Counted from the first letter of the stretch, positions 1-64,000 are shown. The stretch is DNA of 64,000 bases from Bacillota bacterium (GCA_013178305.1 JABLXB010000002.1:186001-250000); one strand, 5' to 3'. Notes: generated by a model not told the origin, from the letters alone. Numbers and translations: made by a program.

Positions 1-306
1 CTCTGCCAGGAGGCGTGCCCCGTCGGCGCCATAGGAAGGTGCGAGGCGACGGGCGCCCTTGAAGTCGACTCCAGGCGGTGCCTCGGCTGCAAGATGTGCG
101 TCACCGCCTGTCCCTTCGGCGGTATGGCATACGACCCCGACCGCGGGCAGGCGATAAAGTGTGACCTCTGCGGCGGCGACCCCGAGTGCGTGCGGATGTG
201 CCCATTCGGCGCCCTCACGTTCATCAGAGAAGAGAAATACGCGCAGGTCAAACGCCGTGAGGCGGCGCGTAAGCTCGCCGGCCTTCTCGACCTGGTGGGG
301 AGGTGA
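1..306 (+). CDS. 4Fe-4S ferredoxin subunit, 5' truncated by window edge
   Basis: The reading frame is open from base 1, so the true start lies upstream of the window. The visible 101 residues carry clustered cysteines in three groups: a CxxxCP group at the very start, CLGCKMCVTACP, and CDLCGGDPECVRMCP. This is the pattern of a polyferredoxin electron-transfer subunit with at least two [4Fe-4S] clusters. Its TGA overlaps the GTG start of the aldehyde oxidoreductase gene, so the two are translationally coupled. By family knowledge such subunits shuttle electrons between the tungsten enzyme and ferredoxin or another carrier. The total number of clusters cannot be given because the N-terminus is missing. 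Confidence 0.9.
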   Translation, partial: LCQEACPVGAIGRCEATGALEVDSRRCLGCKMCVTACPFGGMAYDPDRGQAIKCDLCGGDPECVRMCPFGALTFIREEKYAQVKRREAARKLAGLLDLVGR

Positions 307-2237
307 CGGGCGTGTTCAGGTATAAGGGATACACCGGCAAGTACCTCGAAGTCGACCTGTCGACAGGCAGCGTGGAGGTGTTGCCCATCGACGAAGCCCT
401 GGCGGAGGCTTTCCTCGGGGGCAGCGGCTTCGGGACGAATCTCCTGTGGCGCCGCGTGCCGGCCGCCGTCGACCCCCTTTCTCCGGACAACCTGCTGATA
501 TTCGCCACCGGACCGCTCAACGGCACGCTCATGCCGAACAGCGGCCGGATGGAGATGATAAGCAAGTCCCCGCTCACCGGCATCTATGGCGACTCGAACA
601 CGGGCGGGTTCCTCGGGCCCGAGTTGAAGTTCGCCGGCTTCGACATGGTGGTGATCCGCGGGAAAGCGCCGGAACCCGTGTACCTTTGGATAGAGGACGG
701 AAAGGCGGAAATCCGTAGCGCGAAGCACCTGTGGGGCAAGGACACCGTCGAAACCGAGGACGCGCTGGTGGAGGAACTCCACGACCCCGGCGTCAAGGTG
801 GCCTGCATCGGCCCGGCGGGCGAGAACCTCGTCCGGTACGCGTGCATACAGGCGACATCGTCACGCTCCTTCGGGCGCACCGGCGGCGGCGCGGTCATGG
901 GGTCGAAGAACCTCAAGGCCATGGCCGTACGCGGGTTCGGGGCGGTGAGGATCGCCGACCCCGACGGATTCTACCGCGTGGCCGTGCGCTGCCACGAAGG
1001 CATCAAGTCTAACGAGATATACCCTGCGGTCCATCGCTACGGTACCCCCGGCATCGTCTCGCTGATGAACGTCATCGGGCGATTCCCCACGAAGAACTTC
1101 CAGCTCGGCGGATACGCGGACGCCGACAAGATCAACGCCGAAGCGCTGCGCGCCGGCTTCTTCGTGAAGGACATCGCCTGCTTCGGGTGTCCGGTCGCGT
1201 GCGACAAGATATACCGCGTGAATGAGGGCGAGTACGCCGGCACGACCGTCAGGAGCTTCGAATACGAGACCATCAACGCGTTCGGCGCGAACATCCTCAA
1301 CCCGAAGCTCGACGCGATACTCAAGGCCAGCGACATCTGCGACAGGCTCGGGCTCGACTCGATCACGACCGGACGGTGCATTTCGTTCGTAATGGAACTC
1401 CTCGACCGCGGGATCCTTACGCGCGCCGGCGTGGACGGTCTCGATCTGACCTGGGGCAACGTCGAGGCGGCGATGGAACTGGTGCGGAGGATCGCCTACA
1501 GGCAGGGGGTCGGGACGCTGCTCGCGGAGGGCGTGCGCCGCGCTGCAAAGGAGATCGGCAAGGGCGCCGCGGATTACGCGATGGATGTCAAGGGGCAGGA
1601 AATCGCCGCTCAGGACGGCCGCGCACAGCAATCGATGGGGCTCGCCCACGTCACCTCCAGCAGGGGCGCGGACCATCTGAAGGCGTTCCCCACCATTGAC
1701 GAGACGGGTTATCCCACCGAGGCGCGGCGCCGTTACGGCGACGCGTACCTGCCGGACATGGCCGACCCCCGTTCGACGAAGTACAAGGGTTTCCTCGTAA
1801 AGGACGGTGAGGATTACGCCGCCGTGGTTGACTCGACGGGGACCTGCAAGTCCGGCGGCAACTTCGTCCTCGCCCAGATCTACTGGGACGACGTGGCCGA
1901 GGCGGTCAGGTACGCGACGGGGATGGACATCGACGTAGTGGGACTGAAAGCCGCCGGAGAGCGCATCGTCAATCTGCAGCGGGCTTACAACGCCATTCAC
2001 GGGATATCCCGCAAGGACGACACGCTGCCCAAGCGGTTCATCGTGGAGCCTAACTACCAGGCTACCCCGGAGGGCGCCGTGTGCAGGCTGCACGAGATGC
2101 TCGATGACTACTACCGGCTCCGCGGCTGGGACCGCGAGGGGCTCCCGACCGCCGAAACCCTGCGCAGGCTGGGACTGGAAGACACGATCCCGCGGCTCGA
2201 GAGCGAACTGGCCGGTCGCCCGTCCAGGAGCCCGTAA
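303..2237 (+). CDS. aor: Aldehyde:ferredoxin oxidoreductase (tungsten-pterin enzyme)
   Basis: Predicted product of 644 residues, the usual size for the AOR family. It oxidises aldehydes to carboxylic acids and passes electrons to ferredoxin, using a tungsto-bispterin cofactor and one [4Fe-4S] cluster. Visible hallmarks are the glycine-rich GGGAVMGSKNLKA (about residues 194-206), the cluster ligands C293, C296 and C300 in IACFGCPVAC, and a fourth candidate cysteine in DSTGTCKSGGN near residue 510. The GTG start overlaps the stop of the upstream ferredoxin gene, which supports a two-subunit complex. In fermenters such enzymes dispose of aldehydes from amino-acid breakdown or reduce acids. The substrate cannot be told from sequence. 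A MoaD-like protein about 12 kb away could help build the pterin cofactor. Confidence 0.95.
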   Translation: MTGVFRYKGYTGKYLEVDLSTGSVEVLPIDEALAEAFLGGSGFGTNLLWRRVPAAVDPLSPDNLLIFATGPLNGTLMPNSGRMEMISKSPLTGIYGDSNTGGFLGPELKFAGFDMVVIRGKAPEPVYLWIEDGKAEIRSAKHLWGKDTVETEDALVEELHDPGVKVACIGPAGENLVRYACIQATSSRSFGRTGGGAVMGSKNLKAMAVRGFGAVRIADPDGFYRVAVRCHEGIKSNEIYPAVHRYGTPGIVSLMNVIGRFPTKNFQLGGYADADKINAEALRAGFFVKDIACFGCPVACDKIYRVNEGEYAGTTVRSFEYETINAFGANILNPKLDAILKASDICDRLGLDSITTGRCISFVMELLDRGILTRAGVDGLDLTWGNVEAAMELVRRIAYRQGVGTLLAEGVRRAAKEIGKGAADYAMDVKGQEIAAQDGRAQQSMGLAHVTSSRGADHLKAFPTIDETGYPTEARRRYGDAYLPDMADPRSTKYKGFLVKDGEDYAAVVDSTGTCKSGGNFVLAQIYWDDVAEAVRYATGMDIDVVGLKAAGERIVNLQRAYNAIHGISRKDDTLPKRFIVEPNYQATPEGAVCRLHEMLDDYYRLRGWDREGLPTAETLRRLGLEDTIPRLESELAGRPSRSP

Positions 2238-2308
2238 ACGAGGTCTCCGAACGAGCGCCAGCGATGGTCCGGAGATCCTGGAGGTGCCCAAACGCATCCC
2301 TCCGTCTC

Positions 2309-2950
2309 TCAGGCCTTGCCCATCGCTGCTATCCGCTCGGCCTTCGTCCTGAACGTCTTGACTATTCGGGCCAGATACGGGGGCGCGGAGGATGCGCGCC
2401 CGAAGGCCAGCAGCGAGTCCCTGTATGCCCCGCACCTGCACAACGATATACCCGCGAGGTTCCAGAGCGTCGAGTCGCCGCCCTCCATCTTCAGGGCGTT
2501 CCTGAACTCATCAATTCCCCCCGCCCTGTCACCGAGCACCTTGTGCAGGAGGAGCCCCTTCTCCAGGGTGCAGTCTGTATCCAGCGCAGGGCTTTCGGCG
2601 AGTCGTTCGAGGCGAGCCCTCGCAACCCTCGCGTACCGCGTGAGTATCATGTTGGTATCCACCCAGGCCGCGAGGAATACGGCGATCGACGCGATGCCGG
2701 CGGGCGACGTGGTCCGCCCTCCGGCCAAGACGCGCGCTGCGAGGAACGGCGCCAGGAAGGCGAGCCCCCTGTACGTCTGCCCGAGGATGTTGTACGGGAC
2801 GAGCATTATCCATCCCCAGAAGGCGATGCCCAGCGCCATGAGGATGTTTATGGACTTCCTGTCGGTACCGTAAGCACGGACCACGTAGTCCCGGAGTGCT
2901 GCGTCGCCACCGAAAGCCGCCGGGTCGGTAAGCAGTACATCCTGCTGCAA
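2309..2950 (-). CDS. Hypothetical membrane protein with TPR-like C-terminus
   Basis: I do not recognise a named family. The 213-residue product starts at a TTG preceded by GGAGGG nine bases upstream. Around residues 35-110 there are about three hydrophobic stretches (ILMALGIAFWGWIMLV, GLAFLAPFLAARVL, GIASIAVFLAAW), so it is probably membrane-bound. Residues about 125-190 look helical, and a segment reading TLWNLAGISLCRCGAYRDSL resembles a TPR-type helix pair. It is convergent with the AOR gene (71 bases between stops) and its 5' end faces the AraC-type regulator gene. No enzymatic motif is visible. It could be an assembly or scaffolding protein, but that is only a guess from its architecture. 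Confidence 0.6.
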   Translation of the reverse strand: MQQDVLLTDPAAFGGDAALRDYVVRAYGTDRKSINILMALGIAFWGWIMLVPYNILGQTYRGLAFLAPFLAARVLAGGRTTSPAGIASIAVFLAAWVDTNMILTRYARVARARLERLAESPALDTDCTLEKGLLLHKVLGDRAGGIDEFRNALKMEGGDSTLWNLAGISLCRCGAYRDSLLAFGRASSAPPYLARIVKTFRTKAERIAAMGKA

Positions 2951-3101
2951 GCAGGCATTCCCTCCTTCGCCGCGGCAACTCGCGTACGTCCCGGCTCAGT
3001 CGGTAATACTGCAAGTGCCCCTGATAATCCTGTCAACGGGCAGGCTGGGTCCGGACGCAGCGGGTAACCCGGCCCTGGAGACGGGGTCCTGGCGCTTCTG
3101 C

Positions 3102-3107
3102 TATAAT
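3102..3107 (+). promoter_or_regulatory. Perfect -10 box immediately before the AraC-type regulator start
   Basis: TATAAT lies six bases before the ATG at 3114, so transcription from it would begin at about the A of the start codon and give a leaderless mRNA. No good -35 hexamer is seen at 16-18 bases upstream, and no ribosome binding site precedes this ATG. Confidence 0.45.
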
Positions 3108-3113
3108 CCAGTT

Positions 3114-4316
3114 ATGGACGCATCCGATCCCGCCGGGACAGGCAGATTCCAGGAGACCAGATGGGGCAATTTCACCTGGTTGCGTGAGCCCTCCGACCCG
3201 GGTCGCGGCAGGTTGAGTATAGCCATGACCCGCTTCAACCCCGGCGCCCACCAGCCCCCGCACCGCCATGCATCCGAGGAGCAGCTCATTTACGTCATAT
3301 CGGGCGGGGGCACTTCCGTCTACGACGGCGAGACGACAAACCTCGCCCCGGGCACCATCAGCCACATGCACGCCCACGGCATACACGAGGTGTGGGCTTC
3401 GCAGAGCGGTCTCGAAATGCTGATGGTGTTCGTCCCGGCGCCCGTCGACGTGCCGGCGGTCCCGCGTGGGCGGCTGGGCTTCGACCGGTCAATCCTCGGG
3501 TCAGTGCTGGCTGAGCAGATGATCCTCGAGTACGTCCGCAGGCTTGGCTCCCTCCTCGACATGGGAATCGCGCTTGCGGATCCCGCGGGCCGCATGCTCA
3601 TCGAACCAGTCAACGCCCCGCCGGAATGCGTTTCGAAGTGCTTCCTCCGGGCACGGGGGCCATGGAAGGCTCTGGGCCAGGTGAACCAGGACACGATTAT
3701 CGAGTGCTGTCCGGGCAATTACTTTGTCGCCGTCCCCGTGCTGGAATCCACGACTGGCGAACTGAGCCCGCTGTACCTGTTCGCCGGTCCCGTGAACCTC
3801 GGGCCCGAGCGCGCGGTCCCACGAAGCAGGCTGTATACTGCAGCGGAGGCCACGCAGACGCTGGCGAACCTGATCGAGACCGTCGCCAAGCAGAAAGAAC
3901 AGGAGCTGGTGATGGCGGCGCAGATGTTGTCCATCGGCTTACCCAAAGACCAGCGCGTCGAGCAAAGCCTGTCGCCGTACCCCGCCATCCAGAACCGCGC
4001 GGTCTCCAGGGTCGTTTCCCTCCTGCACAAGAACCCGGACAGGCGGATAAACCTGGACGAGGCCTCGCGTGTAGCCGGGTTGAACCCCTCGCATCTGTCC
4101 AGGGTTTTCCGCAGGGACATGGGCATGAACTTCGTCAGGTACGCCACGTTCGTCAAGATGGCCAGGGCTAAAGCGTTGCTTGTCACTACCGACCTCACAG
4201 TAAAGGAGATCGCCGACAGGCTCGGCTTCTCGAGCTCCGCCTATTTCGGGCAGGTATTCCGGCGTCTCGAGGGCACTACTCCCCGCTCTTACCGCGTCTC
4301 ATCAAAAAACCTATAA
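3114..4316 (+). CDS. AraC-family regulator with cupin and PocR-like sensor domains
   Basis: Predicted one-component transcription regulator of 400 residues. The N-terminal part (about 25-105) is a cupin beta-barrel with histidine-rich motif HQPPHRHASEEQ and a later HAHGIHE. The middle (about 130-260) resembles the PocR ligand-binding domain, with paired cysteines CVSKC and ECCPGN. The C-terminal 100 residues form the double helix-turn-helix of AraC proteins (LDEASRVAGLNPSHLSRVF and IADRLGFSSSAYFGQVF). The frame stays open back to a GTG at 3015, but the ATG at 3114 was chosen because TATAAT sits just before it and the cupin alignment begins there. It precedes ilvD and the decayed TRAP locus in the same direction and may have controlled them; the ligand is unknown. 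Confidence 0.85.
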   Translation: MDASDPAGTGRFQETRWGNFTWLREPSDPGRGRLSIAMTRFNPGAHQPPHRHASEEQLIYVISGGGTSVYDGETTNLAPGTISHMHAHGIHEVWASQSGLEMLMVFVPAPVDVPAVPRGRLGFDRSILGSVLAEQMILEYVRRLGSLLDMGIALADPAGRMLIEPVNAPPECVSKCFLRARGPWKALGQVNQDTIIECCPGNYFVAVPVLESTTGELSPLYLFAGPVNLGPERAVPRSRLYTAAEATQTLANLIETVAKQKEQELVMAAQMLSIGLPKDQRVEQSLSPYPAIQNRAVSRVVSLLHKNPDRRINLDEASRVAGLNPSHLSRVFRRDMGMNFVRYATFVKMARAKALLVTTDLTVKEIADRLGFSSSAYFGQVFRRLEGTTPRSYRVSSKNL

Positions 4317-4445
4317 TCTAACAATAAATTCTTAGCAGGTGACGGATCTCCCCTCGCAGAAGACTCCGACCAAAAGTCCGGCCCAGTATGTCCTCGTCGT
4401 TTCGTTCGTCTTCCTTCCGATCAAATCACTGGGAGGGGTTCACAG

Positions 4446-6110
4446 TTGATCAGCGATTCGGTTAAGAAGGGTATCGAGAGAGCACCGCACAGGTCATTGT
4501 TCTACGCCATGGGATACACCTCCGAGGAATTGTCCCGTCCGCTCGTGGCGGTGGTCAACGCCCATAACGAAGTCATCCCGGGACACCATCACCTGGATTC
4601 TCTTGCGGCAGCAGCCAAGAGAGGAATAATCGCAGAGGGCGGGACGCCCGTTGAGTTCCCGGTTATCGGGATCTGCGACGGCATCGCGATGAACCATCAG
4701 GGGATGAAGTACCCGCTCGCCTCCAGGGAACTCGTTTGCGACTCCATTGAGGCGATGATGATAGCGCACGGGTTCGATGCCATGGTGTGCATCGGCAACT
4801 GCGACAAGATCGTGCCGGGCATGCTGATGGCTGCCGCGAGACTGAACGTCCCGGCGGTCTACGTGAGTGGCGGGCCCATGCTCGCGGGCTGGCACAAGGG
4901 GAAAACAACGGACCTCATATCCGGCCCCTTTGAGGCGGTCGGCGCGTGCACCGGAGGAAAGATCTCGGAGGACGAACTCGAGCAGATAGCGATGGAAGCC
5001 TGCCCAGGGTGCGGCTCCTGCGCCGGCCTCTTCACAGCCAACAGCATGAACTGCATGGCCGAGGTATTGGGCATCGCCCTGCCGGGGAACGGCACCATCC
5101 CGGCGGTCACGGGCAAGCGCCTCCAGCTCGCGAACTACGCGGGGCGCCAGGCAGTGCGAATGCTGAAGAAGAACGTGCGTCCTCGCGACATCCTCACGCA
5201 GAAGGCGTTCGAAAACGCCATCGCCGTCGACATGGCGATAGGCGGATCGAGCAACACTGTACTCCACCTCATGGCGATCGCCCAGGAAGCAGGGGTCCCT
5301 CTGGACCTCGGCGCGTTCGATGGGATCTCGAGGAAGATGCCCAACCTGTGCAAGCTGAGCCCCGCCGGCGTCCACCACCTCGAGGACCTCGACAGGGCCG
5401 GAGGCATTCCCGCCGTACTCAACAGGGTCAAAGAGGCAGGGCTCCTCCACGCGGACGCGCTGAGCGTGAGTGGGAAGACCATCGGGGAAATCGCCACGGG
5501 CGGCCAGGTATTCAACGACTCCGTGATAAGGCGCCTCGATTCACCCTACCTGAACGAAGGCGGGCTGGCGGTACTGTACGGCAACGTAGCCCCCGAGGGC
5601 GCCGTCGTGAAGCAGTCCGCGGTCCTGCCCGAGATGATGCGCCACTCCGGCCCGGCAAGGGTGTTCGACTCGGAGGACGACGCCTTCAAAGCGATAACCG
5701 GCGGCCGCATCAAGCCCGGCGACGTAGTTGTCATCCGGTATGAAGGACCGAAGGGCGGCCCTGGTATGCGCGAGATGCTGAGCCCGACTGCCACGCTCGC
5801 GGGCATGGGCCTGGACAGCAAGGTAGCGCTCATTACCGACGGGCGTTTCTCGGGTGGGACCAAGGGCGCCTCCATAGGCCACGTTTCGCCCGAGGCTGCC
5901 GAAGGTGGGCCTATTGCGGCCGTGCGAGAGGGTGACATCATTTCCATCGACATCCCCGCCAGGAAGCTCAACGTCGAGCTATCGGCGGGGGAGATAGCGA
6001 AGCGCCTCGAGGAATGGAAGCGCCCCGAGATCCGCGCGACGAAGGGAACCTACCTGCACAGGTACGCCCGCCTCGTCACGTCGGCAAGCAAGGGTGCGAT
6101 CATGTCGTAG
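4446..6110 (+). CDS. ilvD: Dihydroxy-acid dehydratase
   Basis: Product of 554 residues, the typical length. It dehydrates 2,3-dihydroxy-isovalerate or -methylvalerate to the 2-keto acids of valine and isoleucine synthesis using an Fe-S cluster and Mg2+. Signature stretches are [31 protein letters not shown] and [14 protein letters not shown]. The TTG start has GGGAGGGG eight bases upstream. No other ilv or leu gene is nearby. Instead it follows an AraC/PocR regulator and precedes a dead C4-dicarboxylate-type transporter, a context more usual for catabolic IlvD/Edd-family sugar-acid dehydratases. The sequence itself looks like true IlvD, so I keep that name and flag the context. The 129-base gap upstream shows no T-box or other leader I can recognise. 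Confidence 0.9.
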
Positions 6111-6181
6111 GTCGGCGCCTCCGCGCACGCCATGGAGTTGCCCGTCGGAGAGAACAGATAGATCGAGGGAGGGGGATCTGG

Positions 6182-6566
6182 GTGAAAAGGTGATCGGCTT
6201 TACTTCTCGTAGCGGTGCTGGTATCGTCCCTGCTTCTCACCTCGTGCGGTGGCAGTCAGCCGGCGCAGCCCGCGCCGAAGCCCGCCGAGCAGCCCAAGGC
6301 TGAGCCGCTTAACGAGGCTATCGCCTCAGGTCTTCTGTCACTGTCCCGTAATAAGTACGTGATCCTGCTCCTGATCGACATCGTGATACTCATCGTCGGG
6401 ACGTTCATGGAGACCGCCTTTACGTCGCGGGGTCGGTGTCGGGAATCTCAATGGAGCGCATCAGCAAGGCGGTGGTGCCGATGGTTGTGGCGCTTGTCCT
6501 CGTGCTACTGATTGTCACGTACGTTCCATGGACGGTGCTGATCGTCCCAAATACCCTGGTGCCGTA
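6182..6566 (+). pseudogene. Chimeric TRAP transporter remnant (DctP start joined to DctM pieces)
   Basis: A GTG at 6182 behind a GGAGGGGG site opens a typical lipoprotein signal (hydrophobic run, then lipobox LLTSCGG), but codon 4 is TGA. After a proline/alanine linker the frame jumps near 6305 into LSRNKYVILLLIDIVILIVG, which is DctM (TRAP large permease) sequence. Near 6415 a second break shifts the frame: the other frame then reads LYVAGSVSGISMERISKAVV and continues hydrophobically to a TAG at 6564-6566, the usual DctM C-terminus. So a DctP-DctQ-DctM locus has collapsed by at least two internal deletions plus a nonsense change. It lies directly downstream of ilvD, suggesting an old dicarboxylate or sugar-acid operon. 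No functional transporter can be made. Confidence 0.85.
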
Positions 6567-6567
6567 G

Positions 6568-7473
6568 CTACCGCGAATGCAGGAGTCCGATCGCTGCCCA
6601 CCATGGCGCATATAGCAGCGCGACGCTCAGCAGCGTGAGCGCGGTGATGAATGGAGCGAACCGCATCGTTTCGACAATCCCGTAACCGTGCGGTTCGTCC
6701 TGCCCCACGAGTATGATCAAGTTCTGGAATGGGAACACGAACTGCATGTTGGATACTATGTAGACAATCAGGCAGGGTATCGCGGGGTTGAACCCCAGCC
6801 TTGTGCCCACAGGAATGAGGACCGGACCCGCGAGTGCCAACGCCGTAAGCGAACTGCCGACCAGCAGGTGCGTGACAATCACTGCGACCGCCGCCACCAG
6901 CGCGAATTCCAACACGCCGGCCGGGAAATTCACCGGCGTCAGGAGCGACGACAGCCACTCGGAGATGCCCGCGCTTCCGGCGACGTTGCCGATCGCGGAT
7001 GCTCCGGCCACGAACACAACGGTCGGCCAGCTGACACTGCGGCTCAGGTCGTCCGCGGTGAGCACCCCGCCGGTATAAGGAAGGGCCAGTCCCACCGCGC
7101 ACACAAGCGAGACCCACGCGGGGTTGACGCCGTGCAACCTGTCGGTCGCCCAGAGCACTACCGCTACCACCGTCCAGAGGAGGGTCCGCTTCTCCGCTGC
7201 GGTCATTGGGCCCATGAGACCCATCTCATCACGAAGAGCCCTGCCATCGATCTCTTCGGTGAGCTGGCGCCTCATCGCCGGGCCGAACACGGCCAGGAAC
7301 AGGGCGCAGTGAAGCGCGCTGGTCAACAGCGACGGTACGGCCATCAGCTTTGCCCAGTCGAGCCAGGAGACCGTCCTGTCAAGGAGTGAAGTGGCCGCCA
7401 GGTTCAGGGTTGAGTCCGCTGTAAGAAATGCCATGGATGTAGCCGGAGAGGCTGAGAATACCGCGAAGCACAT
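6568..7473 (-). pseudogene. 5'-truncated DASS/SLC13-type anion transporter
   Basis: The reading frame gives about 300 residues with 7-8 hydrophobic segments, including WPTVVFVAGASAIGNVAG and VTHLLVGSSLTALALAGP, which resemble the second half of divalent anion:sodium symporters (DASS, citrate/sulfate type). Full-length members have about 450-500 residues, and the whole N-terminal half is missing: 97 bases upstream lies the stop of sbcC. The first ATG at 7473 falls inside a transporter-like stretch and I see no convincing ribosome binding site. Together with the facing TRAP remnant (their ends are one base apart) this marks a deletion-prone transporter graveyard. A shortened functional half-transporter is possible but unlikely. 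Confidence 0.65.
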
Positions 7474-7570
7474 CCGCCTCAGTAGAATACCATGGTGACT
7501 GCGAACTTCGATTTGAGGGACACCGCGTTGAGCCGGGCCGCGGGCTCCAGGTGCAAGGCCCTGGCCCGTT

Positions 7571-10500
7571 TCAATTCTGTCGCATCCGGACCTGGCTGCC
7601 TCCGCCGTCTCCGGTGGCGGGAACCACTTCGAGATAGCGCGGCAGCCGGTCCCTGAGCTCCCTGACGTGACTGATGACACCGACCATCCGGTCCCTGTCG
7701 TGAAGATTCTCGAGCGCCGACACCACCAGCTCCAGTTTCTCCTCGTCCAGCGTCCCGAAACCCTCGTCGAGGAAGAAGAATCCGAGCGAGTACCTGCCAC
7801 GGAGCTGTATCTTGGACGACAGCGCCAGCGCCAGCGCCAGTGAGATGAGGAACGTCTCCCCGCCGGAAAGGGTCGAGACCGGGCGCCGGAGCCCGCCGTT
7901 GAAGTCGTCTCTTATGGTGAATCCACAGCCATCGGACAATTCAAGGGCGTAACGCTGAGCCGTCAGCCTGCCGAGCCGCTGGGACGCCTCGGCCGCCATG
8001 TCCCTGAGGTGCTCCTCCGCGATGAACTGCACGAATTTGCGTCCCTGCAGGAGTCTCGCGAGCGTGCCCGCGAGGTCCATCCGGCGCCTGAACCGGGTGG
8101 CCTCCTCCTCGAGTCGCTGCCAGGCGGAGTGCTTCTCGTTGAGTGAGGCAAGCCGGTCCCTGGCCACGGCGAGGTCCTCCCTCGCCCTGGAGAGCGATCC
8201 CGCCAGTGCGTTCAGGGTGTCCTCGAGCGCTGAGAACCCCGCCTCGTCGAACGCCCTGCCGGCAATGGCTTTCTCGAGCCGGCTCAAGTTCACCCCGATC
8301 ACCCTGCGCTGGTCGTCGTATTCCTTCATGTGTCGCTCGAGTTCGTCCTGCTCGGACTCCGCCAGCATCGCGGCTTCCGCCTGGTCCACTCCGGTGAAAC
8401 CCGCCTTTTCCAGGGCGTCGAGAAGGGCGGCGCGGACGCGGTCGAGGGACTGACTGTTGGCCTCCAGGCGGGCCCTCAGCGCCACTACCGACGTCTCAAA
8501 TCTCTCCACCCGGCTGCGCACGTCCTCATGGAGCGTGCGGGTCTGGGCGGCGGTCCGCCTTAGAGCCTCCAATTCCCCTTCGATCTCACGCGCCACGACC
8601 GTGGGCTCCCGCCCGCCTGTCACCGCATCGACCTCGGCCCGCAAGGCCTGCACCTGGTCGTCTATCCCCTCGATCTGCTTCTCTCCCGTAGCCACCGCCG
8701 TCTCCAGCGTCCTCAACTCCGAGTCCAGCCCCTGCCTGCGGGATTCAGCGCCGGCTCGCCTGTCGTGGGCATTCCTGATCCTGTCCTGTAGCGCAAACAG
8801 GGCTTTGTCGAGCGTCGCCATCTCGCGTTGCCGCGCCCTGACGGCCGCACGGTCGCGCCCTCCCCGTACTCCGTCGAACGCGGCCGCGGCGCGACTCACG
8901 GCCTGGCGACGCTGCTCCAGCAACATCCGGCACCGGTCCCTCTCGCGGGCGCCGTTTTCCCACCGGGCCAGGGCCGAGAGAACCCTGTCCCGCCAGTCTC
9001 CCACGGCCTCCCTGCGCCGCTCGCATTCACGCACGGCGCTGGTAAAAGCGTCGAGGCCGCCCGCCACCCCGCCCTCCACCGGGCGCGCGGGCGCCGGATG
9101 CTCTGTCGAACCGCACACGGGGCACGGCTGCCCGTCGACGAGCCCCGCCGCCATTAGAGGCGCCTGTGCGCGGACCCTGGCGTCATCCAGGGCCGCGCGG
9201 GCTTCCCGGAGACGCCGTTCCACCAGGTCAACCTGTTCGGCGGCGACGGCCCTCACGCCGGAGGCCGATTCCACCGGTCGTCCGGGGGCCATCTCGCCGG
9301 TGAGCGCCACCACACCCGCCCACGCCCCCGCGATCTCCCGCTCCCTGGCTTCTGCCTCGGTCGCGGCCTCACGCAGGAGGCCCTCCTGCTGCTCGAGCGC
9401 ATCGAGCGCGCGGCAGGCCAGGTCGACCAGTCGCCTTTCGTTGGGATCTATGGAGAGCCGCTCCTGTTCGGCCAGCAAGGCGGCGTATTCGCTGGCTGCG
9501 GACTGCGCCGCCGCAGCGAGATTCGCGGCGTCCGCGCGGAGCCGCGCGGCGTGCTCCGACTGCGCCTTTACCCGGGCGGCCAGCCTGGACCGCTCCTCGA
9601 CCAGGCCTCTAACGCGTGAATCCTTGCGCACCGCCTCCAGGACCACGGCCTGCCGCCGCGACAGCTCCGGGACGCCGTCCTCCAGGCGTTTCTCGGCCTC
9701 GGCGCGCTGGCCGGCCGCCTTTTCCGCGGCGGCCCTGGCGGCGTCGACACGTGCAGTCTCGTCCTGCAGGGCGCGGCCATCCTCGCGGATCTGGTCGGAT
9801 ATCCGGCGGTCCTGCTCGATCAGGGGCCGAATTGGCGCGGCCCTGACTGCCGCCGCAAGCGTCTCTCTTAACAAAGCGAACTCCGCCGAACGAGCGTCGA
9901 GCTCGCGCATCCTGGCCTCGGCGGCGTACTTCTCCACATAGAGGGCCCTCAACCCGGAGGCATCCCTGTGCCGCGTTTCAACCTCCCTGTGCCTGCCCTC
10001 CAGGTCGTCCAGCATAGCGGAATGCTCACGGACCGCTTCCTCGGCCTCCGCCACCGCGGCCCCCGAACAGTCCCCCAGGCCTCTCTGCTCACCCTCGATT
10101 TCCCGCACCCGCATTTCACAGCGGTTGAACAGGTCCCTGGCCCTGGTCGCCAGCGCGTCGCCGAACCGTTCCAGGTTGAATATGTGCTCGAGCATCCTGG
10201 CGCGCTCACCACCGGTGAGCTTCAGGAACTCGTCGAACTTTCCCTGGGGAAGCACCACCGCCCGCGAGAACTCGTCACGCCGGAGCCCGAGGAGCGCGAT
10301 CACGGCCGCCGACGTCTCTCTCGGGCCCGAAGCGATGACGATCTGGTCCTCCGCTCTCCCTCCGCCCCTTGCACCGGCGCCGGCTTCGCGGCCCGGCAGC
10401 CTCCTGAGCCGCGCCGACCTCACCCTGGCCGACTCGGGATCACCGGGTTCCCTGTCGTACCGGCGTTCGACGAGGTACCGTTCACCGCCCAGCTCGAACT

Positions 10501-10735
10501 CGAAAGAGACCTGCAGCGACGACTCCAACTGGTTGATGATGCCGCGCGTCCCGCGCTCGGCCCTCTCCACGTGGCCGAATAGCGCGAGCGTGATAGCGTC
10601 CAGTATTGTTGACTTGCCACTGCCTGTCGGCCCGAACACCCCGAACAGCCCCGCCGCGCCCAGACTTTCGAAATCCACCACCTGCGGCTCGCGGTAGCTA
10701 TGCAGCCCGCGGAATTCCAGTCTCACAGGTTTCAC
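7571..10735 (-). CDS. sbcC: DNA double-strand-break repair nuclease subunit SbcC (Rad50-like ATPase)
   Basis: Product of 1054 residues. With SbcD it forms a DNA-end and hairpin-processing nuclease complex. Residues 35-43 are the Walker A motif GPTGSGKST. A very long coiled coil (about 180-880) follows, interrupted near residue 537 by the zinc hook CPVC. The ABC signature LSGGETFLISLALALALS is near residue 953 and Walker B (FFFLDEGFGTLD) near 993. The GTG start overlaps the sbcD stop by four bases, the standard coupled sbcD-sbcC arrangement. All catalytic elements are intact. The gene immediately downstream is the truncated anion transporter, so the operon ends at a deletion scar. Confidence 0.97.
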   Translation of the reverse strand: MKPVRLEFRGLHSYREPQVVDFESLGAAGLFGVFGPTGSGKSTILDAITLALFGHVERAERGTRGIINQLESSLQVSFEFELGGERYLVERRYDREPGDPESARVRSARLRRLPGREAGAGARGGGRAEDQIVIASGPRETSAAVIALLGLRRDEFSRAVVLPQGKFDEFLKLTGGERARMLEHIFNLERFGDALATRARDLFNRCEMRVREIEGEQRGLGDCSGAAVAEAEEAVREHSAMLDDLEGRHREVETRHRDASGLRALYVEKYAAEARMRELDARSAEFALLRETLAAAVRAAPIRPLIEQDRRISDQIREDGRALQDETARVDAARAAAEKAAGQRAEAEKRLEDGVPELSRRQAVVLEAVRKDSRVRGLVEERSRLAARVKAQSEHAARLRADAANLAAAAQSAASEYAALLAEQERLSIDPNERRLVDLACRALDALEQQEGLLREAATEAEAREREIAGAWAGVVALTGEMAPGRPVESASGVRAVAAEQVDLVERRLREARAALDDARVRAQAPLMAAGLVDGQPCPVCGSTEHPAPARPVEGGVAGGLDAFTSAVRECERRREAVGDWRDRVLSALARWENGARERDRCRMLLEQRRQAVSRAAAAFDGVRGGRDRAAVRARQREMATLDKALFALQDRIRNAHDRRAGAESRRQGLDSELRTLETAVATGEKQIEGIDDQVQALRAEVDAVTGGREPTVVAREIEGELEALRRTAAQTRTLHEDVRSRVERFETSVVALRARLEANSQSLDRVRAALLDALEKAGFTGVDQAEAAMLAESEQDELERHMKEYDDQRRVIGVNLSRLEKAIAGRAFDEAGFSALEDTLNALAGSLSRAREDLAVARDRLASLNEKHSAWQRLEEEATRFRRRMDLAGTLARLLQGRKFVQFIAEEHLRDMAAEASQRLGRLTAQRYALELSDGCGFTIRDDFNGGLRRPVSTLSGGETFLISLALALALSSKIQLRGRYSLGFFFLDEGFGTLDEEKLELVVSALENLHDRDRMVGVISHVRELRDRLPRYLEVVPATGDGGGSQVRMRQN

Positions 10736-11970
10736 GGCGCCTCACCCCCCGGCGCCTCGCCTGCCGCGCCGTCGTCACTGGCAAGCTCGAGGAAAAGATC
10801 CAGGAGCTCCCGTTCGGGGGCGGCGCCCCGCTCGCGCGTCACGAAGCGGTCGAACTGCTCCGCAAGCGTGAGCTCGGACAGGCGCTGGCCCTCGTCACGG
10901 ACGGCCGTCTCCGGGAGTATCACCCTCACGTTCACGATCCCCGGGTGGACCCGCCGGAGTTCTGAGACCTGGGACGCGCTCAGCGGCTGCAGTGACTCAA
11001 CCTCGAGGTCAACCCAGGACTCCAGGTTGCGCGGGTCGGAGCACCACGCCTGGACCTCCGCCAGGTTGCCCGCGCGCCACCGCTTGAGTGGCTTCCCGCA
11101 CGACAGTGGTACGGGGGTAACCGACGCCTGCCTGCGCGGCCCGGCGTCGACGATGACGACCTCTTTCTGCCGGTCGGCCTCGGAGAAACTGTAGGCCAGC
11201 GGCGAGCCCGAGTACATGCACGGCGCACCCGGCAGGTTGACGGCCTGCGGGCGGTGCAGGTGGCCCAGCGCCACGTAGTGCGCCGCCGGCAGCGCGACCG
11301 GATTCACGGCCATCGCCCCGCCGAGCTGGATCTGCCGCTCCGAATCGGATTCCCACCCACCGCTCACGAACAGGTGCGCGACGAGGAGGTTCACGGCGTC
11401 CGCGCGGAACGCCGAACAGGCATCCGCGAACAGCCGGGCGACGCGCCCCGAGTACGCCTCCCTTTCAGCCGCCTCCCCGAGGGCCTCGCTGAGCACCTCG
11501 TTCAACCTCGACTCCGACGGGTACGGGATGGCGTACACCACCGCCGTTTCTCCGAGACCGCGCAACCCCACCTCGATCCAGCCCGGGCCCGTCGACACCC
11601 TTGAAGCCCTCCCGCCGGAGCCGCCGGTCGCGAGCAGTTCAAGCGGGTAACCCAGGAGAGATATCCCGTGCCTCGACGCGAGCGGGTTCGCGGCGTGTAA
11701 CCGGTCCGGGCTGTCGTGGTTACCCGCGATTACCACAACGGCGCGCTCGCCCCCGTCCGCGAGTCGCTCGAGCGCGTCGAAGAACATCTCCTCCGCCTCG
11801 GCGGGGGGGTTGTATGAATCGTACACGTCGCCGGCGAGGAGCACGATGTCGGCGCGCTCACGCCGGGCGATGTCGCATATCTCCTCTATGAATTGCGCCT
11901 GTTCGGGCAGGCGGGACTTTCCTTCGAGTGTCCTCCCGAGGTGCCAGTCGGAAGTGTGCAGTATCCTCAC
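10732..11970 (-). CDS. sbcD: Nuclease subunit SbcD (Mre11-like)
   Basis: Product of 412 residues, a metallophosphoesterase-type exo/endonuclease that acts with SbcC. The metal-binding motifs are in order: HTSDWHLG at the N-terminus, LAGDVYDSYNPP, VIAGNHDSPDR, HLFVSGG and LGHLHRPQ. The ATG at 11970 gives the canonical MRILHTSDWH start. It overlaps sbcC by four bases. Nothing looks damaged. Confidence 0.97.
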   Translation of the reverse strand: MRILHTSDWHLGRTLEGKSRLPEQAQFIEEICDIARRERADIVLLAGDVYDSYNPPAEAEEMFFDALERLADGGERAVVVIAGNHDSPDRLHAANPLASRHGISLLGYPLELLATGGSGGRASRVSTGPGWIEVGLRGLGETAVVYAIPYPSESRLNEVLSEALGEAAEREAYSGRVARLFADACSAFRADAVNLLVAHLFVSGGWESDSERQIQLGGAMAVNPVALPAAHYVALGHLHRPQAVNLPGAPCMYSGSPLAYSFSEADRQKEVVIVDAGPRRQASVTPVPLSCGKPLKRWRAGNLAEVQAWCSDPRNLESWVDLEVESLQPLSASQVSELRRVHPGIVNVRVILPETAVRDEGQRLSELTLAEQFDRFVTRERGAAPERELLDLFLELASDDGAAGEAPGGEAP

Positions 11971-12212
11971 GAATTCGTACCCCCGCGGCGTGCACCGCTG
12001 GCGACGCCATGTCCCGGTGTTCGACGCGGCTCCAGAGCGCCCCTGCCCGGGCGGGTCTCCACCACTGAGATCTCGCGCTCGTTCAACCGGGACAGATACT
12101 CACCGGTGGACGGTGAAATAACAAAGGCGTGCGATAAACTCGCCGCCTCCATTGAATCCGCGCTGCCTGTGCCGTACGGTATCAACCTGTTCGAGAAGTC
12201 CCGCGCTTCGTC
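11971..12212. other. Intergenic stretch, possible coding relic
   Basis: No gene can be asserted between sbcD and the GntR/FCD gene. A plus-strand frame ending at the TAG at 12214-12216 reads protein-like over its last 45 codons (ending PYGINLFEKSRASS) with mostly G/C third positions, but has no start or ribosome site of its own. It may be the tail of a lost gene. Confidence 0.25.
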
Positions 12213-12962
12213 CTAGCTGTCGCCCTGGCGGTCGCCGCCCCCATCAGCCGGTCCCGCGGACTTGCCCGGGCCGGCGTTGAGACCCTCTTCCCCCGTCTTG
12301 AGGTGGTTGAGCAGGTTCTCGCTTGCCTTGCCTATGTGCTCGTTCAGGAGTCTCTCCGCAAGCTCCGGCTGCCTGTCCTTGATCGCCTGGAAGATAGCCC
12401 TGTGCTCCTCCAACGACTGGCCCAGTCTCCCGGGCACCCTGAGGGAGGCCACCCGCGCCCTCTGGATGTAGTGGTTGAGGCCGCCCAGCGCGTTCTTCAG
12501 CGGCCTGCTCTTGCTGGCCTCGATCATCAGCGTGTGAAATCCGGTGTCGAGGCGGGTGACCTGGTCGACGTTGCTGCGGAGTGTGTAGAATTCCATGAGG
12601 GCGATGGCCTCGTCCATCCTGCCGATCTCCTCGGGCGTTGCCCGTTCAGCGGCCCACCTTGCCGCCAGGCCCTCGATAAGCCCGCGGATGGCATATATCT
12701 CGTAGACCTCCTGGGTGGTGATCCCCTCGACTACGACGCCGCGGTTTGGGACCGAGCGTACGAGTCCCTCGAGTTCGAGCTGCCGGATTGCCTCCCTGAC
12801 CGGTGTGCGGCTGACCCCGAATTCCTCCGCCAGCTTACTCTCGATCAGGCTCTCGCCCGAGCGGTACGCCCCATTGACGATGTTTTCGCGGATCGATTCG
12901 AATATGCGCGTTCGCAGGGATGGTGACTCGTAATCGCCCTCGGTAAGGGAAGAACGCTTCAT
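12213..12962 (-). CDS. GntR-family regulator, FCD subfamily (FadR type)
   Basis: Product of 249 residues from the ATG at 12962, which follows AGGAG with seven bases spacing. Residues about 10-75 form the winged helix-turn-helix (LAEEFGVSRTPVREAIRQLE). The remainder is the all-helical FCD effector domain with metal-site histidines in DTGFHTLMIEAS and EEHRAIFQAI. Such proteins repress catabolic genes and release DNA on binding a small acid. It is preceded by a 51-codon ORF and by a promoter overlapped by TGTATACACGTATACA, a typical FCD operator, so autoregulation is likely. The glycine/aspartate-rich tail after residue 225 is probably disordered. The catabolic target is not obvious nearby. Confidence 0.9.
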   Translation of the reverse strand: MKRSSLTEGDYESPSLRTRIFESIRENIVNGAYRSGESLIESKLAEEFGVSRTPVREAIRQLELEGLVRSVPNRGVVVEGITTQEVYEIYAIRGLIEGLAARWAAERATPEEIGRMDEAIALMEFYTLRSNVDQVTRLDTGFHTLMIEASKSRPLKNALGGLNHYIQRARVASLRVPGRLGQSLEEHRAIFQAIKDRQPELAERLLNEHIGKASENLLNHLKTGEEGLNAGPGKSAGPADGGGDRQGDS

Positions 12963-13085
12963 GGCTGCACTCCTGTAGTCCGGCGTCCATACCCATTCTA
13001 GGTGAAACGCGCAGTCTTTACAAGATTCCCGCAGCCTGTGAATCGTCATAGCGCAACACCGCGTCAAGGCGCCCGAGGCGCCGGC

Positions 13086-13241
13086 TCAGTATTCGAACGG
13101 CAGCGATGCCAACATGTAGTCCAGGATGAACTCCTTCATGACCGACTCGTCGTCCTCGTCCCCTGCGTCAGCCTCAATCCCCCTGACGAAAGCCCCCGGC
13201 GACAGCGCCTGATTCCTGTTGACTCCCTTTGCGCGGCTCAC
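13086..13241 (-). CDS. Small acidic ORF (51 aa) upstream of the GntR/FCD gene
   Basis: A GTG at 13241 lies seven bases after AAGGGGG, a strong ribosome site, and opens a 51-codon frame to the TGA at 13086-13088. The product has a basic start (SRAKGVNRNQ), a run of acidic residues (EADAGDEDDES) and a hydrophobic end (LDYMLASLPFEY). I recognise no family. It sits between the operator-controlled promoter and the regulator gene, in the same direction, with 123 bases to the regulator start. It may be a leader ORF or a small partner of the regulator. No homology was tested. Confidence 0.55.
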   Translation of the reverse strand: MSRAKGVNRNQALSPGAFVRGIEADAGDEDDESVMKEFILDYMLASLPFEY

Positions 13242-13286
13242 GGGTCAACCCCCTTCCGGCCGCCTGCGACCGTATCCATGCCCACC

Positions 13287-13323
13287 TGTATACACGTATA
13301 CAACGAGAGCCGGGGGGTGTCAA
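13287..13323 (-). promoter_or_regulatory. Sigma-70-type promoter with GntR/FCD operator over the -10
   Basis: Read on the minus strand, TTGACA (13323-13318) is followed after exactly 17 bases by TATACG (13300-13295). The inverted repeat TGTATAC-AC-GTATACA (13287-13302) covers the -10 box and probable start site. TGTATAC half-sites are characteristic of FadR/FCD-type GntR operators. The promoter reads into the small ORF and the GntR gene, so it is very likely autorepressed. Confidence 0.75.
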
Positions 13324-13389
13324 GGGGAATTGTAAGGTTTTCTGCGATCGATGAGTGGTTTTCGTGTGGCAGGGCCGGTCCGGGGATGG

Positions 13390-14196
13390 TCACGCCTCGC
13401 GGCCCGCGAGGATCGCCGCCGCCAGGGTGGCAGGCAGCCCGAACCGGGTAATCTCCTCAGCCACCGCGTCCGTGTCGTAGGCCACGCGGATTATCTCCGC
13501 GCGAACCCGCGTACATGGGTCACCGCCGGCGCAGGCCGCAGCCCAGATCTCGATGATCGCGTAGCATGCCCGGGGGTCGCCGTCCTTGGGCTTGCCGCAG
13601 CTTCCGGCATTGACGTAAAGCCGCCCTTCCGTGCTGAGCACGTACGGGACGTGGGTGTGGCCGAAGCAGTAGACTGCGGCGTCGAGGCAGGCGGAGACAC
13701 GGGCCGCCGCGGAGTCGATGTCGCCGGACCTGAGATAGTGGTAAGGCGACCACGGGCTGCCGTGAAAAAGCCCGATGCACCGGGTGGTCTCGGGCGCCGG
13801 CCGGCCCTGCGCCAGGGCGCCGCCGTCATCCGCCGCAAACGGAAGCGACATCGTGAGAGGCAGCGCGGCCAGTTGCTCAAGGGACCCGCGGTCCATCCTC
13901 TCACGCGTCCACCTGAACGCTGCCATCTCGACAGCCTCGTCGCGTCCTACGGGAATGACGACGCGCGACTCGTCCCCGGCGACGCATTCCAGATCGCGGT
14001 TCCCCGCCACGCACGCGGCGGTGACGTCGCGGACGAGGCCGACCGCCTCGACCGGCCGCGGACCGTAGTTCACGAGGTCGCCGGCGCACAGCCACAGGTC
14101 GACCCCCCTGGCCCTGCCGTCGGCGAGGACGGCCTCCAGCGCGACCGCGTTTCCGTGAACGTCGGAGAAGACCCCAACCCTGAAAGACTCTCTCAC
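13390..14196 (-). CDS. Calcineurin-like metallophosphoesterase
   Basis: Product of about 268 residues from the GTG at 14196. Metal-binding motifs of the phosphodiesterase superfamily are present in order: FSDVHGN at the start, AGDLVNYGP, AGNRDLE, FHGSP, and GHTHVP followed by NAGSCGKP. This matches the YfcE/MJ0936 branch, which hydrolyses phosphodiesters; the physiological substrate is usually unknown. The frame extends upstream to an ATG at 14265 and beyond, but the family alignment starts at FRVGVFSDVHGN and the further extension runs into the divergent MoaD-like gene. A CFGHTHVPYVL stretch indicates an intact active site. Confidence 0.85.
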   Translation of the reverse strand: MRESFRVGVFSDVHGNAVALEAVLADGRARGVDLWLCAGDLVNYGPRPVEAVGLVRDVTAACVAGNRDLECVAGDESRVVIPVGRDEAVEMAAFRWTRERMDRGSLEQLAALPLTMSLPFAADDGGALAQGRPAPETTRCIGLFHGSPWSPYHYLRSGDIDSAAARVSACLDAAVYCFGHTHVPYVLSTEGRLYVNAGSCGKPKDGDPRACYAIIEIWAAACAGGDPCTRVRAEIIRVAYDTDAVAEEITRFGLPATLAAAILAGREA

Positions 14197-14346
14197 TCCG
14201 GCACCCGCCTTTCCGGAAGCCGTCTGAAAATGAAAATTGACCGCAAACGCACCGCCTTGCCGCATCCGCCTGGCTAGACGCCGGGCGTGCCGCGCGGTGA
14301 AGGTGGCGCGGCGCCGGGTGGCGAATACCGGACGGTGTAACAAGGG

Positions 14347-14652
14347 GTGAACGCCTTGAAGATCACGGTCAGGTTCTTCGGCTACACCATGGTAGTCGCG
14401 GGCCTCGCGGATATCGCCCTCGAACTGAGGGAAGGCTCCACCGTCGGAGACCTCCTGGAGGAAGTCGGACGGAGACATCCGGCTCTCGTCCAGGGACAGG
14501 GAAAGGGAACCGGCGCGAGCGCCACGGCGCTCGTGAGGGACGGCTACATGCTGGTATCAATTAACCGCAAGCACCTCGACTCGCCACCGGAGCGCGCCCC
14601 GCTGGCGGATGGCGACGAGGTGTGGCTCCTACCCCCCGTGGCCGGCGGCTGA
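14347..14652 (+). CDS. MoaD/ThiS-family sulfur carrier protein
   Basis: Product of 101 residues with the ubiquitin-like fold pattern (KITVRFFGY, ELREGSTVGDLLEEV, LADGDEVWLLPPVAGG). It ends in the double glycine needed for adenylation and thiocarboxylation. Members donate sulfur for molybdo/tungstopterin or for tungsten-AOR cofactor assembly. The GTG start follows AAGGGG. It stands alone on the plus strand between a divergent phosphoesterase and a convergent ABC gene, and its last 24 bases overlap the end of the latter. Link to the aldehyde oxidoreductase at the window start is inference: that enzyme needs such a carrier. Confidence 0.85.
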   Translation: MNALKITVRFFGYTMVVAGLADIALELREGSTVGDLLEEVGRRHPALVQGQGKGTGASATALVRDGYMLVSINRKHLDSPPERAPLADGDEVWLLPPVAGG

Positions 14653-16170
14653 GCAAGACGCCGAACGTCTCGTTGACCCCGCCATCAGCAGCCCCATCTC
14701 CTCTATGTCGGCGTTCCTCCCGTCAAGTATCCCGGCGATCTCGCCCTCGTACATGACCGCTATCCTGTCCGACAGGGCGAGGATCTCCTCGAGTTCGACG
14801 GAAACGAGCAATACCGCGCAACCCCGTTCGCGTTCGGCCAGGATCCGCGAGTGTACGTACTCGGTGGCCCCGACGTCGAGACCGCGGGTGGGATGCATGG
14901 CGACGAGCAGTCTCGGCTGGCGCGACAGCTCCCTGGCCAGTATCACCTTCTGCTGGTTCCCGCCGGAGAGGAGCTTCACCTTGACGTCCTGGTTGGGAGT
15001 CCTGATGTCGTACTGGCTGATGAGGCTGTCCGAGAACCTGCGCACCTCGCCCTCGTTCAGCATGATGCCTCGCGAGATGGGCGGGCGGTAGTACGTCTGC
15101 AGTATGGCGTTCTCCGCGACGCTCATCTCGAGTATCAGGCCCGTCCTCTGCCTGTTCCCAGGGATGTGCGCCATACCCGTCTCTGCCAGCGGCCTGGGGG
15201 GCAGCCCGGTACAATCGCGACCGAGCACGGCCACGCTGCCGGATTGAGCCTTTCTGAGCCCCGTGATGGCCTCGATCAGTTCCATCTGACCGTTGCCGTC
15301 GACTCCGGCGATACCCAGGACCTCGCCGGCCCTTACTTCGAGGGAAACCCCCTTCACCGCACGGAGGCCGCGGTGGTCGTTGACGACCAGGTTGGAGACG
15401 CTCAACACGGTCTCGCCCGGGGATGTCCTCGCTCCCGAGGTGTCCAGCCCCACCTCGCGGCCGACCATGAGCCTCGCGAGTTCAGAGGGGTTCGTGTCAC
15501 GAGTGTTGACCGTAGCCACGACCCGCCCATCCCTCAGCACCGTGACCCGGTCACTCACGTTCATGACCTCGTTGAGCTTGTGGCTGATGAATATGATCGT
15601 GTGACCCTGGGACGACAGCGTCTTCATGACGGAGAACAGCTCCCGCGTTTCCTGCGGCGTCAGCACAGCGGTTGGCTCGTCCAGGACGAGGATCCTGGCA
15701 CCGCGGTAGAGCGCCTTGAGTATCTCGATCCTTTGCTGCTCGCCGACGGACAGGTCTGCCACCCTCGCGCGGGGGTCGATCCGGAACAAATACTCCGCGG
15801 CCAACCTGGTGACCTCGGCCTCGGTGGCCTTCAGGTCGAGCAGCGGACCGCGGCCGTCGTCCATGCCCAGGACGACGTTCTCGGCGACGGTGAGGGCGGG
15901 GATCAGCATGAACTCCTGGTGGACCATGCCGATACCGGCGTCGAGGGCGTCCCGCGGAGACGATATCCTCAGGGGGCGACCGTCGATACATATCTCGCCA
16001 TCGTCCGGCTCGTACAGTCCGTAGAGGATATTCATAAGCGTACTCTTGCCGGCGCCGTTCTCGCCCAGGAGGGCGTGCACCTCGCCCTTGCGCACGCTCA
16101 GCGAAATCCCGTTGTTCGCCACGACGCCTGGGAAACGCTTGACTATGCCTCTCATCTCAAGGAATTCCAA
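14629..16170 (-). CDS. ABC importer ATPase, two-domain (BMP/purine-nucleoside type)
   Basis: Product of about 513 residues with two nucleotide-binding domains, like YufO/NupO and sugar-type RbsA proteins. Domain 1 has GENGAGKST, LSVGEQQRIEI and ILVLDEPTAVLTP. Domain 2 has a degenerate Walker A (GVDGNGQME), LSGGNQQKVILA and MHPTRGLDVGA, as is normal in this family. The start taken is a TTG at 16170 with GGGAGGT nine bases upstream; an ATG at 16155 is an alternative. It is the last gene of the operon with a BMP lipoprotein and two permeases, which together import nucleosides or related compounds. Its 3' end overlaps the convergent sulfur-carrier gene by 24 bases. Confidence 0.93.
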   Translation of the reverse strand: MEFLEMRGIVKRFPGVVANNGISLSVRKGEVHALLGENGAGKSTLMNILYGLYEPDDGEICIDGRPLRISSPRDALDAGIGMVHQEFMLIPALTVAENVVLGMDDGRGPLLDLKATEAEVTRLAAEYLFRIDPRARVADLSVGEQQRIEILKALYRGARILVLDEPTAVLTPQETRELFSVMKTLSSQGHTIIFISHKLNEVMNVSDRVTVLRDGRVVATVNTRDTNPSELARLMVGREVGLDTSGARTSPGETVLSVSNLVVNDHRGLRAVKGVSLEVRAGEVLGIAGVDGNGQMELIEAITGLRKAQSGSVAVLGRDCTGLPPRPLAETGMAHIPGNRQRTGLILEMSVAENAILQTYYRPPISRGIMLNEGEVRRFSDSLISQYDIRTPNQDVKVKLLSGGNQQKVILARELSRQPRLLVAMHPTRGLDVGATEYVHSRILAERERGCAVLLVSVELEEILALSDRIAVMYEGEIAGILDGRNADIEEMGLLMAGSTRRSASCSAAGHGG

Positions 16171-16191
16171 CGCCCTGACCTCCCTGGGAGC

Positions 16192-16221
16192 CGCGGGGGC
16201 GGGGTCGCTCCCGCCCCCGCG
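16192..16221 (-). terminator. GC hairpin between BMP lipoprotein and ATPase genes
   Basis: A perfect 12-bp stem (CGCGGGGGCGGG / CCCGCCCCCGCG) with a 6-base loop, not followed by a T-run. It lies 78 bases after the lipoprotein stop and just before the ATPase ribosome site. It probably acts as an attenuator or 3'-end stabiliser that raises binding-protein expression over the ATPase. Confidence 0.6.
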
Positions 16222-16298
16222 CGTTGATCGCCGGCACAAGCCGCGAGCATCCGGTACCACCCGGCAGGCGGCCGCGGTCCACTACTCCAGGCCCGCTA

Positions 16299-17303
16299 TC
16301 ACTCGGGCGTCGGCTTATCGAGCACCGGCACCTGGATCTTGCCGTCGATGATGTCTTTCTTGGTCTTCTCCATCAGGTCCTTGACCTCTTTCGAAACCTT
16401 GCTGTCGAGGTCGTGGAACGACGCCCAGCCGACCGCGTTGTCCTTGAGGCCGTAAAGGAATACCTTGCCCTCGAACTTGTTGTTCTTCACCATGTCGACG
16501 GCGAGTTCGAACATCCTGTCCACGTTCCTGAGGCTCGACGTGATCATGACCGTCGGCGCCAGGTGGTTCTGGTCGTTGGTGTTGCCGATACAGAGTACGT
16601 TGCGCGACTTGCACGCTTCGTACGCGCCGTGCGCGGCCGCGTCGGCGTTGACGTGGATGAAGTCGCACCCGCTGTCGATGAGCGCCAGGGCGGCTTCTTT
16701 CGCCTTGTTGACGTCCTCCCAGCTACCGATGTAGGTGGCGCTGACCTTGATGTTCGGATTGACTGACTTGGCCCCGGCCTTGAAGGCCTCGATGGGCCGG
16801 ACGATCGACGAGATCTGGTGCGCGCCGACCGCGCCGAGCTTGTTGCTCTTCGTCATCTTCGCCGCCAGTACGCCGAGGATGTAGTCGGTTTCCCAGTTGG
16901 CGAACCTCATCGACGCGAAGTTGGCGCCGTTGACGCCGCCGTTGATGCAGATGAAATAGGTCTTCGGGAAATCCGGGGCGACCTTCTTTACCGGGTCGCC
17001 GAACTCAAAACCATGCCCGAACACGAGCTGGTACCCCTTGGCCGCGTAGTCCCTCAGGGCCGTTTCGATGTCCGCCTGCGCGACCTTCTCCGAGAACGCG
17101 ACGTCGGCCGTGCCGTTGTCCTTCATTTTCATGAGACCCTTGTACGCCGCGGCGTTCCAGCCCGCGTCGTTTATCGAGCCGGGCAGCACGAGCGCGATCT
17201 TCATCTTGGTCCCGCCGGCCGGCTTGGAGCCCCCACCGCACCCGGCCAGGAGCCCGGCCACAAGTGCCAGGGCGAGCAAAACAAGACCAAACCTCCGCAT
17301 CAT
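16299..17303 (-). CDS. BMP-family (BmpA/PnrA) substrate-binding lipoprotein
   Basis: Product of 334 residues with a lipoprotein signal (LLALALVAGLLAGCGGGS), so it is anchored on the outer face of the membrane. The mature part fits the basic membrane protein family: KIALVLPGSINDAGWNAAAY, FGHGFEFGDPV, and HQISSIVRPIEAF. Characterised BMP proteins bind purine nucleosides; others bind related heterocycles. The ATG at 17303 has GGGAGGGG seven bases upstream. The 185-base gap to the permease gene upstream contains no ORF or terminator I can support. With the flanking ATPase and permeases it forms a complete importer, sitting with an amidohydrolase and FAD oxidase that may act on the imported compound. 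Confidence 0.92.
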   Translation of the reverse strand: MMRRFGLVLLALALVAGLLAGCGGGSKPAGGTKMKIALVLPGSINDAGWNAAAYKGLMKMKDNGTADVAFSEKVAQADIETALRDYAAKGYQLVFGHGFEFGDPVKKVAPDFPKTYFICINGGVNGANFASMRFANWETDYILGVLAAKMTKSNKLGAVGAHQISSIVRPIEAFKAGAKSVNPNIKVSATYIGSWEDVNKAKEAALALIDSGCDFIHVNADAAAHGAYEACKSRNVLCIGNTNDQNHLAPTVMITSSLRNVDRMFELAVDMVKNNKFEGKVFLYGLKDNAVGWASFHDLDSKVSKEVKDLMEKTKKDIIDGKIQVPVLDKPTPE

Positions 17304-17488
17304 TCATTACCCCTCCCGTTGTGTTCGATAATGTACCGCGATGCCTCAAACGCCGATCGTCCTCCGTGCCCCGGGCACCCCTCCCTCCACAAACAGGAAC
17401 AGCGAACCCACCCCAAAAGCGTCATCCGCGAACCCAGCCTCGGCCTGTCCGCGACAGCCCGCGACCAGTCCCGCCTGCCGTGCAATTC

Positions 17489-18436
17489 CTATTTCTCACC
17501 CTTGACGTACGGCCGCCCGCCGGCAGCGGGTGCGCTCGCGCGGCCGATGAGCCCCGCCAGGGTGACCATGGTCAGGACGTAGGGCAGCATGAGCGGGAAC
17601 TCGGGCGGGATCCTGAACCCGAGCGCCTGCACGCGGAGCTGGATGGCCTCCGCGAAACCGAAGAGTATGGCGGCACCCAGCGCCCCGAATGGCGTCCACT
17701 TGCCGAGCACGACGGCCGCCATCGCCATGAACCCCCTGCCGGCGGTCATCTCCTCGGCGAACATGTTGAGCTCACCCAGCGAAAGCACGGCTCCTCCCAT
17801 GGCGGACAGCGCGCCGCACACAAGAAGGCACAGGTATCTCACCGCGAAAACGTTCACACCAACCGTGTCGAGCGCGCGGGGGTGCTCGCCAGCGGCCCTT
17901 ATCTTCAGCCCGAGCCTGGTGCGGTACAGCACGAACTGCGCCACGGGCAGGATGAGATAGGCGATGTAGACCAGCGGCACGTGGGTGAAGAACACGGGAC
18001 CGGCGAACGGTATGCCGCTCAACAGAGGCACGGGCATTACCTTGAACGCGGGGACCTTCACCGGGGACGTCGTTATCCCGAAAATCGCGCGAAAGAAGAA
18101 CCCCGTCAGGCCTGTGCACAGGAAGTTCAGGGCAGTCCCGGCCAGGACCTGGTTGACCGCAAGAGTCACCGTGACGAACGCAAAGACCAGCGCAGTGACC
18201 AGCCCCGCAACGATGGCGGCCATCATCCCGAGCCAGGGGCTGCCGAGATAGTGCGAGCCGAGTACACCCGCGAGGCACCCGGCGAGCATGGTCCCCTCGA
18301 GACCGAGGTTCACGACCCCCGACCGCTCCGAGTAGACGCCGCCCACCGCGGAGAGTAGAATCGGGACCGACATCCTTACGGTGGCCAGGCACAGCATCTG
18401 CCAGAACGCCATCGTCAGGAGAAGGCCGAGGTTCAT
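17489..18436 (-). CDS. ABC importer permease (BMP/nucleoside type, YufQ-like)
   Basis: Product of 315 residues with about 8-9 hydrophobic helices and the family stretch GGVYSERSGVVNLGLEGTML near the N-terminus, typical of the second permease in BmpA-type importers. It overlaps the upstream permease gene by ATGA, so the two are coupled and likely form a heterodimeric channel. The C-terminus KGEK is cytoplasmic. No damage seen. Confidence 0.92.
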   Translation of the reverse strand: MNLGLLLTMAFWQMLCLATVRMSVPILLSAVGGVYSERSGVVNLGLEGTMLAGCLAGVLGSHYLGSPWLGMMAAIVAGLVTALVFAFVTVTLAVNQVLAGTALNFLCTGLTGFFFRAIFGITTSPVKVPAFKVMPVPLLSGIPFAGPVFFTHVPLVYIAYLILPVAQFVLYRTRLGLKIRAAGEHPRALDTVGVNVFAVRYLCLLVCGALSAMGGAVLSLGELNMFAEEMTAGRGFMAMAAVVLGKWTPFGALGAAILFGFAEAIQLRVQALGFRIPPEFPLMLPYVLTMVTLAGLIGRASAPAAGGRPYVKGEK

Positions 18437-19557
18437 GCCGCGTCCCTCCTTTCAACCCGCGCCGCGGTGGGTCTCGGAAGGATCGAGTTCAGCCTCCTGG
18501 TGATGTACTTGAGGTTGTAGGCCGCCACGACGAACATCACCACGAGGCCCTGTATGACGTAAACGATGGTTATCGGGACCCCGTGACTGCGCTGCATCTG
18601 GTTCGCGCCCGTACGCAACGCGCCGAACAGGAAGGCCGAGGCCACCACGCCCTGCGGTGTGCTCTGCCCGAGGAGGGCGACCGCCACCCCGTTGTACCCG
18701 ACCCCGCCGGCGAAATACTCGATGAGTCTCTGGTGTACGCCGATCACCTCGACCGCGCCCGCGAGGCCGGCCAGGCCGCCCGAGATGAACATGGCGACAA
18801 CCATGTTCCGCCCGACGTCTATCCCGCCGTACCTGGCTGCCTCGGCGTTCAGGCCCACGGCCCTGATCTGGTATCCCAGGGTGGTCTTCCACAGGATGAC
18901 GTAGACCGCGTACGCGGCGAGGAGGGCGAGGATGAACCCCAGGTGAAGCCTTGTGCCCTTGACCAGGAGGGGCAGCCTCATGGCCGGTCCGAACTCGGGG
19001 CTCTGTGGGAACATCCCGGCCTCTTCCTGGAGTGAGTGGTTGAGCAGGTACGTTGTGCTGTACACCGCGATGTAGTTGAGCATTATGGTGTTGATGATCT
19101 CGCTGACGCCGAGGCGCGCCCTGAGCCAGCCGGGGATCGCGCCGATGATGCCGCCGCCTATGAAACCGGCGATGATGGCCAGCGGCTGGGCGACCCAGGG
19201 CGAGGAATTTCCTAACTGCAGCGCGACGATGGTGGCTCCCACCGCCCCCGCGTATAGCTGCCCTTCCGCACCGATGCTGAGCATTCCGCATCGCCTGGCG
19301 AACGCCACTGATAGCCCCGTGAATATGAGGGGTGTCATCTTGACCAGGCTGTCGCCGAACGAATACGCGCCACCGAACGCCCCCTGGAACAACGACCAGT
19401 AAGCGCCGAACGGGTTGACCCTTATCGAGGCTATGAGCAGCCCCCCGACCACGAACGACGCCAGGACGGACAGCACGGGCACTGTCAGGGATTGCGCCGT
19501 GCGCCTCAGCGCCTGGCGGGTGTCCTGGAGTACAATCGCCTTCGGTGACAACCGCAT
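18433..19557 (-). CDS. ABC importer permease (BMP/nucleoside type, YufP-like)
   Basis: Product of 374 residues from the ATG at 19557 (the open frame extends upstream inside the amidohydrolase gene, but that part has no membrane character). There are about 9 membrane helices. The family motif RCGMLSIGAEGQLYAGA and the EAA-like region near GLNAEAARYGGI support the YufP/NupP type. Its ATG shares one base with the TGA of the amidohydrolase gene (TGATG), indicating termination-reinitiation coupling of enzyme and transporter. Confidence 0.92.
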   Translation of the reverse strand: MRLSPKAIVLQDTRQALRRTAQSLTVPVLSVLASFVVGGLLIASIRVNPFGAYWSLFQGAFGGAYSFGDSLVKMTPLIFTGLSVAFARRCGMLSIGAEGQLYAGAVGATIVALQLGNSSPWVAQPLAIIAGFIGGGIIGAIPGWLRARLGVSEIINTIMLNYIAVYSTTYLLNHSLQEEAGMFPQSPEFGPAMRLPLLVKGTRLHLGFILALLAAYAVYVILWKTTLGYQIRAVGLNAEAARYGGIDVGRNMVVAMFISGGLAGLAGAVEVIGVHQRLIEYFAGGVGYNGVAVALLGQSTPQGVVASAFLFGALRTGANQMQRSHGVPITIVYVIQGLVVMFVVAAYNLKYITRRLNSILPRPTAARVERRDAA

Positions 19558-21017
19558 CACCCTTTCGCTGCATGGTCGGGGGTTGTCCCGCCCACGGGCG
19601 CGAGTCCCGACCGCAGGGCCAGGTCGAGCGCCAACCGGTCGAACCGGCGGTACACTCGCTCCGCGTCGACCTTCGTGACGCGACCCTCCCACACCACCGG
19701 CTCGCCGCCGACGAACACGTGCCGCACCGCGCCGGGCGAGGCGGAAAACACGAGCGACGCCGCCGGGTCGTGCACGGGTGACGTGCTTGGTGCCGACCTC
19801 TTCATCAGGAACATGTCCGCCCTCTTCCCCACCTCGATCGAGCCGGTGACCTCCGCCATTCCGATGGCGCGCGCCGCCCCGGTAGTCGCCATTTCCAGCG
19901 CGTCCCACGCCGTCAGCGCTACGGAGTCGCACGAGGCGATCCTCTGCAACAGCGTCGCGAGTTTCATCGTCTCGATCATGTTCATGCTGTTGTTGCTCGC
20001 CGCCCCGTCCGTACCCAGGCACACTGTCACGCCGGAATCCAGCATGTCCCGCACCGGCGCGGCGCCGGAGGCCAGGTACATGTTCGACGCGGGGTTATGC
20101 GAGACTCCCGCGCCGCGGCGGGCAAGGATGTCGATGGTATAGCGGTCGCATTTAACGCAGTGGACGGCAAGGAAATCGGGGCCGAACAGGCGCGCCCCGT
20201 CCATGACGTCAACGGCGCGCGTGCCGTACCGCTCGAGGCACACGGCGTCGTCGGTCCCCGTCTCGAACGTATGCATCGTGATGCGGGTCCCGGATGAATC
20301 CGCGAAACGGCGGACCTCCTTGAGCGCGTCCTGCGTGAGCCCCCATATCGCCGTGGGCGCAATCCATACGTCCATGCGGTTCATGCCGGCGGCCCGCGAC
20401 TTCAGGCGTTCAACCTCGCCGAACACGAACGAGGTGTCCTCGATGAGCTCCGGCGGGAACCCCCTGTCGGCCCCCGTGTTCCTGAACCCACGCGCGAACA
20501 CCGACCTCACGCCCGTCTCCGACATGCCGTCCATCACCGCGTCGCAGAACTCCGGCCGCCTGTTGGCGTACATGAAATCAACTATCGTGGTCGTCCCGCA
20601 CAGGAGCGCCTCGACGCACCCCGCCAGGGCCGAGTACCTCACGTCCTCCAATTCGAGATTAACCGCGGCCGGTTTGATGACGTCGTGCCACCAGGTCTCC
20701 AGCCGCCTGTCGCTGCCAATCCCCTTGAGGAGGCTCTGGAACAGGTGCGCGTGCGTGTTGATGAGGCCGGGAAATAGCACGTCCCCGCCCGCGTCGATGA
20801 CCCTGCGCCCGCCGCGCGGCTCTGCGGCGGTAGGAGCGGTGAGCGCGTCACAGGCAAGAGCGCCGTCCGCCAGACCCTGTGCTGCACCGGGCGCCACCAG
20901 CGCAGGGACGATCGCCGCAATGACTCCGTCTCGGACGATCACGTCGGCCGGGTCTATAACCCGGCGCTGCGCGCCCATCGTCACGACCGTTGCGTTCTTG
21001 ATGATCAGCTCTGTCAC
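19557..21017 (-). CDS. Amidohydrolase of the SsnA/TrzA/guanine-deaminase superfamily
   Basis: Product of 486 residues. Metal and catalytic motifs are in order: PGLINTHAHLFQ (HxH), ITMHTFETG (third His), FLAVHCVKCD (fourth His) and CLGTDGAASNN (Asp). This is the superfamily of deaminases and chlorohydrolases acting on purines, triazines and pterins. Within the operon it is coupled to the permease genes downstream and to an FAD oxidase gene upstream (ATGA overlap), so the substrate probably enters through the BMP importer. Deamination of a purine-like heterocycle is the best inference; the precise substrate is open. An insertion of about 20 alanine/glycine-rich residues near position 40 looks like a variable loop. 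Confidence 0.88.
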   Translation of the reverse strand: MTELIIKNATVVTMGAQRRVIDPADVIVRDGVIAAIVPALVAPGAAQGLADGALACDALTAPTAAEPRGGRRVIDAGGDVLFPGLINTHAHLFQSLLKGIGSDRRLETWWHDVIKPAAVNLELEDVRYSALAGCVEALLCGTTTIVDFMYANRRPEFCDAVMDGMSETGVRSVFARGFRNTGADRGFPPELIEDTSFVFGEVERLKSRAAGMNRMDVWIAPTAIWGLTQDALKEVRRFADSSGTRITMHTFETGTDDAVCLERYGTRAVDVMDGARLFGPDFLAVHCVKCDRYTIDILARRGAGVSHNPASNMYLASGAAPVRDMLDSGVTVCLGTDGAASNNSMNMIETMKLATLLQRIASCDSVALTAWDALEMATTGAARAIGMAEVTGSIEVGKRADMFLMKRSAPSTSPVHDPAASLVFSASPGAVRHVFVGGEPVVWEGRVTKVDAERVYRRFDRLALDLALRSGLAPVGGTTPDHAAKG

Positions 21018-22186
21018 GGTACTCCTCCGGCTGCCGTCACCGGCGACGATAGCCCGCGGAACCTCGACGGCGAGAACCGCCTCACGTCCGCGGGGTCCTT
21101 GCCGAGAACCATGTCCGATATGCGCCGGCTGACCCAGGGTCCCATCGTTATCCCTGACCCCTCGAGCCCCGATGCCACGAAGTAGCCTTCCATGCCCTCG
21201 ACCGGCCCGATCACGGGCATCCCGTCAGGCGTGTACGGCCTGAGGCCGGCGAAAACCCTGATTGCGCTGAGGTGTCTAAGGTACGGCACGTACCTCACCG
21301 CGTTCCTGGCTACGGCCTCCATGATGTGCGGGGGGCAACCGCGGTTCTCGCCTGCGAATTCCCTGGAGCTCCCGATGATGAAGTTGCCGGGAGCTGCTTG
21401 CTCGATCGCAAGCCCGATGAGGACGCCGGGGCTGGCCGGGGCCTTCTCGGCCGAAAGATACCCCGCCGAAAGGATGTTCGACGAGGCGCTCGTGGGGCTT
21501 GGCTCCGTTACGATTACCACGCCCCTCCTCGGGGTTATGGGGAACGACACCCGCGGAGCGGCGACGCGTCCCGCATGAATCCCGGCGCAGTCGACGACGT
21601 TGCCTGCGCGGATCTCGACGCCCCCCGCGGATAGCCCTTCGACCCTCTTTCCCGCGAGCAAGAGCGAGTCTGCCCTCAGGCCGGTGATGAGCCTGGCCCC
21701 AAGCCGGCGGGCCGCCGTAAGGAACCCATGCGTGACCAGGAACGGGTTTACCAGCCCCTCCAGCCCCGAGTACCCCGTGAGGCCACCCGCGCAGCGGCTG
21801 TGGTCGATGAGCGGCTCCCGCGCCGCAACCCCTTTACGGTCCAGCATGACAGCGTGAAGACCATGTTCGGCGCAATCGCCTGCAACCCTCTCGAGCGAGT
21901 CAAGGCCGGCCTCGTCTTCTGCCACGTAAATGAGACCGCGACCCTGGTCGAGCTCCACGTCACACCCGAGATCCCTCTCCAGGTCGCGGTACATCTCCAG
22001 ACTTGCGCGGGACTGCTCAATCAGGTCCGCCGCTTTGCCGATGTAGCTCAGCCCGCCGTTGCAGGCACCGGTCGCTCCTGCGCATGGAAAGCGCTCCTCG
22101 ATCACGACGGCGCTGAGCCCCTCTCTGGCCAGGTAGTAAGCGACCCCGCTCCCCACGATCCCTGCTCCGATTATGACTACGTCCAC
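21014..22186 (-). CDS. FAD-dependent amino-acid oxidase/dehydrogenase (DAO family)
   Basis: Product of 390 residues. The N-terminal GAGIVGSGVAYYLA is the Rossmann dinucleotide motif and EERFPCAGATGACNGG follows as in glycine oxidase, sarcosine oxidase and DadA proteins. The C-terminus (RPYTPDGMPVIGP ... GLEGSGITMGPW) is the second FAD contact. It oxidises a small amine or imino acid. It overlaps the amidohydrolase gene by ATGA and follows the GntR/UTRA regulator gene by 49 bases, so it is the first enzyme gene in the operon. The electron acceptor (oxygen, quinone or other) cannot be read from sequence; in an anaerobe a non-oxygen acceptor is likely. Confidence 0.88.
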   Translation of the reverse strand: MDVVIIGAGIVGSGVAYYLAREGLSAVVIEERFPCAGATGACNGGLSYIGKAADLIEQSRASLEMYRDLERDLGCDVELDQGRGLIYVAEDEAGLDSLERVAGDCAEHGLHAVMLDRKGVAAREPLIDHSRCAGGLTGYSGLEGLVNPFLVTHGFLTAARRLGARLITGLRADSLLLAGKRVEGLSAGGVEIRAGNVVDCAGIHAGRVAAPRVSFPITPRRGVVIVTEPSPTSASSNILSAGYLSAEKAPASPGVLIGLAIEQAAPGNFIIGSSREFAGENRGCPPHIMEAVARNAVRYVPYLRHLSAIRVFAGLRPYTPDGMPVIGPVEGMEGYFVASGLEGSGITMGPWVSRRISDMVLGKDPADVRRFSPSRFRGLSSPVTAAGGVP

Positions 22187-22235
22187 ATCGCGGACTCCGG
22201 TGCCGCCGGTGTTATCGATGAGCCGTTCCCCCAGG

Positions 22236-22952
22236 TCAATACGCTTTTCTCAGAAATATTAAACTCACGAGGTCCGGATTCATCAGGGCCTTCGTAACCG
22301 CAAGTGGTCTGTCGTCAACGCTGAAATGCGTCTCCTCCCAGATCACGAGGGGTGTGCCCTCGGTGAGGTTGAGGGCTCGGACCCCCTCCTCCGTTGAGGC
22401 GGCCCCGATCCTCGCGAGGGTATGGCTGAGCTCGCACCCCGCTGCCAGGCGGAGAAACTCGAATATGGAACCCTGCAGCGCTTGCGGTAGCGCCTGTTGC
22501 GCCATCCAGGCAGGCACGTAGTTCTTGCAGAAAATGGCCGGTATCCCATCACCGTAGTGGAGCCTGGTGAAGACCGGAAGCGGCACACCGGCTTCGAGGC
22601 CGAGCATGGACGCTACGTCGGGGGCATTCTCCTCGCCGGCGGGCATCAGCGGGGAGGCCGAGGGCGAACGGCCCGTGGCCGCGATGATGTCCATGAAACT
22701 GACGCGGGCGTCTACCACCGACCTGACCCTGAGTACGCTCGAGTGGACAAGGTTGCCGACGCCCTGGCGTTTGGTGATGATCCCCTTCTCCTCGAGGGAC
22801 CGCAACGCTTCTCGGACCGTGCTCCTGCCGACGTCCAGCATTTCCGCGAGCGCGTCTTCAGGGGGAAGCATGTTTCCTTCGCACACGCCCGGGCGGGTCG
22901 TGAGCAGCGAAATCATCTGTTCGGCTGTCTTGGTATATAGCGGCCTCGCCAC
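22236..22952 (-). CDS. GntR-family regulator, UTRA (HutC) subfamily
   Basis: Product of 238 residues. The N-terminal winged helix-turn-helix (LAEMLDVGRSTVREALRSLEE, about residues 35-55) is followed by a UTRA ligand-binding domain (residues about 95-235). It is the first gene of the operon holding the oxidase, amidohydrolase and nucleoside-type importer, so it probably controls that operon in response to its substrate. The start is a GTG at 22952 with only a modest GGTGG site. Confidence 0.88.
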   Translation of the reverse strand: MARPLYTKTAEQMISLLTTRPGVCEGNMLPPEDALAEMLDVGRSTVREALRSLEEKGIITKRQGVGNLVHSSVLRVRSVVDARVSFMDIIAATGRSPSASPLMPAGEENAPDVASMLGLEAGVPLPVFTRLHYGDGIPAIFCKNYVPAWMAQQALPQALQGSIFEFLRLAAGCELSHTLARIGAASTEEGVRALNLTEGTPLVIWEETHFSVDDRPLAVTKALMNPDLVSLIFLRKAY

Positions 22953-23173
22953 ACGACCACCGTCCCGGTTCGCCCGGCGCGCCCGCTCACCGGCGGCGGT
23001 AGCGCCGGACTACTGCTGTCGATTCATCTGATATGTGCCAAAGACATCTGAGGACTTACTTATGATAATGCCACCACATCCACGATGTGTCAATTCGCGT
23101 GAACGGCCCTGTGGCGTCCCGGGCCGGCTGGGCGGACGGTGGGGTCGCGCCGGTCACCCGAGTACTGACGACC
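22953..23173. other. Intergenic promoter region of the GntR/UTRA operon
   Basis: The 221 bases between a permease stop and the regulator start hold no ORF I can support. The more AT-rich middle (about 23025-23075) contains CATCTGA twice as a direct repeat and is the likely place for the operon promoter and operator, but no clear -35/-10 pair is evident. Confidence 0.4.
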
Positions 23174-24292
23174 CTACCGCCGCGCCGCGGCCGACGCCTG
23201 CCTCGCGCGTTCCAGGGCGTGCAGGAAGAGTACCACTCCGATCACGGCGTAGGCCACAAAGACGCGGAAATACTCACCTACCTGGGGATTCCCCATCAGG
23301 CGCTGCCCCGCGTACGGAGACACGATAAAGAGTAAGTGGAAGAGCAGTGTCCCGACAACCGCCTGGCCGACGGTGGCCTTGACCACGGTCGCGCCGCCTA
23401 CCAGGAGAGCGGCGATCGCGAACATCCCCACCTGCTCGTGACTGTTGTATGTGTTGATCGTCCCCACGTTCTGGAGGAAGATAATGTGCCCGGTCGAGGC
23501 CAACACCGTCGAGAGCACGAGGGCTATTGTGCGGGTCCTGTCCACGTTGATGCCGGACACTTCGGCGATATGCATGTTCTGTCCAACCGCTCTGAAGTCC
23601 TGGCCCAACTTGGTACGGTAAAGGGCCGTTATCGCCCAGCCCGTGGCCGCTATCACGGCAAACGTGACCACCGGTATCAGGATCCCGCCCGGGACAATCG
23701 CCAACAGGTTATCCAGGGCGTACTTCATATACTTGAGCTCCACGGTATTCCTCAAGCCAAAGCCCTGGGGGAGAACCAGATCCGGGTTCCTTATGGGGAA
23801 CACGGTCCCGCACAGGAACAGGTACACGAACTGGTAGACCCCGTTCATGAAGAAGCCGAGTATCATGCCCGCGATCATCTCGTGCCCCCTCGCCCTGTTG
23901 AGGACCGACGCGGCTAGCAGCCCGAGCGCCACAGCCAGCGGAATAGAGATTGCGACCGCGGAGAGTAACCCCGCTATCCCCGGCACCTTCAGATGCGTCA
24001 CGATAAACAGACCGGTCTGCCCGGCCATTGCCCCCAGCACGATCCCGAAATTCAGACCCAACCCGGCGACCACCGGGATGGTCAGCGACATCACCGTGAA
24101 CGTGTTCCTTCCAAGCCTGGTAATGATCTCCTGGATGAGGAATTGCGGTGATTTCCCGCAGAGCGCGACACCGAACGTGCACAGGATGAAGAACAGGAGC
24201 GGCACGGCGTTCTCCGAGAGCCCCTCGCGGGTAAACACGTGCCGGAAACGCGCTCCCGGTGTGCGTGAGACCCTTTCTTGCCTGATACTCAT
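23174..24292 (-). CDS. ABC importer permease of the DUF3798 system (second permease)
   Basis: Product of 372 residues with about 9-10 hydrophobic helices, related to ribose/branched-chain type permeases (BPD_transp_2), e.g. VVAGLGLNFGIVLGAMAGQTG and FRAVGQNMHIAEVSGINVDR. It overlaps the preceding permease gene by ATGA. The basic, arginine-rich N-terminal 20 residues are cytoplasmic. It is the last gene of the four-gene importer operon. Confidence 0.9.
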   Translation of the reverse strand: MSIRQERVSRTPGARFRHVFTREGLSENAVPLLFFILCTFGVALCGKSPQFLIQEIITRLGRNTFTVMSLTIPVVAGLGLNFGIVLGAMAGQTGLFIVTHLKVPGIAGLLSAVAISIPLAVALGLLAASVLNRARGHEMIAGMILGFFMNGVYQFVYLFLCGTVFPIRNPDLVLPQGFGLRNTVELKYMKYALDNLLAIVPGGILIPVVTFAVIAATGWAITALYRTKLGQDFRAVGQNMHIAEVSGINVDRTRTIALVLSTVLASTGHIIFLQNVGTINTYNSHEQVGMFAIAALLVGGATVVKATVGQAVVGTLLFHLLFIVSPYAGQRLMGNPQVGEYFRVFVAYAVIGVVLFLHALERARQASAAARR

Positions 24293-25329
24293 GACCCGTT
24301 CCGCCCCCTTGTCAGGGCATACAGGATCATGCCGTTGGAGATGATTATCCTCGCCACCTCGGACATGTCCCCCTGGATGAGAGTCTGTGCTACAGGCAGC
24401 GATGTGGTTAGCAATGCCTGGAAAAGGAGCACGCCCACCACAGCGTGCAGGACGGTTGCGTACTGAGTACTCGCCCCTCCAATCAGGACCGACGCGACGG
24501 CGGGAAACGCCATCATGAGAGGCGCGGTGTAAAGCTGGATGAACCCGAGGCTCTGCGCATAGACCACGATTCCCGCGGCGCCCAGTACCGTGGACAGGAT
24601 CGATCCCATCAAGCGAGCTTTGTCCACGTCAATGCCGCAAGCGGCCGCGAAAGCGGGGTTACTGCCGGCGACACGCATGGCGATACCGCGGGGTGTCCGC
24701 AGGAACACCCACATTAGCAGGCACGCCATGGCGAAGAACCCGAGAAGACCCAGAGGGATCTCGAACCCGCCGGCCTTCAACCTGAAGAGGTTGTCGAGGA
24801 CGTGACCGAAGTTCTCGTCTATCGCGAAGGTTACTCGAAGGCCTTGCCCTCCGACCACGAAGATCATCTTCGGGTTGTGAAACGGCGCCATCACCCAGAA
24901 CATGCACATCCCCGCGACTATCGAGAAGCCCGCATACGTGCCAACCATCATCTCCTGCCCTTTGACGCGGTTGAGCAGGTTGCCATATACATATCCCACA
25001 ACGGTACCCACGACACACCCTATAAAGAGGGCAACAAAGAACCCCGCAAACCCGATTAGGTTCCACTCGAACGCGAGCACCAGCCCGAGAAGCCCGCAGA
25101 TTACTCCGACAGGAAGGCCGAAGTTCATGCCAAGGCCCGCTTGAATGCTGGGAACCATCGCCAGCACAAGTAGCCCGTTCATACCGGCCCTGGTGAGAGA
25201 ATTGGAGATTAACATGGGGATAGGCAGGCCCTTGATACCGGCGAGAATGAATATGAGCAACAGAAACCCGGCTATCACGAGGCGCGCCGCCCCAAGGCTC
25301 CTGAGGGATAGGGCCGCTCTAGCCAGCAT
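24289..25329 (-). CDS. ABC importer permease of the DUF3798 system (first permease)
   Basis: Product of 346 residues, about 9 hydrophobic helices, of the same permease family as its downstream neighbour; both contain a GLGMNFG/GLGLNFG motif and an EAA-like loop with GID/GIN-VD. It overlaps the ATPase gene by 11 bases and the next permease by four. The pair probably forms a heterodimeric channel. Confidence 0.9.
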   Translation of the reverse strand: MLARAALSLRSLGAARLVIAGFLLLIFILAGIKGLPIPMLISNSLTRAGMNGLLVLAMVPSIQAGLGMNFGLPVGVICGLLGLVLAFEWNLIGFAGFFVALFIGCVVGTVVGYVYGNLLNRVKGQEMMVGTYAGFSIVAGMCMFWVMAPFHNPKMIFVVGGQGLRVTFAIDENFGHVLDNLFRLKAGGFEIPLGLLGFFAMACLLMWVFLRTPRGIAMRVAGSNPAFAAACGIDVDKARLMGSILSTVLGAAGIVVYAQSLGFIQLYTAPLMMAFPAVASVLIGGASTQYATVLHAVVGVLLFQALLTTSLPVAQTLIQGDMSEVARIIISNGMILYALTRGRNGS

Positions 25330-26932
25330 GTGGAAGCTCCTTTCCGGCCATCGCCAACCCGAATGCCGTATCGGAGGCCGTAGGCTCTAGAATAGCGCTT
25401 ATGCGACCGTTGTGCATTATCGCGATCCGGTCGCAAACCTTCCTCAGCTCGTTCAGTTCGCTTGACGTCATGACGATGGTTGTTCCCTTTTCCTTGTTGA
25501 GGTGGATCAATTCATCGAGGACGCGTTCCTTTGCCCCAACGTCAATCCCCCGCGTGGGCTCGGAAACCAGGAATACCTGGGGGTCGAGCGTCAACGCTTT
25601 CGCCACGCACACCTTCTGCTGGTTTCCGCCGCTGAGCTGGCGCACCCTCTGCCTGGTATCAGCGCACCTGATGTCGAGCATTGACACCATCCTGGAGGCA
25701 TGGGCCCTCACCGCGGCCCCGTCCCTCATCACGATCGGCAAAGGCCCCATGCGCCGCAGGAACCTGCCCTGGGTCTGCATTGCGGCCACCGCAATGTTGT
25801 CTTCCACCGGCTCATCGAGGAGTAGTCCGACACCCCGGCGGTCCTCGGACAGGAACGCAAGGCCCGCGCTCAAAGCCCCGAGGGGGTGGTTGAGCGGAAT
25901 CCGCACGCCGTCCTTTTCGACCTCACCGCGGGCTGGCTGCAGGCCCATGATGCCGTTTGCCACTCCCAGTTTGCCGTGACCGGCCAGCCCCCCGATTCCG
26001 AAAACCTCGCCCTTGAACACGTCGAAAGAGACCCCTCTCACCATCTCGCCCGGCATATCCACCTCAAGGTCCCGGACCCTGAGCGCCACGTGAACGCCCT
26101 CCATCCTGCCCCCGCTTCCGGTCCGCGACATCTGCCCAAGGCTTCTGCCAACCATGAGCGCCGCGATCTGGTCGACCCTTGCCTCGCTCCCGCGCATTCT
26201 GCCGACCACCTCGCCGTCTCGTAGGACGGTGATGGTGTCGGAAACCTCGATAACCTCGTCGAGCCTGTGGGTGATGAACAGAATGGCGATCCCCGACGAT
26301 GAGATTACTTTCATCGCCCTCAGCAGGTTAGACGCTTCGCCCTCGGTAAGGACAGCGGTGGGTTCGTCGAGCACGAGGAGAGCGACCCTGCTTTTGTCTA
26401 TTTCCCGGGCGATTTCGATGAACTGCATGTGCCCCACGGGCATGCCTGCTACCGGTAACCACTCGTCTATGGAGAGTTCCAGCCTATCTAGAGCGCGCCT
26501 CGAGTCCCTCCTCATGGAGGGGATGTCCAGGGTTTCCATCCGCTTGCCAAGAAACCTGCTCAGGATGTTGGGGTCGGTGGTCTCGCGGTTGAGCTTGATG
26601 TTCTCGGTTACGGTGAATCCCGGGATAAGCATGAACTCCTGGTGGACCATACCGATCCCGGCGTGCATGGCGTCCCTCGGGTTCCTGAAGTCCACTTTGG
26701 ACCCATTGAACCGGACTTCCCCCGAAAAACCGCCGGTCTCATGGATTACGGGCATTCCGAAGACGATGTTCATCAGCGTGGATTTTCCGGCGCCGTTTTC
26801 GCCTACGAGGGCGTGTATCTCCCCCTCCTGAACATCGAGGTCTATGCCCTTGAGGACCCTGTTTCCGTAAAACTCCTTTTGAACACCCCTCAAAGACAGG
26901 ACTGGACCGCTCGGCACTTTGTCATCCCCCAT
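25319..26932 (-). CDS. ABC importer ATPase of the DUF3798 system, two NBDs
   Basis: Product of 537 residues (ATG 26932) or 532 (GTG 26917, which has a better-placed GGGGG site). Domain 1 has GENGAGKSTLMNIVFG and LLVLDEPTAVLTEGE, but its signature region reads MPVGHMQFIEIAREI, a departure from LSxGxxQ. Domain 2 lacks a classical Walker A (GGLAGHGKLG) yet has LSGGNQQKVCVAKAL and FLVSEPTRGIDVGA. Loss of one canonical motif set per domain is common in RbsA-like proteins, with one competent composite site. It follows the binding-protein gene across a GC hairpin and overlaps the permease gene. Confidence 0.92.
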   Translation of the reverse strand: MGDDKVPSGPVLSLRGVQKEFYGNRVLKGIDLDVQEGEIHALVGENGAGKSTLMNIVFGMPVIHETGGFSGEVRFNGSKVDFRNPRDAMHAGIGMVHQEFMLIPGFTVTENIKLNRETTDPNILSRFLGKRMETLDIPSMRRDSRRALDRLELSIDEWLPVAGMPVGHMQFIEIAREIDKSRVALLVLDEPTAVLTEGEASNLLRAMKVISSSGIAILFITHRLDEVIEVSDTITVLRDGEVVGRMRGSEARVDQIAALMVGRSLGQMSRTGSGGRMEGVHVALRVRDLEVDMPGEMVRGVSFDVFKGEVFGIGGLAGHGKLGVANGIMGLQPARGEVEKDGVRIPLNHPLGALSAGLAFLSEDRRGVGLLLDEPVEDNIAVAAMQTQGRFLRRMGPLPIVMRDGAAVRAHASRMVSMLDIRCADTRQRVRQLSGGNQQKVCVAKALTLDPQVFLVSEPTRGIDVGAKERVLDELIHLNKEKGTTIVMTSSELNELRKVCDRIAIMHNGRISAILEPTASDTAFGLAMAGKELPHAG

Positions 26933-26936
26933 TGCC

Positions 26937-26957
26937 CGCGAATATATAGCCGGGCGG
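26937..26957 (+). repeat. 21-base direct repeat, copy 1
   Basis: Differs by one base (T versus C at the seventh position) from the copy at 28340-28360 in the same orientation. The core is ATATAGCCGGGCGG. The two copies flank the DUF3798 binding-protein gene; this copy also supplies the left arm of the hairpin at 26949-26972. Confidence 0.6.
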
Positions 26958-26972
26958 GGTGCCCCGCCCGGC
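26949..26972 (-). terminator. GC hairpin after the DUF3798 binding-protein gene
   Basis: An 11-bp perfect stem (GCCGGGCGGGG / CCCCGCCCGGC) 16 bases after the binding-protein stop and before the ATPase start, without a T-run. It probably attenuates or stabilises transcripts, favouring binding-protein expression. Confidence 0.6.
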
Positions 26973-26988
26973 CAGCCGAGCTACAACC

Positions 26989-28119
26989 TTATTTCTTCCC
27001 GAAGATGTACGAATTCTCAATGCCCAGGTACATGTTGCGGCCTTCTATGTACCTCGACACCTGAATGCTCACCCCCGACTCTTTCTCGAGCGCCTTCTTC
27101 ACCGCGTCGAGGTCACTCAACTTGAGCTTGCCCTCTATCGCTCCCATAGACAGCTCTGCTGCCGCCTTGACGGCCACGTAGTTGTACGGGGCAGGCCACG
27201 TGGCGAAACGCCCGGCCCCGCCCTTCTCGACGATCTTCTCTTCAGTGGCCTTCAGGATCGCGGGGAAGTTGCCCGCCATGCCCTTCACGTCAATACCAAG
27301 CGCCCCGGGGTAACCGTGGGTCGGACTGGGGCAGCATTGCTCGGCGAAGATCCCGCCGCTCGCCAGGGTCGCCTTGATGAGCGGCTCCTGCATGCCGCAG
27401 TTCGTGCTGAACAGGCAGATGTCCTTGCCATGCTGCTGGACCTGCATCGGGACGTTCTCGAGAATGAACTTCTGCGCGCCGGGAATGCCGTCCGGACCCA
27501 TCGGATCGGGCGCGGTCACGAACACGAACTCTATGCCTTCCGCCGCGCACGCTTCCTTCATCAAGTCACGACGCTTGGCGAGCAGCTCCATCGCCATGTG
27601 CCTCGGGAACGAATAGTGGATGAACTTCTTCGCTCCGAGCTGCTTCGCCATCTTGATGATGGTCTTGCCCCTCGCAAGGTCGTCCGCCTGGAAGACCAGG
27701 TCCGCCTTTTCCGATACGATCTTCGGGTCCTCGTGCGCCTCGACGACCGTAATGACGATATCCTTGCGCTTCTGCCTTATGCGGTCTATGGCGGCGGCCG
27801 TTCCCGGCACACCCTGCGCGACGATGATCGCTTTCACCTTGGGATCGTCAGCAAGTCCCGCTATCTGGCCGATGGTCGTTTCCTGCTCCTGCATGAAGTT
27901 ATCGGGATAGGTGACATGGACAACGCGGTCCCCGTACTTGGCCTTGACCGCCTCCGCAGCGCGGTATTCGTCCTCGTTCTGCGTTACCGTGGTGGTCGCC
28001 AGACCGATCTTGTAATCCTGGGACACCTGGCCGCCGCCGGCGCCGCCACCGCAACCCGCAACACCCACGAGTAGCCCTGCCAAGAGGAACACACCGATGA
28101 ACCGTTTCACATTGGTCAT
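26989..28119 (-). CDS. DUF3798-family substrate-binding lipoprotein
   Basis: Product of 376 residues from the ATG at 28119, which has GGAGG nine bases upstream. A lipoprotein signal (FLLAGLLVGVAGCGGG) is followed by a periplasmic-binding-protein-like fold: YKIGLATTTVTQNEDEYRAA, AIIVAQGVPGTAAAI, IHYSFPRHMAMELLA. I recognise the DUF3798 family, whose ligand is not known to me. It is the first gene of the importer operon and sits between it and the hydantoinase/carbamoyltransferase genes, which suggests a ureide, hydantoin or nucleobase ligand. A CCPSPTHGYPGALGID segment carries a vicinal cysteine pair. Confidence 0.88.
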   Translation of the reverse strand: MTNVKRFIGVFLLAGLLVGVAGCGGGAGGGQVSQDYKIGLATTTVTQNEDEYRAAEAVKAKYGDRVVHVTYPDNFMQEQETTIGQIAGLADDPKVKAIIVAQGVPGTAAAIDRIRQKRKDIVITVVEAHEDPKIVSEKADLVFQADDLARGKTIIKMAKQLGAKKFIHYSFPRHMAMELLAKRRDLMKEACAAEGIEFVFVTAPDPMGPDGIPGAQKFILENVPMQVQQHGKDICLFSTNCGMQEPLIKATLASGGIFAEQCCPSPTHGYPGALGIDVKGMAGNFPAILKATEEKIVEKGGAGRFATWPAPYNYVAVKAAAELSMGAIEGKLKLSDLDAVKKALEKESGVSIQVSRYIEGRNMYLGIENSYIFGKK

Positions 28120-28392
28120 GGTTACGAAACCTCCTCCCGAGTTTGAGTCACGGAGCGTCAGATCGCGTCTTCTGAGTGGACCCCCCTCCAGATTCAACCC
28201 TATACAATGATGCATCTACGGCTTGTCGGTATTCTACAGCGCTGCTTTCCATTCCTTCCTAAAATCGGAATTAGCGGAGATTTGAATTCACCGGAAGGCG
28301 TAGTCGAAAGGGGCAGGTCAGATGGGGCTCCTTTTGAACCGCGAACATATAGCCGGGCGGTATATCGACAATGCTAGCGCGGGACAGAAAAA
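28120..28392. other. Intergenic control region before the DUF3798 importer operon
   Basis: The 273 bases are AT-richer than the surroundings and contain the second copy of the 21-base repeat. No small ORF with a ribosome site is convincing. It should contain the importer promoter, but I see only weak candidates (a TATAGG near 28199 on the minus strand without a good -35). Confidence 0.45.
28340..28360 (+). repeat. 21-base direct repeat, copy 2
   Basis: Twenty of 21 bases identical to 26937-26957. Here the GC half is followed by TATATCG rather than by a complementary arm, so it forms no hairpin. Confidence 0.6.
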
Positions 28393-29844
28393 TTACGGAA
28401 ATCGGAGCGCAGCGGTGTCAGGCAACGTTCGGGGTATGAACTCTCCGCGGGCCAGGTCGCCGGACCGCCCGGGCGGGTTTTCCCGGCCGGGGTTGCTACG
28501 GTAGACCGGCAGGCCCCTGAGAACCGTCATCACGACTTGCCCGCGCACCGGCCTACCGTCGTATATGCTGTAGTCCCCGCCCCCCGGGAGGTTCTTTGAG
28601 GACACCCGACACCTCGGCGACGGGTCGAACAACACCAGGTCCGCATCGAAGCCGGCCGCGACGGCGCCCTTCCTCGGCCACAACCCCATGATCCTCGATG
28701 CGTTACAGGACGTGACCGCCACCAGCCTCTCGAGGCTTATGCGCCCCGCCTGGACCCCTTCGGTATACATGAGTTGCAGGATGAGTCCGGTCGACCCCAC
28801 GCCGTTGGGTATCTCATTGAACGGCCGCCCCTCGCATGCAGAGAGGGGGAACGGACAATGATCGGACCCCACGCAGGATATCTCGCCCAGTGCCAGCCCG
28901 CGCCACAGGCGCTCGCAGTCCGCCTTCGTCCTCAGCGGAGGCGACATCACGTAGCGGAATCCATCCTGTGCCGCGAGGTATGAGTCGTCCAGGAGCAGGT
29001 AGTGCGGGCACGTCTCGGCCCACACTGTCTCGCCGGCGCGCCTCGCCGCCGCAACCGCCTCCAGGGACTCTCCGGTCGAGAGATGGACGAAGTAAAGCCT
29101 CCCGCCCGCGGCGCGGTTCAGTACCAGCAACCTCTGCACCGCCTCGACCTCGGCGAACGAAGGCCTGCTCATGCCATGGTAATATGGCGCTGTCTTGCCC
29201 TGTTCAAGGAACTCAGCGGTATAATGCCGGATTATCTCGTCGTTTTCCGCGTGGGCGCACACGAGCGCCCCGGACTCCGCCGCAGCCAGCATGACAAGCC
29301 ACAGCGATCTCGTATCGAGGGCGAGCCCTTCGTAGGTGGTGAACACCTTGAACGAGGAAACCCCCGACTCCACGAGGTGCCTGATCTCGTTCGCGGTCTC
29401 CCGGCCGACCTGATTGACCACGACGTGAAGCGAGTAATCCACTCCCACCGCCGGTCCCGCCGTCGCGCCCGCCACCCCGTCCGGCGCCCCGCCGGCGCTG
29501 CGAATTCTCGCCTCGAACGCTGCAGTAAGGCCCTGCCCCTGCTCCGGCTGGGCGAAGTCGATTATCGTCGTGACGCCGCCGGACGCGGCGAAAGCCGACC
29601 CCGACGCCCAGTTGTCCGACGTAGGGACGCCGCCTGTGCCCACGTCGTTCATGTGGGTGTGCGGGTCTACGAGTCCCGGTAACACCAGGAGCCCCCTCGC
29701 GTCGACCTCGGTGGCGGCCTCGACCTGCTGCCTGAGGTCGCTGCCTACGGCATGGACGCGGCCGTCCTTTATGGCGACGTCCTGGGGAGCGCTGCCCCAC
29801 GCGTTGACGACGACGCCTCCATATACGAGCGTGTCTACTCTCAT
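28393..29844 (-). CDS. hyuA: Cyclic-amide hydrolase: D-hydantoinase/dihydropyrimidinase family
   Basis: Product of 483 residues from the ATG at 29844. It opens hydantoin, dihydropyrimidine or allantoin-like rings to N-carbamoyl (ureido) acids with a binuclear zinc centre. The motifs are LPGLVDPHTHMN (HxH), SSFKVFTTYEG with the lysine that becomes carboxylated, CAHAEND, YFVHLSTGESLEA and GSDHCPFP. It is separated by 23 bases from the SsnA-like amidohydrolase gene upstream, in an operon with the carbamoyltransferase. In E. coli the equivalent hyuA (ygeZ) lies with ygeW, ygeX, ygeY and ssnA. The ring substrate here is not determined. Confidence 0.88.
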   Translation of the reverse strand: MRVDTLVYGGVVVNAWGSAPQDVAIKDGRVHAVGSDLRQQVEAATEVDARGLLVLPGLVDPHTHMNDVGTGGVPTSDNWASGSAFAASGGVTTIIDFAQPEQGQGLTAAFEARIRSAGGAPDGVAGATAGPAVGVDYSLHVVVNQVGRETANEIRHLVESGVSSFKVFTTYEGLALDTRSLWLVMLAAAESGALVCAHAENDEIIRHYTAEFLEQGKTAPYYHGMSRPSFAEVEAVQRLLVLNRAAGGRLYFVHLSTGESLEAVAAARRAGETVWAETCPHYLLLDDSYLAAQDGFRYVMSPPLRTKADCERLWRGLALGEISCVGSDHCPFPLSACEGRPFNEIPNGVGSTGLILQLMYTEGVQAGRISLERLVAVTSCNASRIMGLWPRKGAVAAGFDADLVLFDPSPRCRVSSKNLPGGGDYSIYDGRPVRGQVVMTVLRGLPVYRSNPGRENPPGRSGDLARGEFIPRTLPDTAALRFP

Positions 29845-29867
29845 ATCCCCCGACCACCTATCCGGAG

Positions 29868-31205
29868 CTACACCCCCCATAACCTGGACGCCGCGCGCCT
29901 CGTACCCTGGAGCACTGTCTCGCGGTCCAGCGTGAGCACGGCCCCGCTGGACTTCACGAGCTGGCCACCCACCATCACGTCGCGCACGTCCTTCGGGTTC
30001 CTGTGCAGGACCACCTGTTCGAATACGTTTCCAGCCGTCACCGGGGTTGAAAGGTCCATCTGGATGGTTATCAGGTCGGCCGGCGCGCCCGGGGCGAGTG
30101 TTCCGAGGCCCGCCAATTCGGCGCGCCGCGAAGCCCCCGCTACCACTACCCCTCCCAGCCTGGTTGCCATGTCGTACACCGTCTTCGCGGGCATGACCCG
30201 CGGGTCTTCCCTGTACGCCTTGTGAATCAAGAACGCGCCGCGCATTACCTCGAAGAAGTTGTTGACATAGCCGTCCGTGCCCAACCCGGCGCTAACTCCA
30301 GCCGCCAGCATGTCGGGAACGGGCGAAACGCCTCCGCCGACCTCGCAGTTGGACAGGGGCATGTGTGATACCTTGACTCCGCCGTTGGCGAGCAGGGCTA
30401 TCTCCTCGGGGCTCACCTTCACGCACTGCGAGGCGACGAGGTCCGGACCCAGGAAGCCCATCTCGTCGTACAGCGCCGCAGGGCGCTTGCCGTACTTCCT
30501 CTCGCACCACTCCGGTTCGTATGAGCTCTCCGACATGTGGATGTGCATCCCGCAGCCGATTTCCCTGGATATGTCCCTGGCGCGAGCCAGAAACGCCCGC
30601 GAGCAGGTGAACGTCGTGTGGATGCACATCATGCCGCGAACCCCGGAACCGCCGGACCTGGATGAAGCGAACCGGGCATTTTCCTGCAGCCCCATTCCCG
30701 CCCTATCCGGCCCCGACCTCTCGGTCGCCTCGAACGAAAGGAATCCGCGCAGGCCGGTGTTCTCGACCTCCTCCGCCTCGACGTCGAGGCAGCCCGGCAG
30801 CGCGTTGGGCGCCTCCAGCACGTCCGCGAAGCAGGTAACGCCGGAGTCGATCATCTCGTAGCAGGCGGCGCGCACCGCCGCGCGCAGGGTTTCGTGGTCG
30901 AGGCGGTCCTCGACGTACGGCCACCAGAACTCCTCGAGGAACGAGTAGAACCCCGAGGGGGCGGCGTGCACGGGGATGCCTCGCGACAGTATGCCGTACA
31001 TGTGCATGTGGGTGTTGACGAACCCGGGCGCCACCAGCGCCCCGGGCGCAGCGATCTCCCGGGCGGCCGGCCGTTTCGCCTCGAGTTCGCCTACAGGCCC
31101 CACCGACGCGACCTTACCGTCCTCGACGAGCACGCCCCAGCCATTCCTGATCCCATCTTGCGCCGATGCCAGCAGGTAGTCGCCGTACACGAGCACGGGT
31201 TCCAC
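29868..31205 (-). CDS. Amidohydrolase, SsnA/5-methylthioadenosine-deaminase-like
   Basis: Product of 445 residues from the GTG at 31205, five bases after AGGGGG; the frame extends further upstream but there it overlaps the carbamoyltransferase gene and looks non-coding. Motifs: APGFVNTHMHMYG (HxH), CGMHIHMSES (third His), SQCVKVSPEEI in place of the usual xHC (Q-C rather than H-C), VSHMPLSN and GLGTDGYVNN (Asp). Replacement of the fourth histidine is notable and may change metal use. It is a second superfamily member in the island, not close to the one at 19.6-21.0 kb, and lies between hydantoinase and carbamoyltransferase genes, so it may deaminate an upstream heterocycle. Confidence 0.85.
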   Translation of the reverse strand: MEPVLVYGDYLLASAQDGIRNGWGVLVEDGKVASVGPVGELEAKRPAAREIAAPGALVAPGFVNTHMHMYGILSRGIPVHAAPSGFYSFLEEFWWPYVEDRLDHETLRAAVRAACYEMIDSGVTCFADVLEAPNALPGCLDVEAEEVENTGLRGFLSFEATERSGPDRAGMGLQENARFASSRSGGSGVRGMMCIHTTFTCSRAFLARARDISREIGCGMHIHMSESSYEPEWCERKYGKRPAALYDEMGFLGPDLVASQCVKVSPEEIALLANGGVKVSHMPLSNCEVGGGVSPVPDMLAAGVSAGLGTDGYVNNFFEVMRGAFLIHKAYREDPRVMPAKTVYDMATRLGGVVVAGASRRAELAGLGTLAPGAPADLITIQMDLSTPVTAGNVFEQVVLHRNPKDVRDVMVGGQLVKSSGAVLTLDRETVLQGTRRAASRLWGV

Positions 31206-31264
31206 ACGGACACCCCCTGTCGCCAGGCCGACGCTTGCTCTACCGCCTTCCGGTCGCGCGGGAG

Positions 31265-32242
31265 CTACATCGTGCAGGCCATTATCGACTTGTTGATGTG
31301 CAGCCTGTTCTCGGCCTGATCGTAGATGACCGAGTGCGGGCCGTCCATGACCTCCTCGGTGACCTCGATGCCGCGGTCGGCCGGCATGCAGTGCATGTAT
31401 ATCGACCGGGGCTTCGTGACGCTCATCTTCTTCGAGTCGACGACCCACCCGGGGTACTTGTCTATCAGGGCGATGCCCTCTTTCTCGTCCTTAGTGTAGG
31501 CAATCGGCCCCCAGCTCTTGGGGTACACGATGTCGGCGTCGCGGAACGCCTCGGTCATGTCGTTCACGACCTCGAACTTGACGCCGGCCTCCTTCGCGTT
31601 GTTCTCGGCGGCGGCCATCACCTCGGGCAGGAGATGGAACTCCCTGGGTATGGCCAGCGTGACGTCCATCCCGAAGCGGGGCATGAGGGTGACCAGCGAG
31701 TGCGGCATCGACAACGGACGCACGTACTTGGGCGCGTACGTCCAGGAGCAGACGAACTTGCGGCCCCTCAGGTCTCCGCGGAACTTCTCCATGATCGTCA
31801 TCAGGTCGGCGAGCTCCTGAGTGGGATGCCACAGGTCACACTGCATGTTGATGACGGGGATCTTCGCGTATTGCGCGATGGCGTTCATGTACCTGTTGCC
31901 GACGCCGAAGGTGGTGTTGCGGATCGCGATACCCTCGCCGTACCTCCCCAGCACCTCGACGGTGTCCTTCGGCCCCTCGCCGTGGTCGATCTGCGTGGCC
32001 TTGGGCGTCAGGTAGATCGCGTGCCCGCCGAGCTGGTGGATGCCGGCCTCAAACGAGTTGCGTGTCCGCGTGGACTCCTCGAAGAACAAGAGGAATATGC
32101 TCTTGCCGTCGAGGATCTTGTGGGGTATGCCGAGCGAGCGCATCCGCTTCAGTTCCAGCGCGGTGTCGATTATCGTCTCGATTTCTTCCTTCGTCCAGTC
32201 CTGGCACGTGATCAGGTGCTTGCCCTTGAGATCGCTCTTCAA
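31265..32242 (-). CDS. ygeW: Carbamoyltransferase, YgeW-like (OTC superfamily)
   Basis: Product of 325 residues from a TTG at 32242 behind GGGGGAGGAG (eight bases). The carbamoyl-phosphate motif is ESTRTRNSF, and HCMPADRG is the C-terminal active-site motif. NMQCDLWHPTQELAD, SWTYAPKYVRPLSMP and VYPKSWGPI follow the knotted YgeW-type transferases more closely than ornithine carbamoyltransferase. In catabolism such enzymes run backwards, phosphorolysing a ureido compound to carbamoyl phosphate and an amine, which feeds carbamate kinase; no kinase gene is in the window. Directly followed by the amidohydrolase and hydantoinase genes. The acceptor substrate is unproven; 2,3-diureidopropionate or a ureidoglycine-type acid are candidates by analogy. 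Confidence 0.85.
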   Translation of the reverse strand: MKSDLKGKHLITCQDWTKEEIETIIDTALELKRMRSLGIPHKILDGKSIFLLFFEESTRTRNSFEAGIHQLGGHAIYLTPKATQIDHGEGPKDTVEVLGRYGEGIAIRNTTFGVGNRYMNAIAQYAKIPVINMQCDLWHPTQELADLMTIMEKFRGDLRGRKFVCSWTYAPKYVRPLSMPHSLVTLMPRFGMDVTLAIPREFHLLPEVMAAAENNAKEAGVKFEVVNDMTEAFRDADIVYPKSWGPIAYTKDEKEGIALIDKYPGWVVDSKKMSVTKPRSIYMHCMPADRGIEVTEEVMDGPHSVIYDQAENRLHINKSIMACTM

Positions 32243-32403
32243 AATCTTTCTCCTCCCCCGCTCAAATGATCGGTCCCCGACGACCCCCGCCACGTAGAGC
32301 GTGACCCGGTTGTGCAGCCCGAGTGAGCGGCCTTCTCAAGGCCCGCCGTGGCGCCGTCCACTGCCTTTAGCCACGCAGTGTTCACAATCATCAAACTAGC
32401 CAA

Positions 32404-32425
32404 CTGGAAGTTCTCCAGGCGTCAA
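32404..32425 (-). promoter_or_regulatory. Possible -35 plus operator upstream of the carbamoyltransferase operon
   Basis: TTGACG (minus strand, 32425-32420) is followed by the inverted repeat CTGGA-N5-TCCAG (32404-32418) in the would-be spacer. The matching -10 is poor. It lies in the 196-base gap between the XRE-cupin regulator gene and the carbamoyltransferase gene, so it may be that regulator's binding site. Confidence 0.35.
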
Positions 32426-32438
32426 CATTTTCCTGCGT

Positions 32439-33086
32439 TCAGAACGTCGCCGGCGTGCACACCACCAGGACCCTTGCCATCTCATCCGTGGGGTTGCTCC
32501 ACCCATGGGGGGATTCGGCGGGGTAGTTGATTATGTCCCCCGCCTTCAGCCGGTACTTCTCATCGGCTTCGTATACGAAGTCCACTTCGCCCTCGATAAC
32601 GTAACAACACTCGTCACCCTGGTGCGACACCGGCTTCCCCGACGACGCGCCGGGCGGCAGCGTCATCCCCGTCGCCTCGAGCTTCAGGTTGTCGCTGACG
32701 AACAGCATCCTCACGTGCGCCTTGTGCTCGAGCATCGTCTGGACGACGTCGTTACAGCGGATGTGCTTTATGGGCCCCCGCTTTTGGTCCATGAAGAAGA
32801 ACACGGTCGAAACGCCGAGGATATCGGATATCTGTTTGAGAACGTCTATCCTCACGTTCGCCTTGCCCGTTTCCATCTGGCTGAGGTAGGACGCCGACAG
32901 GTTGAGCCGTTCGCCCATGTCGCGAAGGGTTATGCCCTTCCGCTTGCGCAGGAACCTGATGCGGCGGCCGATGCTCTCGAGGAACTCTTCCCTGCCGTCT
33001 GTCTCCACGGTGGCCTGTATGCCCCGCTGGGCGCCGGTTTGCACCACTCCGTCCTCCGCCAGCTCACGCGTCACCGTCGTGCTCAT
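32439..33086 (-). CDS. XRE-family regulator with C-terminal cupin domain
   Basis: Product of 215 residues. Residues about 38-95 are a helix-turn-helix (ITLRDMGERLNLSASYLSQMETG); the C-terminal 90 residues are a cupin (GDECCYVIEGEVDFVYEADEKYRLKAGD). This is the PuuR/HipB-like design that senses a small catabolite. The ATG at 33086 overlaps the flavoprotein stop as ATGA; an in-frame ATG at 33098 is possible. It is co-transcribed with the flavoprotein and UbiD genes, and probably controls the surrounding ureide-type genes. Confidence 0.9.
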   Translation of the reverse strand: MSTTVTRELAEDGVVQTGAQRGIQATVETDGREEFLESIGRRIRFLRKRKGITLRDMGERLNLSASYLSQMETGKANVRIDVLKQISDILGVSTVFFFMDQKRGPIKHIRCNDVVQTMLEHKAHVRMLFVSDNLKLEATGMTLPPGASSGKPVSHQGDECCYVIEGEVDFVYEADEKYRLKAGDIINYPAESPHGWSNPTDEMARVLVVCTPATF

Positions 33087-33703
33087 CTCCCGCACCATTC
33101 CAGCATGAGCGCCTGCGCCGCCACCCTCCTGCCGAGCAGGCGGAGCATCTCCATTCCCTCGGCGTCGTCGCGGACGCCTACCTCCCCCTGGTCGCGCGAC
33201 CAGACCGTGGCGCCGCCGTACAGAGGCCGGCCGCCCACGGGCATTACGCCTCGCGCCAGGTAGAAGTTGTGAATTGCCTGTATCGTGGTCTCCTGCCCGC
33301 CATGCCTCGTGCCGCCCACGGCTACGGCCCCGCCAACCTTGCGCAGGTACTGCTCGGTGCTAATCACGGGGTTGAGCGCCCTGGTCCGGCTGAACAGACT
33401 GTAAAGCTGCGGGGTGACGCCCATCACGTACACAGGCGAACCGATTATGTAGGCATCCGCCCAGAGCCACGCCTCGGCGAATTCGCCAAACGCATCGTCA
33501 AACGCGGGGCACCGGCCCTGTTTTTCCTTGAGACACCTGTCGCAGTGGATGCAGCCGTTTACCTTCTTTCCGGCGACGCCGAAGAACCGCGTTTCCACGG
33601 TCGCGTCACGGGCTGCCTCCTGGGCTGCTTCCAGCGCCACCCGCACCGCGTGTTCCGTCCCCGCGCGACGGGGGCTGCCGCTAATGCCGAGTATCCGCGC
33701 CAA
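33083..33703 (-). CDS. NAD(P)H-dependent FMN reductase/flavodoxin-like protein
   Basis: Product of 206 residues. ILGISGSPRRAGTEHAV is the flavodoxin-fold phosphate loop, and GSPVYVMGVTPQL lines the flavin. A CIHCDRCLKEKQGRC stretch has four cysteines and may hold an Fe-S cluster, as in iron-sulfur flavoproteins. It begins three bases after the UbiD stop and overlaps the XRE gene, so it works with one of these. Supplying reduced FMN for the prenyl-FMN cofactor of UbiD is a reasonable inference. Confidence 0.85.
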   Translation of the reverse strand: MARILGISGSPRRAGTEHAVRVALEAAQEAARDATVETRFFGVAGKKVNGCIHCDRCLKEKQGRCPAFDDAFGEFAEAWLWADAYIIGSPVYVMGVTPQLYSLFSRTRALNPVISTEQYLRKVGGAVAVGGTRHGGQETTIQAIHNFYLARGVMPVGGRPLYGGATVWSRDQGEVGVRDDAEGMEMLRLLGRRVAAQALMLEWCGR

Positions 33704-33706
33704 GTC

Positions 33707-35056
33707 TTAGCCTCCCGTCAGGTACTTGCTCATATCCACCAGCGGGTACACGACCTTCGAGATCTTCCCGCGCTTTTCTTCGTCGAGCGTGGCGTCGATC
33801 CCCATCTTGATCTGCACGCCGCGGTGGTCCGACGTGGGATCGAGCTCGTGCCCCTGCGCGTTGGGTATGAAAAATATGTCCTTGTCGGGGCGCACGCGGG
33901 TCGATAGCGACCACATCACGTCCTGCGGGTCGAATACGTCGACATCGTCGTCCACGACTATCACGTTTTTTATGTTAACGTGCGCGGTCATGGCGGCAAG
34001 CGCCACGTTCTTCGGCTCCCCGGGGTTTGACTTCTTAAGTGAGATGATCGCCAGGAAGCCCGCGCCGTACGGCGCGATGTGGACGGCTCTGACTCCCCCG
34101 GATACGTGGGTGACGAAACGCTTCAGCAGTGGCTCCCTCGGCCACACATTACCGAGGTTGACGTGCTCGAACCCCGCCCCGGCTATGGTCTGGTAGATGG
34201 GCGAATCCCTGTGGCATATGGCCGTCACCCGGAAGACCGGGCTGTCCCAGGGCGCGCCGTAGTGACCCGAGAACTCGGCGAGCGGTCCCTCCATTTCCCT
34301 CACACCCGGCAACAACTCGCCCTCGATGACTATCTCGGAATCCGCCGGTACGAGCAGGTCGTTCGTAACACATCTCGCCACGGGGTAAGGGCGCCCGAGG
34401 AGCGATCCCGCGATCTCGATCTCGTCCCCTTCGTACCTGATCCCCGCAGCGATGTACACCACGGGATCCACTCCGATCGCGACCGCCACCGGCAGGGGAT
34501 CCCCCGCTTCCTCGGCTCGGTCGTGAGCCACCCGGAGGTGGCGCCATTCGTTTATCATCATGCCGGTGGTGTCCGGCCCTTTCACGTGTTGCCTCTGAAA
34601 TGAAAGGTTCTGTACGCCGGTTGCGGGGTTTCGTCCCACGGTGACGCCGCCCGTGATGAACGGCGCCGCGTCCTTCGGCGCGTGCCGGGGAATGGGCAGA
34701 ACACCGAGGTCAGGCCCCTCTTTGATGATGTTACGGTAAAACGGCGCGTCACCGACGACCGCGGGTTTGATGGGGTTGTCCATCGCGTGGCCGATGCGGT
34801 CGACGACCTCCTCGCGGCTGCATTCAAGCGCGAGCGCGACCCTGGCCTGCGAGCCCAGCACACCACCCACTACGGGAATGGTGTGCCCCTTCACCCGCTT
34901 GAACAGCACCGCCTTCTTCTCGAGCCTCTCGGCGGTCACCAGGACACTGCCGAGTTCCACATCCAAACTGACCTCGGTCCCGATTTCGATGATCTCGCGG
35001 GCGTCCCTGAGTATGTCAATGAAGGGTCTCAGCCCGGTTTGCCTCTCGAGCGCCAC
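33707..35056 (-). CDS. UbiD-family decarboxylase (prenylated-FMN enzyme)
   Basis: Product of 449 residues from a GTG at 35056. UbiD enzymes reversibly (de)carboxylate aromatic or alpha,beta-unsaturated acids using prenyl-FMN. Characteristic stretches are the EMEGPLAEFSGHYG motif, FITGGVTVGRNPATGVQN and IGVDPVVYIAAG. UbiX, needed to make the cofactor, is not in the window. Immediate neighbours are a flavoprotein (3-base gap) and a PLP enzyme (27 bases upstream). A UbiD in a purine/ureide-like cluster is unexpected, and its substrate is unknown; a heteroaromatic carboxylate such as an imidazole or pyrimidine acid is a speculative fit. Confidence 0.88.
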   Translation of the reverse strand: MALERQTGLRPFIDILRDAREIIEIGTEVSLDVELGSVLVTAERLEKKAVLFKRVKGHTIPVVGGVLGSQARVALALECSREEVVDRIGHAMDNPIKPAVVGDAPFYRNIIKEGPDLGVLPIPRHAPKDAAPFITGGVTVGRNPATGVQNLSFQRQHVKGPDTTGMMINEWRHLRVAHDRAEEAGDPLPVAVAIGVDPVVYIAAGIRYEGDEIEIAGSLLGRPYPVARCVTNDLLVPADSEIVIEGELLPGVREMEGPLAEFSGHYGAPWDSPVFRVTAICHRDSPIYQTIAGAGFEHVNLGNVWPREPLLKRFVTHVSGGVRAVHIAPYGAGFLAIISLKKSNPGEPKNVALAAMTAHVNIKNVIVVDDDVDVFDPQDVMWSLSTRVRPDKDIFFIPNAQGHELDPTSDHRGVQIKMGIDATLDEEKRGKISKVVYPLVDMSKYLTGG

Positions 35057-35083
35057 TTGAGGTATCCCTCCCCCAACCCCTGC

Positions 35084-36469
35084 TCAGCCGCGCGCATCCC
35101 TAAGCAGCCGGTCTACCTCGGCCACCTTCGCGCGCTCCGCCGCCCACCAATCCTGGCTCCTCTGCGCGTTGAGTTCCGCCACGGTCTTCCCCTGCTGCTC
35201 AACCCAGGTATAGTACTTGAGGTTGAACCACCTGTCGCGGTTGTTCGCCGTCCCCTCCTGGATCCAGTCGAGCTTGACGCCGCGGAATATGCCCCAGAAG
35301 CGGCTGGCCGACTTCTCCGCATCCAGCCTGCCGAACCTCTCGTCGAGCGCGGCCATGACCGAGTAGTACCTGTCGATGGTGTCGGTCGCGATGGTCACGA
35401 CGTTCTGGCGCGCGTCCAACCCCCAGAACTTCGCGGCCTTTATCGCCCCGAGGACGTTGCACACGCCGGATATCCCGAATATCGTCGACATCTCCCGCGC
35501 CGCCGCCTCGTCGATCCCCGACTTCGCCGCGAGCCACTCCATGCCGGCGGGGTCGGTGAGGAGCTGCAGCCCGAGTTTGCACTCCATGTCGTCGATGCAC
35601 ATCATGGCGTCCGTGTTCATGACGTTGTGGATCCAGGTCACGTGCTTGTCGCCGATTCCCTGGATGTCGTGGTCGCCGTAACCGTTGTTGTAGAGCGTCG
35701 GGCACTGGATGGGCTCGAGGCCCACGATGCGGTTCTCGGGGAATACCTCCTTCACCCTGTCCCCCGCTGCGATGGTGCCCGCGGAGCCCATCGCGGAAAC
35801 GAACGCCGCGCACCTTCCGTTGCCGATGCCCTTCCGCCCGAGCTCGGACACCAGGTCGACTACTGTGTTGCCGGTCACGTAGTAGTGGAACCTGTAGTTG
35901 CCCATCACCTCGAACTGGTTGAGTACCCGCATGTTGGGCTGCTTCTTCAGTTCCCAGCACTTGTCGTAGATCTCCTTGACGCTGGACTCGCAGCCCGGGG
36001 TCTTGATGTACCTCGCCCCGTACGACTCGATCTTCTGGAACCTCTCCCGGCTCATCATCTCGGGGAGTATGACGAGAGAGTCGTACCCCATACGTGGGCC
36101 GACCCAGGCCCCACCTATTCCGTAGTTCCCGGTCGATGGAAACACGATCGTGTGCTCGCCCGGGCGGATCTCGCCCGCGAGCTGTTTCTCCACCGTGACC
36201 GAGTACGTGGCGCCGACCTTGTGGGAGGCCGTCGGGAAGTCGCGCCCGTAGAGGACGACGACGTTCGCCTCCACGCCTGTGAGTTCCCTGGGCAGGACCA
36301 TGTAGCAGGGCGAGCCGTCGGGCTGCTTCCAGGTGATGTTGTAGAGGTTAATCTCGTTGAGCGGGTCGGCCTTTTTCGCAAGAAGCGCCTTCTCGCGGAC
36401 CTTCGGATCTATCTTCTCCGGGTGCAGCATCTCCTCGAAGGTAGGTCCCCACACGAGCCGCTTTGACAT
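35084..36469 (-). CDS. Fold-type II PLP-dependent lyase of unassigned reaction
   Basis: Product of 461 residues. The Schiff-base lysine is probably K84 in TASHKVGATY, the phosphate-binding loop appears as SAMGSAGTIAAGD, and PSTGNYGIGGAWVG (about 111-124) is the substrate loop, as in the cysteine-synthase/threonine-synthase superfamily. The 60-residue C-terminal extension rich in W/R/E is unusual. It is not close to diaminopropionate ammonia-lyase (YgeX) by eye, although its position matches that gene in the E. coli cluster. It may release ammonia from a beta-substituted amino acid formed downstream of the carbamoyltransferase; that is inference. Confidence 0.75.
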   Translation of the reverse strand: MSKRLVWGPTFEEMLHPEKIDPKVREKALLAKKADPLNEINLYNITWKQPDGSPCYMVLPRELTGVEANVVVLYGRDFPTASHKVGATYSVTVEKQLAGEIRPGEHTIVFPSTGNYGIGGAWVGPRMGYDSLVILPEMMSRERFQKIESYGARYIKTPGCESSVKEIYDKCWELKKQPNMRVLNQFEVMGNYRFHYYVTGNTVVDLVSELGRKGIGNGRCAAFVSAMGSAGTIAAGDRVKEVFPENRIVGLEPIQCPTLYNNGYGDHDIQGIGDKHVTWIHNVMNTDAMMCIDDMECKLGLQLLTDPAGMEWLAAKSGIDEAAAREMSTIFGISGVCNVLGAIKAAKFWGLDARQNVVTIATDTIDRYYSVMAALDERFGRLDAEKSASRFWGIFRGVKLDWIQEGTANNRDRWFNLKYYTWVEQQGKTVAELNAQRSQDWWAAERAKVAEVDRLLRDARG

Positions 36470-36522
36470 CTCGAATCCTCCTCGATGCTATACTCCGTCT
36501 ATTTCTACGAGCGCCGGCCATG

Positions 36523-37779
36523 TCACGCGCGGGGCAGCATGCCCCGGGAGCGCAGCGCTTTCACGAATTCATCCAGGTCCGGTTCGACAGCCACCGGCTC
36601 ACCACACGCCTTCCTCGCGCTCGCGATGTCCTTGAGCCCGTTACCAGTAACAACCACCGCAACCGTGTCGGTTTCACGCAGCCCGCCCTCCATGGCCATC
36701 TTCCGGAAACCTGCGTAACCCGTGACGCCCGCCGGCTCGCCGAACACACCCGCCTGCCTCGCGAGCTCGCGCATGGCGTCCAGGATCTTGTCATCAGTCA
36801 CCGTTATCATGTCGCCCCGGCTCAACCTCGCGGCGCGAAGCGCCTTGGCCCAATTCCGCGGCGCGCCGACCGAGATGCTGTCGGCGAGGGTGTTGGACGG
36901 GCCGAATTGCACCCTCTCCCGCCCCTCCTTGAACGCGTTGTATACCGGGCGGCACCCGTCCGCCTGCACGCCGCACAGCCTGGGTATGCGGTCTATGAGA
37001 CCGATCTGCTCCAGATCCCGGAACCCCTTGTACAGCCCGCTCAGGCAACACCCGTCTCCAACCGAGATGAACACCCAGTCGGGGACCTCCCAGTCGAGCT
37101 GCTCCGAGATCTCCATCGCACAGGTTTTCTTCCCCTCCACCAGGTAGGGGTTGATGGCGCAGTTGCGGTTGTACCACCCGAATTCCCCGATGGCGGCCGT
37201 CGAGAGGTTGAATGCGTCCTCGTAAGTGCCGTTGACGAGCATTACGCGGGCGCCGTAGATGAGCAGTTGGGCCACTTTCGCCTCGGGGGCCGTCTTCGGT
37301 ACGAAGATGAAGCTCTCCAGGCCCGCGACTGCGGAAAAACCCGCGAGTGAACTCGCGGCGTTGCCGGTCGACGCGCACGCCACCGCGCGCCTGCCGTGAT
37401 CGAGCGCCTTTCCTACGCCAACGGCACTCGCCCTATCCTTTAACGAGGCCGTGGGATTGCGGCCGTCGTCCTTGATGTACAGCCGCTTCACGCCGTACTC
37501 GGCGGCGAGCCTGTCGCTCCGGTAGATCGGGGTCCAGCCCACAGCCAGCGGCTGGACGTGCGCCGTCTCGCGCACCGGCAACACGGGCCAGTACCGCCAC
37601 AGGCTCCTGTCGGGGTTCGCGGCCATGCCGGCGCGGGTCATCTGCGCGCCTGCGTCGTCGAAGTCGTACAGGACGTCCAGGGTCCCGTCGATGCCGCAAG
37701 ACGTGCAGGTGTAGTCGACCTCACCCTCGCGGTACGAGCGCCCGCACAGCACGCATTTCAATTCCGCGACTTGTCCCAT
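36523..37779 (-). CDS. Threonine synthase-like PLP enzyme with N-terminal zinc ribbon
   Basis: Product of 418 residues from the ATG at 37779 with GGAGG nine bases upstream. Residues C9/C12 and C25/C28 form a zinc ribbon, then GRNPTASLKDRAS (K114 as PLP lysine) and ACASTGNAASSLAG follow, the typical threonine-synthase pattern. No homoserine kinase or other threonine gene is near; instead a second PLP enzyme and a YgeY-like peptidase flank it. A catabolic ammonia-lyase role is therefore as likely as threonine synthesis. Confidence 0.8.
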   Translation of the reverse strand: MGQVAELKCVLCGRSYREGEVDYTCTSCGIDGTLDVLYDFDDAGAQMTRAGMAANPDRSLWRYWPVLPVRETAHVQPLAVGWTPIYRSDRLAAEYGVKRLYIKDDGRNPTASLKDRASAVGVGKALDHGRRAVACASTGNAASSLAGFSAVAGLESFIFVPKTAPEAKVAQLLIYGARVMLVNGTYEDAFNLSTAAIGEFGWYNRNCAINPYLVEGKKTCAMEISEQLDWEVPDWVFISVGDGCCLSGLYKGFRDLEQIGLIDRIPRLCGVQADGCRPVYNAFKEGRERVQFGPSNTLADSISVGAPRNWAKALRAARLSRGDMITVTDDKILDAMRELARQAGVFGEPAGVTGYAGFRKMAMEGGLRETDTVAVVVTGNGLKDIASARKACGEPVAVEPDLDEFVKALRSRGMLPRA

Positions 37780-37837
37780 GCGCAAACCTCCACATAGACC
37801 TCGAACCCGGGGTCTGGGCACCCGCCGGCGCCGGGCG

Positions 37838-39070
37838 TCAGGACCGTCCGCCGCACACGATCGCCCCGGCTATTGCGTAATAGCCGGCGCACGCACCCAC
37901 AAGCTGCTCGATTTCCACGTACTCGTCGGCGACGTGGGCCAAGTCCTCCCGGGACGGCCCGAACCCGACCGTGGGGATGCCGGCGACGCCGGCGTAGTAG
38001 CTTCCGTTGGTGCAGAAGCTGTAGTGCGAAACGGAGGGATGAAGACCGGCGCTCCTCAAGGCGCCGAGGCACAACGCCACGAACCAGTGGTCCTCGTCGA
38101 ACAACCAGGCGGGGGCAAATCGCTCCGCCCTGATGCTCTCACCCGTATAGCACTTGTCTTCGCCAACTGCGACACCTACGGACGCCGAGACCGACGGATC
38201 GGCCTCGTGGACGCGCCCGATAATACGGCGTATCCCGCCGAGCACGTCTTCCCTGGTTTCACCGGTGAGGAGCCGCCTGTCGAACGTGACCCGGCATCGT
38301 TCCGGGATTACGCTGGCCCCGGGGTAAGGCGAGGAGATGATGTCCGTGGGTTCGAGTATGGCGTCACCCAGCACGGGGTGTGTCCGGGGGATGTACCCCG
38401 CCTCGATCGCACCGAGCACGGCGACCATCTTACTCAGGGCGTTCAGCCCCGCCTGCGGATTGGATGAGTGTGCCGCCTTCCCCACTGTCTCGAGGACCAG
38501 TTCGGCGCGCCCCCGCTGGCCGCGCTTGAGGTCCAGCTGCGAGGCCTCGCCGATCACGACGCAGTCCGGCTCGAATGCGCGGGCGATCTCGCTGCAGGCG
38601 ACACCTTCGAAGCATTCTTCGTGGACCGACCCGGCGACGATGATGTCGCCTTGTCGAACGGGGTGGTCGCGTTTCACGTAGGCGGCGGCGAGCACCATGG
38701 CCGCCAGCCCGCCCTTCATATCGCTTGCCCCGCGCCCGTATATCTTTCCTCCTTCGACCTCCGCGCCATGCGGGGCCTTCGTCCAGCGGCTGACGTCCCC
38801 CGGTCCGACGGTATCCATGTGACCCTCTAAGAGCACCGTCGTACCGCGCGTCCCGCTATCCGCCCCGCGGGTTGTCCGGCCGGGCAAGGTCGCCGCGATC
38901 CTGCCGGCGACGTTGCCCAGCCTGTCCACCACGACCTCGTCGTAGCCGAGCGCCGTCATCGTTTCTCTAACGAGGCCCGCCAAGCGGTCCTCGTGACCCG
39001 ACGGGCTGGGCAACTGTATCATGTCGCGGCAGAGTCGTACGAGCTCGTCTATGCGGGTGGCGCTGAGCAT
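37838..39070 (-). CDS. ygeY: M20-family metallohydrolase, YgeY-like
   Basis: Product of 410 residues from the ATG at 39070, five bases after AAGGGGG. Zinc-site motifs are LLEGHMDTVGP (His84, Asp86), GRGASDMKGGLAA and SVHEECFEG with the catalytic glutamate pair; the dimerisation domain lies between about 180 and 300. M20 members hydrolyse N-acyl or N-carbamoyl amino acids and dipeptides. YgeY of E. coli is in the purine/ureide cluster, and the neighbourhood here (carbamoyltransferase, hydantoinase, PLP enzymes) agrees. An N-carbamoyl amino acid hydrolase role is plausible. Confidence 0.85.
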   Translation of the reverse strand: MLSATRIDELVRLCRDMIQLPSPSGHEDRLAGLVRETMTALGYDEVVVDRLGNVAGRIAATLPGRTTRGADSGTRGTTVLLEGHMDTVGPGDVSRWTKAPHGAEVEGGKIYGRGASDMKGGLAAMVLAAAYVKRDHPVRQGDIIVAGSVHEECFEGVACSEIARAFEPDCVVIGEASQLDLKRGQRGRAELVLETVGKAAHSSNPQAGLNALSKMVAVLGAIEAGYIPRTHPVLGDAILEPTDIISSPYPGASVIPERCRVTFDRRLLTGETREDVLGGIRRIIGRVHEADPSVSASVGVAVGEDKCYTGESIRAERFAPAWLFDEDHWFVALCLGALRSAGLHPSVSHYSFCTNGSYYAGVAGIPTVGFGPSREDLAHVADEYVEIEQLVGACAGYYAIAGAIVCGGRS

Positions 39071-39109
39071 TGGGTCCCCCTTCGCAAGGGATGCGCCAGT
39101 GTTACGCCC

Positions 39110-39199
39110 ATCGAACAACAGGCGCGGTTGTTTGGCCTGCGTGCAATATTCTCGCTCCCTGCCCCCGCACCTTCTCATCTTGAAGCGTGTATCGAACAA
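39110..39199 (-). promoter_or_regulatory. Paired 9-base repeats upstream of the ygeY-like operon
   Basis: ATCGAACAA occurs at 39110-39118 and 39191-39199 in the same orientation, 81 bases apart, within the 157-base gap before the M20 gene. They may be regulator half-sites. No clear -35/-10 pair is seen. Confidence 0.3.
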
Positions 39200-39227
39200 T
39201 CCCCACCCGCAGACGTCGCGCAATCCA

Positions 39228-40286
39228 CTACGCGCGCGGGCGAATGAGCAGCACGGCCGCCCCATTAATCGCGCCCTGCTTGAGGGCGATAAGCGCCTCG
39301 TTCGCCTCATCGAGTGCGAACGTCTGAACCTCTGTCTGCACAGGAATCCTCGCCGCGAGGTTTACGAACTCCTCAGCATCGCGCCGCGTGGCGTTGGCCA
39401 CGCTTTTGATCGACCGCTCCCAGTAGAGCAGATCGTACGGAAAAGCGGGCACACCTTCGAGGTGAACCGCGTTTATCGCGAGGGCGCCACCCTTTCGCAG
39501 CACCTTCAGCGCCTCCGGGATGAGGGACCCGGCGGGAGCGAACGTCACAGCCCTGTCGGCGAGAAACGGCGGCGTTTCGCCGGCCGAACCCGCCCACGCC
39601 GCCCCGAGCCTGATGGCCATGTCCTTGTGCTTCTTGCTCCTCGTGAACACCGCCACCTCGCACCCCCAGAACCGCGCGATCTGGATAGCGATGTGGGCGG
39701 ACGCCCCGAACCCGAAGAGGGCCAATCTCTCGCCGGGCTGGAGCCCACTCACCTTCAGCGAACGGTATCCGATAATCCCCGCGCAGAGGAGGGGCGCCGC
39801 CTCGACGTCGGCGAACGAGTCCGGCAGCGGTACCACGAAACCGGCGGGTACCACTACATACTCCGCATAGCCGCCGTCATGGTGGAGACCGGTGAACCGC
39901 GCAGACTCACAGAGGTTCTCTTCTCCCCTCCGGCAGTAGCCGCACACGCCGCACGAGCTGTACAGCCACGGGAATCCGACCCTTGTCCCAGGGGCAAGGC
40001 CCGTGAGGTGATGGGGGCCGCCGCCCGCTTCGGGGCCCGCACCGCCAGCGCCGCCGGTGCTACCGGTTCCGACCTGGTCGATTATCCCGACTATCTGGTG
40101 CCCGGGAATGATAGGGAGCACGGAGCGCAGCTCCCCCTCGACTATGTGCAGGTCGGTGTGGCAAACCCCGCAAGCCGACACCCTGATCCTCACTTCACCT
40201 GGACCGGCCTGCGGTTCGGGCAGGTCGCGGCTGACCAGAGGCTTCGTCGTCACAGGGGCGGGCTGAATCAACACCATCGCTTTCAC
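39228..40286 (-). CDS. Zinc-dependent alcohol dehydrogenase (AdhA-like)
   Basis: Product of about 352 residues from a GTG at 40286 (an ATG three codons later is also possible). Catalytic zinc motif [14 protein letters not shown] and GHQIVG, the four-cysteine structural zinc loop ([15 protein letters not shown]), and a Rossmann [10 protein letters not shown] are present. It interconverts alcohols and aldehydes with NAD(P)H. Between the two halves of the catalytic domain a glycine/alanine-rich insertion ([17 protein letters not shown]) is unusual. It is the most upstream gene of the catabolic island and may feed or drain an aldehyde. Confidence 0.9.
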
Positions 40287-40475
40287 GGCCTGCGTAATCC
40301 TTCCCTTCAGTGTGTTCCTACCAAGTCGGGGCATCCAGGTGAATAGCTGTCCTCCTCAAGGGTTCTTCCCAGGGTAAGGTTTCCCCTGTTGCGGGACGGT
40401 CCGGCCGGAGCACCAGGGCAAATCGATGGCCGGAGGCATACACTGCAACGGGCACGATTCGAGGGGTGGGGCCGG

Positions 40476-41117
40476 GTGGAAACGCGCAGTGGGGACGTCC
40501 GCATGCTGGTGAGGACCGCGTTCCTGGCGCTCGCCTGCGCGGTGATGTACACCACCAGCCGCGCCATGCCGGTCGCCCTGCGCTGGCTCAAGTACTTCTG
40601 CCCCGTAACGACTGCGCTGGTCGACGGGGGGTTTGGCTACCGGCTGCGCCACGTTTTCGTGTCGGCACTTATTATCGGCCTGGTGTTCCACCCCGGGGAA
40701 GCGCTGTCGTACTTCCTGCTCATTGGCTCGTTTGGTCTCGTGTTTCGCTGGGACCTGGCGCCGGCTTTGCCGCCCCTGAACACCGCCGCCTCGATGGCGG
40801 CCTACACCCTGGCGTTCGTTGGCTGGATACACGCCGTGCCGTGGATAGCCGGCTTCACATTCGAGGAACTCGCAGGGGGCCTGCTGGTCCCCAGGTATGT
40901 GCTGCTCAAACCCATCCTGGATGCCGCCGGCGTGAGCCGCGATCAATTCATCGAGGGCGCCGTGAACGCCGCGCTCCTGACCAGCGCGGCGCTGGGCTTG
41001 ACGTTCTACGGAATGCTATACGCGGCCAACGCATTTTTGCTGGTCTGGGTGAAACGAGCCCTACCCCGCCACCCCGAACCTCCCGACCGACATCTTCAAA
41101 CCCTGGGCAAGGTCTGA
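40476..41117 (+). CDS. Hypothetical polytopic membrane protein
   Basis: I do not recognise a family. About 213 residues from the GTG at 40476 (ATG at 40503 also possible; the frame opens at 40389). There are roughly five membrane helices, for example [45 protein letters not shown] and [19 protein letters not shown]. It is one of the few plus-strand genes in this part, divergent from the alcohol dehydrogenase. Its last 57 bases overlap the end of the chemoreceptor gene tail to tail. No catalytic motif is visible. Confidence 0.55.
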
Positions 41118-42935
41118 CAGCGACCTGGCCGCGGACGCCAGCCCCGAGGCGGACTCCTTCATGGTCGCCGCTCCGGATGACACTTCCCCCGCTATCCTGG
41201 AGTTCTTCTCCGCAAGCGACGCCGCCTGTTCCACCGATGCCAGGACCTCCTTGCTCGCCGCGCTCATCTCCTCGGTGGCCGCGCTGTTGCGCGTCGTCAC
41301 GGCCGCTACCTTCTCCGCGGCGGTTGCCACAAGTTCGCCGTGGCTGCTGAGGCCCTGCACCACCGGCGCGATCGCGTCTATCGTGGCGACTGCGCCGGTA
41401 ACGGTGGACCGGATGCCCTCGATGGCGGCCGCGGCCCGCTCGCCGAGTTCCTTCCCTCCGGCCGCCTCCTTGAAAGCGTCCGCCACGTGCGACGCGGCCG
41501 CGCCGCCGTGCGACTCCACTTCCCTTATGAGGTCCGCGATCTCCAGCGTCGAACGGGACGTGCGGTCGGCCAGTTTCCGCACCTCGTCAGCCACCACGGC
41601 GAACCCCCTGCCATGTTCTCCGGCGCGCGCGGCTTCGATGGCCGCGTTCAGCGCGAGGAGGTTCGTCTGGTCCGAGATCTCCCTTATCGTCCCGAGTATA
41701 GTGGTAATTCGGTCGAGCGACCCGCCGAACTCGCGCATCGCTTCGGCCGCGTCCTGCGACTTCTGCCGTATCACGTCGAGGCCCCCGGCGACGCGCTCGA
41801 CGGCCTGCACCCCATTGTCGCACACGTCCCTGCTCTTCTCCATCGCGGCCGACGCTCGCGCGGCGCTGTCCGCCACCTCGCGTATGGCAGCCGTCATACC
41901 CTCCACGGCCGAGAGCGCGTCGGACACGGCGGAACTCTGCTCCTGCGCTCCCGCTGCGATCTCCTCGATGGCCTGCTGCAGTTCGTGCATAATGCTTCTC
42001 GCCGTGCGCATCCCCGCCGCTTGCTCCTCGGCGGAGGACACGGCCGCAGCCGCCGCGCCGCTCATGTTGTCGGTGAGCGCCGAGACACCTTCAGCCCCGG
42101 CGGAAATGACCGAGCTCGAGCCGGATACGCGCTTGGCCGCCTCGGACACCTGGCCGATCAGCGACTTCAGGCCGGATATCATGTCCGCGAACGCCCTCGA
42201 AACGTCCTCGGATTCGTCCCGCGTCCTCATGATTCTGAACTCGTGTGTGAGGTCCCCCGAGGCGACGATCGCGCTGGCGCGCGCGAGTTGCATCAGCGGT
42301 CTCACGATGTTGCGGTTGATGAGCAGCGTCAGTAATACACCAATGATGACGGTAAGCGCGCAGGCACCCAGCACGACTCCCTGGGACGACCGGAATACGC
42401 CGTCAGCCTCGACCTCCCTGCCCTTCGCCGACTCCCTGGCCAGGTTGACTATCTCCTTCAATGACTTCTCGACCTCGTACAGCGCCTCCCGCGACTCCCC
42501 GCGCAGGTGGTTGAGGGCGCTGCTCTTCTGGTCGTTGAAGCTCATCTCGACCAGCGGGGCGTGCGCGGCCTCGTACCTCTCCCAGCCCTTCTTGAGGTCC
42601 TGGACCACCCCGGCCATATCACCACTGGAGGCTGAGGCAAGGAGGTCTACAAGCTTCCGGATCGCCTTTGCCGAGGACTCGCCGCGGTTCTTGTAATCGT
42701 CCATTTCGCCGATGGTGGTACTGAGCAGGTGTTGGAGTTCCCACTGGCGGTAGAGCCCGACCTCGGTCTGGATCTGGGTGGCCAGATCGACCACGCCCAT
42801 CTCGTGAGTGGCTATCTGCCGTACGTAGCCGTGGACTAAAGACAGGGACGAGACTCCGGCCCATCCGACGATGAGGACGAAAAGAAGCGGGACGGCCATT
42901 GCGCCCCCCAGTTTGAAAGCAAAACGGAACTTCAC
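41061..42935 (-). CDS. Methyl-accepting chemotaxis protein
   Basis: Product of 624 residues. There are two membrane helices (about 10-32 and 187-210) flanking an external helical sensor domain, then a HAMP linker and a long cytoplasmic coiled-coil signalling domain. The hairpin tip reads [37 protein letters not shown], cited here only as its core [16 protein letters not shown]. It transmits ligand signals to CheA. No che gene is in the window. The GTG start has GGGGGAGG upstream. Confidence 0.93.
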
Positions 42936-43030
42936 GCTCGCACCTCCCCCGGCGACAGGGTCTCACCAAGTATATCGTCCTCAGGGGAACGCATGGTTAG
43001 TTTTGGGAGGTCATACCGCGCAGTTCTGTC

Positions 43031-43180
43031 TCACGGCCCGTCGTCGTCGCCGCGCTCGGGCCGGCCGGGGTATGAACGCAGCAATAGCGTGAGGCCCGTC
43101 AGAAGGAGCATGGTGAGAAGGGTGCCGGCCATCCCCCGCGCGAGCACTTCAAAAGACCTGTACAGGACCTCGTTTCCCAT
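43031..43180 (-). CDS. Small OadG-like membrane subunit
   Basis: A 49-residue frame from an ATG at 43180 (GGGGGG nine bases upstream; another ATG at 43189). It has one membrane helix (GTLLTMLLLTGLTLLL) followed by a charged, acidic tail ending RPERGDDDGP. This is the design of the gamma subunit of sodium-pumping decarboxylases. It lies 24 bases downstream of the OadB-like gene in the same direction, which is the usual company of gamma subunits. The identification rests on size, topology and position, since such subunits are poorly conserved. Confidence 0.65.
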   Translation of the reverse strand: MGNEVLYRSFEVLARGMAGTLLTMLLLTGLTLLLRSYPGRPERGDDDGP

Positions 43181-43204
43181 GGTCACCATCCCCCCGTCAG
43201 GGCG

Positions 43205-44350
43205 CTACTTGATGAGCGACAGTACCAGCGCTCCGGCCACGATCGACCCGATCTGCCCCGCAACGTTCGCGCCGATCGACGACATGATGATGTGATTAGT
43301 GCAGTCTTCCTTCAGGGCCATCTTGGCGACGACGCGCCCCGACATGGGGAACGCCGAGATGCCCGCCGCGCCGATCATGGGGTTAATCTTACGCCTGAGG
43401 AAGAGGTTGAGGAACTTGGCGAACAGCACTCCTCCGGCCGTGTCGAAGACGAATGCCGCCAACCCCATGGCGAGGATGAGTACCGTCCGCGGGGACAGGA
43501 ACGTCGCGGCGTCCATGCTGCCGCCTATCGTGATGCCAATCAGCAGCGTGACCAGGTTGGCGAGCTCGTTTTGCGCCGATTTGGCAAGCCTGTCCACGAC
43601 CCCGCTTTCCCTGAGGAGGTTGCCGAACATCAGCAGACCCACCAGCGCGGTGCTGACCGGGGCTATGGCGCCTGCCACAAGGGTCACGAGGATGGGGAAC
43701 AGTACCTTGACCACCCTGGGTATCCTCCGCCCGCCTGCGTACGGCATCCTGATACACCTCTCCGCTGGCGTCGTCAGCAACCTGATCACGGGCGGCTGGA
43801 TTACCGGCACGAGCGACATGTATGAGTACGCGGCCACGGTAAGTGGCCCGAGCAGGTGCGGCGCGAAGCGCATCGCCACGAATATGGTGGTGGGCCCGTC
43901 CGCGGCGCCGATGATGCCGATGGAGGCGGCTTCCTTCAGCGAGAACCCGAAAGCAGCCGCGAGCGATATGGTGGCGAACACCCCGAATTGCGCTGCTCCG
44001 CCGAACAGCATCATGATCGGGTTCTCGAGTAGCGGACCGAAGTCGATCATTGCGCCTATCCCTATAAAGATGAGGACGGGGAACAACTCGGTGGTAATGC
44101 CCGCCCTGTACAGCAAAGTGAGCGGGCCGTGATCGCCGACCGCGGCAGAGAAGGGGATGTTGCCAAGGATGGCGCCGAACCCTATCGGGAGCAGGAGGAC
44201 CGGCTCGTAATCCCTGGCTACGGCGAGGTATATCAGTACCGCCCCGACAGCCATCATGACGACCTGCTGCCACGTAAGGCCGCTCAGGCCCGCGAACAAC
44301 CCGTACACCAGGTTCACCCCCGCCGGTATTCTGCCCCTGGAAGCCAGCAT
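43205..44350 (-). CDS. oadB: Sodium-pumping decarboxylase beta subunit (OadB/GcdB family)
   Basis: Product of 381 residues from the ATG at 44350 with GGAAGG upstream. It is strongly hydrophobic, with about 9-11 helices, and carries the conserved GIIGAADGPTTIF and GITIGGSMDAATFL regions, where the aspartates take part in Na+ coupling. Such subunits use decarboxylation of biotin-bound CO2 to expel Na+. The alpha (carboxyltransferase) and biotin-carrier subunits are absent from the window. A small OadG-like ORF follows. The substrate acid (oxaloacetate, malonyl-, methylmalonyl- or glutaconyl-CoA) cannot be assigned. Confidence 0.9.
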   Translation of the reverse strand: MLASRGRIPAGVNLVYGLFAGLSGLTWQQVVMMAVGAVLIYLAVARDYEPVLLLPIGFGAILGNIPFSAAVGDHGPLTLLYRAGITTELFPVLIFIGIGAMIDFGPLLENPIMMLFGGAAQFGVFATISLAAAFGFSLKEAASIGIIGAADGPTTIFVAMRFAPHLLGPLTVAAYSYMSLVPVIQPPVIRLLTTPAERCIRMPYAGGRRIPRVVKVLFPILVTLVAGAIAPVSTALVGLLMFGNLLRESGVVDRLAKSAQNELANLVTLLIGITIGGSMDAATFLSPRTVLILAMGLAAFVFDTAGGVLFAKFLNLFLRRKINPMIGAAGISAFPMSGRVVAKMALKEDCTNHIIMSSIGANVAGQIGSIVAGALVLSLIK

Positions 44351-44519
44351 AGCACCTTCCACACCACTTATCCAGACCAGCGCCTCCCAGGCGCAAAGAG
44401 GTCTCCGGCCGTTCACCAGGCAATGGCCTCAGGCGGGACAGCCGGAGGTGGAACGCCTGATCCGCACGAGAACAGGCGGTGGATTCCTTCGTGAAGGCTG
44501 CGGTGAAGGGCCAGGCGGC

Positions 44520-45506
44520 TCAGTCCGCGGCGCGGGGCGTGGGGCCGGCCGGCGCCGAGGAGACGTCCCACCGCGGGCACTTCCCGCCCCAGCGCGACAC
44601 GACCCTGCCCGACATCGAGATCTCGACGATCTCGCACCTGTTGGGGCAGTGCGGGCACTCGAACGACGAGCCGTTGAACGGTATGCCGGCCGCCTCGAAA
44701 CCCCTGAAGCGGGTCCCGGCTGCCGTGGCAGACTCACGCGCGATTATGGCGGCCCCAATGGCGCCCATTACGCTGTAGTACCGTGGGATGATGACCTCGA
44801 CGCCGAGCGCGTCCTCGAACGCCCTCTTTATCCCGGCGTTCGCAGCTACACCACCCTGGAATACGACGGGGGGCTTTATGTCCTTGCCTTTCGCCACGTT
44901 GTTCAGGTAGTTTCTCACGAGCGCCTGGCAGAGCCCGAAGAGAATGTCGGGTATCTTGTGGCCCATCTGCTGTTTGTGTATCATGTCGGATTCGGCGAAC
45001 ACGGCGCACCGGCCGGCTATCCTGACCGGAGACGTGCTCTCCAGGGCGATGCCCCCGAAATCCTCTATCGGGATGCCCAGCCTGGCGGCCTGCTGGTCAA
45101 GGAATGAGCCGGTCCCAGCCGCGCAGATGGTGTTCATGCCGAAGTCGGTGACCACGCCGTTGCGGAGGACTATGACCTTGGAATCCTGCCCGCCTATCTC
45201 GAGGACTGTGCGAGTGCCCGGCACGGCCCATAGCGCCGCCACCGCGTGGGATGTGATCTCGTTCTTGACGACGTCGGCCCCCGCGATGACGCCGGCGAGC
45301 TCACGGCCGCTTCCGGTGGCGCCGACACCCGCCACGACACCGCCCGCGGGGACAAACCGGATTGTCTCCCTGAGGCCCTCCTGCACCGCATCTATGGGCC
45401 TGCCCCTGGTGCGTATGTAGAGGGAGCCCAGTACGTTCAGGTCGTCGTCAAGCAGGGCCACGTTGGTACTGACCGACCCGGCGTCTATTCCAAGATACAG
45501 ATTCAT
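44520..45506 (-). CDS. ATP-dependent acyl-CoA dehydratase activase (HgdC/BcrA/BadF family)
   Basis: Product of 328 residues from the ATG at 45506 with GGGAGGG seven bases upstream. ASKHA-fold ATPase motifs are GIDAGSVSTNVALLD, GVGATGSGRELA, EIGGQDSKVI and CAAGTGSFLDQQAARLG; the cysteines that bind the shared [4Fe-4S] cluster are in NTICAAGTGSF and AGRCAVFAESD. These proteins drive low-potential electron transfer to 2-hydroxyacyl-CoA dehydratases. It has an extra C-terminal zinc-like motif (CPHCPNRCEI). Overlaps the next upstream gene as ATGA. No classical dehydratase alpha/beta subunits are present. Confidence 0.9.
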   Translation of the reverse strand: MNLYLGIDAGSVSTNVALLDDDLNVLGSLYIRTRGRPIDAVQEGLRETIRFVPAGGVVAGVGATGSGRELAGVIAGADVVKNEITSHAVAALWAVPGTRTVLEIGGQDSKVIVLRNGVVTDFGMNTICAAGTGSFLDQQAARLGIPIEDFGGIALESTSPVRIAGRCAVFAESDMIHKQQMGHKIPDILFGLCQALVRNYLNNVAKGKDIKPPVVFQGGVAANAGIKRAFEDALGVEVIIPRYYSVMGAIGAAIIARESATAAGTRFRGFEAAGIPFNGSSFECPHCPNRCEIVEISMSGRVVSRWGGKCPRWDVSSAPAGPTPRAAD

Positions 45507-46648
45507 GAAGCAACCCTCCCGCACGACCCCGCCGCCCCTCTACCGGAGCGGCCCCTCTTTCCTCGGCCCTCCCGCCTGCGCTTGAGGAGGTCGACAAACG
45601 CCTCCAGCCTGGTGCGGACCCCGGCCTCGCCCGTCTGCTCGTCCAGGAAGAACGAGATGACCGGGATGTCAAGGTCTTCCGAGACACGTGGGAGTATCGA
45701 CTTCGCCACTATTTCCGGTATGCACGTGAATGGCGCCAGGTGGACAACCCCGTCTATGCCCTCGGCGGCGTAGATGACGGTGTGACCGACCGAGTCCTGG
45801 CCGTGCCCGCCGACCATCTCGGGGAGATAGCGCAGCGCCGCCTTCTTTACGTCGTGGCCGCCACCCTCGTGTATGGCGTTGTCCATCGTCCACCCCGAGA
45901 GGAAGATGGACCTGTGAACCTCAACGCCGAGGTTGCCGAGGATCCCTTCCATGTTCAGGTTCGTCGCAGGCTCGAGTACGACGTAAACCTCGCCCACTAT
46001 ACCCACCTTCACCGGGTCGGCGCCACGGTCCCAGTCCACCGAGTTCATGGACTCGAGCCCGGCCTCCCTGGCGTCGCGGATGTCTCGCACAGTCCTGGCG
46101 CGGCCGACCCAGTTGACCGCCTCGTCGAATGCCTTCTCCACCTCACCCTTGACCGCCTCGCGCGGCCTCAGGAAATGCAGCCGGCGCTCCAGGTCGTCGA
46201 ACGCCTTCACCTGTTCCCAGCACCTGTTGACGAGCTGGGCAACGGCGAGCGGTGACCGCCTCGCGGGGTTCAACCTGGCCATGTTGGAGAGGAACCTGAA
46301 GACGCCGCAGCTCAGCGGCTCGAACGTCACCATCTCGAACGAGTAGCCGGCTGCCTCGAGGATCGGCCGTTGTACAGCCGTGTACCAGCCCGCCCTGCAC
46401 GGGCCCACTCCGCCGGTCGCCACTATGAGGCCGGCTCCCCTCTGAAGCGCATCGACGTACGTGCCGAGGGTGATCTTGAGCGGCAGGCACGCGAACTCCG
46501 GCGCGAGGGACACCCCCAGCGAGAGGGTCCGGCGGTTCGGCCTTGCTGGCAAGACGACCTCATTGCCGAGGTCTTCAAGCAGCATCTTGAAGGCCAGCCG
46601 CGACGCGCCGAGGTACGGGAACGTGACCTTCTTCGAGGAACTGTTCAA
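45503..46648 (-). CDS. Activase-associated protein related to HgdB (COG3581-like)
   Basis: Product of 381 residues from a TTG at 46648 (GGGGGG six bases upstream). The motif APEFACLPLKITLG and the GPCRAGWYTAVQRPIL segment match the part of the giant CoA-dehydratase activase proteins related to the dehydratase D-component; the cysteines probably ligate an Fe-S cluster. In many anaerobes this domain is fused with activase and DUF2229 domains in a protein of about 1,400 residues; here the parts are separate, overlapping genes. Its role is not established. Confidence 0.8.
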   Translation of the reverse strand: MNSSSKKVTFPYLGASRLAFKMLLEDLGNEVVLPARPNRRTLSLGVSLAPEFACLPLKITLGTYVDALQRGAGLIVATGGVGPCRAGWYTAVQRPILEAAGYSFEMVTFEPLSCGVFRFLSNMARLNPARRSPLAVAQLVNRCWEQVKAFDDLERRLHFLRPREAVKGEVEKAFDEAVNWVGRARTVRDIRDAREAGLESMNSVDWDRGADPVKVGIVGEVYVVLEPATNLNMEGILGNLGVEVHRSIFLSGWTMDNAIHEGGGHDVKKAALRYLPEMVGGHGQDSVGHTVIYAAEGIDGVVHLAPFTCIPEIVAKSILPRVSEDLDIPVISFFLDEQTGEAGVRTRLEAFVDLLKRRREGRGKRGRSGRGAAGSCGRVAS

Positions 46649-47739
46649 GCAAATCCCCCCACGCGGTGGGCGGCGGGGCGTCTTGATAAGGCGCCGGACC
46701 TCCTGACCATGTCGACGAATGCCTCGAGCCTGGTGACGAGTCCGGCCTCGCCGGAGTTCTCGTCTATAAGGAGCGGCATGAATGGCATACCGTTCTTCGA
46801 GGACTCAAGGTCGATGAGCCTGTCCGCGAGGGCGTCGGGCCCGCACCCGAATGCCGTGACGTGAATGAGCCCCGCCACGGAGGAGGTATCTATCAGGCGA
46901 AACGCGGCCCGCACGACGCGGTCGCTATAGTGCCAGAACAGCCTCTTCGCCAGCCTACCCGCGCTGCTGTTCAGCAGGGTTGACGGGAGAGACTCGACCG
47001 TGAGCACGTCCACACCGAGCCGCGCAAGCTTCCGGAGGAGGTCCATGTTCAGGAAACGGTCGTATACGGCGTACGGATACCCCAGGACCGCTATCCTCAG
47101 GCGCGAGCCGGCCGGCGCGGCGCCGGCGCCCCCTTCCCGCGAAGACGCCGCAACGATGGCCGGTTCCTCGCCCGCCGCGCGCGCGGCGGCGGGCCGCCCG
47201 GCTGAGGCCTGCGACCTCGTGGCATAGAGCCAGGCGGATATCGCCCGGGTCCTCGGAAGCCCCAGCTCGGATGCGACCGAAAGGCACGCGAACCCGAGTC
47301 CCAGTCTACCTTTGCGCATGTCAACCCTGGGCGAAACCACACGCGGGATGTCCTTCATGGAGAACCGTATCATGTCTGGGAGTCCGAGGAACTTCGGGCA
47401 GAAGACCGTGCCGCGGTCCACGCTCACGTATCGGGGTATGAACAAAGCATCCGATCTGGACGCCAGGTTGCGCACGTGACCGTGGTAAACCTTGATGGGG
47501 ACGCAAGCCTCGCTGACAGCCTCGCGGACGCCGTCGTCCAGCATCTCCCTCGTGGTAGGGCCCGAATGGACGACTTCGACTCCGAGCGCCTCGAAGAATC
47601 GCTCCCAGAACGGGTTGAAACTGTATGAAAAGAGGGCTCCCGGCAGACCTACGCGAATTGACGTAACCGACACTCCCATGGGCTTATTGACCAGAAGGAT
47701 ATTCGTCCCGCCGGGTGTGATTCCTTCAGGGACTGCCAT
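46645..47739 (-). CDS. DUF2229 activase-related protein
   Basis: Product of 364 residues from the ATG at 47739, whose ribosome site is weak. SEACVPIKVYHGHV and DRGTVFCPKFLGLPDMI are the conserved DUF2229 cysteine regions; a repeat of the downstream gene's C-terminal pattern (LIDENSGEAGLVTRLEAFVD) shows the two are paralogous at their ends. An alanine/glycine-rich insert near 200-230 is a linker. The stop overlaps the next gene (TTGA). The start is only 21 bases from the divergent DUF192 gene, so their promoters must overlap neighbouring coding sequence. Confidence 0.8.
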   Translation of the reverse strand: MAVPEGITPGGTNILLVNKPMGVSVTSIRVGLPGALFSYSFNPFWERFFEALGVEVVHSGPTTREMLDDGVREAVSEACVPIKVYHGHVRNLASRSDALFIPRYVSVDRGTVFCPKFLGLPDMIRFSMKDIPRVVSPRVDMRKGRLGLGFACLSVASELGLPRTRAISAWLYATRSQASAGRPAAARAAGEEPAIVAASSREGGAGAAPAGSRLRIAVLGYPYAVYDRFLNMDLLRKLARLGVDVLTVESLPSTLLNSSAGRLAKRLFWHYSDRVVRAAFRLIDTSSVAGLIHVTAFGCGPDALADRLIDLESSKNGMPFMPLLIDENSGEAGLVTRLEAFVDMVRRSGALSRRPAAHRVGGFA

Positions 47740-47760
47740 CCGCTGGGAGGGTGGGATTAC

Positions 47761-48117
47761 TTGAGGATCCTGAATGCCACAACAGGCGATGTGCTGGCCC
47801 AATGTGCGGAGACGGCGAGCACACCGCTCCGGCGTCTCCGGGGGCTGATGTTCAGGGCAGGCATGCTGGCAGGTTCGGCCCTGGTAATCGAACCCTGCAA
47901 CGGGATACACACGTGCTTCATGCGGTTTCCGATCGACGTCGTATTCGTCGCGCGGGACATGAGGGCAATCCTGTCAGCGCGCTCCGTCGCCCCGTGGAGG
48001 TTCATACCGTGGGTAAAGGGTGCGCGGCTTGTCGTGGAATTCCCCGCAGGGACCCTCTCGCGTGCTCCGGTAAGGCCCGGAGACGTGATGGTGCTCGAGA
48101 ATCCACCGGTGGGATAA
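47761..48117 (+). CDS. DUF192-family protein
   Basis: Product of 118 residues from a TTG at 47761 behind GGGAGGGTGGG. The family core is visible: RLRGLMFRAG, then HTCFMRFPIDVVFV and the closing GARLVVEFPAGT ... GDVMVLE. DUF192 proteins are small beta-barrel proteins, often exported; this one has no clear signal peptide. Function unknown. It precedes the sensor diguanylate-cyclase gene on the same strand. Confidence 0.88.
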   Translation: MRILNATTGDVLAQCAETASTPLRRLRGLMFRAGMLAGSALVIEPCNGIHTCFMRFPIDVVFVARDMRAILSARSVAPWRFIPWVKGARLVVEFPAGTLSRAPVRPGDVMVLENPPVG

Positions 48118-48183
48118 TTTTGCAGGAGAACCGTAATCCGCACCGAACACGGTAATTATGACAACGGCAAAGGAACGATTGCT

Positions 48184-50422
48184 CTGAGCGGGAACCACAC
48201 TCCTGCAGCGTCCAACCCCCGGAAGTGGTTCGACCTTCGCTCCCTTGGGGCGAAGACCGTAGTCCTTCTACTCATCGGAACCCTTCTCCCCATCACAGGC
48301 TACTACCTGTCAGTCACCCGGATCGTGACCTCGGCCCTGATCCGCCTGGAGGACCAGGAGGCCGCCGCTGCGACGCAAAGGGCGGTAACGGCGTTTTCGG
48401 AGGAGGAAACTCATCTGAAGAGGCTCGCTCTCGTCTACGCAGCCTGGGATGACACGTACGCGGCGATGTCCCGGGGGGGACATGGGCTGGATCAGGGAAA
48501 ACATCACCGGTTGGCTGCCCAGCGGCCTCGGTGTGGACATAGTGCTTGTAGCGGGCAGGGACGGGAAACCCGTCGCCATCTACGGTACCCGTAACCTCGA
48601 CCACGATGTCGAGGTTACGCGCGCGCTCCGTGGGGAAACCGTGAGCGGTATCCAGGGTTACTCACAGGGCATCTATCTCATGGTGGCGATGCCCATCGTT
48701 CACACCGACGGTTCGGGGCCGCCATGCGGCTGCCTGCTCATCGGAAGGCTCGTTGATGGCAGGTATCTGGCGGGTCTGGAGAAGGTCGTAGGCAGTCACC
48801 TGGCCGTATCGTGGCAGGGAACTTATTCGCCCTCGTCCTCGTTCTCCAGGGCCATCCCGCAGCCGCCGTTCGCCGGCGCCGGGGATGATCCGGGACCGGT
48901 GCGGCTGGGAGACGAGTTCATCGTGGCAAGGACGGACCTGAGGGACGCGCGAGGGCAGAACGCCGTGACTGTATACGCCGCCAGCTCCCGTGTGATGTTC
49001 AACACGACGCTGAAGAACATCAGCGGGATCGCGGCGGCAATGGCCTGGGCCGTCATCCTGGCCGTACTCCTGGCCAAGGCGCTGCAGGTCATCGCGATAA
49101 GGCCGCTGAGTCAGCTCGAGTGCGGCATATCCAGCATACGCGAGAAGAAGGCTTTCGAGAGGCTCGATGAGGCGGGCCCAACTGAGGTAGCCTCTCTCGC
49201 CCGGGCGTTCAATGAGATGGCGGCGTCACTCGAGGAACACATGACCAAGAACGCGGCCCTGACCGCGCTATCGTACACGGACCCTGTGACCGGGCTATAC
49301 AACTACCGGTACTTCCACGAATACCTGTCCAAGGAGATAGAACGGGCCAAGCGACACCTTAAACCACTTGCCCTCGGGCTTCTCGACGTGAATTACTTCA
49401 AGTACTACAACAGCACGTTCGGCCACGCCCGCGGGGACGAACTCCTGCACGCGGTCGCCGCCATCATCACGGAAGCCGCGGCCGGCCGCGCGATCCTTTC
49501 GAGATATGCCGGCGATGACTTCGGGCTCGTGTTTCCAGATATGGACGCGAGTTCGTGCAGACAAACCCTGCAGGAGACGGCGGCGAAGATCGAGCAGTTC
49601 CCGTTTTACGGGCGAGACCTGTTGCCGAACGGGCGCGCGACCGTCTCGTTCGGTGTCTCGGTCTTCCCCGACGACGGCACGACCAAGGAAGCCTTGATAA
49701 GATCGGCCCAGATGGACCTGAACCTGTCAAAGACCACAGGGATAGGCAGGGCTTTAAGATATTTCAACGCATTCACCAGCGTCCTCCGGCCCGGCGGCGA
49801 TCCCACCGACCTGCTTGCATCCGCGCAGGTACTGCTGGCGATCATCGACAGCGTTGACCGGTACACATACTGGCACACCCAGCGCGTCGTCAGGTACACC
49901 GGCTGGATAGCCTCGAGAATGGGCCTGGACCCTTCATTCGTCGAGAACCTCCGCCTGGCCTCATTCCTTCACGACGTGGGTAAGATCGAGATCGACAGGG
50001 AGATACTCACGAAGGCCGGCGCCCTGAACGCCGAGGAGTGGAGCCTCATGAAAATGCACCCCACCTGGGGGGCGGGGATGGTCAGACCCGTCGAAAGGCT
50101 CACCCTTACTGCGCCGGTGATCGAAACCCACCACGAGCGGTACGACGGGAAGGGGTATCCGAATGGAATAGCGGCGGACGACATACCATTGGGAGCCAGG
50201 ATCATCGCGGTAGCGGACGCGTTCGACGCGATGACCACCGACAGGCCCTACAGGAAAGCGTCGAGGCCCGAAGAGGCGCTGGCTGAACTACAGCGGTATT
50301 CCGGAAGCCAATTCGACCCCCGCGTGGTGGACACGTTCGTGTCCTCGGCCAACGACCCCACCGTCATGCAGAAGCTGTTTGACGAGCCTTCCAGGCGCCG
50401 GCAGCAGGCTGAGTACGCGTAG
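48184..50422 (+). pseudogene. CHASE4-GGDEF-HD-GYP signalling protein, frameshifted in a G7 run
   Basis: Two abutting frames form one gene. The 5' part (from about 48184) encodes a membrane helix (TVVLLLIGTLLPITGYYL) and the start of a CHASE4 sensor (LVYAAWDDTYAAMS). At the run of seven G (48473-48479) the frame must lose one G to continue as GDMGWIRENITGW and onward. Then come a second helix near 49010-49090, HAMP, a GGDEF domain with the degenerate motif AGDDF, and an HD-GYP domain with FLHDVGKI and HHERYDGKGYPNG. Six G would restore about 745 residues; with seven, translation stops at 48594. No ATG/GTG/TTG start fits the first frame; CTG 48184 or ATT 48178 after AAAGGA is the best choice. 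Sequencing error, phase variation or true decay are all possible. Confidence 0.8.
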
Positions 50423-50457
50423 TAGACCACCCGCGGCGGAGCCTGGGCCCTCTACTC

Positions 50458-51312
50458 TCAGCCGCGGAGGGGCGGCAGCGCCACGTTGTCGATGAGCCTG
50501 GTCTTTCCGAAGTACACCGCCACAGCCAGCACTGCGCCATCGCCGAGGTCCTCGATCTCTTTCAGGGTGACAGGGTGCCTGATCTCGACGTAATCGATCC
50601 TCGCCAGTGGCTCGCGGGCGATGCTGTGCGCTACCAGGTCACGCAGTCTCCGGGCGACGCGTTCTCCCGAGCGCGCCATCTCCAGCGCCTGTCGCAGGCT
50701 GCGATTCAGGACGAGCGCGGCGCGCCGTTCCTCGGGCGACAGGTATACGTTCCGCGAGCTCATCGCGAGCCCGTCCGGCTCGCGGACCGTCGGGACGGGG
50801 ACTATGTCGAGGGGCATGTTGAGGTCCCGCACCATCTGCGTGACCACGACCACCTGCTGGTAGTCCTTCTCTCCGAAGAACGCCACGTCGGGCTGGACGA
50901 TGTTGAACAGCTTGGTGACGACGGTGGCGACACCCCTGAAATGCCCGGGTCTCGATCGACCGCAGAGGACCCCGGTAATCTCGCCGACCTCGACGTGCGT
51001 CTTGAAGCCTTCCGGGTACATCTCTTCAGTTGACGGTATGAACAGCACGTCTATTCCGGTCGACTCTGCAAGCCGGGAGTCCCGCTCGGGGTCCCTGGGA
51101 TAGTGGGAGAAGTCTTCGGACGGCCCGAACTGGAGCGGGTTGACGAATAGGCTCACGACCACGAACCCGCACCGCTCCCTCGCCCGCCTCATGAGCGTGA
51201 GATGCCCGTCGTGGAAGTAGCCCATCGTCGGGACGAACCCCACGATCTTGCCGGCCGCGCGCGCGGCGGCCACGTTTAGCCGGACATCCGCAACCGTGTT
51301 CACGACCTTCAC
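50458..51312 (-). CDS. panC: Pantothenate synthetase
   Basis: Product of 284 residues from the GTG at 51312 (GGAGG eight bases upstream). It joins pantoate and beta-alanine using ATP. Motifs: VPTMGYFHDGHLTLMRRA, FVNPLQFGPSEDF, FFGEKDYQQ and the KMSKS-like TVREPDGLAMSSRN. The length is typical. panB and panD are not nearby; the gene is isolated between convergent signalling and 4-hydroxybutyrate genes. Confidence 0.96.
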   Translation of the reverse strand: MKVVNTVADVRLNVAAARAAGKIVGFVPTMGYFHDGHLTLMRRARERCGFVVVSLFVNPLQFGPSEDFSHYPRDPERDSRLAESTGIDVLFIPSTEEMYPEGFKTHVEVGEITGVLCGRSRPGHFRGVATVVTKLFNIVQPDVAFFGEKDYQQVVVVTQMVRDLNMPLDIVPVPTVREPDGLAMSSRNVYLSPEERRAALVLNRSLRQALEMARSGERVARRLRDLVAHSIAREPLARIDYVEIRHPVTLKEIEDLGDGAVLAVAVYFGKTRLIDNVALPPLRG

Positions 51313-51415
51313 GAGCAACGCCTCCAGATGTGCCGAGTACCGTCTACCCCATTGTAACTCACGGGGACAGGCCCCGTACACAACCAGCGCAGGCGACGGG
51401 CCTTTCACATAAGGC

Positions 51416-51444
51416 GGTTCCGGCCCCATGGCGGGGCCGGAACC
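51416..51444. terminator. Strong hairpin between the permease and panC genes
   Basis: A perfect 12-bp stem (GGTTCCGGCCCC / GGGGCCGGAACC) with a 5-base loop, 33 bases after the permease stop on the minus strand. It lacks a T-run but is probably the transcript end of the 4-hydroxybutyrate operon. Confidence 0.6.
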
Positions 51445-51477
51445 ATTCGTGGAGTGTGTGATTGCATGTGGGCTCAT

Positions 51478-52854
51478 TCAGCCGGCGGTCGCCTTCGCGG
51501 ACACCGCATTCCAGACCTTCTCCACCACCAGGTACAACACGACGCCCGCGCCAAGTCCCCAGGCGGAGCCCTTGAGCACGAGCATGGCGCCGGTCAGCAC
51601 CGCGACGGCGATGGAGTTCTTATTGCCGCCGAGCGCCAGCATCGAGATGTACGCGCAGGCGAACGCCTGGACGAGCAGCGTAACCGAGTACGCGATCGGG
51701 AGGGCCGGACGGACGACGCACACGATCGGGTAGATGAACAGCCCGAGGAACGTCATCGTGCGGAACGTGCCTACGCCACCCCAGATGGAGTACATGGCAT
51801 CCTTGCCTTCCTTGTAGCGCTCCGCGACGGCCACGGTCATTGCGGCCCACAGCGGGCCGGCGTTCTGGGTGTACGGCGCGAACAGGCCGAGGCAGACGTT
51901 GCGGACGCCGCTGATGATGCTGGACCTGTTCACGTTGAATTCGATGTACTCGTCCTTGCGGGCCCTGTCGGCCTCGCCGATGACGGTCTTCGCGAAGACG
52001 AAGTCGCCGAACGCGATGACGTACACCGCAACGAGCAGGGGCAACGCCTCAATGAACAGGTTGGGAGCCGGGAATCCGATCCCGAACGGCGAGAACCTGG
52101 AGAATACCTCGCCGAACCTGGTCGGGGTGATGCTCCAGATGATCTGCGGGACTTTCAGCTCACCGACCATCGGACCTACGATAATGCACGCGATGATCGC
52201 GGGCACCATGCCGAGGTTCCCCAGCATCTTGAGTATCGGGTTCTTTGCCGCGAGATTCTTGTACCAGCCCGCGAACAGCGTCACCATGGCAATGCCGATC
52301 CCCACGAGCACGCTGACAGGGGCGTTGTCAAAACGGCCGCCCTTGGCGAATATCGAGTTGAAGGCCGAAAGGCCGGCGCCGAAGATGATACCCGACTTGA
52401 GCGACTCAGGGATGAGGTTCGCAAACCACTCGGCCAGGCCGGTAACACCCAGCACGATGAGCAGGATGCCCAGCATGAGGTTCAGGGCGATGAGGGCCTG
52501 GGTACGCACGGGGCCGATCGGGTACCTGGTCAGGTGCACAACCACCAGCGGGATCGCAGGTGTCACCCAACCCGGGATCACGGCGTCACCGAAGTACGAG
52601 TGAAGCATGTACAGGAAGCCGTTGATGATGACCATCGTCACCGCAACCTCAAAAGAGCAACCCAGGGTCTCCGTCAAGACCGGAATGGCGCCCAGGCAGG
52701 TAGCCATCATGACAAGAGCGGAAATCGCCTCGGGCCACTCCCACTCATAGTGGACAAATGGCAATCTCAGTTTGAATATCCCGAGCGGGATATACGGCTG
52801 TTCATTTTCAGGGCCTTCCTTGCGCTTCAGGATCGCTGGAACGTATACTCCCAC
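51478..52854 (-). CDS. Polytopic permease (NCS2/uracil-xanthine-like) of the 4-hydroxybutyrate operon
   Basis: Product of 458 residues from a GTG at 52854 (GGGAGG eight bases upstream), about 12 hydrophobic helices. The nearest family by eye is the xanthine/uracil (NCS2) superfamily, but without its standard signature. It lies 119 bases downstream of the CoA-transferase gene and shares its operon, so uptake of 4-hydroxybutyrate or a related short acid is a context-based inference. The short cytoplasmic N-terminus is rich in lysine and glutamate (LKRKEGPENEQ). Confidence 0.7.
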   Translation of the reverse strand: MGVYVPAILKRKEGPENEQPYIPLGIFKLRLPFVHYEWEWPEAISALVMMATCLGAIPVLTETLGCSFEVAVTMVIINGFLYMLHSYFGDAVIPGWVTPAIPLVVVHLTRYPIGPVRTQALIALNLMLGILLIVLGVTGLAEWFANLIPESLKSGIIFGAGLSAFNSIFAKGGRFDNAPVSVLVGIGIAMVTLFAGWYKNLAAKNPILKMLGNLGMVPAIIACIIVGPMVGELKVPQIIWSITPTRFGEVFSRFSPFGIGFPAPNLFIEALPLLVAVYVIAFGDFVFAKTVIGEADRARKDEYIEFNVNRSSIISGVRNVCLGLFAPYTQNAGPLWAAMTVAVAERYKEGKDAMYSIWGGVGTFRTMTFLGLFIYPIVCVVRPALPIAYSVTLLVQAFACAYISMLALGGNKNSIAVAVLTGAMLVLKGSAWGLGAGVVLYLVVEKVWNAVSAKATAG

Positions 52855-52973
52855 AATTTGGCCTCCCTTCGCTCATTTCTGGTTCCACACAGAATTGGAG
52901 CCTGAGACGACTTGCGCGAGCCGGTAACCACCTCCTTCGAAAAGGACCCCGGGCGGGGCCTGCAGCCGGGCAG

Positions 52974-54269
52974 CTACAGGATCCCCGCCTTCTTTGCGCC
53001 TTCCTTGAGGCTCTCCCGGAAGTCCGGGTGCGCGACGGCGATGAGCTCCTGCGCGCGCTGCTTGATGCACTTGCCCCTGAGCCGGGCTATTCCATACTCG
53101 GTCACCACAACGTCGACGTCGTTCCTCGACGTTGTGACCGCGGCCCCCTGGTCCAGGGAGATGACTATCCTCGAGTACTTCCCGCCGCCGGCGGTCGACG
53201 GCATCGCGATGACGCCCCTGCCGTTCTTCGCCTTGCCGGCGCCGCGAATGAAGTCAACCTGGCCGCCGGTCCCACTGTACTGCCTGAACCCGATGGACTC
53301 GGAGCAGCACTGGCCCTGCAGGTCCACCTGAAGGGTGGAGTTGATTGCGACGAGGTTATCGTTCTTCGCGATGACCCACGGATCGTTGGTGTAATCAACC
53401 GAATACATGCTCACCATGGGGTTGTCGTTGACAAAGTCGTACAGCTTCTTCGTCCCCATGAGGAACGTGCACACCATCTTACCTGGGTGGAGGCTCTTCT
53501 TGCGGCAGGTGACCACGCCGGCCTCGACGAGCTCCACGACGCCGTCCGAGAACATCTCCGTGTGGATGCCCAGGTCCTTCTTGTCTTTAAGGAAGCTCAG
53601 GACCGCGTCCGGTATTGCGCCGATGCCGAGCTGAAGAGTCGACCCGTCGGTGACGAGCGAGGCGACGTTCTCGCCGATGGCCCTCTCCACCGGCGTTATT
53701 TCCGGCCTGGGCAGCTCGAGCAGGGGCGAGTCGGCCTCGACAATGAAATCGATATCCGACACGTGGATGAACGAATCACCCAGCGTCCTTGGCATATGTT
53801 TGTTGACCTGGGCGATAACGTATCCCGCCCCGTCGGCCGCGGGTTTGGTATAGTCCACCGAGACTCCGTAGCTGCAGAACCCCGACGCATCAGGGGGCGA
53901 CACCTGGATCAGCGCGACGTCAACAGGAAGATAGCCCTCCCTGAACAGGTTCGGGATCTCGTGGAAGAAGCATGGTGTGTAATCGGCGCGCCCCTCGTTG
54001 ACGGCCTTCCGCGTGCTACCGCCGACGAACAACGCGTTGTGCCGGAAGTGGGGGGCCATTTCGGGCTTGCAGTACTCCGCCGGGCCCATCGCCACCATGT
54101 GTACGACCTCGACGTTCTCGAGCTCGGCCGCGCGGTTCACCATGGCCGTGGTCAGAACCTGCGGTTCACCGCACGCGTGGCCGACCACTACCCGGTTGCC
54201 CGGCTTGATGGCCCTGGCCGCGTCTTCCGCGCTGCAAAGTCTCTTCCTGTATTCGTCTCTCCAGTGCAA
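52974..54269 (-). CDS. 4-Hydroxybutyrate CoA-transferase (acetyl-CoA hydrolase/transferase family)
   Basis: Product of 431 residues. It moves CoA from acetyl-CoA to 4-hydroxybutyrate in the cytosol. Family motifs are VGHACGEPQVL, the catalytic glutamate in IHTEMFSDGVVELVE, and VVTEYGIARLRGK with the oxyanion/CoA region GRGVIAMPSTAGGGKYS. The gene is 26 bases after the dehydratase gene, which converts its product, a pairing known from Clostridium aminobutyricum. Length is typical (about 430-440). Confidence 0.9.
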   Translation of the reverse strand: MHWRDEYRKRLCSAEDAARAIKPGNRVVVGHACGEPQVLTTAMVNRAAELENVEVVHMVAMGPAEYCKPEMAPHFRHNALFVGGSTRKAVNEGRADYTPCFFHEIPNLFREGYLPVDVALIQVSPPDASGFCSYGVSVDYTKPAADGAGYVIAQVNKHMPRTLGDSFIHVSDIDFIVEADSPLLELPRPEITPVERAIGENVASLVTDGSTLQLGIGAIPDAVLSFLKDKKDLGIHTEMFSDGVVELVEAGVVTCRKKSLHPGKMVCTFLMGTKKLYDFVNDNPMVSMYSVDYTNDPWVIAKNDNLVAINSTLQVDLQGQCCSESIGFRQYSGTGGQVDFIRGAGKAKNGRGVIAMPSTAGGGKYSRIVISLDQGAAVTTSRNDVDVVVTEYGIARLRGKCIKQRAQELIAVAHPDFRESLKEGAKKAGIL

Positions 54270-54295
54270 CCTCTTCGTCCCCCCTGCTCAGGCGG

Positions 54296-55750
54296 TTATT
54301 CCTTCTCGATGCCCGCGATGACTTTAGCCAGCTTCTTCTTTGCGTCGATGTTGGCTTGCCTGTTGATCATGATCCTCTGTGCCTGCGGCGAGCCGGCGCC
54401 GTGCATGGATTCGGTCCTGTAGCCGACGGCGGCCGCGCCGAGCGTGAGGTTCTCGACCAGGCGGAGCATCCTCATCCTGTGCTCGGTCGGGATTCCCTTG
54501 ACGCCGCAGAGGTACTTGTCGATGAAGGGCCCGATCTCGGGGTTCTTGTAGTCCTGCTCGGACGGCATCGTCACCATGATACCGCCCGCGATGTCCTCGG
54601 CCAGCCTGGCGATCTCGTACGGAAACCTGGTGACGTTCTGCTTGCAGACGTTCGCGAGCAGGAGGTCGATCAGGTAGGTGCCCGACGACATCTTCTTGCC
54701 CTCGCAGGAGCATGCAATGCCACAGGCGTACAGGGTCTCGTTCAGGTGCACCATTTCGATGAGCTTCTCCCTGATGTGGGAGACCTTCGCGCAGCCGTTG
54801 TAGTCGGCCATCGTGGCCGCAGCACCGATCAGGATGTCGCCCACGCCGACCTTGCAGCCGCCGTAGCTCTGCCTGTGGTAGCCCGCGAACCTTTCGACGA
54901 GAGCGCCGGAGAACTCGTACTCCCCGCACATGAATACCCTGTCCCACGGGACGAAGACGTTCTCGAATATGACCAGGGCTTCATGCCCGCCGTACTTCGC
55001 GTTTCCGACGTCGATGTCGCCGCCCTCAATCTTGCGGGTGTCGGATGCCTGGCGGCCATAGATGTAGATAATCCCCTTCGTGTCGGTCGGCACGGCGAAG
55101 CACACCGCATAGTCCTTGTCCTCCTCGCCCATCGTGACGGTGGGCATCACGAGCACCTCGTGGGAGTTGAGGATGCCGGTCTGGTGACACTTCGCACCCT
55201 TGACGACGATGCCGTCGGATCTTTTCTCCACGATGTGGAGGTACAGGTCGGGGTCTTCAAGCTGGAACGGCCTGAGCGACCTGTCACCCTTGGGGTCAGT
55301 CATGGCCCCGTCAACCGTGAGGTCCTTCTCCTGGACGTACTCGAGGTAGTCCCTGAACTTCTTGTTGAAGTTAGTTCCGAGCGCCTGGTCCATTTCGAAT
55401 GTCACGGTATCGACGGCATTGAACGCGTCCATGCCCACGCAGCGCTGGAAGCACGAGGCGGTCTTCTGCCCCATGATCCTCTGCATCTTAACCTTGCTAA
55501 TGAGGTCGTTAGTGTTCTGGTGGAGATGGGTGAAGCGGTTGACAACCTTGCCGTTGATGCTGGATTTAACCGTGAACAGCTCCTGGTACTGAGGGTCCTG
55601 CGCCATCTCGTACGTCTTCGCGACGGAATTCAGCGAGGGCCTTACCATGGGGTGGTCGACCACGTTGTCGACCTTCTGCCCGAGGATGTAGATGTCTCTC
55701 TTCAGTCTCCTCAGGCTGTCGATGTATTGCTCTCTGGTCATCAATGCCAT
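54296..55750 (-). CDS. 4-Hydroxybutyryl-CoA dehydratase/vinylacetyl-CoA isomerase
   Basis: Product of 484 residues from the ATG at 55750 (AAGGGGG nine bases upstream). It dehydrates 4-hydroxybutyryl-CoA to crotonyl-CoA by a radical mechanism with FAD and a [4Fe-4S] cluster. The cluster cysteines appear as SCFQRCVGMD, and a histidine plus cysteine in MVHLNETLYACGIACSCEG supply the remaining ligands. The family also contains 4-hydroxyphenylacetate 3-monooxygenases, but those lack the CxxxC pair. It is the first gene after a sigma-54 promoter, followed by the CoA-transferase and permease genes. Confidence 0.92.
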   Translation of the reverse strand: MALMTREQYIDSLRRLKRDIYILGQKVDNVVDHPMVRPSLNSVAKTYEMAQDPQYQELFTVKSSINGKVVNRFTHLHQNTNDLISKVKMQRIMGQKTASCFQRCVGMDAFNAVDTVTFEMDQALGTNFNKKFRDYLEYVQEKDLTVDGAMTDPKGDRSLRPFQLEDPDLYLHIVEKRSDGIVVKGAKCHQTGILNSHEVLVMPTVTMGEEDKDYAVCFAVPTDTKGIIYIYGRQASDTRKIEGGDIDVGNAKYGGHEALVIFENVFVPWDRVFMCGEYEFSGALVERFAGYHRQSYGGCKVGVGDILIGAAATMADYNGCAKVSHIREKLIEMVHLNETLYACGIACSCEGKKMSSGTYLIDLLLANVCKQNVTRFPYEIARLAEDIAGGIMVTMPSEQDYKNPEIGPFIDKYLCGVKGIPTEHRMRMLRLVENLTLGAAAVGYRTESMHGAGSPQAQRIMINRQANIDAKKKLAKVIAGIEKE

Positions 55751-55781
55751 GAAGGCAATCCCCCTTTCGGTCCGGGTGAGT

Positions 55782-55797
55782 AGCAAGGTTCATGCCG
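55782..55797 (-). promoter_or_regulatory. Sigma-54 (-24/-12) promoter of the 4-hydroxybutyrate operon
   Basis: CGGCATGAACCTTGCT matches 14 of 16 positions of the sigma-54 consensus, with GG (55796-55795) and GC (55784-55783) separated by exactly 10 bases. Transcription would start near 55772, leaving a 22-base leader with the ribosome site before the dehydratase ATG. Confidence 0.75.
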
Positions 55798-55892
55798 TGG
55801 GAACCACAGCCGGGGATCGCGCCGCCAGCCCTGCTGGCAGGCGGTTCGCCGGGGGAAGGCCTGGCAACTCGAGGCGACACGCAAAACGGCGC

Positions 55893-55908
55893 TGTGCAAA
55901 CTGGCACA
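55893..55908. promoter_or_regulatory. Enhancer site 1 (TGTGC-N6-GCACA)
   Basis: TGTGCAAACTGGCACA inside a 10-bp stem GGCGCTGTGC/GCACAGCGCC. It lies about 110 bases upstream of the sigma-54 promoter, the normal range for a bacterial enhancer-binding protein. Confidence 0.7.
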
Positions 55909-55971
55909 GCGCCGCGCGCGCTTCGTCCCAAGATCATCATCGATTTACCCTTGTAGCGGCACGGACTCCGG

Positions 55972-55987
55972 TGTGCCGAATTGCACA
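55972..55987. promoter_or_regulatory. Enhancer site 2 (TGTGC-N6-GCACA)
   Basis: TGTGCCGAATTGCACA, the same half-sites and spacing as site 1, 79 bases further upstream (centre to centre) and at the 3' end of the activator gene. Confidence 0.7.
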
Positions 55988-55994
55988 CACCGGA

Positions 55995-57863
55995 TCAGAT
56001 ATGCACAATCCTGCCCTCACCCGGCACATTCAGCTTGTGCCTGGCAGCCTTTCTTATGAATGTCGTTCGGTGCATCCCCAGGGCTTCGGCCGCCTTGGTC
56101 GGGTTGCCCCACGTGGTGAGGGCGTGAAGGAGGAGACTCTTCTCCGCTTCCCTCATCGTAGCGCGGTAAGAGACCGGAGCAGCGTTTCCCGTGGGTCCGG
56201 ACGTGGCCGAGATGATCGCGGCGGGGAGCGACTCCGGTTCGATGACGTCCCCTTCAGTGAGTACTACCGCTTGCTCCACCACGTTCTCCAGCTCGCGGAC
56301 GTTCCCCGGCCAGTGGTACTGGATCAGCCTGTCCATCGCCCTCGGCGAGATGCGCTTGTCCAGGCCGTACTTGGAATTCAGTCTCGCGAGAAGATTGAGT
56401 ACCAGCGGCGGGATGTCGTCGCGCCGCTCGCGGAGCGGCGGGATCCTTACCATTACCACGTTCAGCCTGTAGTACAGGTCCTCGCGGAATCTTCCCTCGT
56501 CGACCATCTTCTTCAGGTCCCTGTTCGTAGCGGCGATTATCCTGGTGTCAACCTGGATCTCCTTGGAGCCCCCCACTTTCATGATCTCGCGCTCCTGCAG
56601 GAGCCTGAGCAGCTTCACCTGGAGGTTGGTGGAGAGCTCCCCCACCTCGTCGAGGAACAGGGTCCCGCCAGCAGCCATCTCGACGAGCCCGATCTTGCCT
56701 TCCCTGCGGGCGCCCGTGAACGCGCCCCCCTCGTAACCGAACAGCTCGGACTCGAGCAAGGATTCGGGTATCGCCCCGCAGTTGATCTTCATGAACGGGC
56801 CGTCACGCCGCCTCGACCTGAGGTGTATGGTCTTCGCCAGCACCTCCTTGCCGACCCCGGATTCACCGAGTATCAGCACTGTGGAGTCAACCCTCGCCAC
56901 TCGAGCCGCCAGATCCAGCGCCTTCCGCATCTCGGCGCTCTGGGCGACCACGTGACCGACGTCCAATTGCTGCGACCGGAGTTCCTGGAGCTCCGAGTAG
57001 TATCGTTCGCTCAGTCTCATGGTCTCCTCCAGCTGGGTCTTGAGGTTCTCCAGCTCCGTGAGGTCGCGGACGTTGGTGACGACGCCGACGATGTTCCCCC
57101 ACTCGTCGTATATGGGGTTACCGGTGACGATTACGCTCTTGCCCGTAGGCCTTATCTCCTGCATGATCGTCACCGACTTTTTCTCCCTGAGGACGATCAG
57201 CGTCACAGACTGGTCGAAGAAGCCCGCGTCGACCAGGTCCTTCATGTGACGGCCCAGGACTTGCCGGCGCTTGAGACCGGTTATCCGCTCGTAACCGGAG
57301 TTCACCCTGGTGGTTACGCCCTTGCCGTCGGTAACGTAAATCCCGTCGAAGCTCGACTCGATGATGGCGTCGAGCTCCTTGGATATCATCTTGTACGATT
57401 GCAGCTCCTTGCTGATAGATTCCAGTTCGGAGACGTCCTGAAATATGCCGACCGCGCCGACGACGCGGCCGTCCGATGCGAATATGGGAGTCCTGTTAGT
57501 GATGCACAGCCTGTCGTTGACGAATAATTTGCCACCCACCTGCGACTGGCCGGTTTTCAGCACCTCGGGGAGGCCCGTGGTGGGAATGATCTCGGTGATG
57601 TGCTTACCCAGGACCTCCGCCGCAGGTTTCCCCACCAGCCTCTCAGCGGCTGAGTTGAATATGGTGATCAGGCCACGGTCGTCGATGGCGACGATACCGT
57701 TGTGCGCCGACTCGAGTATCGCCTGGAACTGGGCGCGGCGTGCCGCCTCGGTGGGGATCTCGCCGTGTGGGGTCGCGGGTGGATTCCCGATAAAATCCTC
57801 ACCGGGTTGGCGCATCCCCGAAGGATTCAGCGCCATCGTCGTGTTCGGCTGATGCTTGTTCAT
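55995..57863 (-). CDS. Sigma-54-dependent activator with two PAS domains
   Basis: Product of 622 residues. N-terminal PAS domains occupy about 30-150 and 155-270. The AAA+ domain follows with Walker A GESGVGKEVLAKTIH, the sigma-54 contact GAFTGA, and Walker B GGTLFLDEVGEL. A Fis-type helix-turn-helix (PTKAAEALGMHRTTFIRKA) closes the protein. It remodels sigma-54 RNA polymerase on signal perceived by the PAS domains. Its gene sits directly upstream of the 4-hydroxybutyrate operon, next to two inverted-repeat sites and a -24/-12 promoter, so control of that operon is very likely. It is in the same direction as its target, and an own promoter was not identified. Confidence 0.95.
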   Translation of the reverse strand: MNKHQPNTTMALNPSGMRQPGEDFIGNPPATPHGEIPTEAARRAQFQAILESAHNGIVAIDDRGLITIFNSAAERLVGKPAAEVLGKHITEIIPTTGLPEVLKTGQSQVGGKLFVNDRLCITNRTPIFASDGRVVGAVGIFQDVSELESISKELQSYKMISKELDAIIESSFDGIYVTDGKGVTTRVNSGYERITGLKRRQVLGRHMKDLVDAGFFDQSVTLIVLREKKSVTIMQEIRPTGKSVIVTGNPIYDEWGNIVGVVTNVRDLTELENLKTQLEETMRLSERYYSELQELRSQQLDVGHVVAQSAEMRKALDLAARVARVDSTVLILGESGVGKEVLAKTIHLRSRRRDGPFMKINCGAIPESLLESELFGYEGGAFTGARREGKIGLVEMAAGGTLFLDEVGELSTNLQVKLLRLLQEREIMKVGGSKEIQVDTRIIAATNRDLKKMVDEGRFREDLYYRLNVVMVRIPPLRERRDDIPPLVLNLLARLNSKYGLDKRISPRAMDRLIQYHWPGNVRELENVVEQAVVLTEGDVIEPESLPAAIISATSGPTGNAAPVSYRATMREAEKSLLLHALTTWGNPTKAAEALGMHRTTFIRKAARHKLNVPGEGRIVHI

Positions 57864-57950
57864 TCGCGAGCTCTCACCTACCTGGCTTCGCCTATTGCTT
57901 CCGTATGTCCGTGTCGAACAGTCCAGAGCGTTCCGGGTCGGGCAACGGCG

Positions 57951-58937
57951 CTAGTAACGCCCCTGCTCAAACGCCTCCCGGATCTGCCGGCGATCGAACC
58001 CCGCACCGAGGGCCGCCATGAGCTTCATTCGCGCCTTCTGGCCGTTGAGATTGTCGCCGAAGATGACCCCCATCTCCCTCAGGCGTCTGCCCCCGCCATC
58101 ATAACCGTAGGTGTCGAGGACGCGCCCCCGGGGACACCTCGATACGAGGACGACTGGTATGTTTCGTGAGATGGCGTAGCGTATCCCTTCCGCCATGGGA
58201 GGCGTCACGTTGCCGCACCCCGTGCCCTCCACCACGATCCCGTGTGTCCCGCAATCGACCGAGTACCTGATCAGCCTGTCGTCGACGCCTATAGCCGCCT
58301 TAAACAGGTCAACCCTGGCGTCCAATCGCGCGGTGGGGATGTGTACCCGCGGCGGAGCGTCCCTGTAATACAGGACGCGGCCCTTTTCAACGATGCCGAG
58401 CGGGCCGAAGTCGGGGCTGCGGAATGCGTCGACGCATTCGGTGTGGGTCTTGGTGACTTCCGCCGCGGCGTGGACCCCCTCATTCATCACCACTAGCACT
58501 CCCCTGCCTGTGGACGACTGGGACGCGGCTACGACCGCGGCCGCCATGAGGTTCCCGGGACCGTCCCACGACAGCTCCGAAGCGTTGCGCATCGCCCCGC
58601 AGAATACCACGGGTTTCGCGGGGTCGAGTACCAGGTCAACGATGAAGGCGGTCTCTTCCAGCGTGTCGGTCCCGTGAGCGACGACAACGCCCGTGACGCC
58701 AGAATCCGCCAGGGCCGAGCCAATATCGCGGGAGAGCCTGAGGCAGTCATCGGGGGTCATGTGCGGCCCAGGCAGCCGGGCGAAGTCGCGGATTTCCACC
58801 TGGGCAATGCTACGTATCCCGGGCGCGCTGGCGACGATCTGCTCCCCGGACAGCGCGGGGATCACCCCGCCGGTAACGGGGTCGACCACCATCGAGATGG
58901 TCCCCCCCGTGAAGAACAATACGAGCCTCGCGGTCAC
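57951..58937 (-). CDS. L-asparaginase (type I/AnsA-like)
   Basis: Product of 328 residues from a GTG at 58937 (AGGAGGG six bases upstream). It hydrolyses asparagine to aspartate and ammonia. Motifs: LFFTGGTISM with the catalytic threonine, VVAHGTDTLEETA with the second threonine/aspartate, and VVEGTGCGNV. No signal peptide, so it is probably cytoplasmic. It follows the histidine kinase gene with an in-frame neighbour start, three bases from its stop. Confidence 0.9.
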   Translation of the reverse strand: MTARLVLFFTGGTISMVVDPVTGGVIPALSGEQIVASAPGIRSIAQVEIRDFARLPGPHMTPDDCLRLSRDIGSALADSGVTGVVVAHGTDTLEETAFIVDLVLDPAKPVVFCGAMRNASELSWDGPGNLMAAAVVAASQSSTGRGVLVVMNEGVHAAAEVTKTHTECVDAFRSPDFGPLGIVEKGRVLYYRDAPPRVHIPTARLDARVDLFKAAIGVDDRLIRYSVDCGTHGIVVEGTGCGNVTPPMAEGIRYAISRNIPVVLVSRCPRGRVLDTYGYDGGGRRLREMGVIFGDNLNGQKARMKLMAALGAGFDRRQIREAFEQGRY

Positions 58938-58939
58938 GT

Positions 58940-60343
58940 TTAGCCCTCCTTTTCGGGCGCCACGGGAAGTGTAAAACAGAACCTGGTCAGCCCGGTGGAG
59001 GCGTCGACCCATATCCGGCCGCCCATCGCCTCCACGAGCGCCCTGGCGACGGCGAGCCCCAGACCCGTGCCGCCGCTTTGCCGGTTCCTGGACTTGTCAC
59101 TCCGGTAGAACCTCTCGAACAGGTGGGGAATTTCCTCCCCCGAGATGGGCTCTCCGTTGTTGGATACGCACACCTGGACGAACCCGGCGTCCGCCGGCTC
59201 CGCCTCGATTCGCACCTCCCCGCCCTCCAGGGCATAGCGCAACGCGTTGCTGAGCAAGTTCATCATCACCTGCATGAGGCGGTCCCCGTCCGCCAGGGCA
59301 GCCGGGACTCCCGCCGGGACGGCGACGCTGACCTCGATTGAGCGCGAGAGCGCCTGCGGCCCGACCGCCTGCGCCGCGCGCTCCAGCGCGGCCGCCAGTT
59401 CGATTTCTTCAGTCACCAGTGGCAACTTGCCGGCCTCACTCAGGCTGAGGTCCTGGAGATCAGCCACCAGCCTCGACATCCTCAGAACCTCGTCGTGGAG
59501 GGACGCGACCGCGTCGGGCGTCGGCTCGACGAGGCCTGCCTGCATCGCCTCGAGGTTCGACCTCAATATGGCCAGCGGGGTGCGGATCTCGTGGGCCATG
59601 TCGGCAACCATGTTGCGCCTGACGGCCTCGGCCTTCTCAAGGGCCCCGGCCATCTCGTTGAACGCCGACGCCAGCTGTCCGAGCTCGTCCTGTTCCCCGG
59701 TGGGCAGCCTCACCGAGAGGTCCCTCGCGGCGAGCCTGCGCGACGCCTCCGCGAGCGAGGCGACCCTTCGCATCAGGTCCCTGCTGTATGAGGCGCCAAG
59801 CACGAATGAGAGCAGGATGCCGGCCGCCGCTGCCAGCAACGCGGCGGCAAGCACCGACCTCCTGAACGTGTTCTCCAGGGACGCGACCACCCTGCCGGAG
59901 GGGTCCGGCGCCCCTGGAACTATCGCCACGGCTCCCACGTTGCGCCCTCCTGCGGTCACCGGCACGGAGTCCAGACCCCGCAACTGGATCCTGTCCCCCA
60001 CCTGCATCCCGTATGAGTCGGCCACAACGATACCGGTTTCATCCATGAGCAGGATGCGGTCGATCATCCCGCCGGGGACATTTGTTGCCCACCGTCTCTG
60101 GCCGTACATGCCCATCCCGGGGCCGCGAAACACGAGCAACGCCTGCACGCCTTCCCACGAGCCGGCCCGCTCGTAGTACAGAGAGAACAGCGCGGCGAGC
60201 TCCCTGGCGCGGGCGCGGCGCTGGTTCGATGCGTAGTCGGAGAAATACACGGAAGTAGCGAACAGGGAAAAGCCGGCGGTCACCGCCGTCGCCACCAGCG
60301 CCACAACGAGTAGTGAAACGAGGATCCGCGACCGGAATTTCAC
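58940..60343 (-). CDS. Sensor histidine kinase (PhoR/BaeS-like)
   Basis: Product of 467 residues. A membrane helix at the N-terminus, an external sensor of about 120 residues, a second helix (LAAALLAAAAGILLSFVLG) and HAMP precede the HisKA box (MAHEIRTPLAILRS, phospho-histidine) and HATPase domain (NLLSNALRYAL, GGTGLGLAVARALVE). It overlaps the response-regulator gene by GTGA. The signal is unknown; no obvious target gene lies next to it. Confidence 0.93.
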   Translation of the reverse strand: MKFRSRILVSLLVVALVATAVTAGFSLFATSVYFSDYASNQRRARARELAALFSLYYERAGSWEGVQALLVFRGPGMGMYGQRRWATNVPGGMIDRILLMDETGIVVADSYGMQVGDRIQLRGLDSVPVTAGGRNVGAVAIVPGAPDPSGRVVASLENTFRRSVLAAALLAAAAGILLSFVLGASYSRDLMRRVASLAEASRRLAARDLSVRLPTGEQDELGQLASAFNEMAGALEKAEAVRRNMVADMAHEIRTPLAILRSNLEAMQAGLVEPTPDAVASLHDEVLRMSRLVADLQDLSLSEAGKLPLVTEEIELAAALERAAQAVGPQALSRSIEVSVAVPAGVPAALADGDRLMQVMMNLLSNALRYALEGGEVRIEAEPADAGFVQVCVSNNGEPISGEEIPHLFERFYRSDKSRNRQSGGTGLGLAVARALVEAMGGRIWVDASTGLTRFCFTLPVAPEKEG

Positions 60344-61062
60344 CCGTTATCCCCTCCGGTCTTGCCCGCCTGAAACGCCTGAGGGACCATCTTGTACCCT
60401 ATCCCGTAGACCGTGAGTATGTGAGCCGGGTTTGACGGGTCAAGCTCGACCTTCTTCCTCAAGTTGAGGATGTGCGTGTCGACCGTGCGCTCGTATCCTT
60501 CAAAAGCGTCCCCAAACACCGCGTCGAGTATCTGAAGTCGCGTGAGCACTCTTCCCGGATTGCGCATGAGTAGCGAGAGTATCTTGAACTCGGCCGGGGT
60601 CAGCGCTACCTCCTGCCCACGCACCTTTACCGTGTGCGACGGCACGTCGAGCTCGATGTCCCCGGCCTCAAGACGCTCTATGACGCGGGCCTGCTCGGAC
60701 TGGTATCTTCGCAGTACAGCTCTAACGCGCGTGGCGAGTTCGCGAAGGCTGAACGGTTTGGTTATGTAGTCGTCGGCGCCGATCTCGAGGCCGACGAGCT
60801 TGTCGGCCTCCTCGGACCGCGCGGTAAGCATGATGATGGGGACGTTGCTGGTCCGCCGGATCTCCCTGCAGACGTCTAGCCCGTTCATGCCGGGGAGCAT
60901 GAGGTCCAGCACGACGAGTGATGGGTTGCCGTTCCTGACCGCGGCCAGGCCGGAGGGGCCGTCGGACGCGACCTCGACGGTGAAACCCTCCGACTCGAGG
61001 TACCGTGCGATAACGGAACTCAGTTTGCGCTCGTCCTCAACCACGAGTATCTTGGGCAACAA
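60340..61062 (-). CDS. Response regulator, OmpR/PhoB family
   Basis: Product of 240 residues from a TTG at 61062. Receiver domain residues: the acidic pair at EDE near position 10, the phospho-aspartate in VVLDLMLPGMNG near 53 and the lysine in ITKPFSLREL. The winged-helix DNA-binding domain (about 135-230) contains RVLTRLQILDAVFG and RTVDTHILNLRKK. It partners the adjacent kinase. Confidence 0.95.
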   Translation of the reverse strand: MLPKILVVEDERKLSSVIARYLESEGFTVEVASDGPSGLAAVRNGNPSLVVLDLMLPGMNGLDVCREIRRTSNVPIIMLTARSEEADKLVGLEIGADDYITKPFSLRELATRVRAVLRRYQSEQARVIERLEAGDIELDVPSHTVKVRGQEVALTPAEFKILSLLMRNPGRVLTRLQILDAVFGDAFEGYERTVDTHILNLRKKVELDPSNPAHILTVYGIGYKMVPQAFQAGKTGGDNG

Positions 61063-61202
61063 TGCCGCCTCCCCAGTGCGCTAACGCCGCACCCCAACCA
61101 ACCAGTACTTCCTCACAGTGCACTCCTCCTTCTTCATTGTTGCGTCTCACGCGGTTTGCGACAAAATCTCAGACCCATGCGACAGACCCATGGGCGCATA
61201 CC

Positions 61203-61250
61203 TATGCACAGCGAGTGCATAAGCATGCGCCCCTTGTGTATAGCGCATGC
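61203..61250. other. Cluster of inverted repeats between the prophage end and the response regulator
   Basis: TATGCAC-AGCGA-GTGCATA (61203-61221) is followed by GCATGCGC-N12-GCGCATGC (61223-61250), and GACCCATG occurs twice just before. They may form the terminator of the phage lysis operon (its last stop is at 61252) or lie at the phage-host junction. The rest of the 189-base gap holds no ORF. Confidence 0.5.
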
Positions 61251-61251
61251 A

Positions 61252-61719
61252 TTAAGGTGACGAGCCCACGGCGTCGGCGGCCTCGGTGGAACGCTTCGTC
61301 TCACCCGTCATATCGCCCCCATATAGCGTCCGACGGGGCGGCGTGGTGGCCACGAAGGGATTCGCAGGTGCCGTGTGCTGCTCTACCTGTTCCTCCCCTG
61401 CAGGCGGAGCGGAGGCGTAGCCGAATTTGCCCGCGATGTCCTTCATGAACTTCAGGGTCAGCGCTGTCACAGCGGCCCAAAAGACGGCCAACAGGGGTGC
61501 ATAGAACATGCCCCCCAATCCGAGGACCGCTACCAGGTAGCAATCCTGGTAGTGCGTTGCCAAAGCTTGCGGCAGCTTAGTCCACGAGAACTCGCCCTGG
61601 AATAGGGCTCGTCCGATCCCGAGGAGCCAGTCGATGGTGGCCAAGGCCACCAGCAGCAGTATGCCATTGACCACCCATGGATTGTACACGAGCTGCAGCG
61701 GAATATAGTCGGTCGGCAC
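61252..61719 (-). CDS. Phage holin-like membrane protein
   Basis: Product of 155 residues with three to four hydrophobic segments in the first 100 residues (VNGILLLVALATIDWLLG, YLVAVLGLGGMFYAPLLAVF) and a hydrophilic, proline/threonine-rich tail. The topology and its place 14 bases after an endolysin gene are typical of a phage holin, which makes membrane holes at lysis. Sequence similarity was judged only by pattern. Confidence 0.7.
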   Translation of the reverse strand: MPTDYIPLQLVYNPWVVNGILLLVALATIDWLLGIGRALFQGEFSWTKLPQALATHYQDCYLVAVLGLGGMFYAPLLAVFWAAVTALTLKFMKDIAGKFGYASAPPAGEEQVEQHTAPANPFVATTPPRRTLYGGDMTGETKRSTEAADAVGSSP

Positions 61720-61733
61720 GATCTCAACCTCCC

Positions 61734-62756
61734 TTAGTTGATTATCTCTCTAACACGCGTCAGCTTCTCCTCCGCCTCCAACGCCCTAGCCCTCCATGCC
61801 GCAGCGTCGCAGACGAGAATCTCCTCGATGATGCTTCCCCAGGTCTTCGGTCCCACGATGCCATCCACGACCAGGCCGTGCTCCCGTTGGTAGTCCCTGA
61901 CGGCGCCGTCGAGCGCGTCGTCGAAAACATCCCTCTGCAGGCGGAGTGCAGCTGCCAGGAGCGGCACAGCGCCGCCGACCATCCCCTTCTTGAGCGTCGG
62001 AAGACCTGGAGCGGGCGTGATTCCTTGCGCCGGCATCGTCAGCGCCTCCCAGTATTCCGCCCGCATATGCTGCCAGGACCACAGACTGTGCCCTGGCAAT
62101 CCGCGGCCAGCGACCAGTGAGCGGAACAGCGCGATCTCCGCGGCGCCGGCAAGGTCGTATGCCTGCCCTGCGGGGGCGATTGGCCTCTTCAGCCCCAGGT
62201 CGGCGTGCGACCGGAGCGACTTCTCAAGGCACGCGGCTGGGTCCGTCCCGATCGTCGCCCAGTATACCTGCGGGATTGCCACGTCGCAGAGGGCATCGTA
62301 CACGGCGTATGGCAGCCGGCGGTGCAGGATTGGGTAGGCGAACGACGAGTACCCAACGCACGCCTGCGGTGCCTTGTTCCTGATTGCCTCCAGGAATCTC
62401 CTGGCCAGGTCGACGTTCCCCTGCGCGCGCTCGATCTCCGCTTCGACGTCGGCTATGTACCAGTCCGCGCCGTTCGCCAGGGCATCCAGGGCCAGCGCAG
62501 CTTCTCTATCGGGATACGAGTGATAGAGATATCCCCAGGCGCCCACCACGAGGCCGGCCGCCTTAAACACCGGGAGAGCGCGGAGGAACGGTTCTCTGAA
62601 CTGCTGGGGACCGCCGCCCTCGTGGAACTTCACCAGCAGGCCACGGATGCCGTGCTCCCGTGCTTTTTCGGCTATGGCACGGGCGTCGCCACCCTCGCAC
62701 TTCTCCAGTTCCCAGATCCAGACATGCCCGCCCTCATAAGGCTTCATGGAGTTCAC
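61734..62756 (-). CDS. Phage endolysin: TIM-barrel glycosidase-like plus peptidoglycan-binding domain
   Basis: Product of 340 residues from a GTG at 62756 (GTGA overlap with the upstream gene) or 337 from the ATG at 62747. The N-terminal 215 residues look like a glycoside-hydrolase barrel (RGLLVKFHEGG, ADWYIADVEAEIE, VAIPQVYWATIG), with acidic residues at strand ends. Residues about 240-315 match the PG_binding_1 fold (LKKGMVGGAVPLLAAAL ... DGIVGPKTWGSI). It cleaves host peptidoglycan at the end of the lytic cycle. Confidence 0.8.
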   Translation of the reverse strand: MNSMKPYEGGHVWIWELEKCEGGDARAIAEKAREHGIRGLLVKFHEGGGPQQFREPFLRALPVFKAAGLVVGAWGYLYHSYPDREAALALDALANGADWYIADVEAEIERAQGNVDLARRFLEAIRNKAPQACVGYSSFAYPILHRRLPYAVYDALCDVAIPQVYWATIGTDPAACLEKSLRSHADLGLKRPIAPAGQAYDLAGAAEIALFRSLVAGRGLPGHSLWSWQHMRAEYWEALTMPAQGITPAPGLPTLKKGMVGGAVPLLAAALRLQRDVFDDALDGAVRDYQREHGLVVDGIVGPKTWGSIIEEILVCDAAAWRARALEAEEKLTRVREIIN

Positions 62757-62944
62757 TCCTGTCTCCGTTGCAGCCCCTGCGGCGGGTCTGGGACGCGGAA
62801 CTGCGGGTTCTTCCGCCGCGCCTCGGCCTCCAGGGCCTCCAGGCGGGCGAGCAGGTCCTGGCGCTCCAGTTCCTCCTGCGTCGGCTCGCGGTTGATCTTC
62901 ACGGCCACCCTGCCAGCGGCTTTCATAATCACCTGCTTTTTCAT
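62753..62944 (-). CDS. Small phage protein (63 aa)
   Basis: A 63-residue, charged product (residues 20-45 predicted helical: TQEELERQDLLARLEALEAE) with no recognisable family. It overlaps both neighbours by four bases (upstream ATGA, downstream GTGA), so it belongs to the tight phage late operon. Confidence 0.7.
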   Translation of the reverse strand: MKKQVIMKAAGRVAVKINREPTQEELERQDLLARLEALEAEARRKNPQFRVPDPPQGLQRRQE

Positions 62945-63453
62945 TCAGCCCTCACCTCCACACCCGCACGCCCGTGTCTGGCAGATATCGCCTCGATGCC
63001 ATACACCCCGGCTTCCGCACTCGAAAACTCAAGGGTCGCCATGCGATTGACCGTTGTCGTCACAGCAGCCTGCTCTCCGTTGACCTCGAAGATAACCTCG
63101 CCGTCCTCTGCCCCATCCGGCAGCATGACGGTCACTGTTGCGGTATCCACGCCATCTGCAACGATCTGTGCCTTGTCAGTGACCACGGCCAGCCGCTCGT
63201 AAATGATGACGCCGGATGGTTGCCCCGCCTCGTCGAAGGTCAAGTCATACGAGCCGCTGGCGAGAATCGCGGCGACAGTCTCAGCACTCTCGTTGTCGTT
63301 GAGCCGGTATTCCCCATAGTCCTGGGCGGTTCCGCCGAGCTTGCGGATAGCGTTCTGGACCTCGGCCTCGAACGCAGGGCCGTCGGGCAAATTGGAATTC
63401 GTGCCCGAATTGGAGGCAATCGCTCCATCGGTCCTGCGATAAACGACAAGCAT
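62941..63453 (-). CDS. Phage structural/late protein, hypothetical
   Basis: Product of 170 residues from the ATG at 63453 (AGGAGGG six bases upstream). The C-terminal half is beta-rich with an Ig-like character (TATVTVMLPDGAEDGEVIFEV). Ig-like domains are common on phage tails and baseplates. No enzymatic motif. The next gene upstream is 11 bases away. Confidence 0.6.
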   Translation of the reverse strand: MLVVYRRTDGAIASNSGTNSNLPDGPAFEAEVQNAIRKLGGTAQDYGEYRLNDNESAETVAAILASGSYDLTFDEAGQPSGVIIYERLAVVTDKAQIVADGVDTATVTVMLPDGAEDGEVIFEVNGEQAAVTTTVNRMATLEFSSAEAGVYGIEAISARHGRAGVEVRAE

Positions 63454-63464
63454 CGGTATCCCTC

Positions 63465-64000
63465 CTAGCCGAATGCGACCCAGCTGTATGTCTTTCCGCT
63501 GTAATTCGTCCACCCGCTGCCGCCCACACCGTCAACTTGAAAACCGTTGGCAGTAATGATAGGAGCCTGTGTGTCGATCACTTCTCCGGCCGTCACCGAA
63601 CCAGTGGTGCCGGTGGTACCAACCGCATACATACCGCAAGAGACCCCCGTATCAGATCCCAACCCCCAGTAGAATCCAGCACCGCCCCAATCAGAACCGA
63701 GGACTACGAGTTTCGGCCGGAAACCCACTGTAATCACCCTATCCGCAGCGCCATCCCCGACGTATGAACCGCTCGCCTGCCTGCAATAGGCAGAGGCCGC
63801 GACCCCGCCGAGCTGATCCGCAGTCGCCGCCGCCCCCACCCTCCCGCTCGCGTTGGTCACAGGGATCCTTCCCGCCTCGGTCCCGCCGGGGGAGGTCAGA
63901 GCTGCCGACGCGATCTTCGCCAAAGTCACCGAGCCGTCGGGGTGGTCGATGGTGGCAGCGGTCTTATGAGTCGTCAGACTGGTAGACACGGCGTCCACTG
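63465..64000 (-). CDS. Phage tail-fibre-like protein, 5' end beyond the window
   Basis: The frame stays open to the window edge, so only the C-terminal 178 residues are seen. They are rich in G, S, T and A with repeated short beta-like patterns (GRIPVTNASGRVG, GAAATADQLGG) and end in aromatic/glycine-rich GWTNYSGKTYSWVAFG, as in tail fibre tips. The true start cannot be given. Confidence 0.6.
   Translation of the reverse strand, partial: VDAVSTSLTTHKTAATIDHPDGSVTLAKIASAALTSPGGTEAGRIPVTNASGRVGAAATADQLGGVAASAYCRQASGSYVGDGAADRVITVGFRPKLVVLGSDWGGAGFYWGLGSDTGVSCGMYAVGTTGTTGSVTAGEVIDTQAPIITANGFQVDGVGGSGWTNYSGKTYSWVAFG

Follow-up and report, generated by a model that had tools for sequence, protein, structure and literature searches.

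The island under study lies in a window of 64,000 nt, the whole stretch of DNA that was analysed, from a Bacillota bacterium (GCA_013178305.1, JABLXB010000002.1:186001-250000; this genome is labelled G000). The HyuA-, SsnA- and YgeY-like genes, the carbamoyltransferase (CTase), the UbiD and flavoprotein genes and the two PLP-enzyme genes named in an initial annotation of the window were all recovered at the positions it gave by ORF and profile searches, on the minus strand and with coding-type GC3 (Table 1). A single co-directional minus-strand run extends from an ADH gene (40334) to a PnrA-type transporter (at about 14.6 kb). Its core, in transcription order, is M20b, PLP2, PLP1, UbiD, FMN_red, XRE-cupin, CTase, SsnA-like and HyuA-like, with overlaps or intergenic gaps of at most about 60 nt except for about 200 nt ahead of the CTase. 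The core is followed by DUF3798 and ABC importer genes, a GntR regulator, an FAD oxidoreductase, AmHy2 and a PnrA-like ABC transporter. The DUF3798/ABC importer genes are co-directional with the core, and none were seen in the islands of relatives; orthologues of the PnrA/BMP-type transporter adjoin UbiD islands in loci L184 and L187.

Table 1. Features of the window (positions counted from its first nucleotide).
Feature	Position	Strand	Evidence
M20b, YgeY-like M20 amidohydrolase, paralogue of true YgeY	37838..39070	-	NF009555, TIGR03526 scores
PLP2, threonine-synthase-like fold-type II PLP enzyme, N-terminal CxxC...CxxC ribbon	36523..37779	-	profile scores
PLP1, cysteine-synthase-like fold-type II PLP enzyme, 461 aa, N- and C-terminal extensions	35084..36469	-	profiles and AF2 fold
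UbiD-family (prFMN type) decarboxylase, HmfF-like	33707..35056	-	PF01977/20695/20696
FMN_red flavoprotein, cysteine-rich motif, iron-sulfur-flavoprotein-like	33083..33703	-	PF03358, 88 bits
XRE-cupin regulator	32439..33098	-	HTH_3 and Cupin_2
CTase, short carbamoyltransferase, OTC-like rather than YgeW	31265..32245	-	profile scores, tree clade
SsnA-like amidohydrolase, distinct subfamily	29868..31247	-	261 bits versus cut-off 444; tree clade
HyuA/dihydropyrimidinase-like cyclic amidohydrolase	28393..29844	-	TIGR02033, 420 bits versus cut-off 393 (profile search)
DUF3798 protein, ABC ATPase and two permeases, likely importer	23174..28215	-	PF12683, 404 bits; PF00005
GntR regulator, DAO-type FAD oxidoreductase, AmHy2 amidohydrolase (8-oxoguanine deaminase/ATZ type)	19557..22952	-	
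PnrA/BMP-type ABC transporter genes, possible purine/nucleoside importer	14629..18436	-	PF02608, 229 bits
Ferredoxin (truncated at window edge) and AOR-family tungsten-type oxidoreductase	1..2237	+	PF01314/PF02730

Elsewhere in the window, an acyl-CoA dehydratase activase and related genes stand beside an oxaloacetate-decarboxylase beta-type membrane protein (43205-47910) as an unrelated neighbour. Positions 52974-57863 hold an HpaB/4-hydroxybutyryl-CoA-dehydratase-like gene, a butyrate-type CoA-transferase and a PrdR-like sigma-54 activator (490 bits versus a cut-off of 795); a sigma-54-activator-like family likewise recurs at many PLP1 clusters. Tail, capsid and terminase-like phage genes, recognized by eye directly to the right of the window (L066; G000:C2:250001-269900), probably belong to a prophage.

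The hydantoinase belongs to the HyuA type by its profile score. For the SsnA-like protein SsnA was the best family (TIGR03314/NF005540), at a score below the cut-off. The CTase (326 aa) matched the OTC model best (274 bits versus a cut-off of 281) and fell outside YgeW (TIGR03316), the models of which gave 210-220 bits against cut-offs of 453-500; the gene annotated initially as YgeW-like is thus a carbamoyltransferase, but a short OTC-type paralogue. M20b scored 428 bits with NF009555 (cut-off 321), yet 246 bits with TIGR03526 (cut-off 321.5). It adjoins PLP2-PLP1 in L035, L036, L049, L052 and L145, and YgeX in G374 and G525, which are genomes without PLP1/PLP2. Genome profile searches placed a true ArgF, separate from the window CTase, at C8 (448 bits), and a true ThrC (310 bits) also lies elsewhere in the genome; CTase and PLP2 are therefore not the sole candidates for biosynthesis, and housekeeping roles for them were rejected. 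Close homologues with an unrelated biosynthetic role were looked for and none was found.

The PLP enzymes, unassigned in the initial annotation, were placed by profile searches among PF00291/CysK-like (PLP1) and ThrC-like (PLP2) proteins. PLP1 matched PF00291 with 77 bits, and its best profile in the search of solved-structure chains was CysK-like (138 bits). The lysine motif FPTxSHKVG, the STGN loop and the glycine-rich phosphate loop are retained in the alignment. In the fold search, some 320 residues of an AF2 model of PLP1 (pLDDT 94.6) aligned with CysK, beta-cyanoalanine synthase and cystathionine beta-synthase (TM by target about 0.8), whereas its extensions, about 140 residues, found no match. 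PLP2 is a ThrC paralogue (ThrC-like NF006050, 316 bits versus a cut-off of 303); its best chain profile was ThrC-like (322 bits) and the YgeX chain 4d9g gave 54 bits. It carries a conserved four-cysteine ribbon, a KDR lysine motif and an STGNAASS loop. Both enzymes preserve the Schiff-base lysine motif and the substrate loop, and neither is close in sequence to YgeX or to the other. Solved-structure and fold searches with PLP1 and PLP2 returned CysK/CBS or ThrC neighbours only. A relationship of PLP1 to OrtB (no match) or SbnA (46 bits) was rejected. PLP1 and PLP2 would most naturally catalyse beta-elimination or beta-replacement, the leaving group being a beta-amino or beta-ureido substituent of an amino acid substrate.

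The UbiD protein has the N, rift and C domains, and the genome contains three UbiX genes; it is assigned to the UbiD family. The closest solved chain is 6h6v (307 bits, 390 residues aligned), an HmfF-type UbiD, which is a heteroaromatic (furan) carboxylate decarboxylase.

Further pathway genes are found outside the window, and the pathway set in this genome is spread over about 50 kb. To the left (L065), genes for a true YgeY (TIGR03526, 377 bits, about 6 kb from the window), a UacX-like DHO_dh and ferredoxin protein (L065:8175-9281), an AOR-family enzyme and a MoaD-like protein lie 5-10 kb away, the first, second and third of these at G000:C2:176-181k. The UacX-like protein would supply a dearomatizing reductase of the YgfK or UacX kind. 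It is AOR, not XdhD, that adjoins its gene; the sole PF01315 (XDH) gene of the genome lies at C2:367243, 117 kb to the right of the window, and is 28% identical to the XdhD of L121. Carbamate kinase (ArcC) is present as a single genome copy at C1:158457 (428 bits), with none in the window, and YgeX (TIGR03528) had no match in the window or genome-wide at E<=1e-60. The reported lack of YgeX and carbamate kinase hence holds for the window, and for YgeX also for the genome at that threshold, but the genome does have ArcC. A second YgeY (507 bits, C1:398577) is accompanied by a second CTase on contig 1. This CTase-YgeY pair (G000:C1:397529-401093; L219:12530-16094) lies behind a 435-residue protein without a Pfam match, possibly a regulator, whose relatives recur by PLP1/YgeY/CTase in L051, L052, L058 and L073.

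The distribution of the PLP pair was examined in a survey not selected on PLP1, comprising 398 genomes of the phylum, 82 of them with strict YgeY. PLP1 and PLP2 were both present in 67 of these 82 and YgeX in just 20: the pair without YgeX in 55, all three in 12, YgeX alone in seven, PLP2 alone in three, PLP1 alone in two, PLP1 with YgeX in one and none in two. Related genomes are not independent; counting by genus, which reduces but does not remove the effect of kinship, gave the pair only in 34 of 50, all three in eight, YgeX only in six, PLP2 only in one and PLP1 with YgeX in one. PLP1 and PLP2 co-occur in 72 of the 398 genomes (16 expected), and YgeY and PLP2 in 70 (15.5 expected). The gene set of the window is more than a chance association, and the grouping that the initial annotation read as a pathway is conserved rather than scattered, with PLP neighbourhoods of the window type recurring in several phyla.

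Besides its occurrence in the class, PLP1 turned up in at least 585 candidate stretches from GTDB genomes, the best 80 of which were used. Within 9 kb of 126 PLP1 loci were PLP2 (61), YgeY (50), CTase (47), SsnA/AmHy2 (46), XdhD (34), HyuA (29), ArcC (21), UacX (17 and 8, in two groups), Ade (15), YgfK (8) and YgeX (7). The two PLP genes are often apart, only 31 of 91 PLP1 genes lying within 2.5 kb of PLP2. A strict exclusion of PLP1 and YgeX at the genome level was rejected (16 genomes share both versus 13 expected) and applies to neighbours only: among 150 YgeY-family genes listed, 21 were within 3 kb of PLP1/PLP2, 16 of YgeX and none of both, the figures within 10 kb being 40, 20 and two. 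Since M20b/YgeY neighbours either YgeX or PLP1/PLP2 alternately, the pair is read as acting at the YgeX stage, and the view that it occupies the place of YgeX in most yge-type clusters surveyed is supported. The cluster L121 of a complete Mycoplasmatota genome runs HyuA-SsnA-UacX-XdhD-FeS-FAD-Ade-PLP2-PLP1-YgeY-CTase (YgeY 682 bits, Ade 599 bits), and L228 (G482) has a similar full reductive set, with PLP1 and PLP2 at 76 and 67% to the window proteins; neither cluster contains YgeX. PLP1, PLP2 and YgeX lie inside one stretch in L222-L225 (four of the 12 three-enzyme genomes) and, in another set, in L125. The pair is not solely a YgeX substitute everywhere, because 12 genomes hold all three enzymes and PLP1 adjoins YgeX in C. 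algoriphilum (L076).

Behind the purine cluster of L121 (Mycoplasmatota zrk2; L121:15537-20858), LplA and glycine cleavage genes (GcvT, H, PA, PB) were recognized by eye, and in G037 SHMT follows PLP1; a link of the PLP pair to glycine or serine is possible. Genes resembling those of F420 biosynthesis, again by eye, occur in PLP1 clusters of Chloroflexota (L082, L086, L088, L091-L093, L101), which agrees with an F420 reductase variant of the pathway reported previously (PMC12507026).

UbiD orthologues (48-62%) are present in seven other genomes of the class, and UbiD occurs with CTase, YgeY, AmHy2, AOR or FMN_red at eight loci of the class. CTase, YgeY and AmHy2 together neighbour it in L052, L184 and L186-L188, where AmHy2 adjoins UbiD directly, and the FMN_red flavoprotein is close to it in L185-L189; further neighbours of the orthologues are AOR, SsnA, HyuA, UacX, FMN_red, GntR and PnrA-type transporters. 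Across the class, about eight genomes retain UbiD as a conserved accessory. It was rejected as a standard component of PLP1 clusters, being limited to the class and absent from most such clusters. The assignment of AmHy2 as a specific 4-aminoimidazole deaminase was weakened, as its relatives occur without UbiD. In G037 (C198) the whole set is contiguous on one strand over 27 kb: MoaD-Fd-AOR3-Pyr_redox-FMN_red-Fe_ADH-AOR2-AmHy2-UbiD-YgeY-CTase-FMN_red-GntR, continued by AOR1-SsnA-UacX-HyuA-M20b-PLP2-PLP1-SHMT-ArcC, with the oxidoreductase families assigned from the homologous G038 locus. Window positions 303-2237 encode an AOR sharing 76% identity with its counterpart in the G037 and G038 UbiD islands.

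G038 carries, in addition to its UbiD/AOR-type island, an ordinary XdhD-type cluster elsewhere with its own SsnA and CTase. In a quick tree, calculated without bootstrap, the window SsnA falls in an eight-row clade of UbiD/AOR-type loci of the class (support 100). The window CTase falls in a 12-row clade with UbiD/AOR islands (100/100); G000 and G038 each have a second CTase, and these two group in a different clade (100/98). The separation by CTase is imperfect, Moorella and G165, both with XDH, lying inside the 12-row clade. The two trees largely separate UbiD/AOR-type from XdhD-type clusters. Two additional UbiD genes of G000, both with UbiX nearby, lie in L067 (G000:C3:322000-341900) and L068 (G000:C3:355000-374900); one is directly behind an AOR gene, which suggests a repeated AOR-UbiD pairing.

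The reductive pathway of XdhD, YgfK/UacX, SsnA, HyuA, YgeW/UacY, YgeY and YgeX to pyruvate is established (PMC12507026, PMC12990295). We give about an even chance to the model in which the island encodes a variant anaerobic reductive purine-type pathway, with PLP2/PLP1 doing the work of YgeX and UbiD acting on a precursor. Families, neighbourhoods, co-occurrence and the paralogy of two cluster types are observed; the reactions and substrates that follow are all predicted from them. At the entry to the pathway, UbiD would decarboxylate a heteroaromatic precursor whose carboxyl group ADH and AOR may generate; ADH/AOR and then UbiD could in this manner strip a one-carbon side chain off the ring. 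The AOR-family enzyme would take the position of XdhD in this sub-type. The SsnA- and HyuA-type hydrolases would open the dearomatized heterocycle to a diureido acid, from which the CTase would remove a ureido group as carbamoyl phosphate, to be used for ATP by ArcC, and the YgeY-type M20 enzyme would likewise strip a ureido group. The resulting 2,3-diaminopropionate (DAP), or a close relative, would be consumed by the PLP2/PLP1 pair, as by YgeX in E. coli. Points that weigh against the model are the genomes holding all three enzymes, the frequent separation of PLP1 from PLP2, the sequence distance of both from YgeX, the absence of UbiD from the published pathway and the spread of the set in the window genome.

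A more specific version, offered tentatively and at less than even likelihood, takes the UbiD/AOR island to encode an additional, paralogous reductive route, next to the ordinary XdhD-type cluster that G038, and probably G000, also carries. Its substrate would be a heterocycle bearing a substituent, such as a purine, pyrimidine or pterin with a hydroxymethyl, formyl or carboxy group. ADH/AOR would oxidize the side chain and UbiD remove it, the ring would then be reduced and hydrolysed, and the C3 unit would leave via the two-enzyme PLP system, an ending that would also be the commonest among the uricolytic clusters of the phylum.

Other explanations were weighed against these. The UbiD part might instead belong to a xanthinase (Barker-Rabinowitz) branch, with UbiD decarboxylating 4-amino-5-imidazolecarboxylate, AmHy2 deaminating 4-aminoimidazole and glycine used via SHMT. 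In favour of this branch, Tong et al. (2023) reportedly found the xanthinase-pathway decarboxylase to be prFMN-dependent, AmHy2 adjoins UbiD in five loci and SHMT comes after PLP1 in G037. That pathway also has decarboxylative steps and gives glycine (PMC12507026). It leaves UacX, HyuA, PLP1 and PLP2 without a role, however; imidazolonase and formiminotransferase were not recognized by eye in the islands, and clusters that lack UbiD (L228, L244, L254) contain relatives of AmHy2 as well. We regard this branch as unlikely. It seems similarly improbable that the island is an ordinary uricolytic cluster carrying UbiD and the flavoprotein as unrelated passengers, with PLP enzymes that are simply equivalent to YgeX. 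The core enzymes do fit known pathway families and most PLP1 clusters are without UbiD, but the recurrence of UbiD with its partners at eight class loci, the presence of both cluster types in G038, the largely separate trees and the distance of PLP1 and PLP2 from YgeX and from each other argue against it.

A different role for the PLP enzymes, such as beta-replacement on DAP or albizziin to give serine or cysteine, or racemization before YgeX, in place of simple lysis to pyruvate, is possible though doubtful. The CysK-like fold of PLP1 is consistent with it, as are the coexistence with YgeX in some clusters, the SHMT adjoining PLP1 in G037 and the glycine-cleavage operon after the L121 cluster; O-ureidoserine synthase (3x43, among the fold matches) is a CysK-fold enzyme acting on a ureido-alanine analogue. 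Against this, another candidate DAP lyase is lacking in most genomes that carry the pair.

The proposal of a variant pathway with a decarboxylation step and a different lyase, made in the initial annotation, is sustained in so far as the PLP pair stands at the YgeX place and UbiD and the flavoprotein are conserved in related islands. Its comparison with the E. coli yge cluster was apt, in that a variant yge-type route of reductive purine breakdown is supported, but too narrow, because the SsnA and CTase clades are separate from most XdhD-type uricolytic clusters and members lie outside 28393-39070. Our results suggest two new elements of the known pathway: a widespread candidate terminal pair, PLP1+PLP2, and a class-level UbiD/AOR sub-type. 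It was not until 2025 that the anaerobic uric acid pathway was solved (PMC12507026). That study describes XdhD, reductase and YgeW/UacY variants and treats every neighbouring PF00291 gene as YgeX; in a later survey ygeX serves as the pathway marker (PMC12542679). Most YgeY genomes of the phylum carry PLP1+PLP2 rather than YgeX, and rules based on ygeX or on any PF00291 gene would therefore miss or misname them; the commonest terminal step in the phylum would then be an uncharacterized one. The open-access literature searched contained no account of the PLP1/PLP2 pair or of a UbiD in a purine-type setting. A sister pathway acting on another heterocycle is suggested by the UbiD/AOR islands, and the contiguous model locus makes both the PLP-pair and the sister-pathway claims directly testable.

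Among known systems, the E. coli and C. difficile pathway has characterized reactions (PMC12507026). This reductive uric acid route (E. coli ygf/yge; C. difficile XdhD/UacX/UacY) shares HyuA-, UacX- and YgeY-type enzymes and a carbamoyltransferase with the island, as well as an SsnA-like protein that scores below the family cut-off, and carbamate kinase with the window genome outside the window. The island differs in having PLP1+PLP2 and a short CTase with no YgeX or YgeW, AOR beside SsnA/UacX where XdhD would be, SsnA and CTase in separate clades, and the addition of AmHy2, the FMN_red flavoprotein and UbiD, for which the reductive pathway as published offers no step. YgeX, a diaminopropionate ammonia-lyase, is like PLP1 and PLP2 a fold-type II PLP enzyme in an equivalent position adjoining YgeY/M20b, whereas the window enzymes are CysK-like and ThrC-like. 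HmfF (6h6v) is the nearest solved relative of the window UbiD, in a different gene context. The xanthinase pathway of Gottschalkia/Clostridium has anaerobic purine degradation, hydrolases and a decarboxylation in common with the island, which differs from it in its reductive and ureido-cleaving genes.
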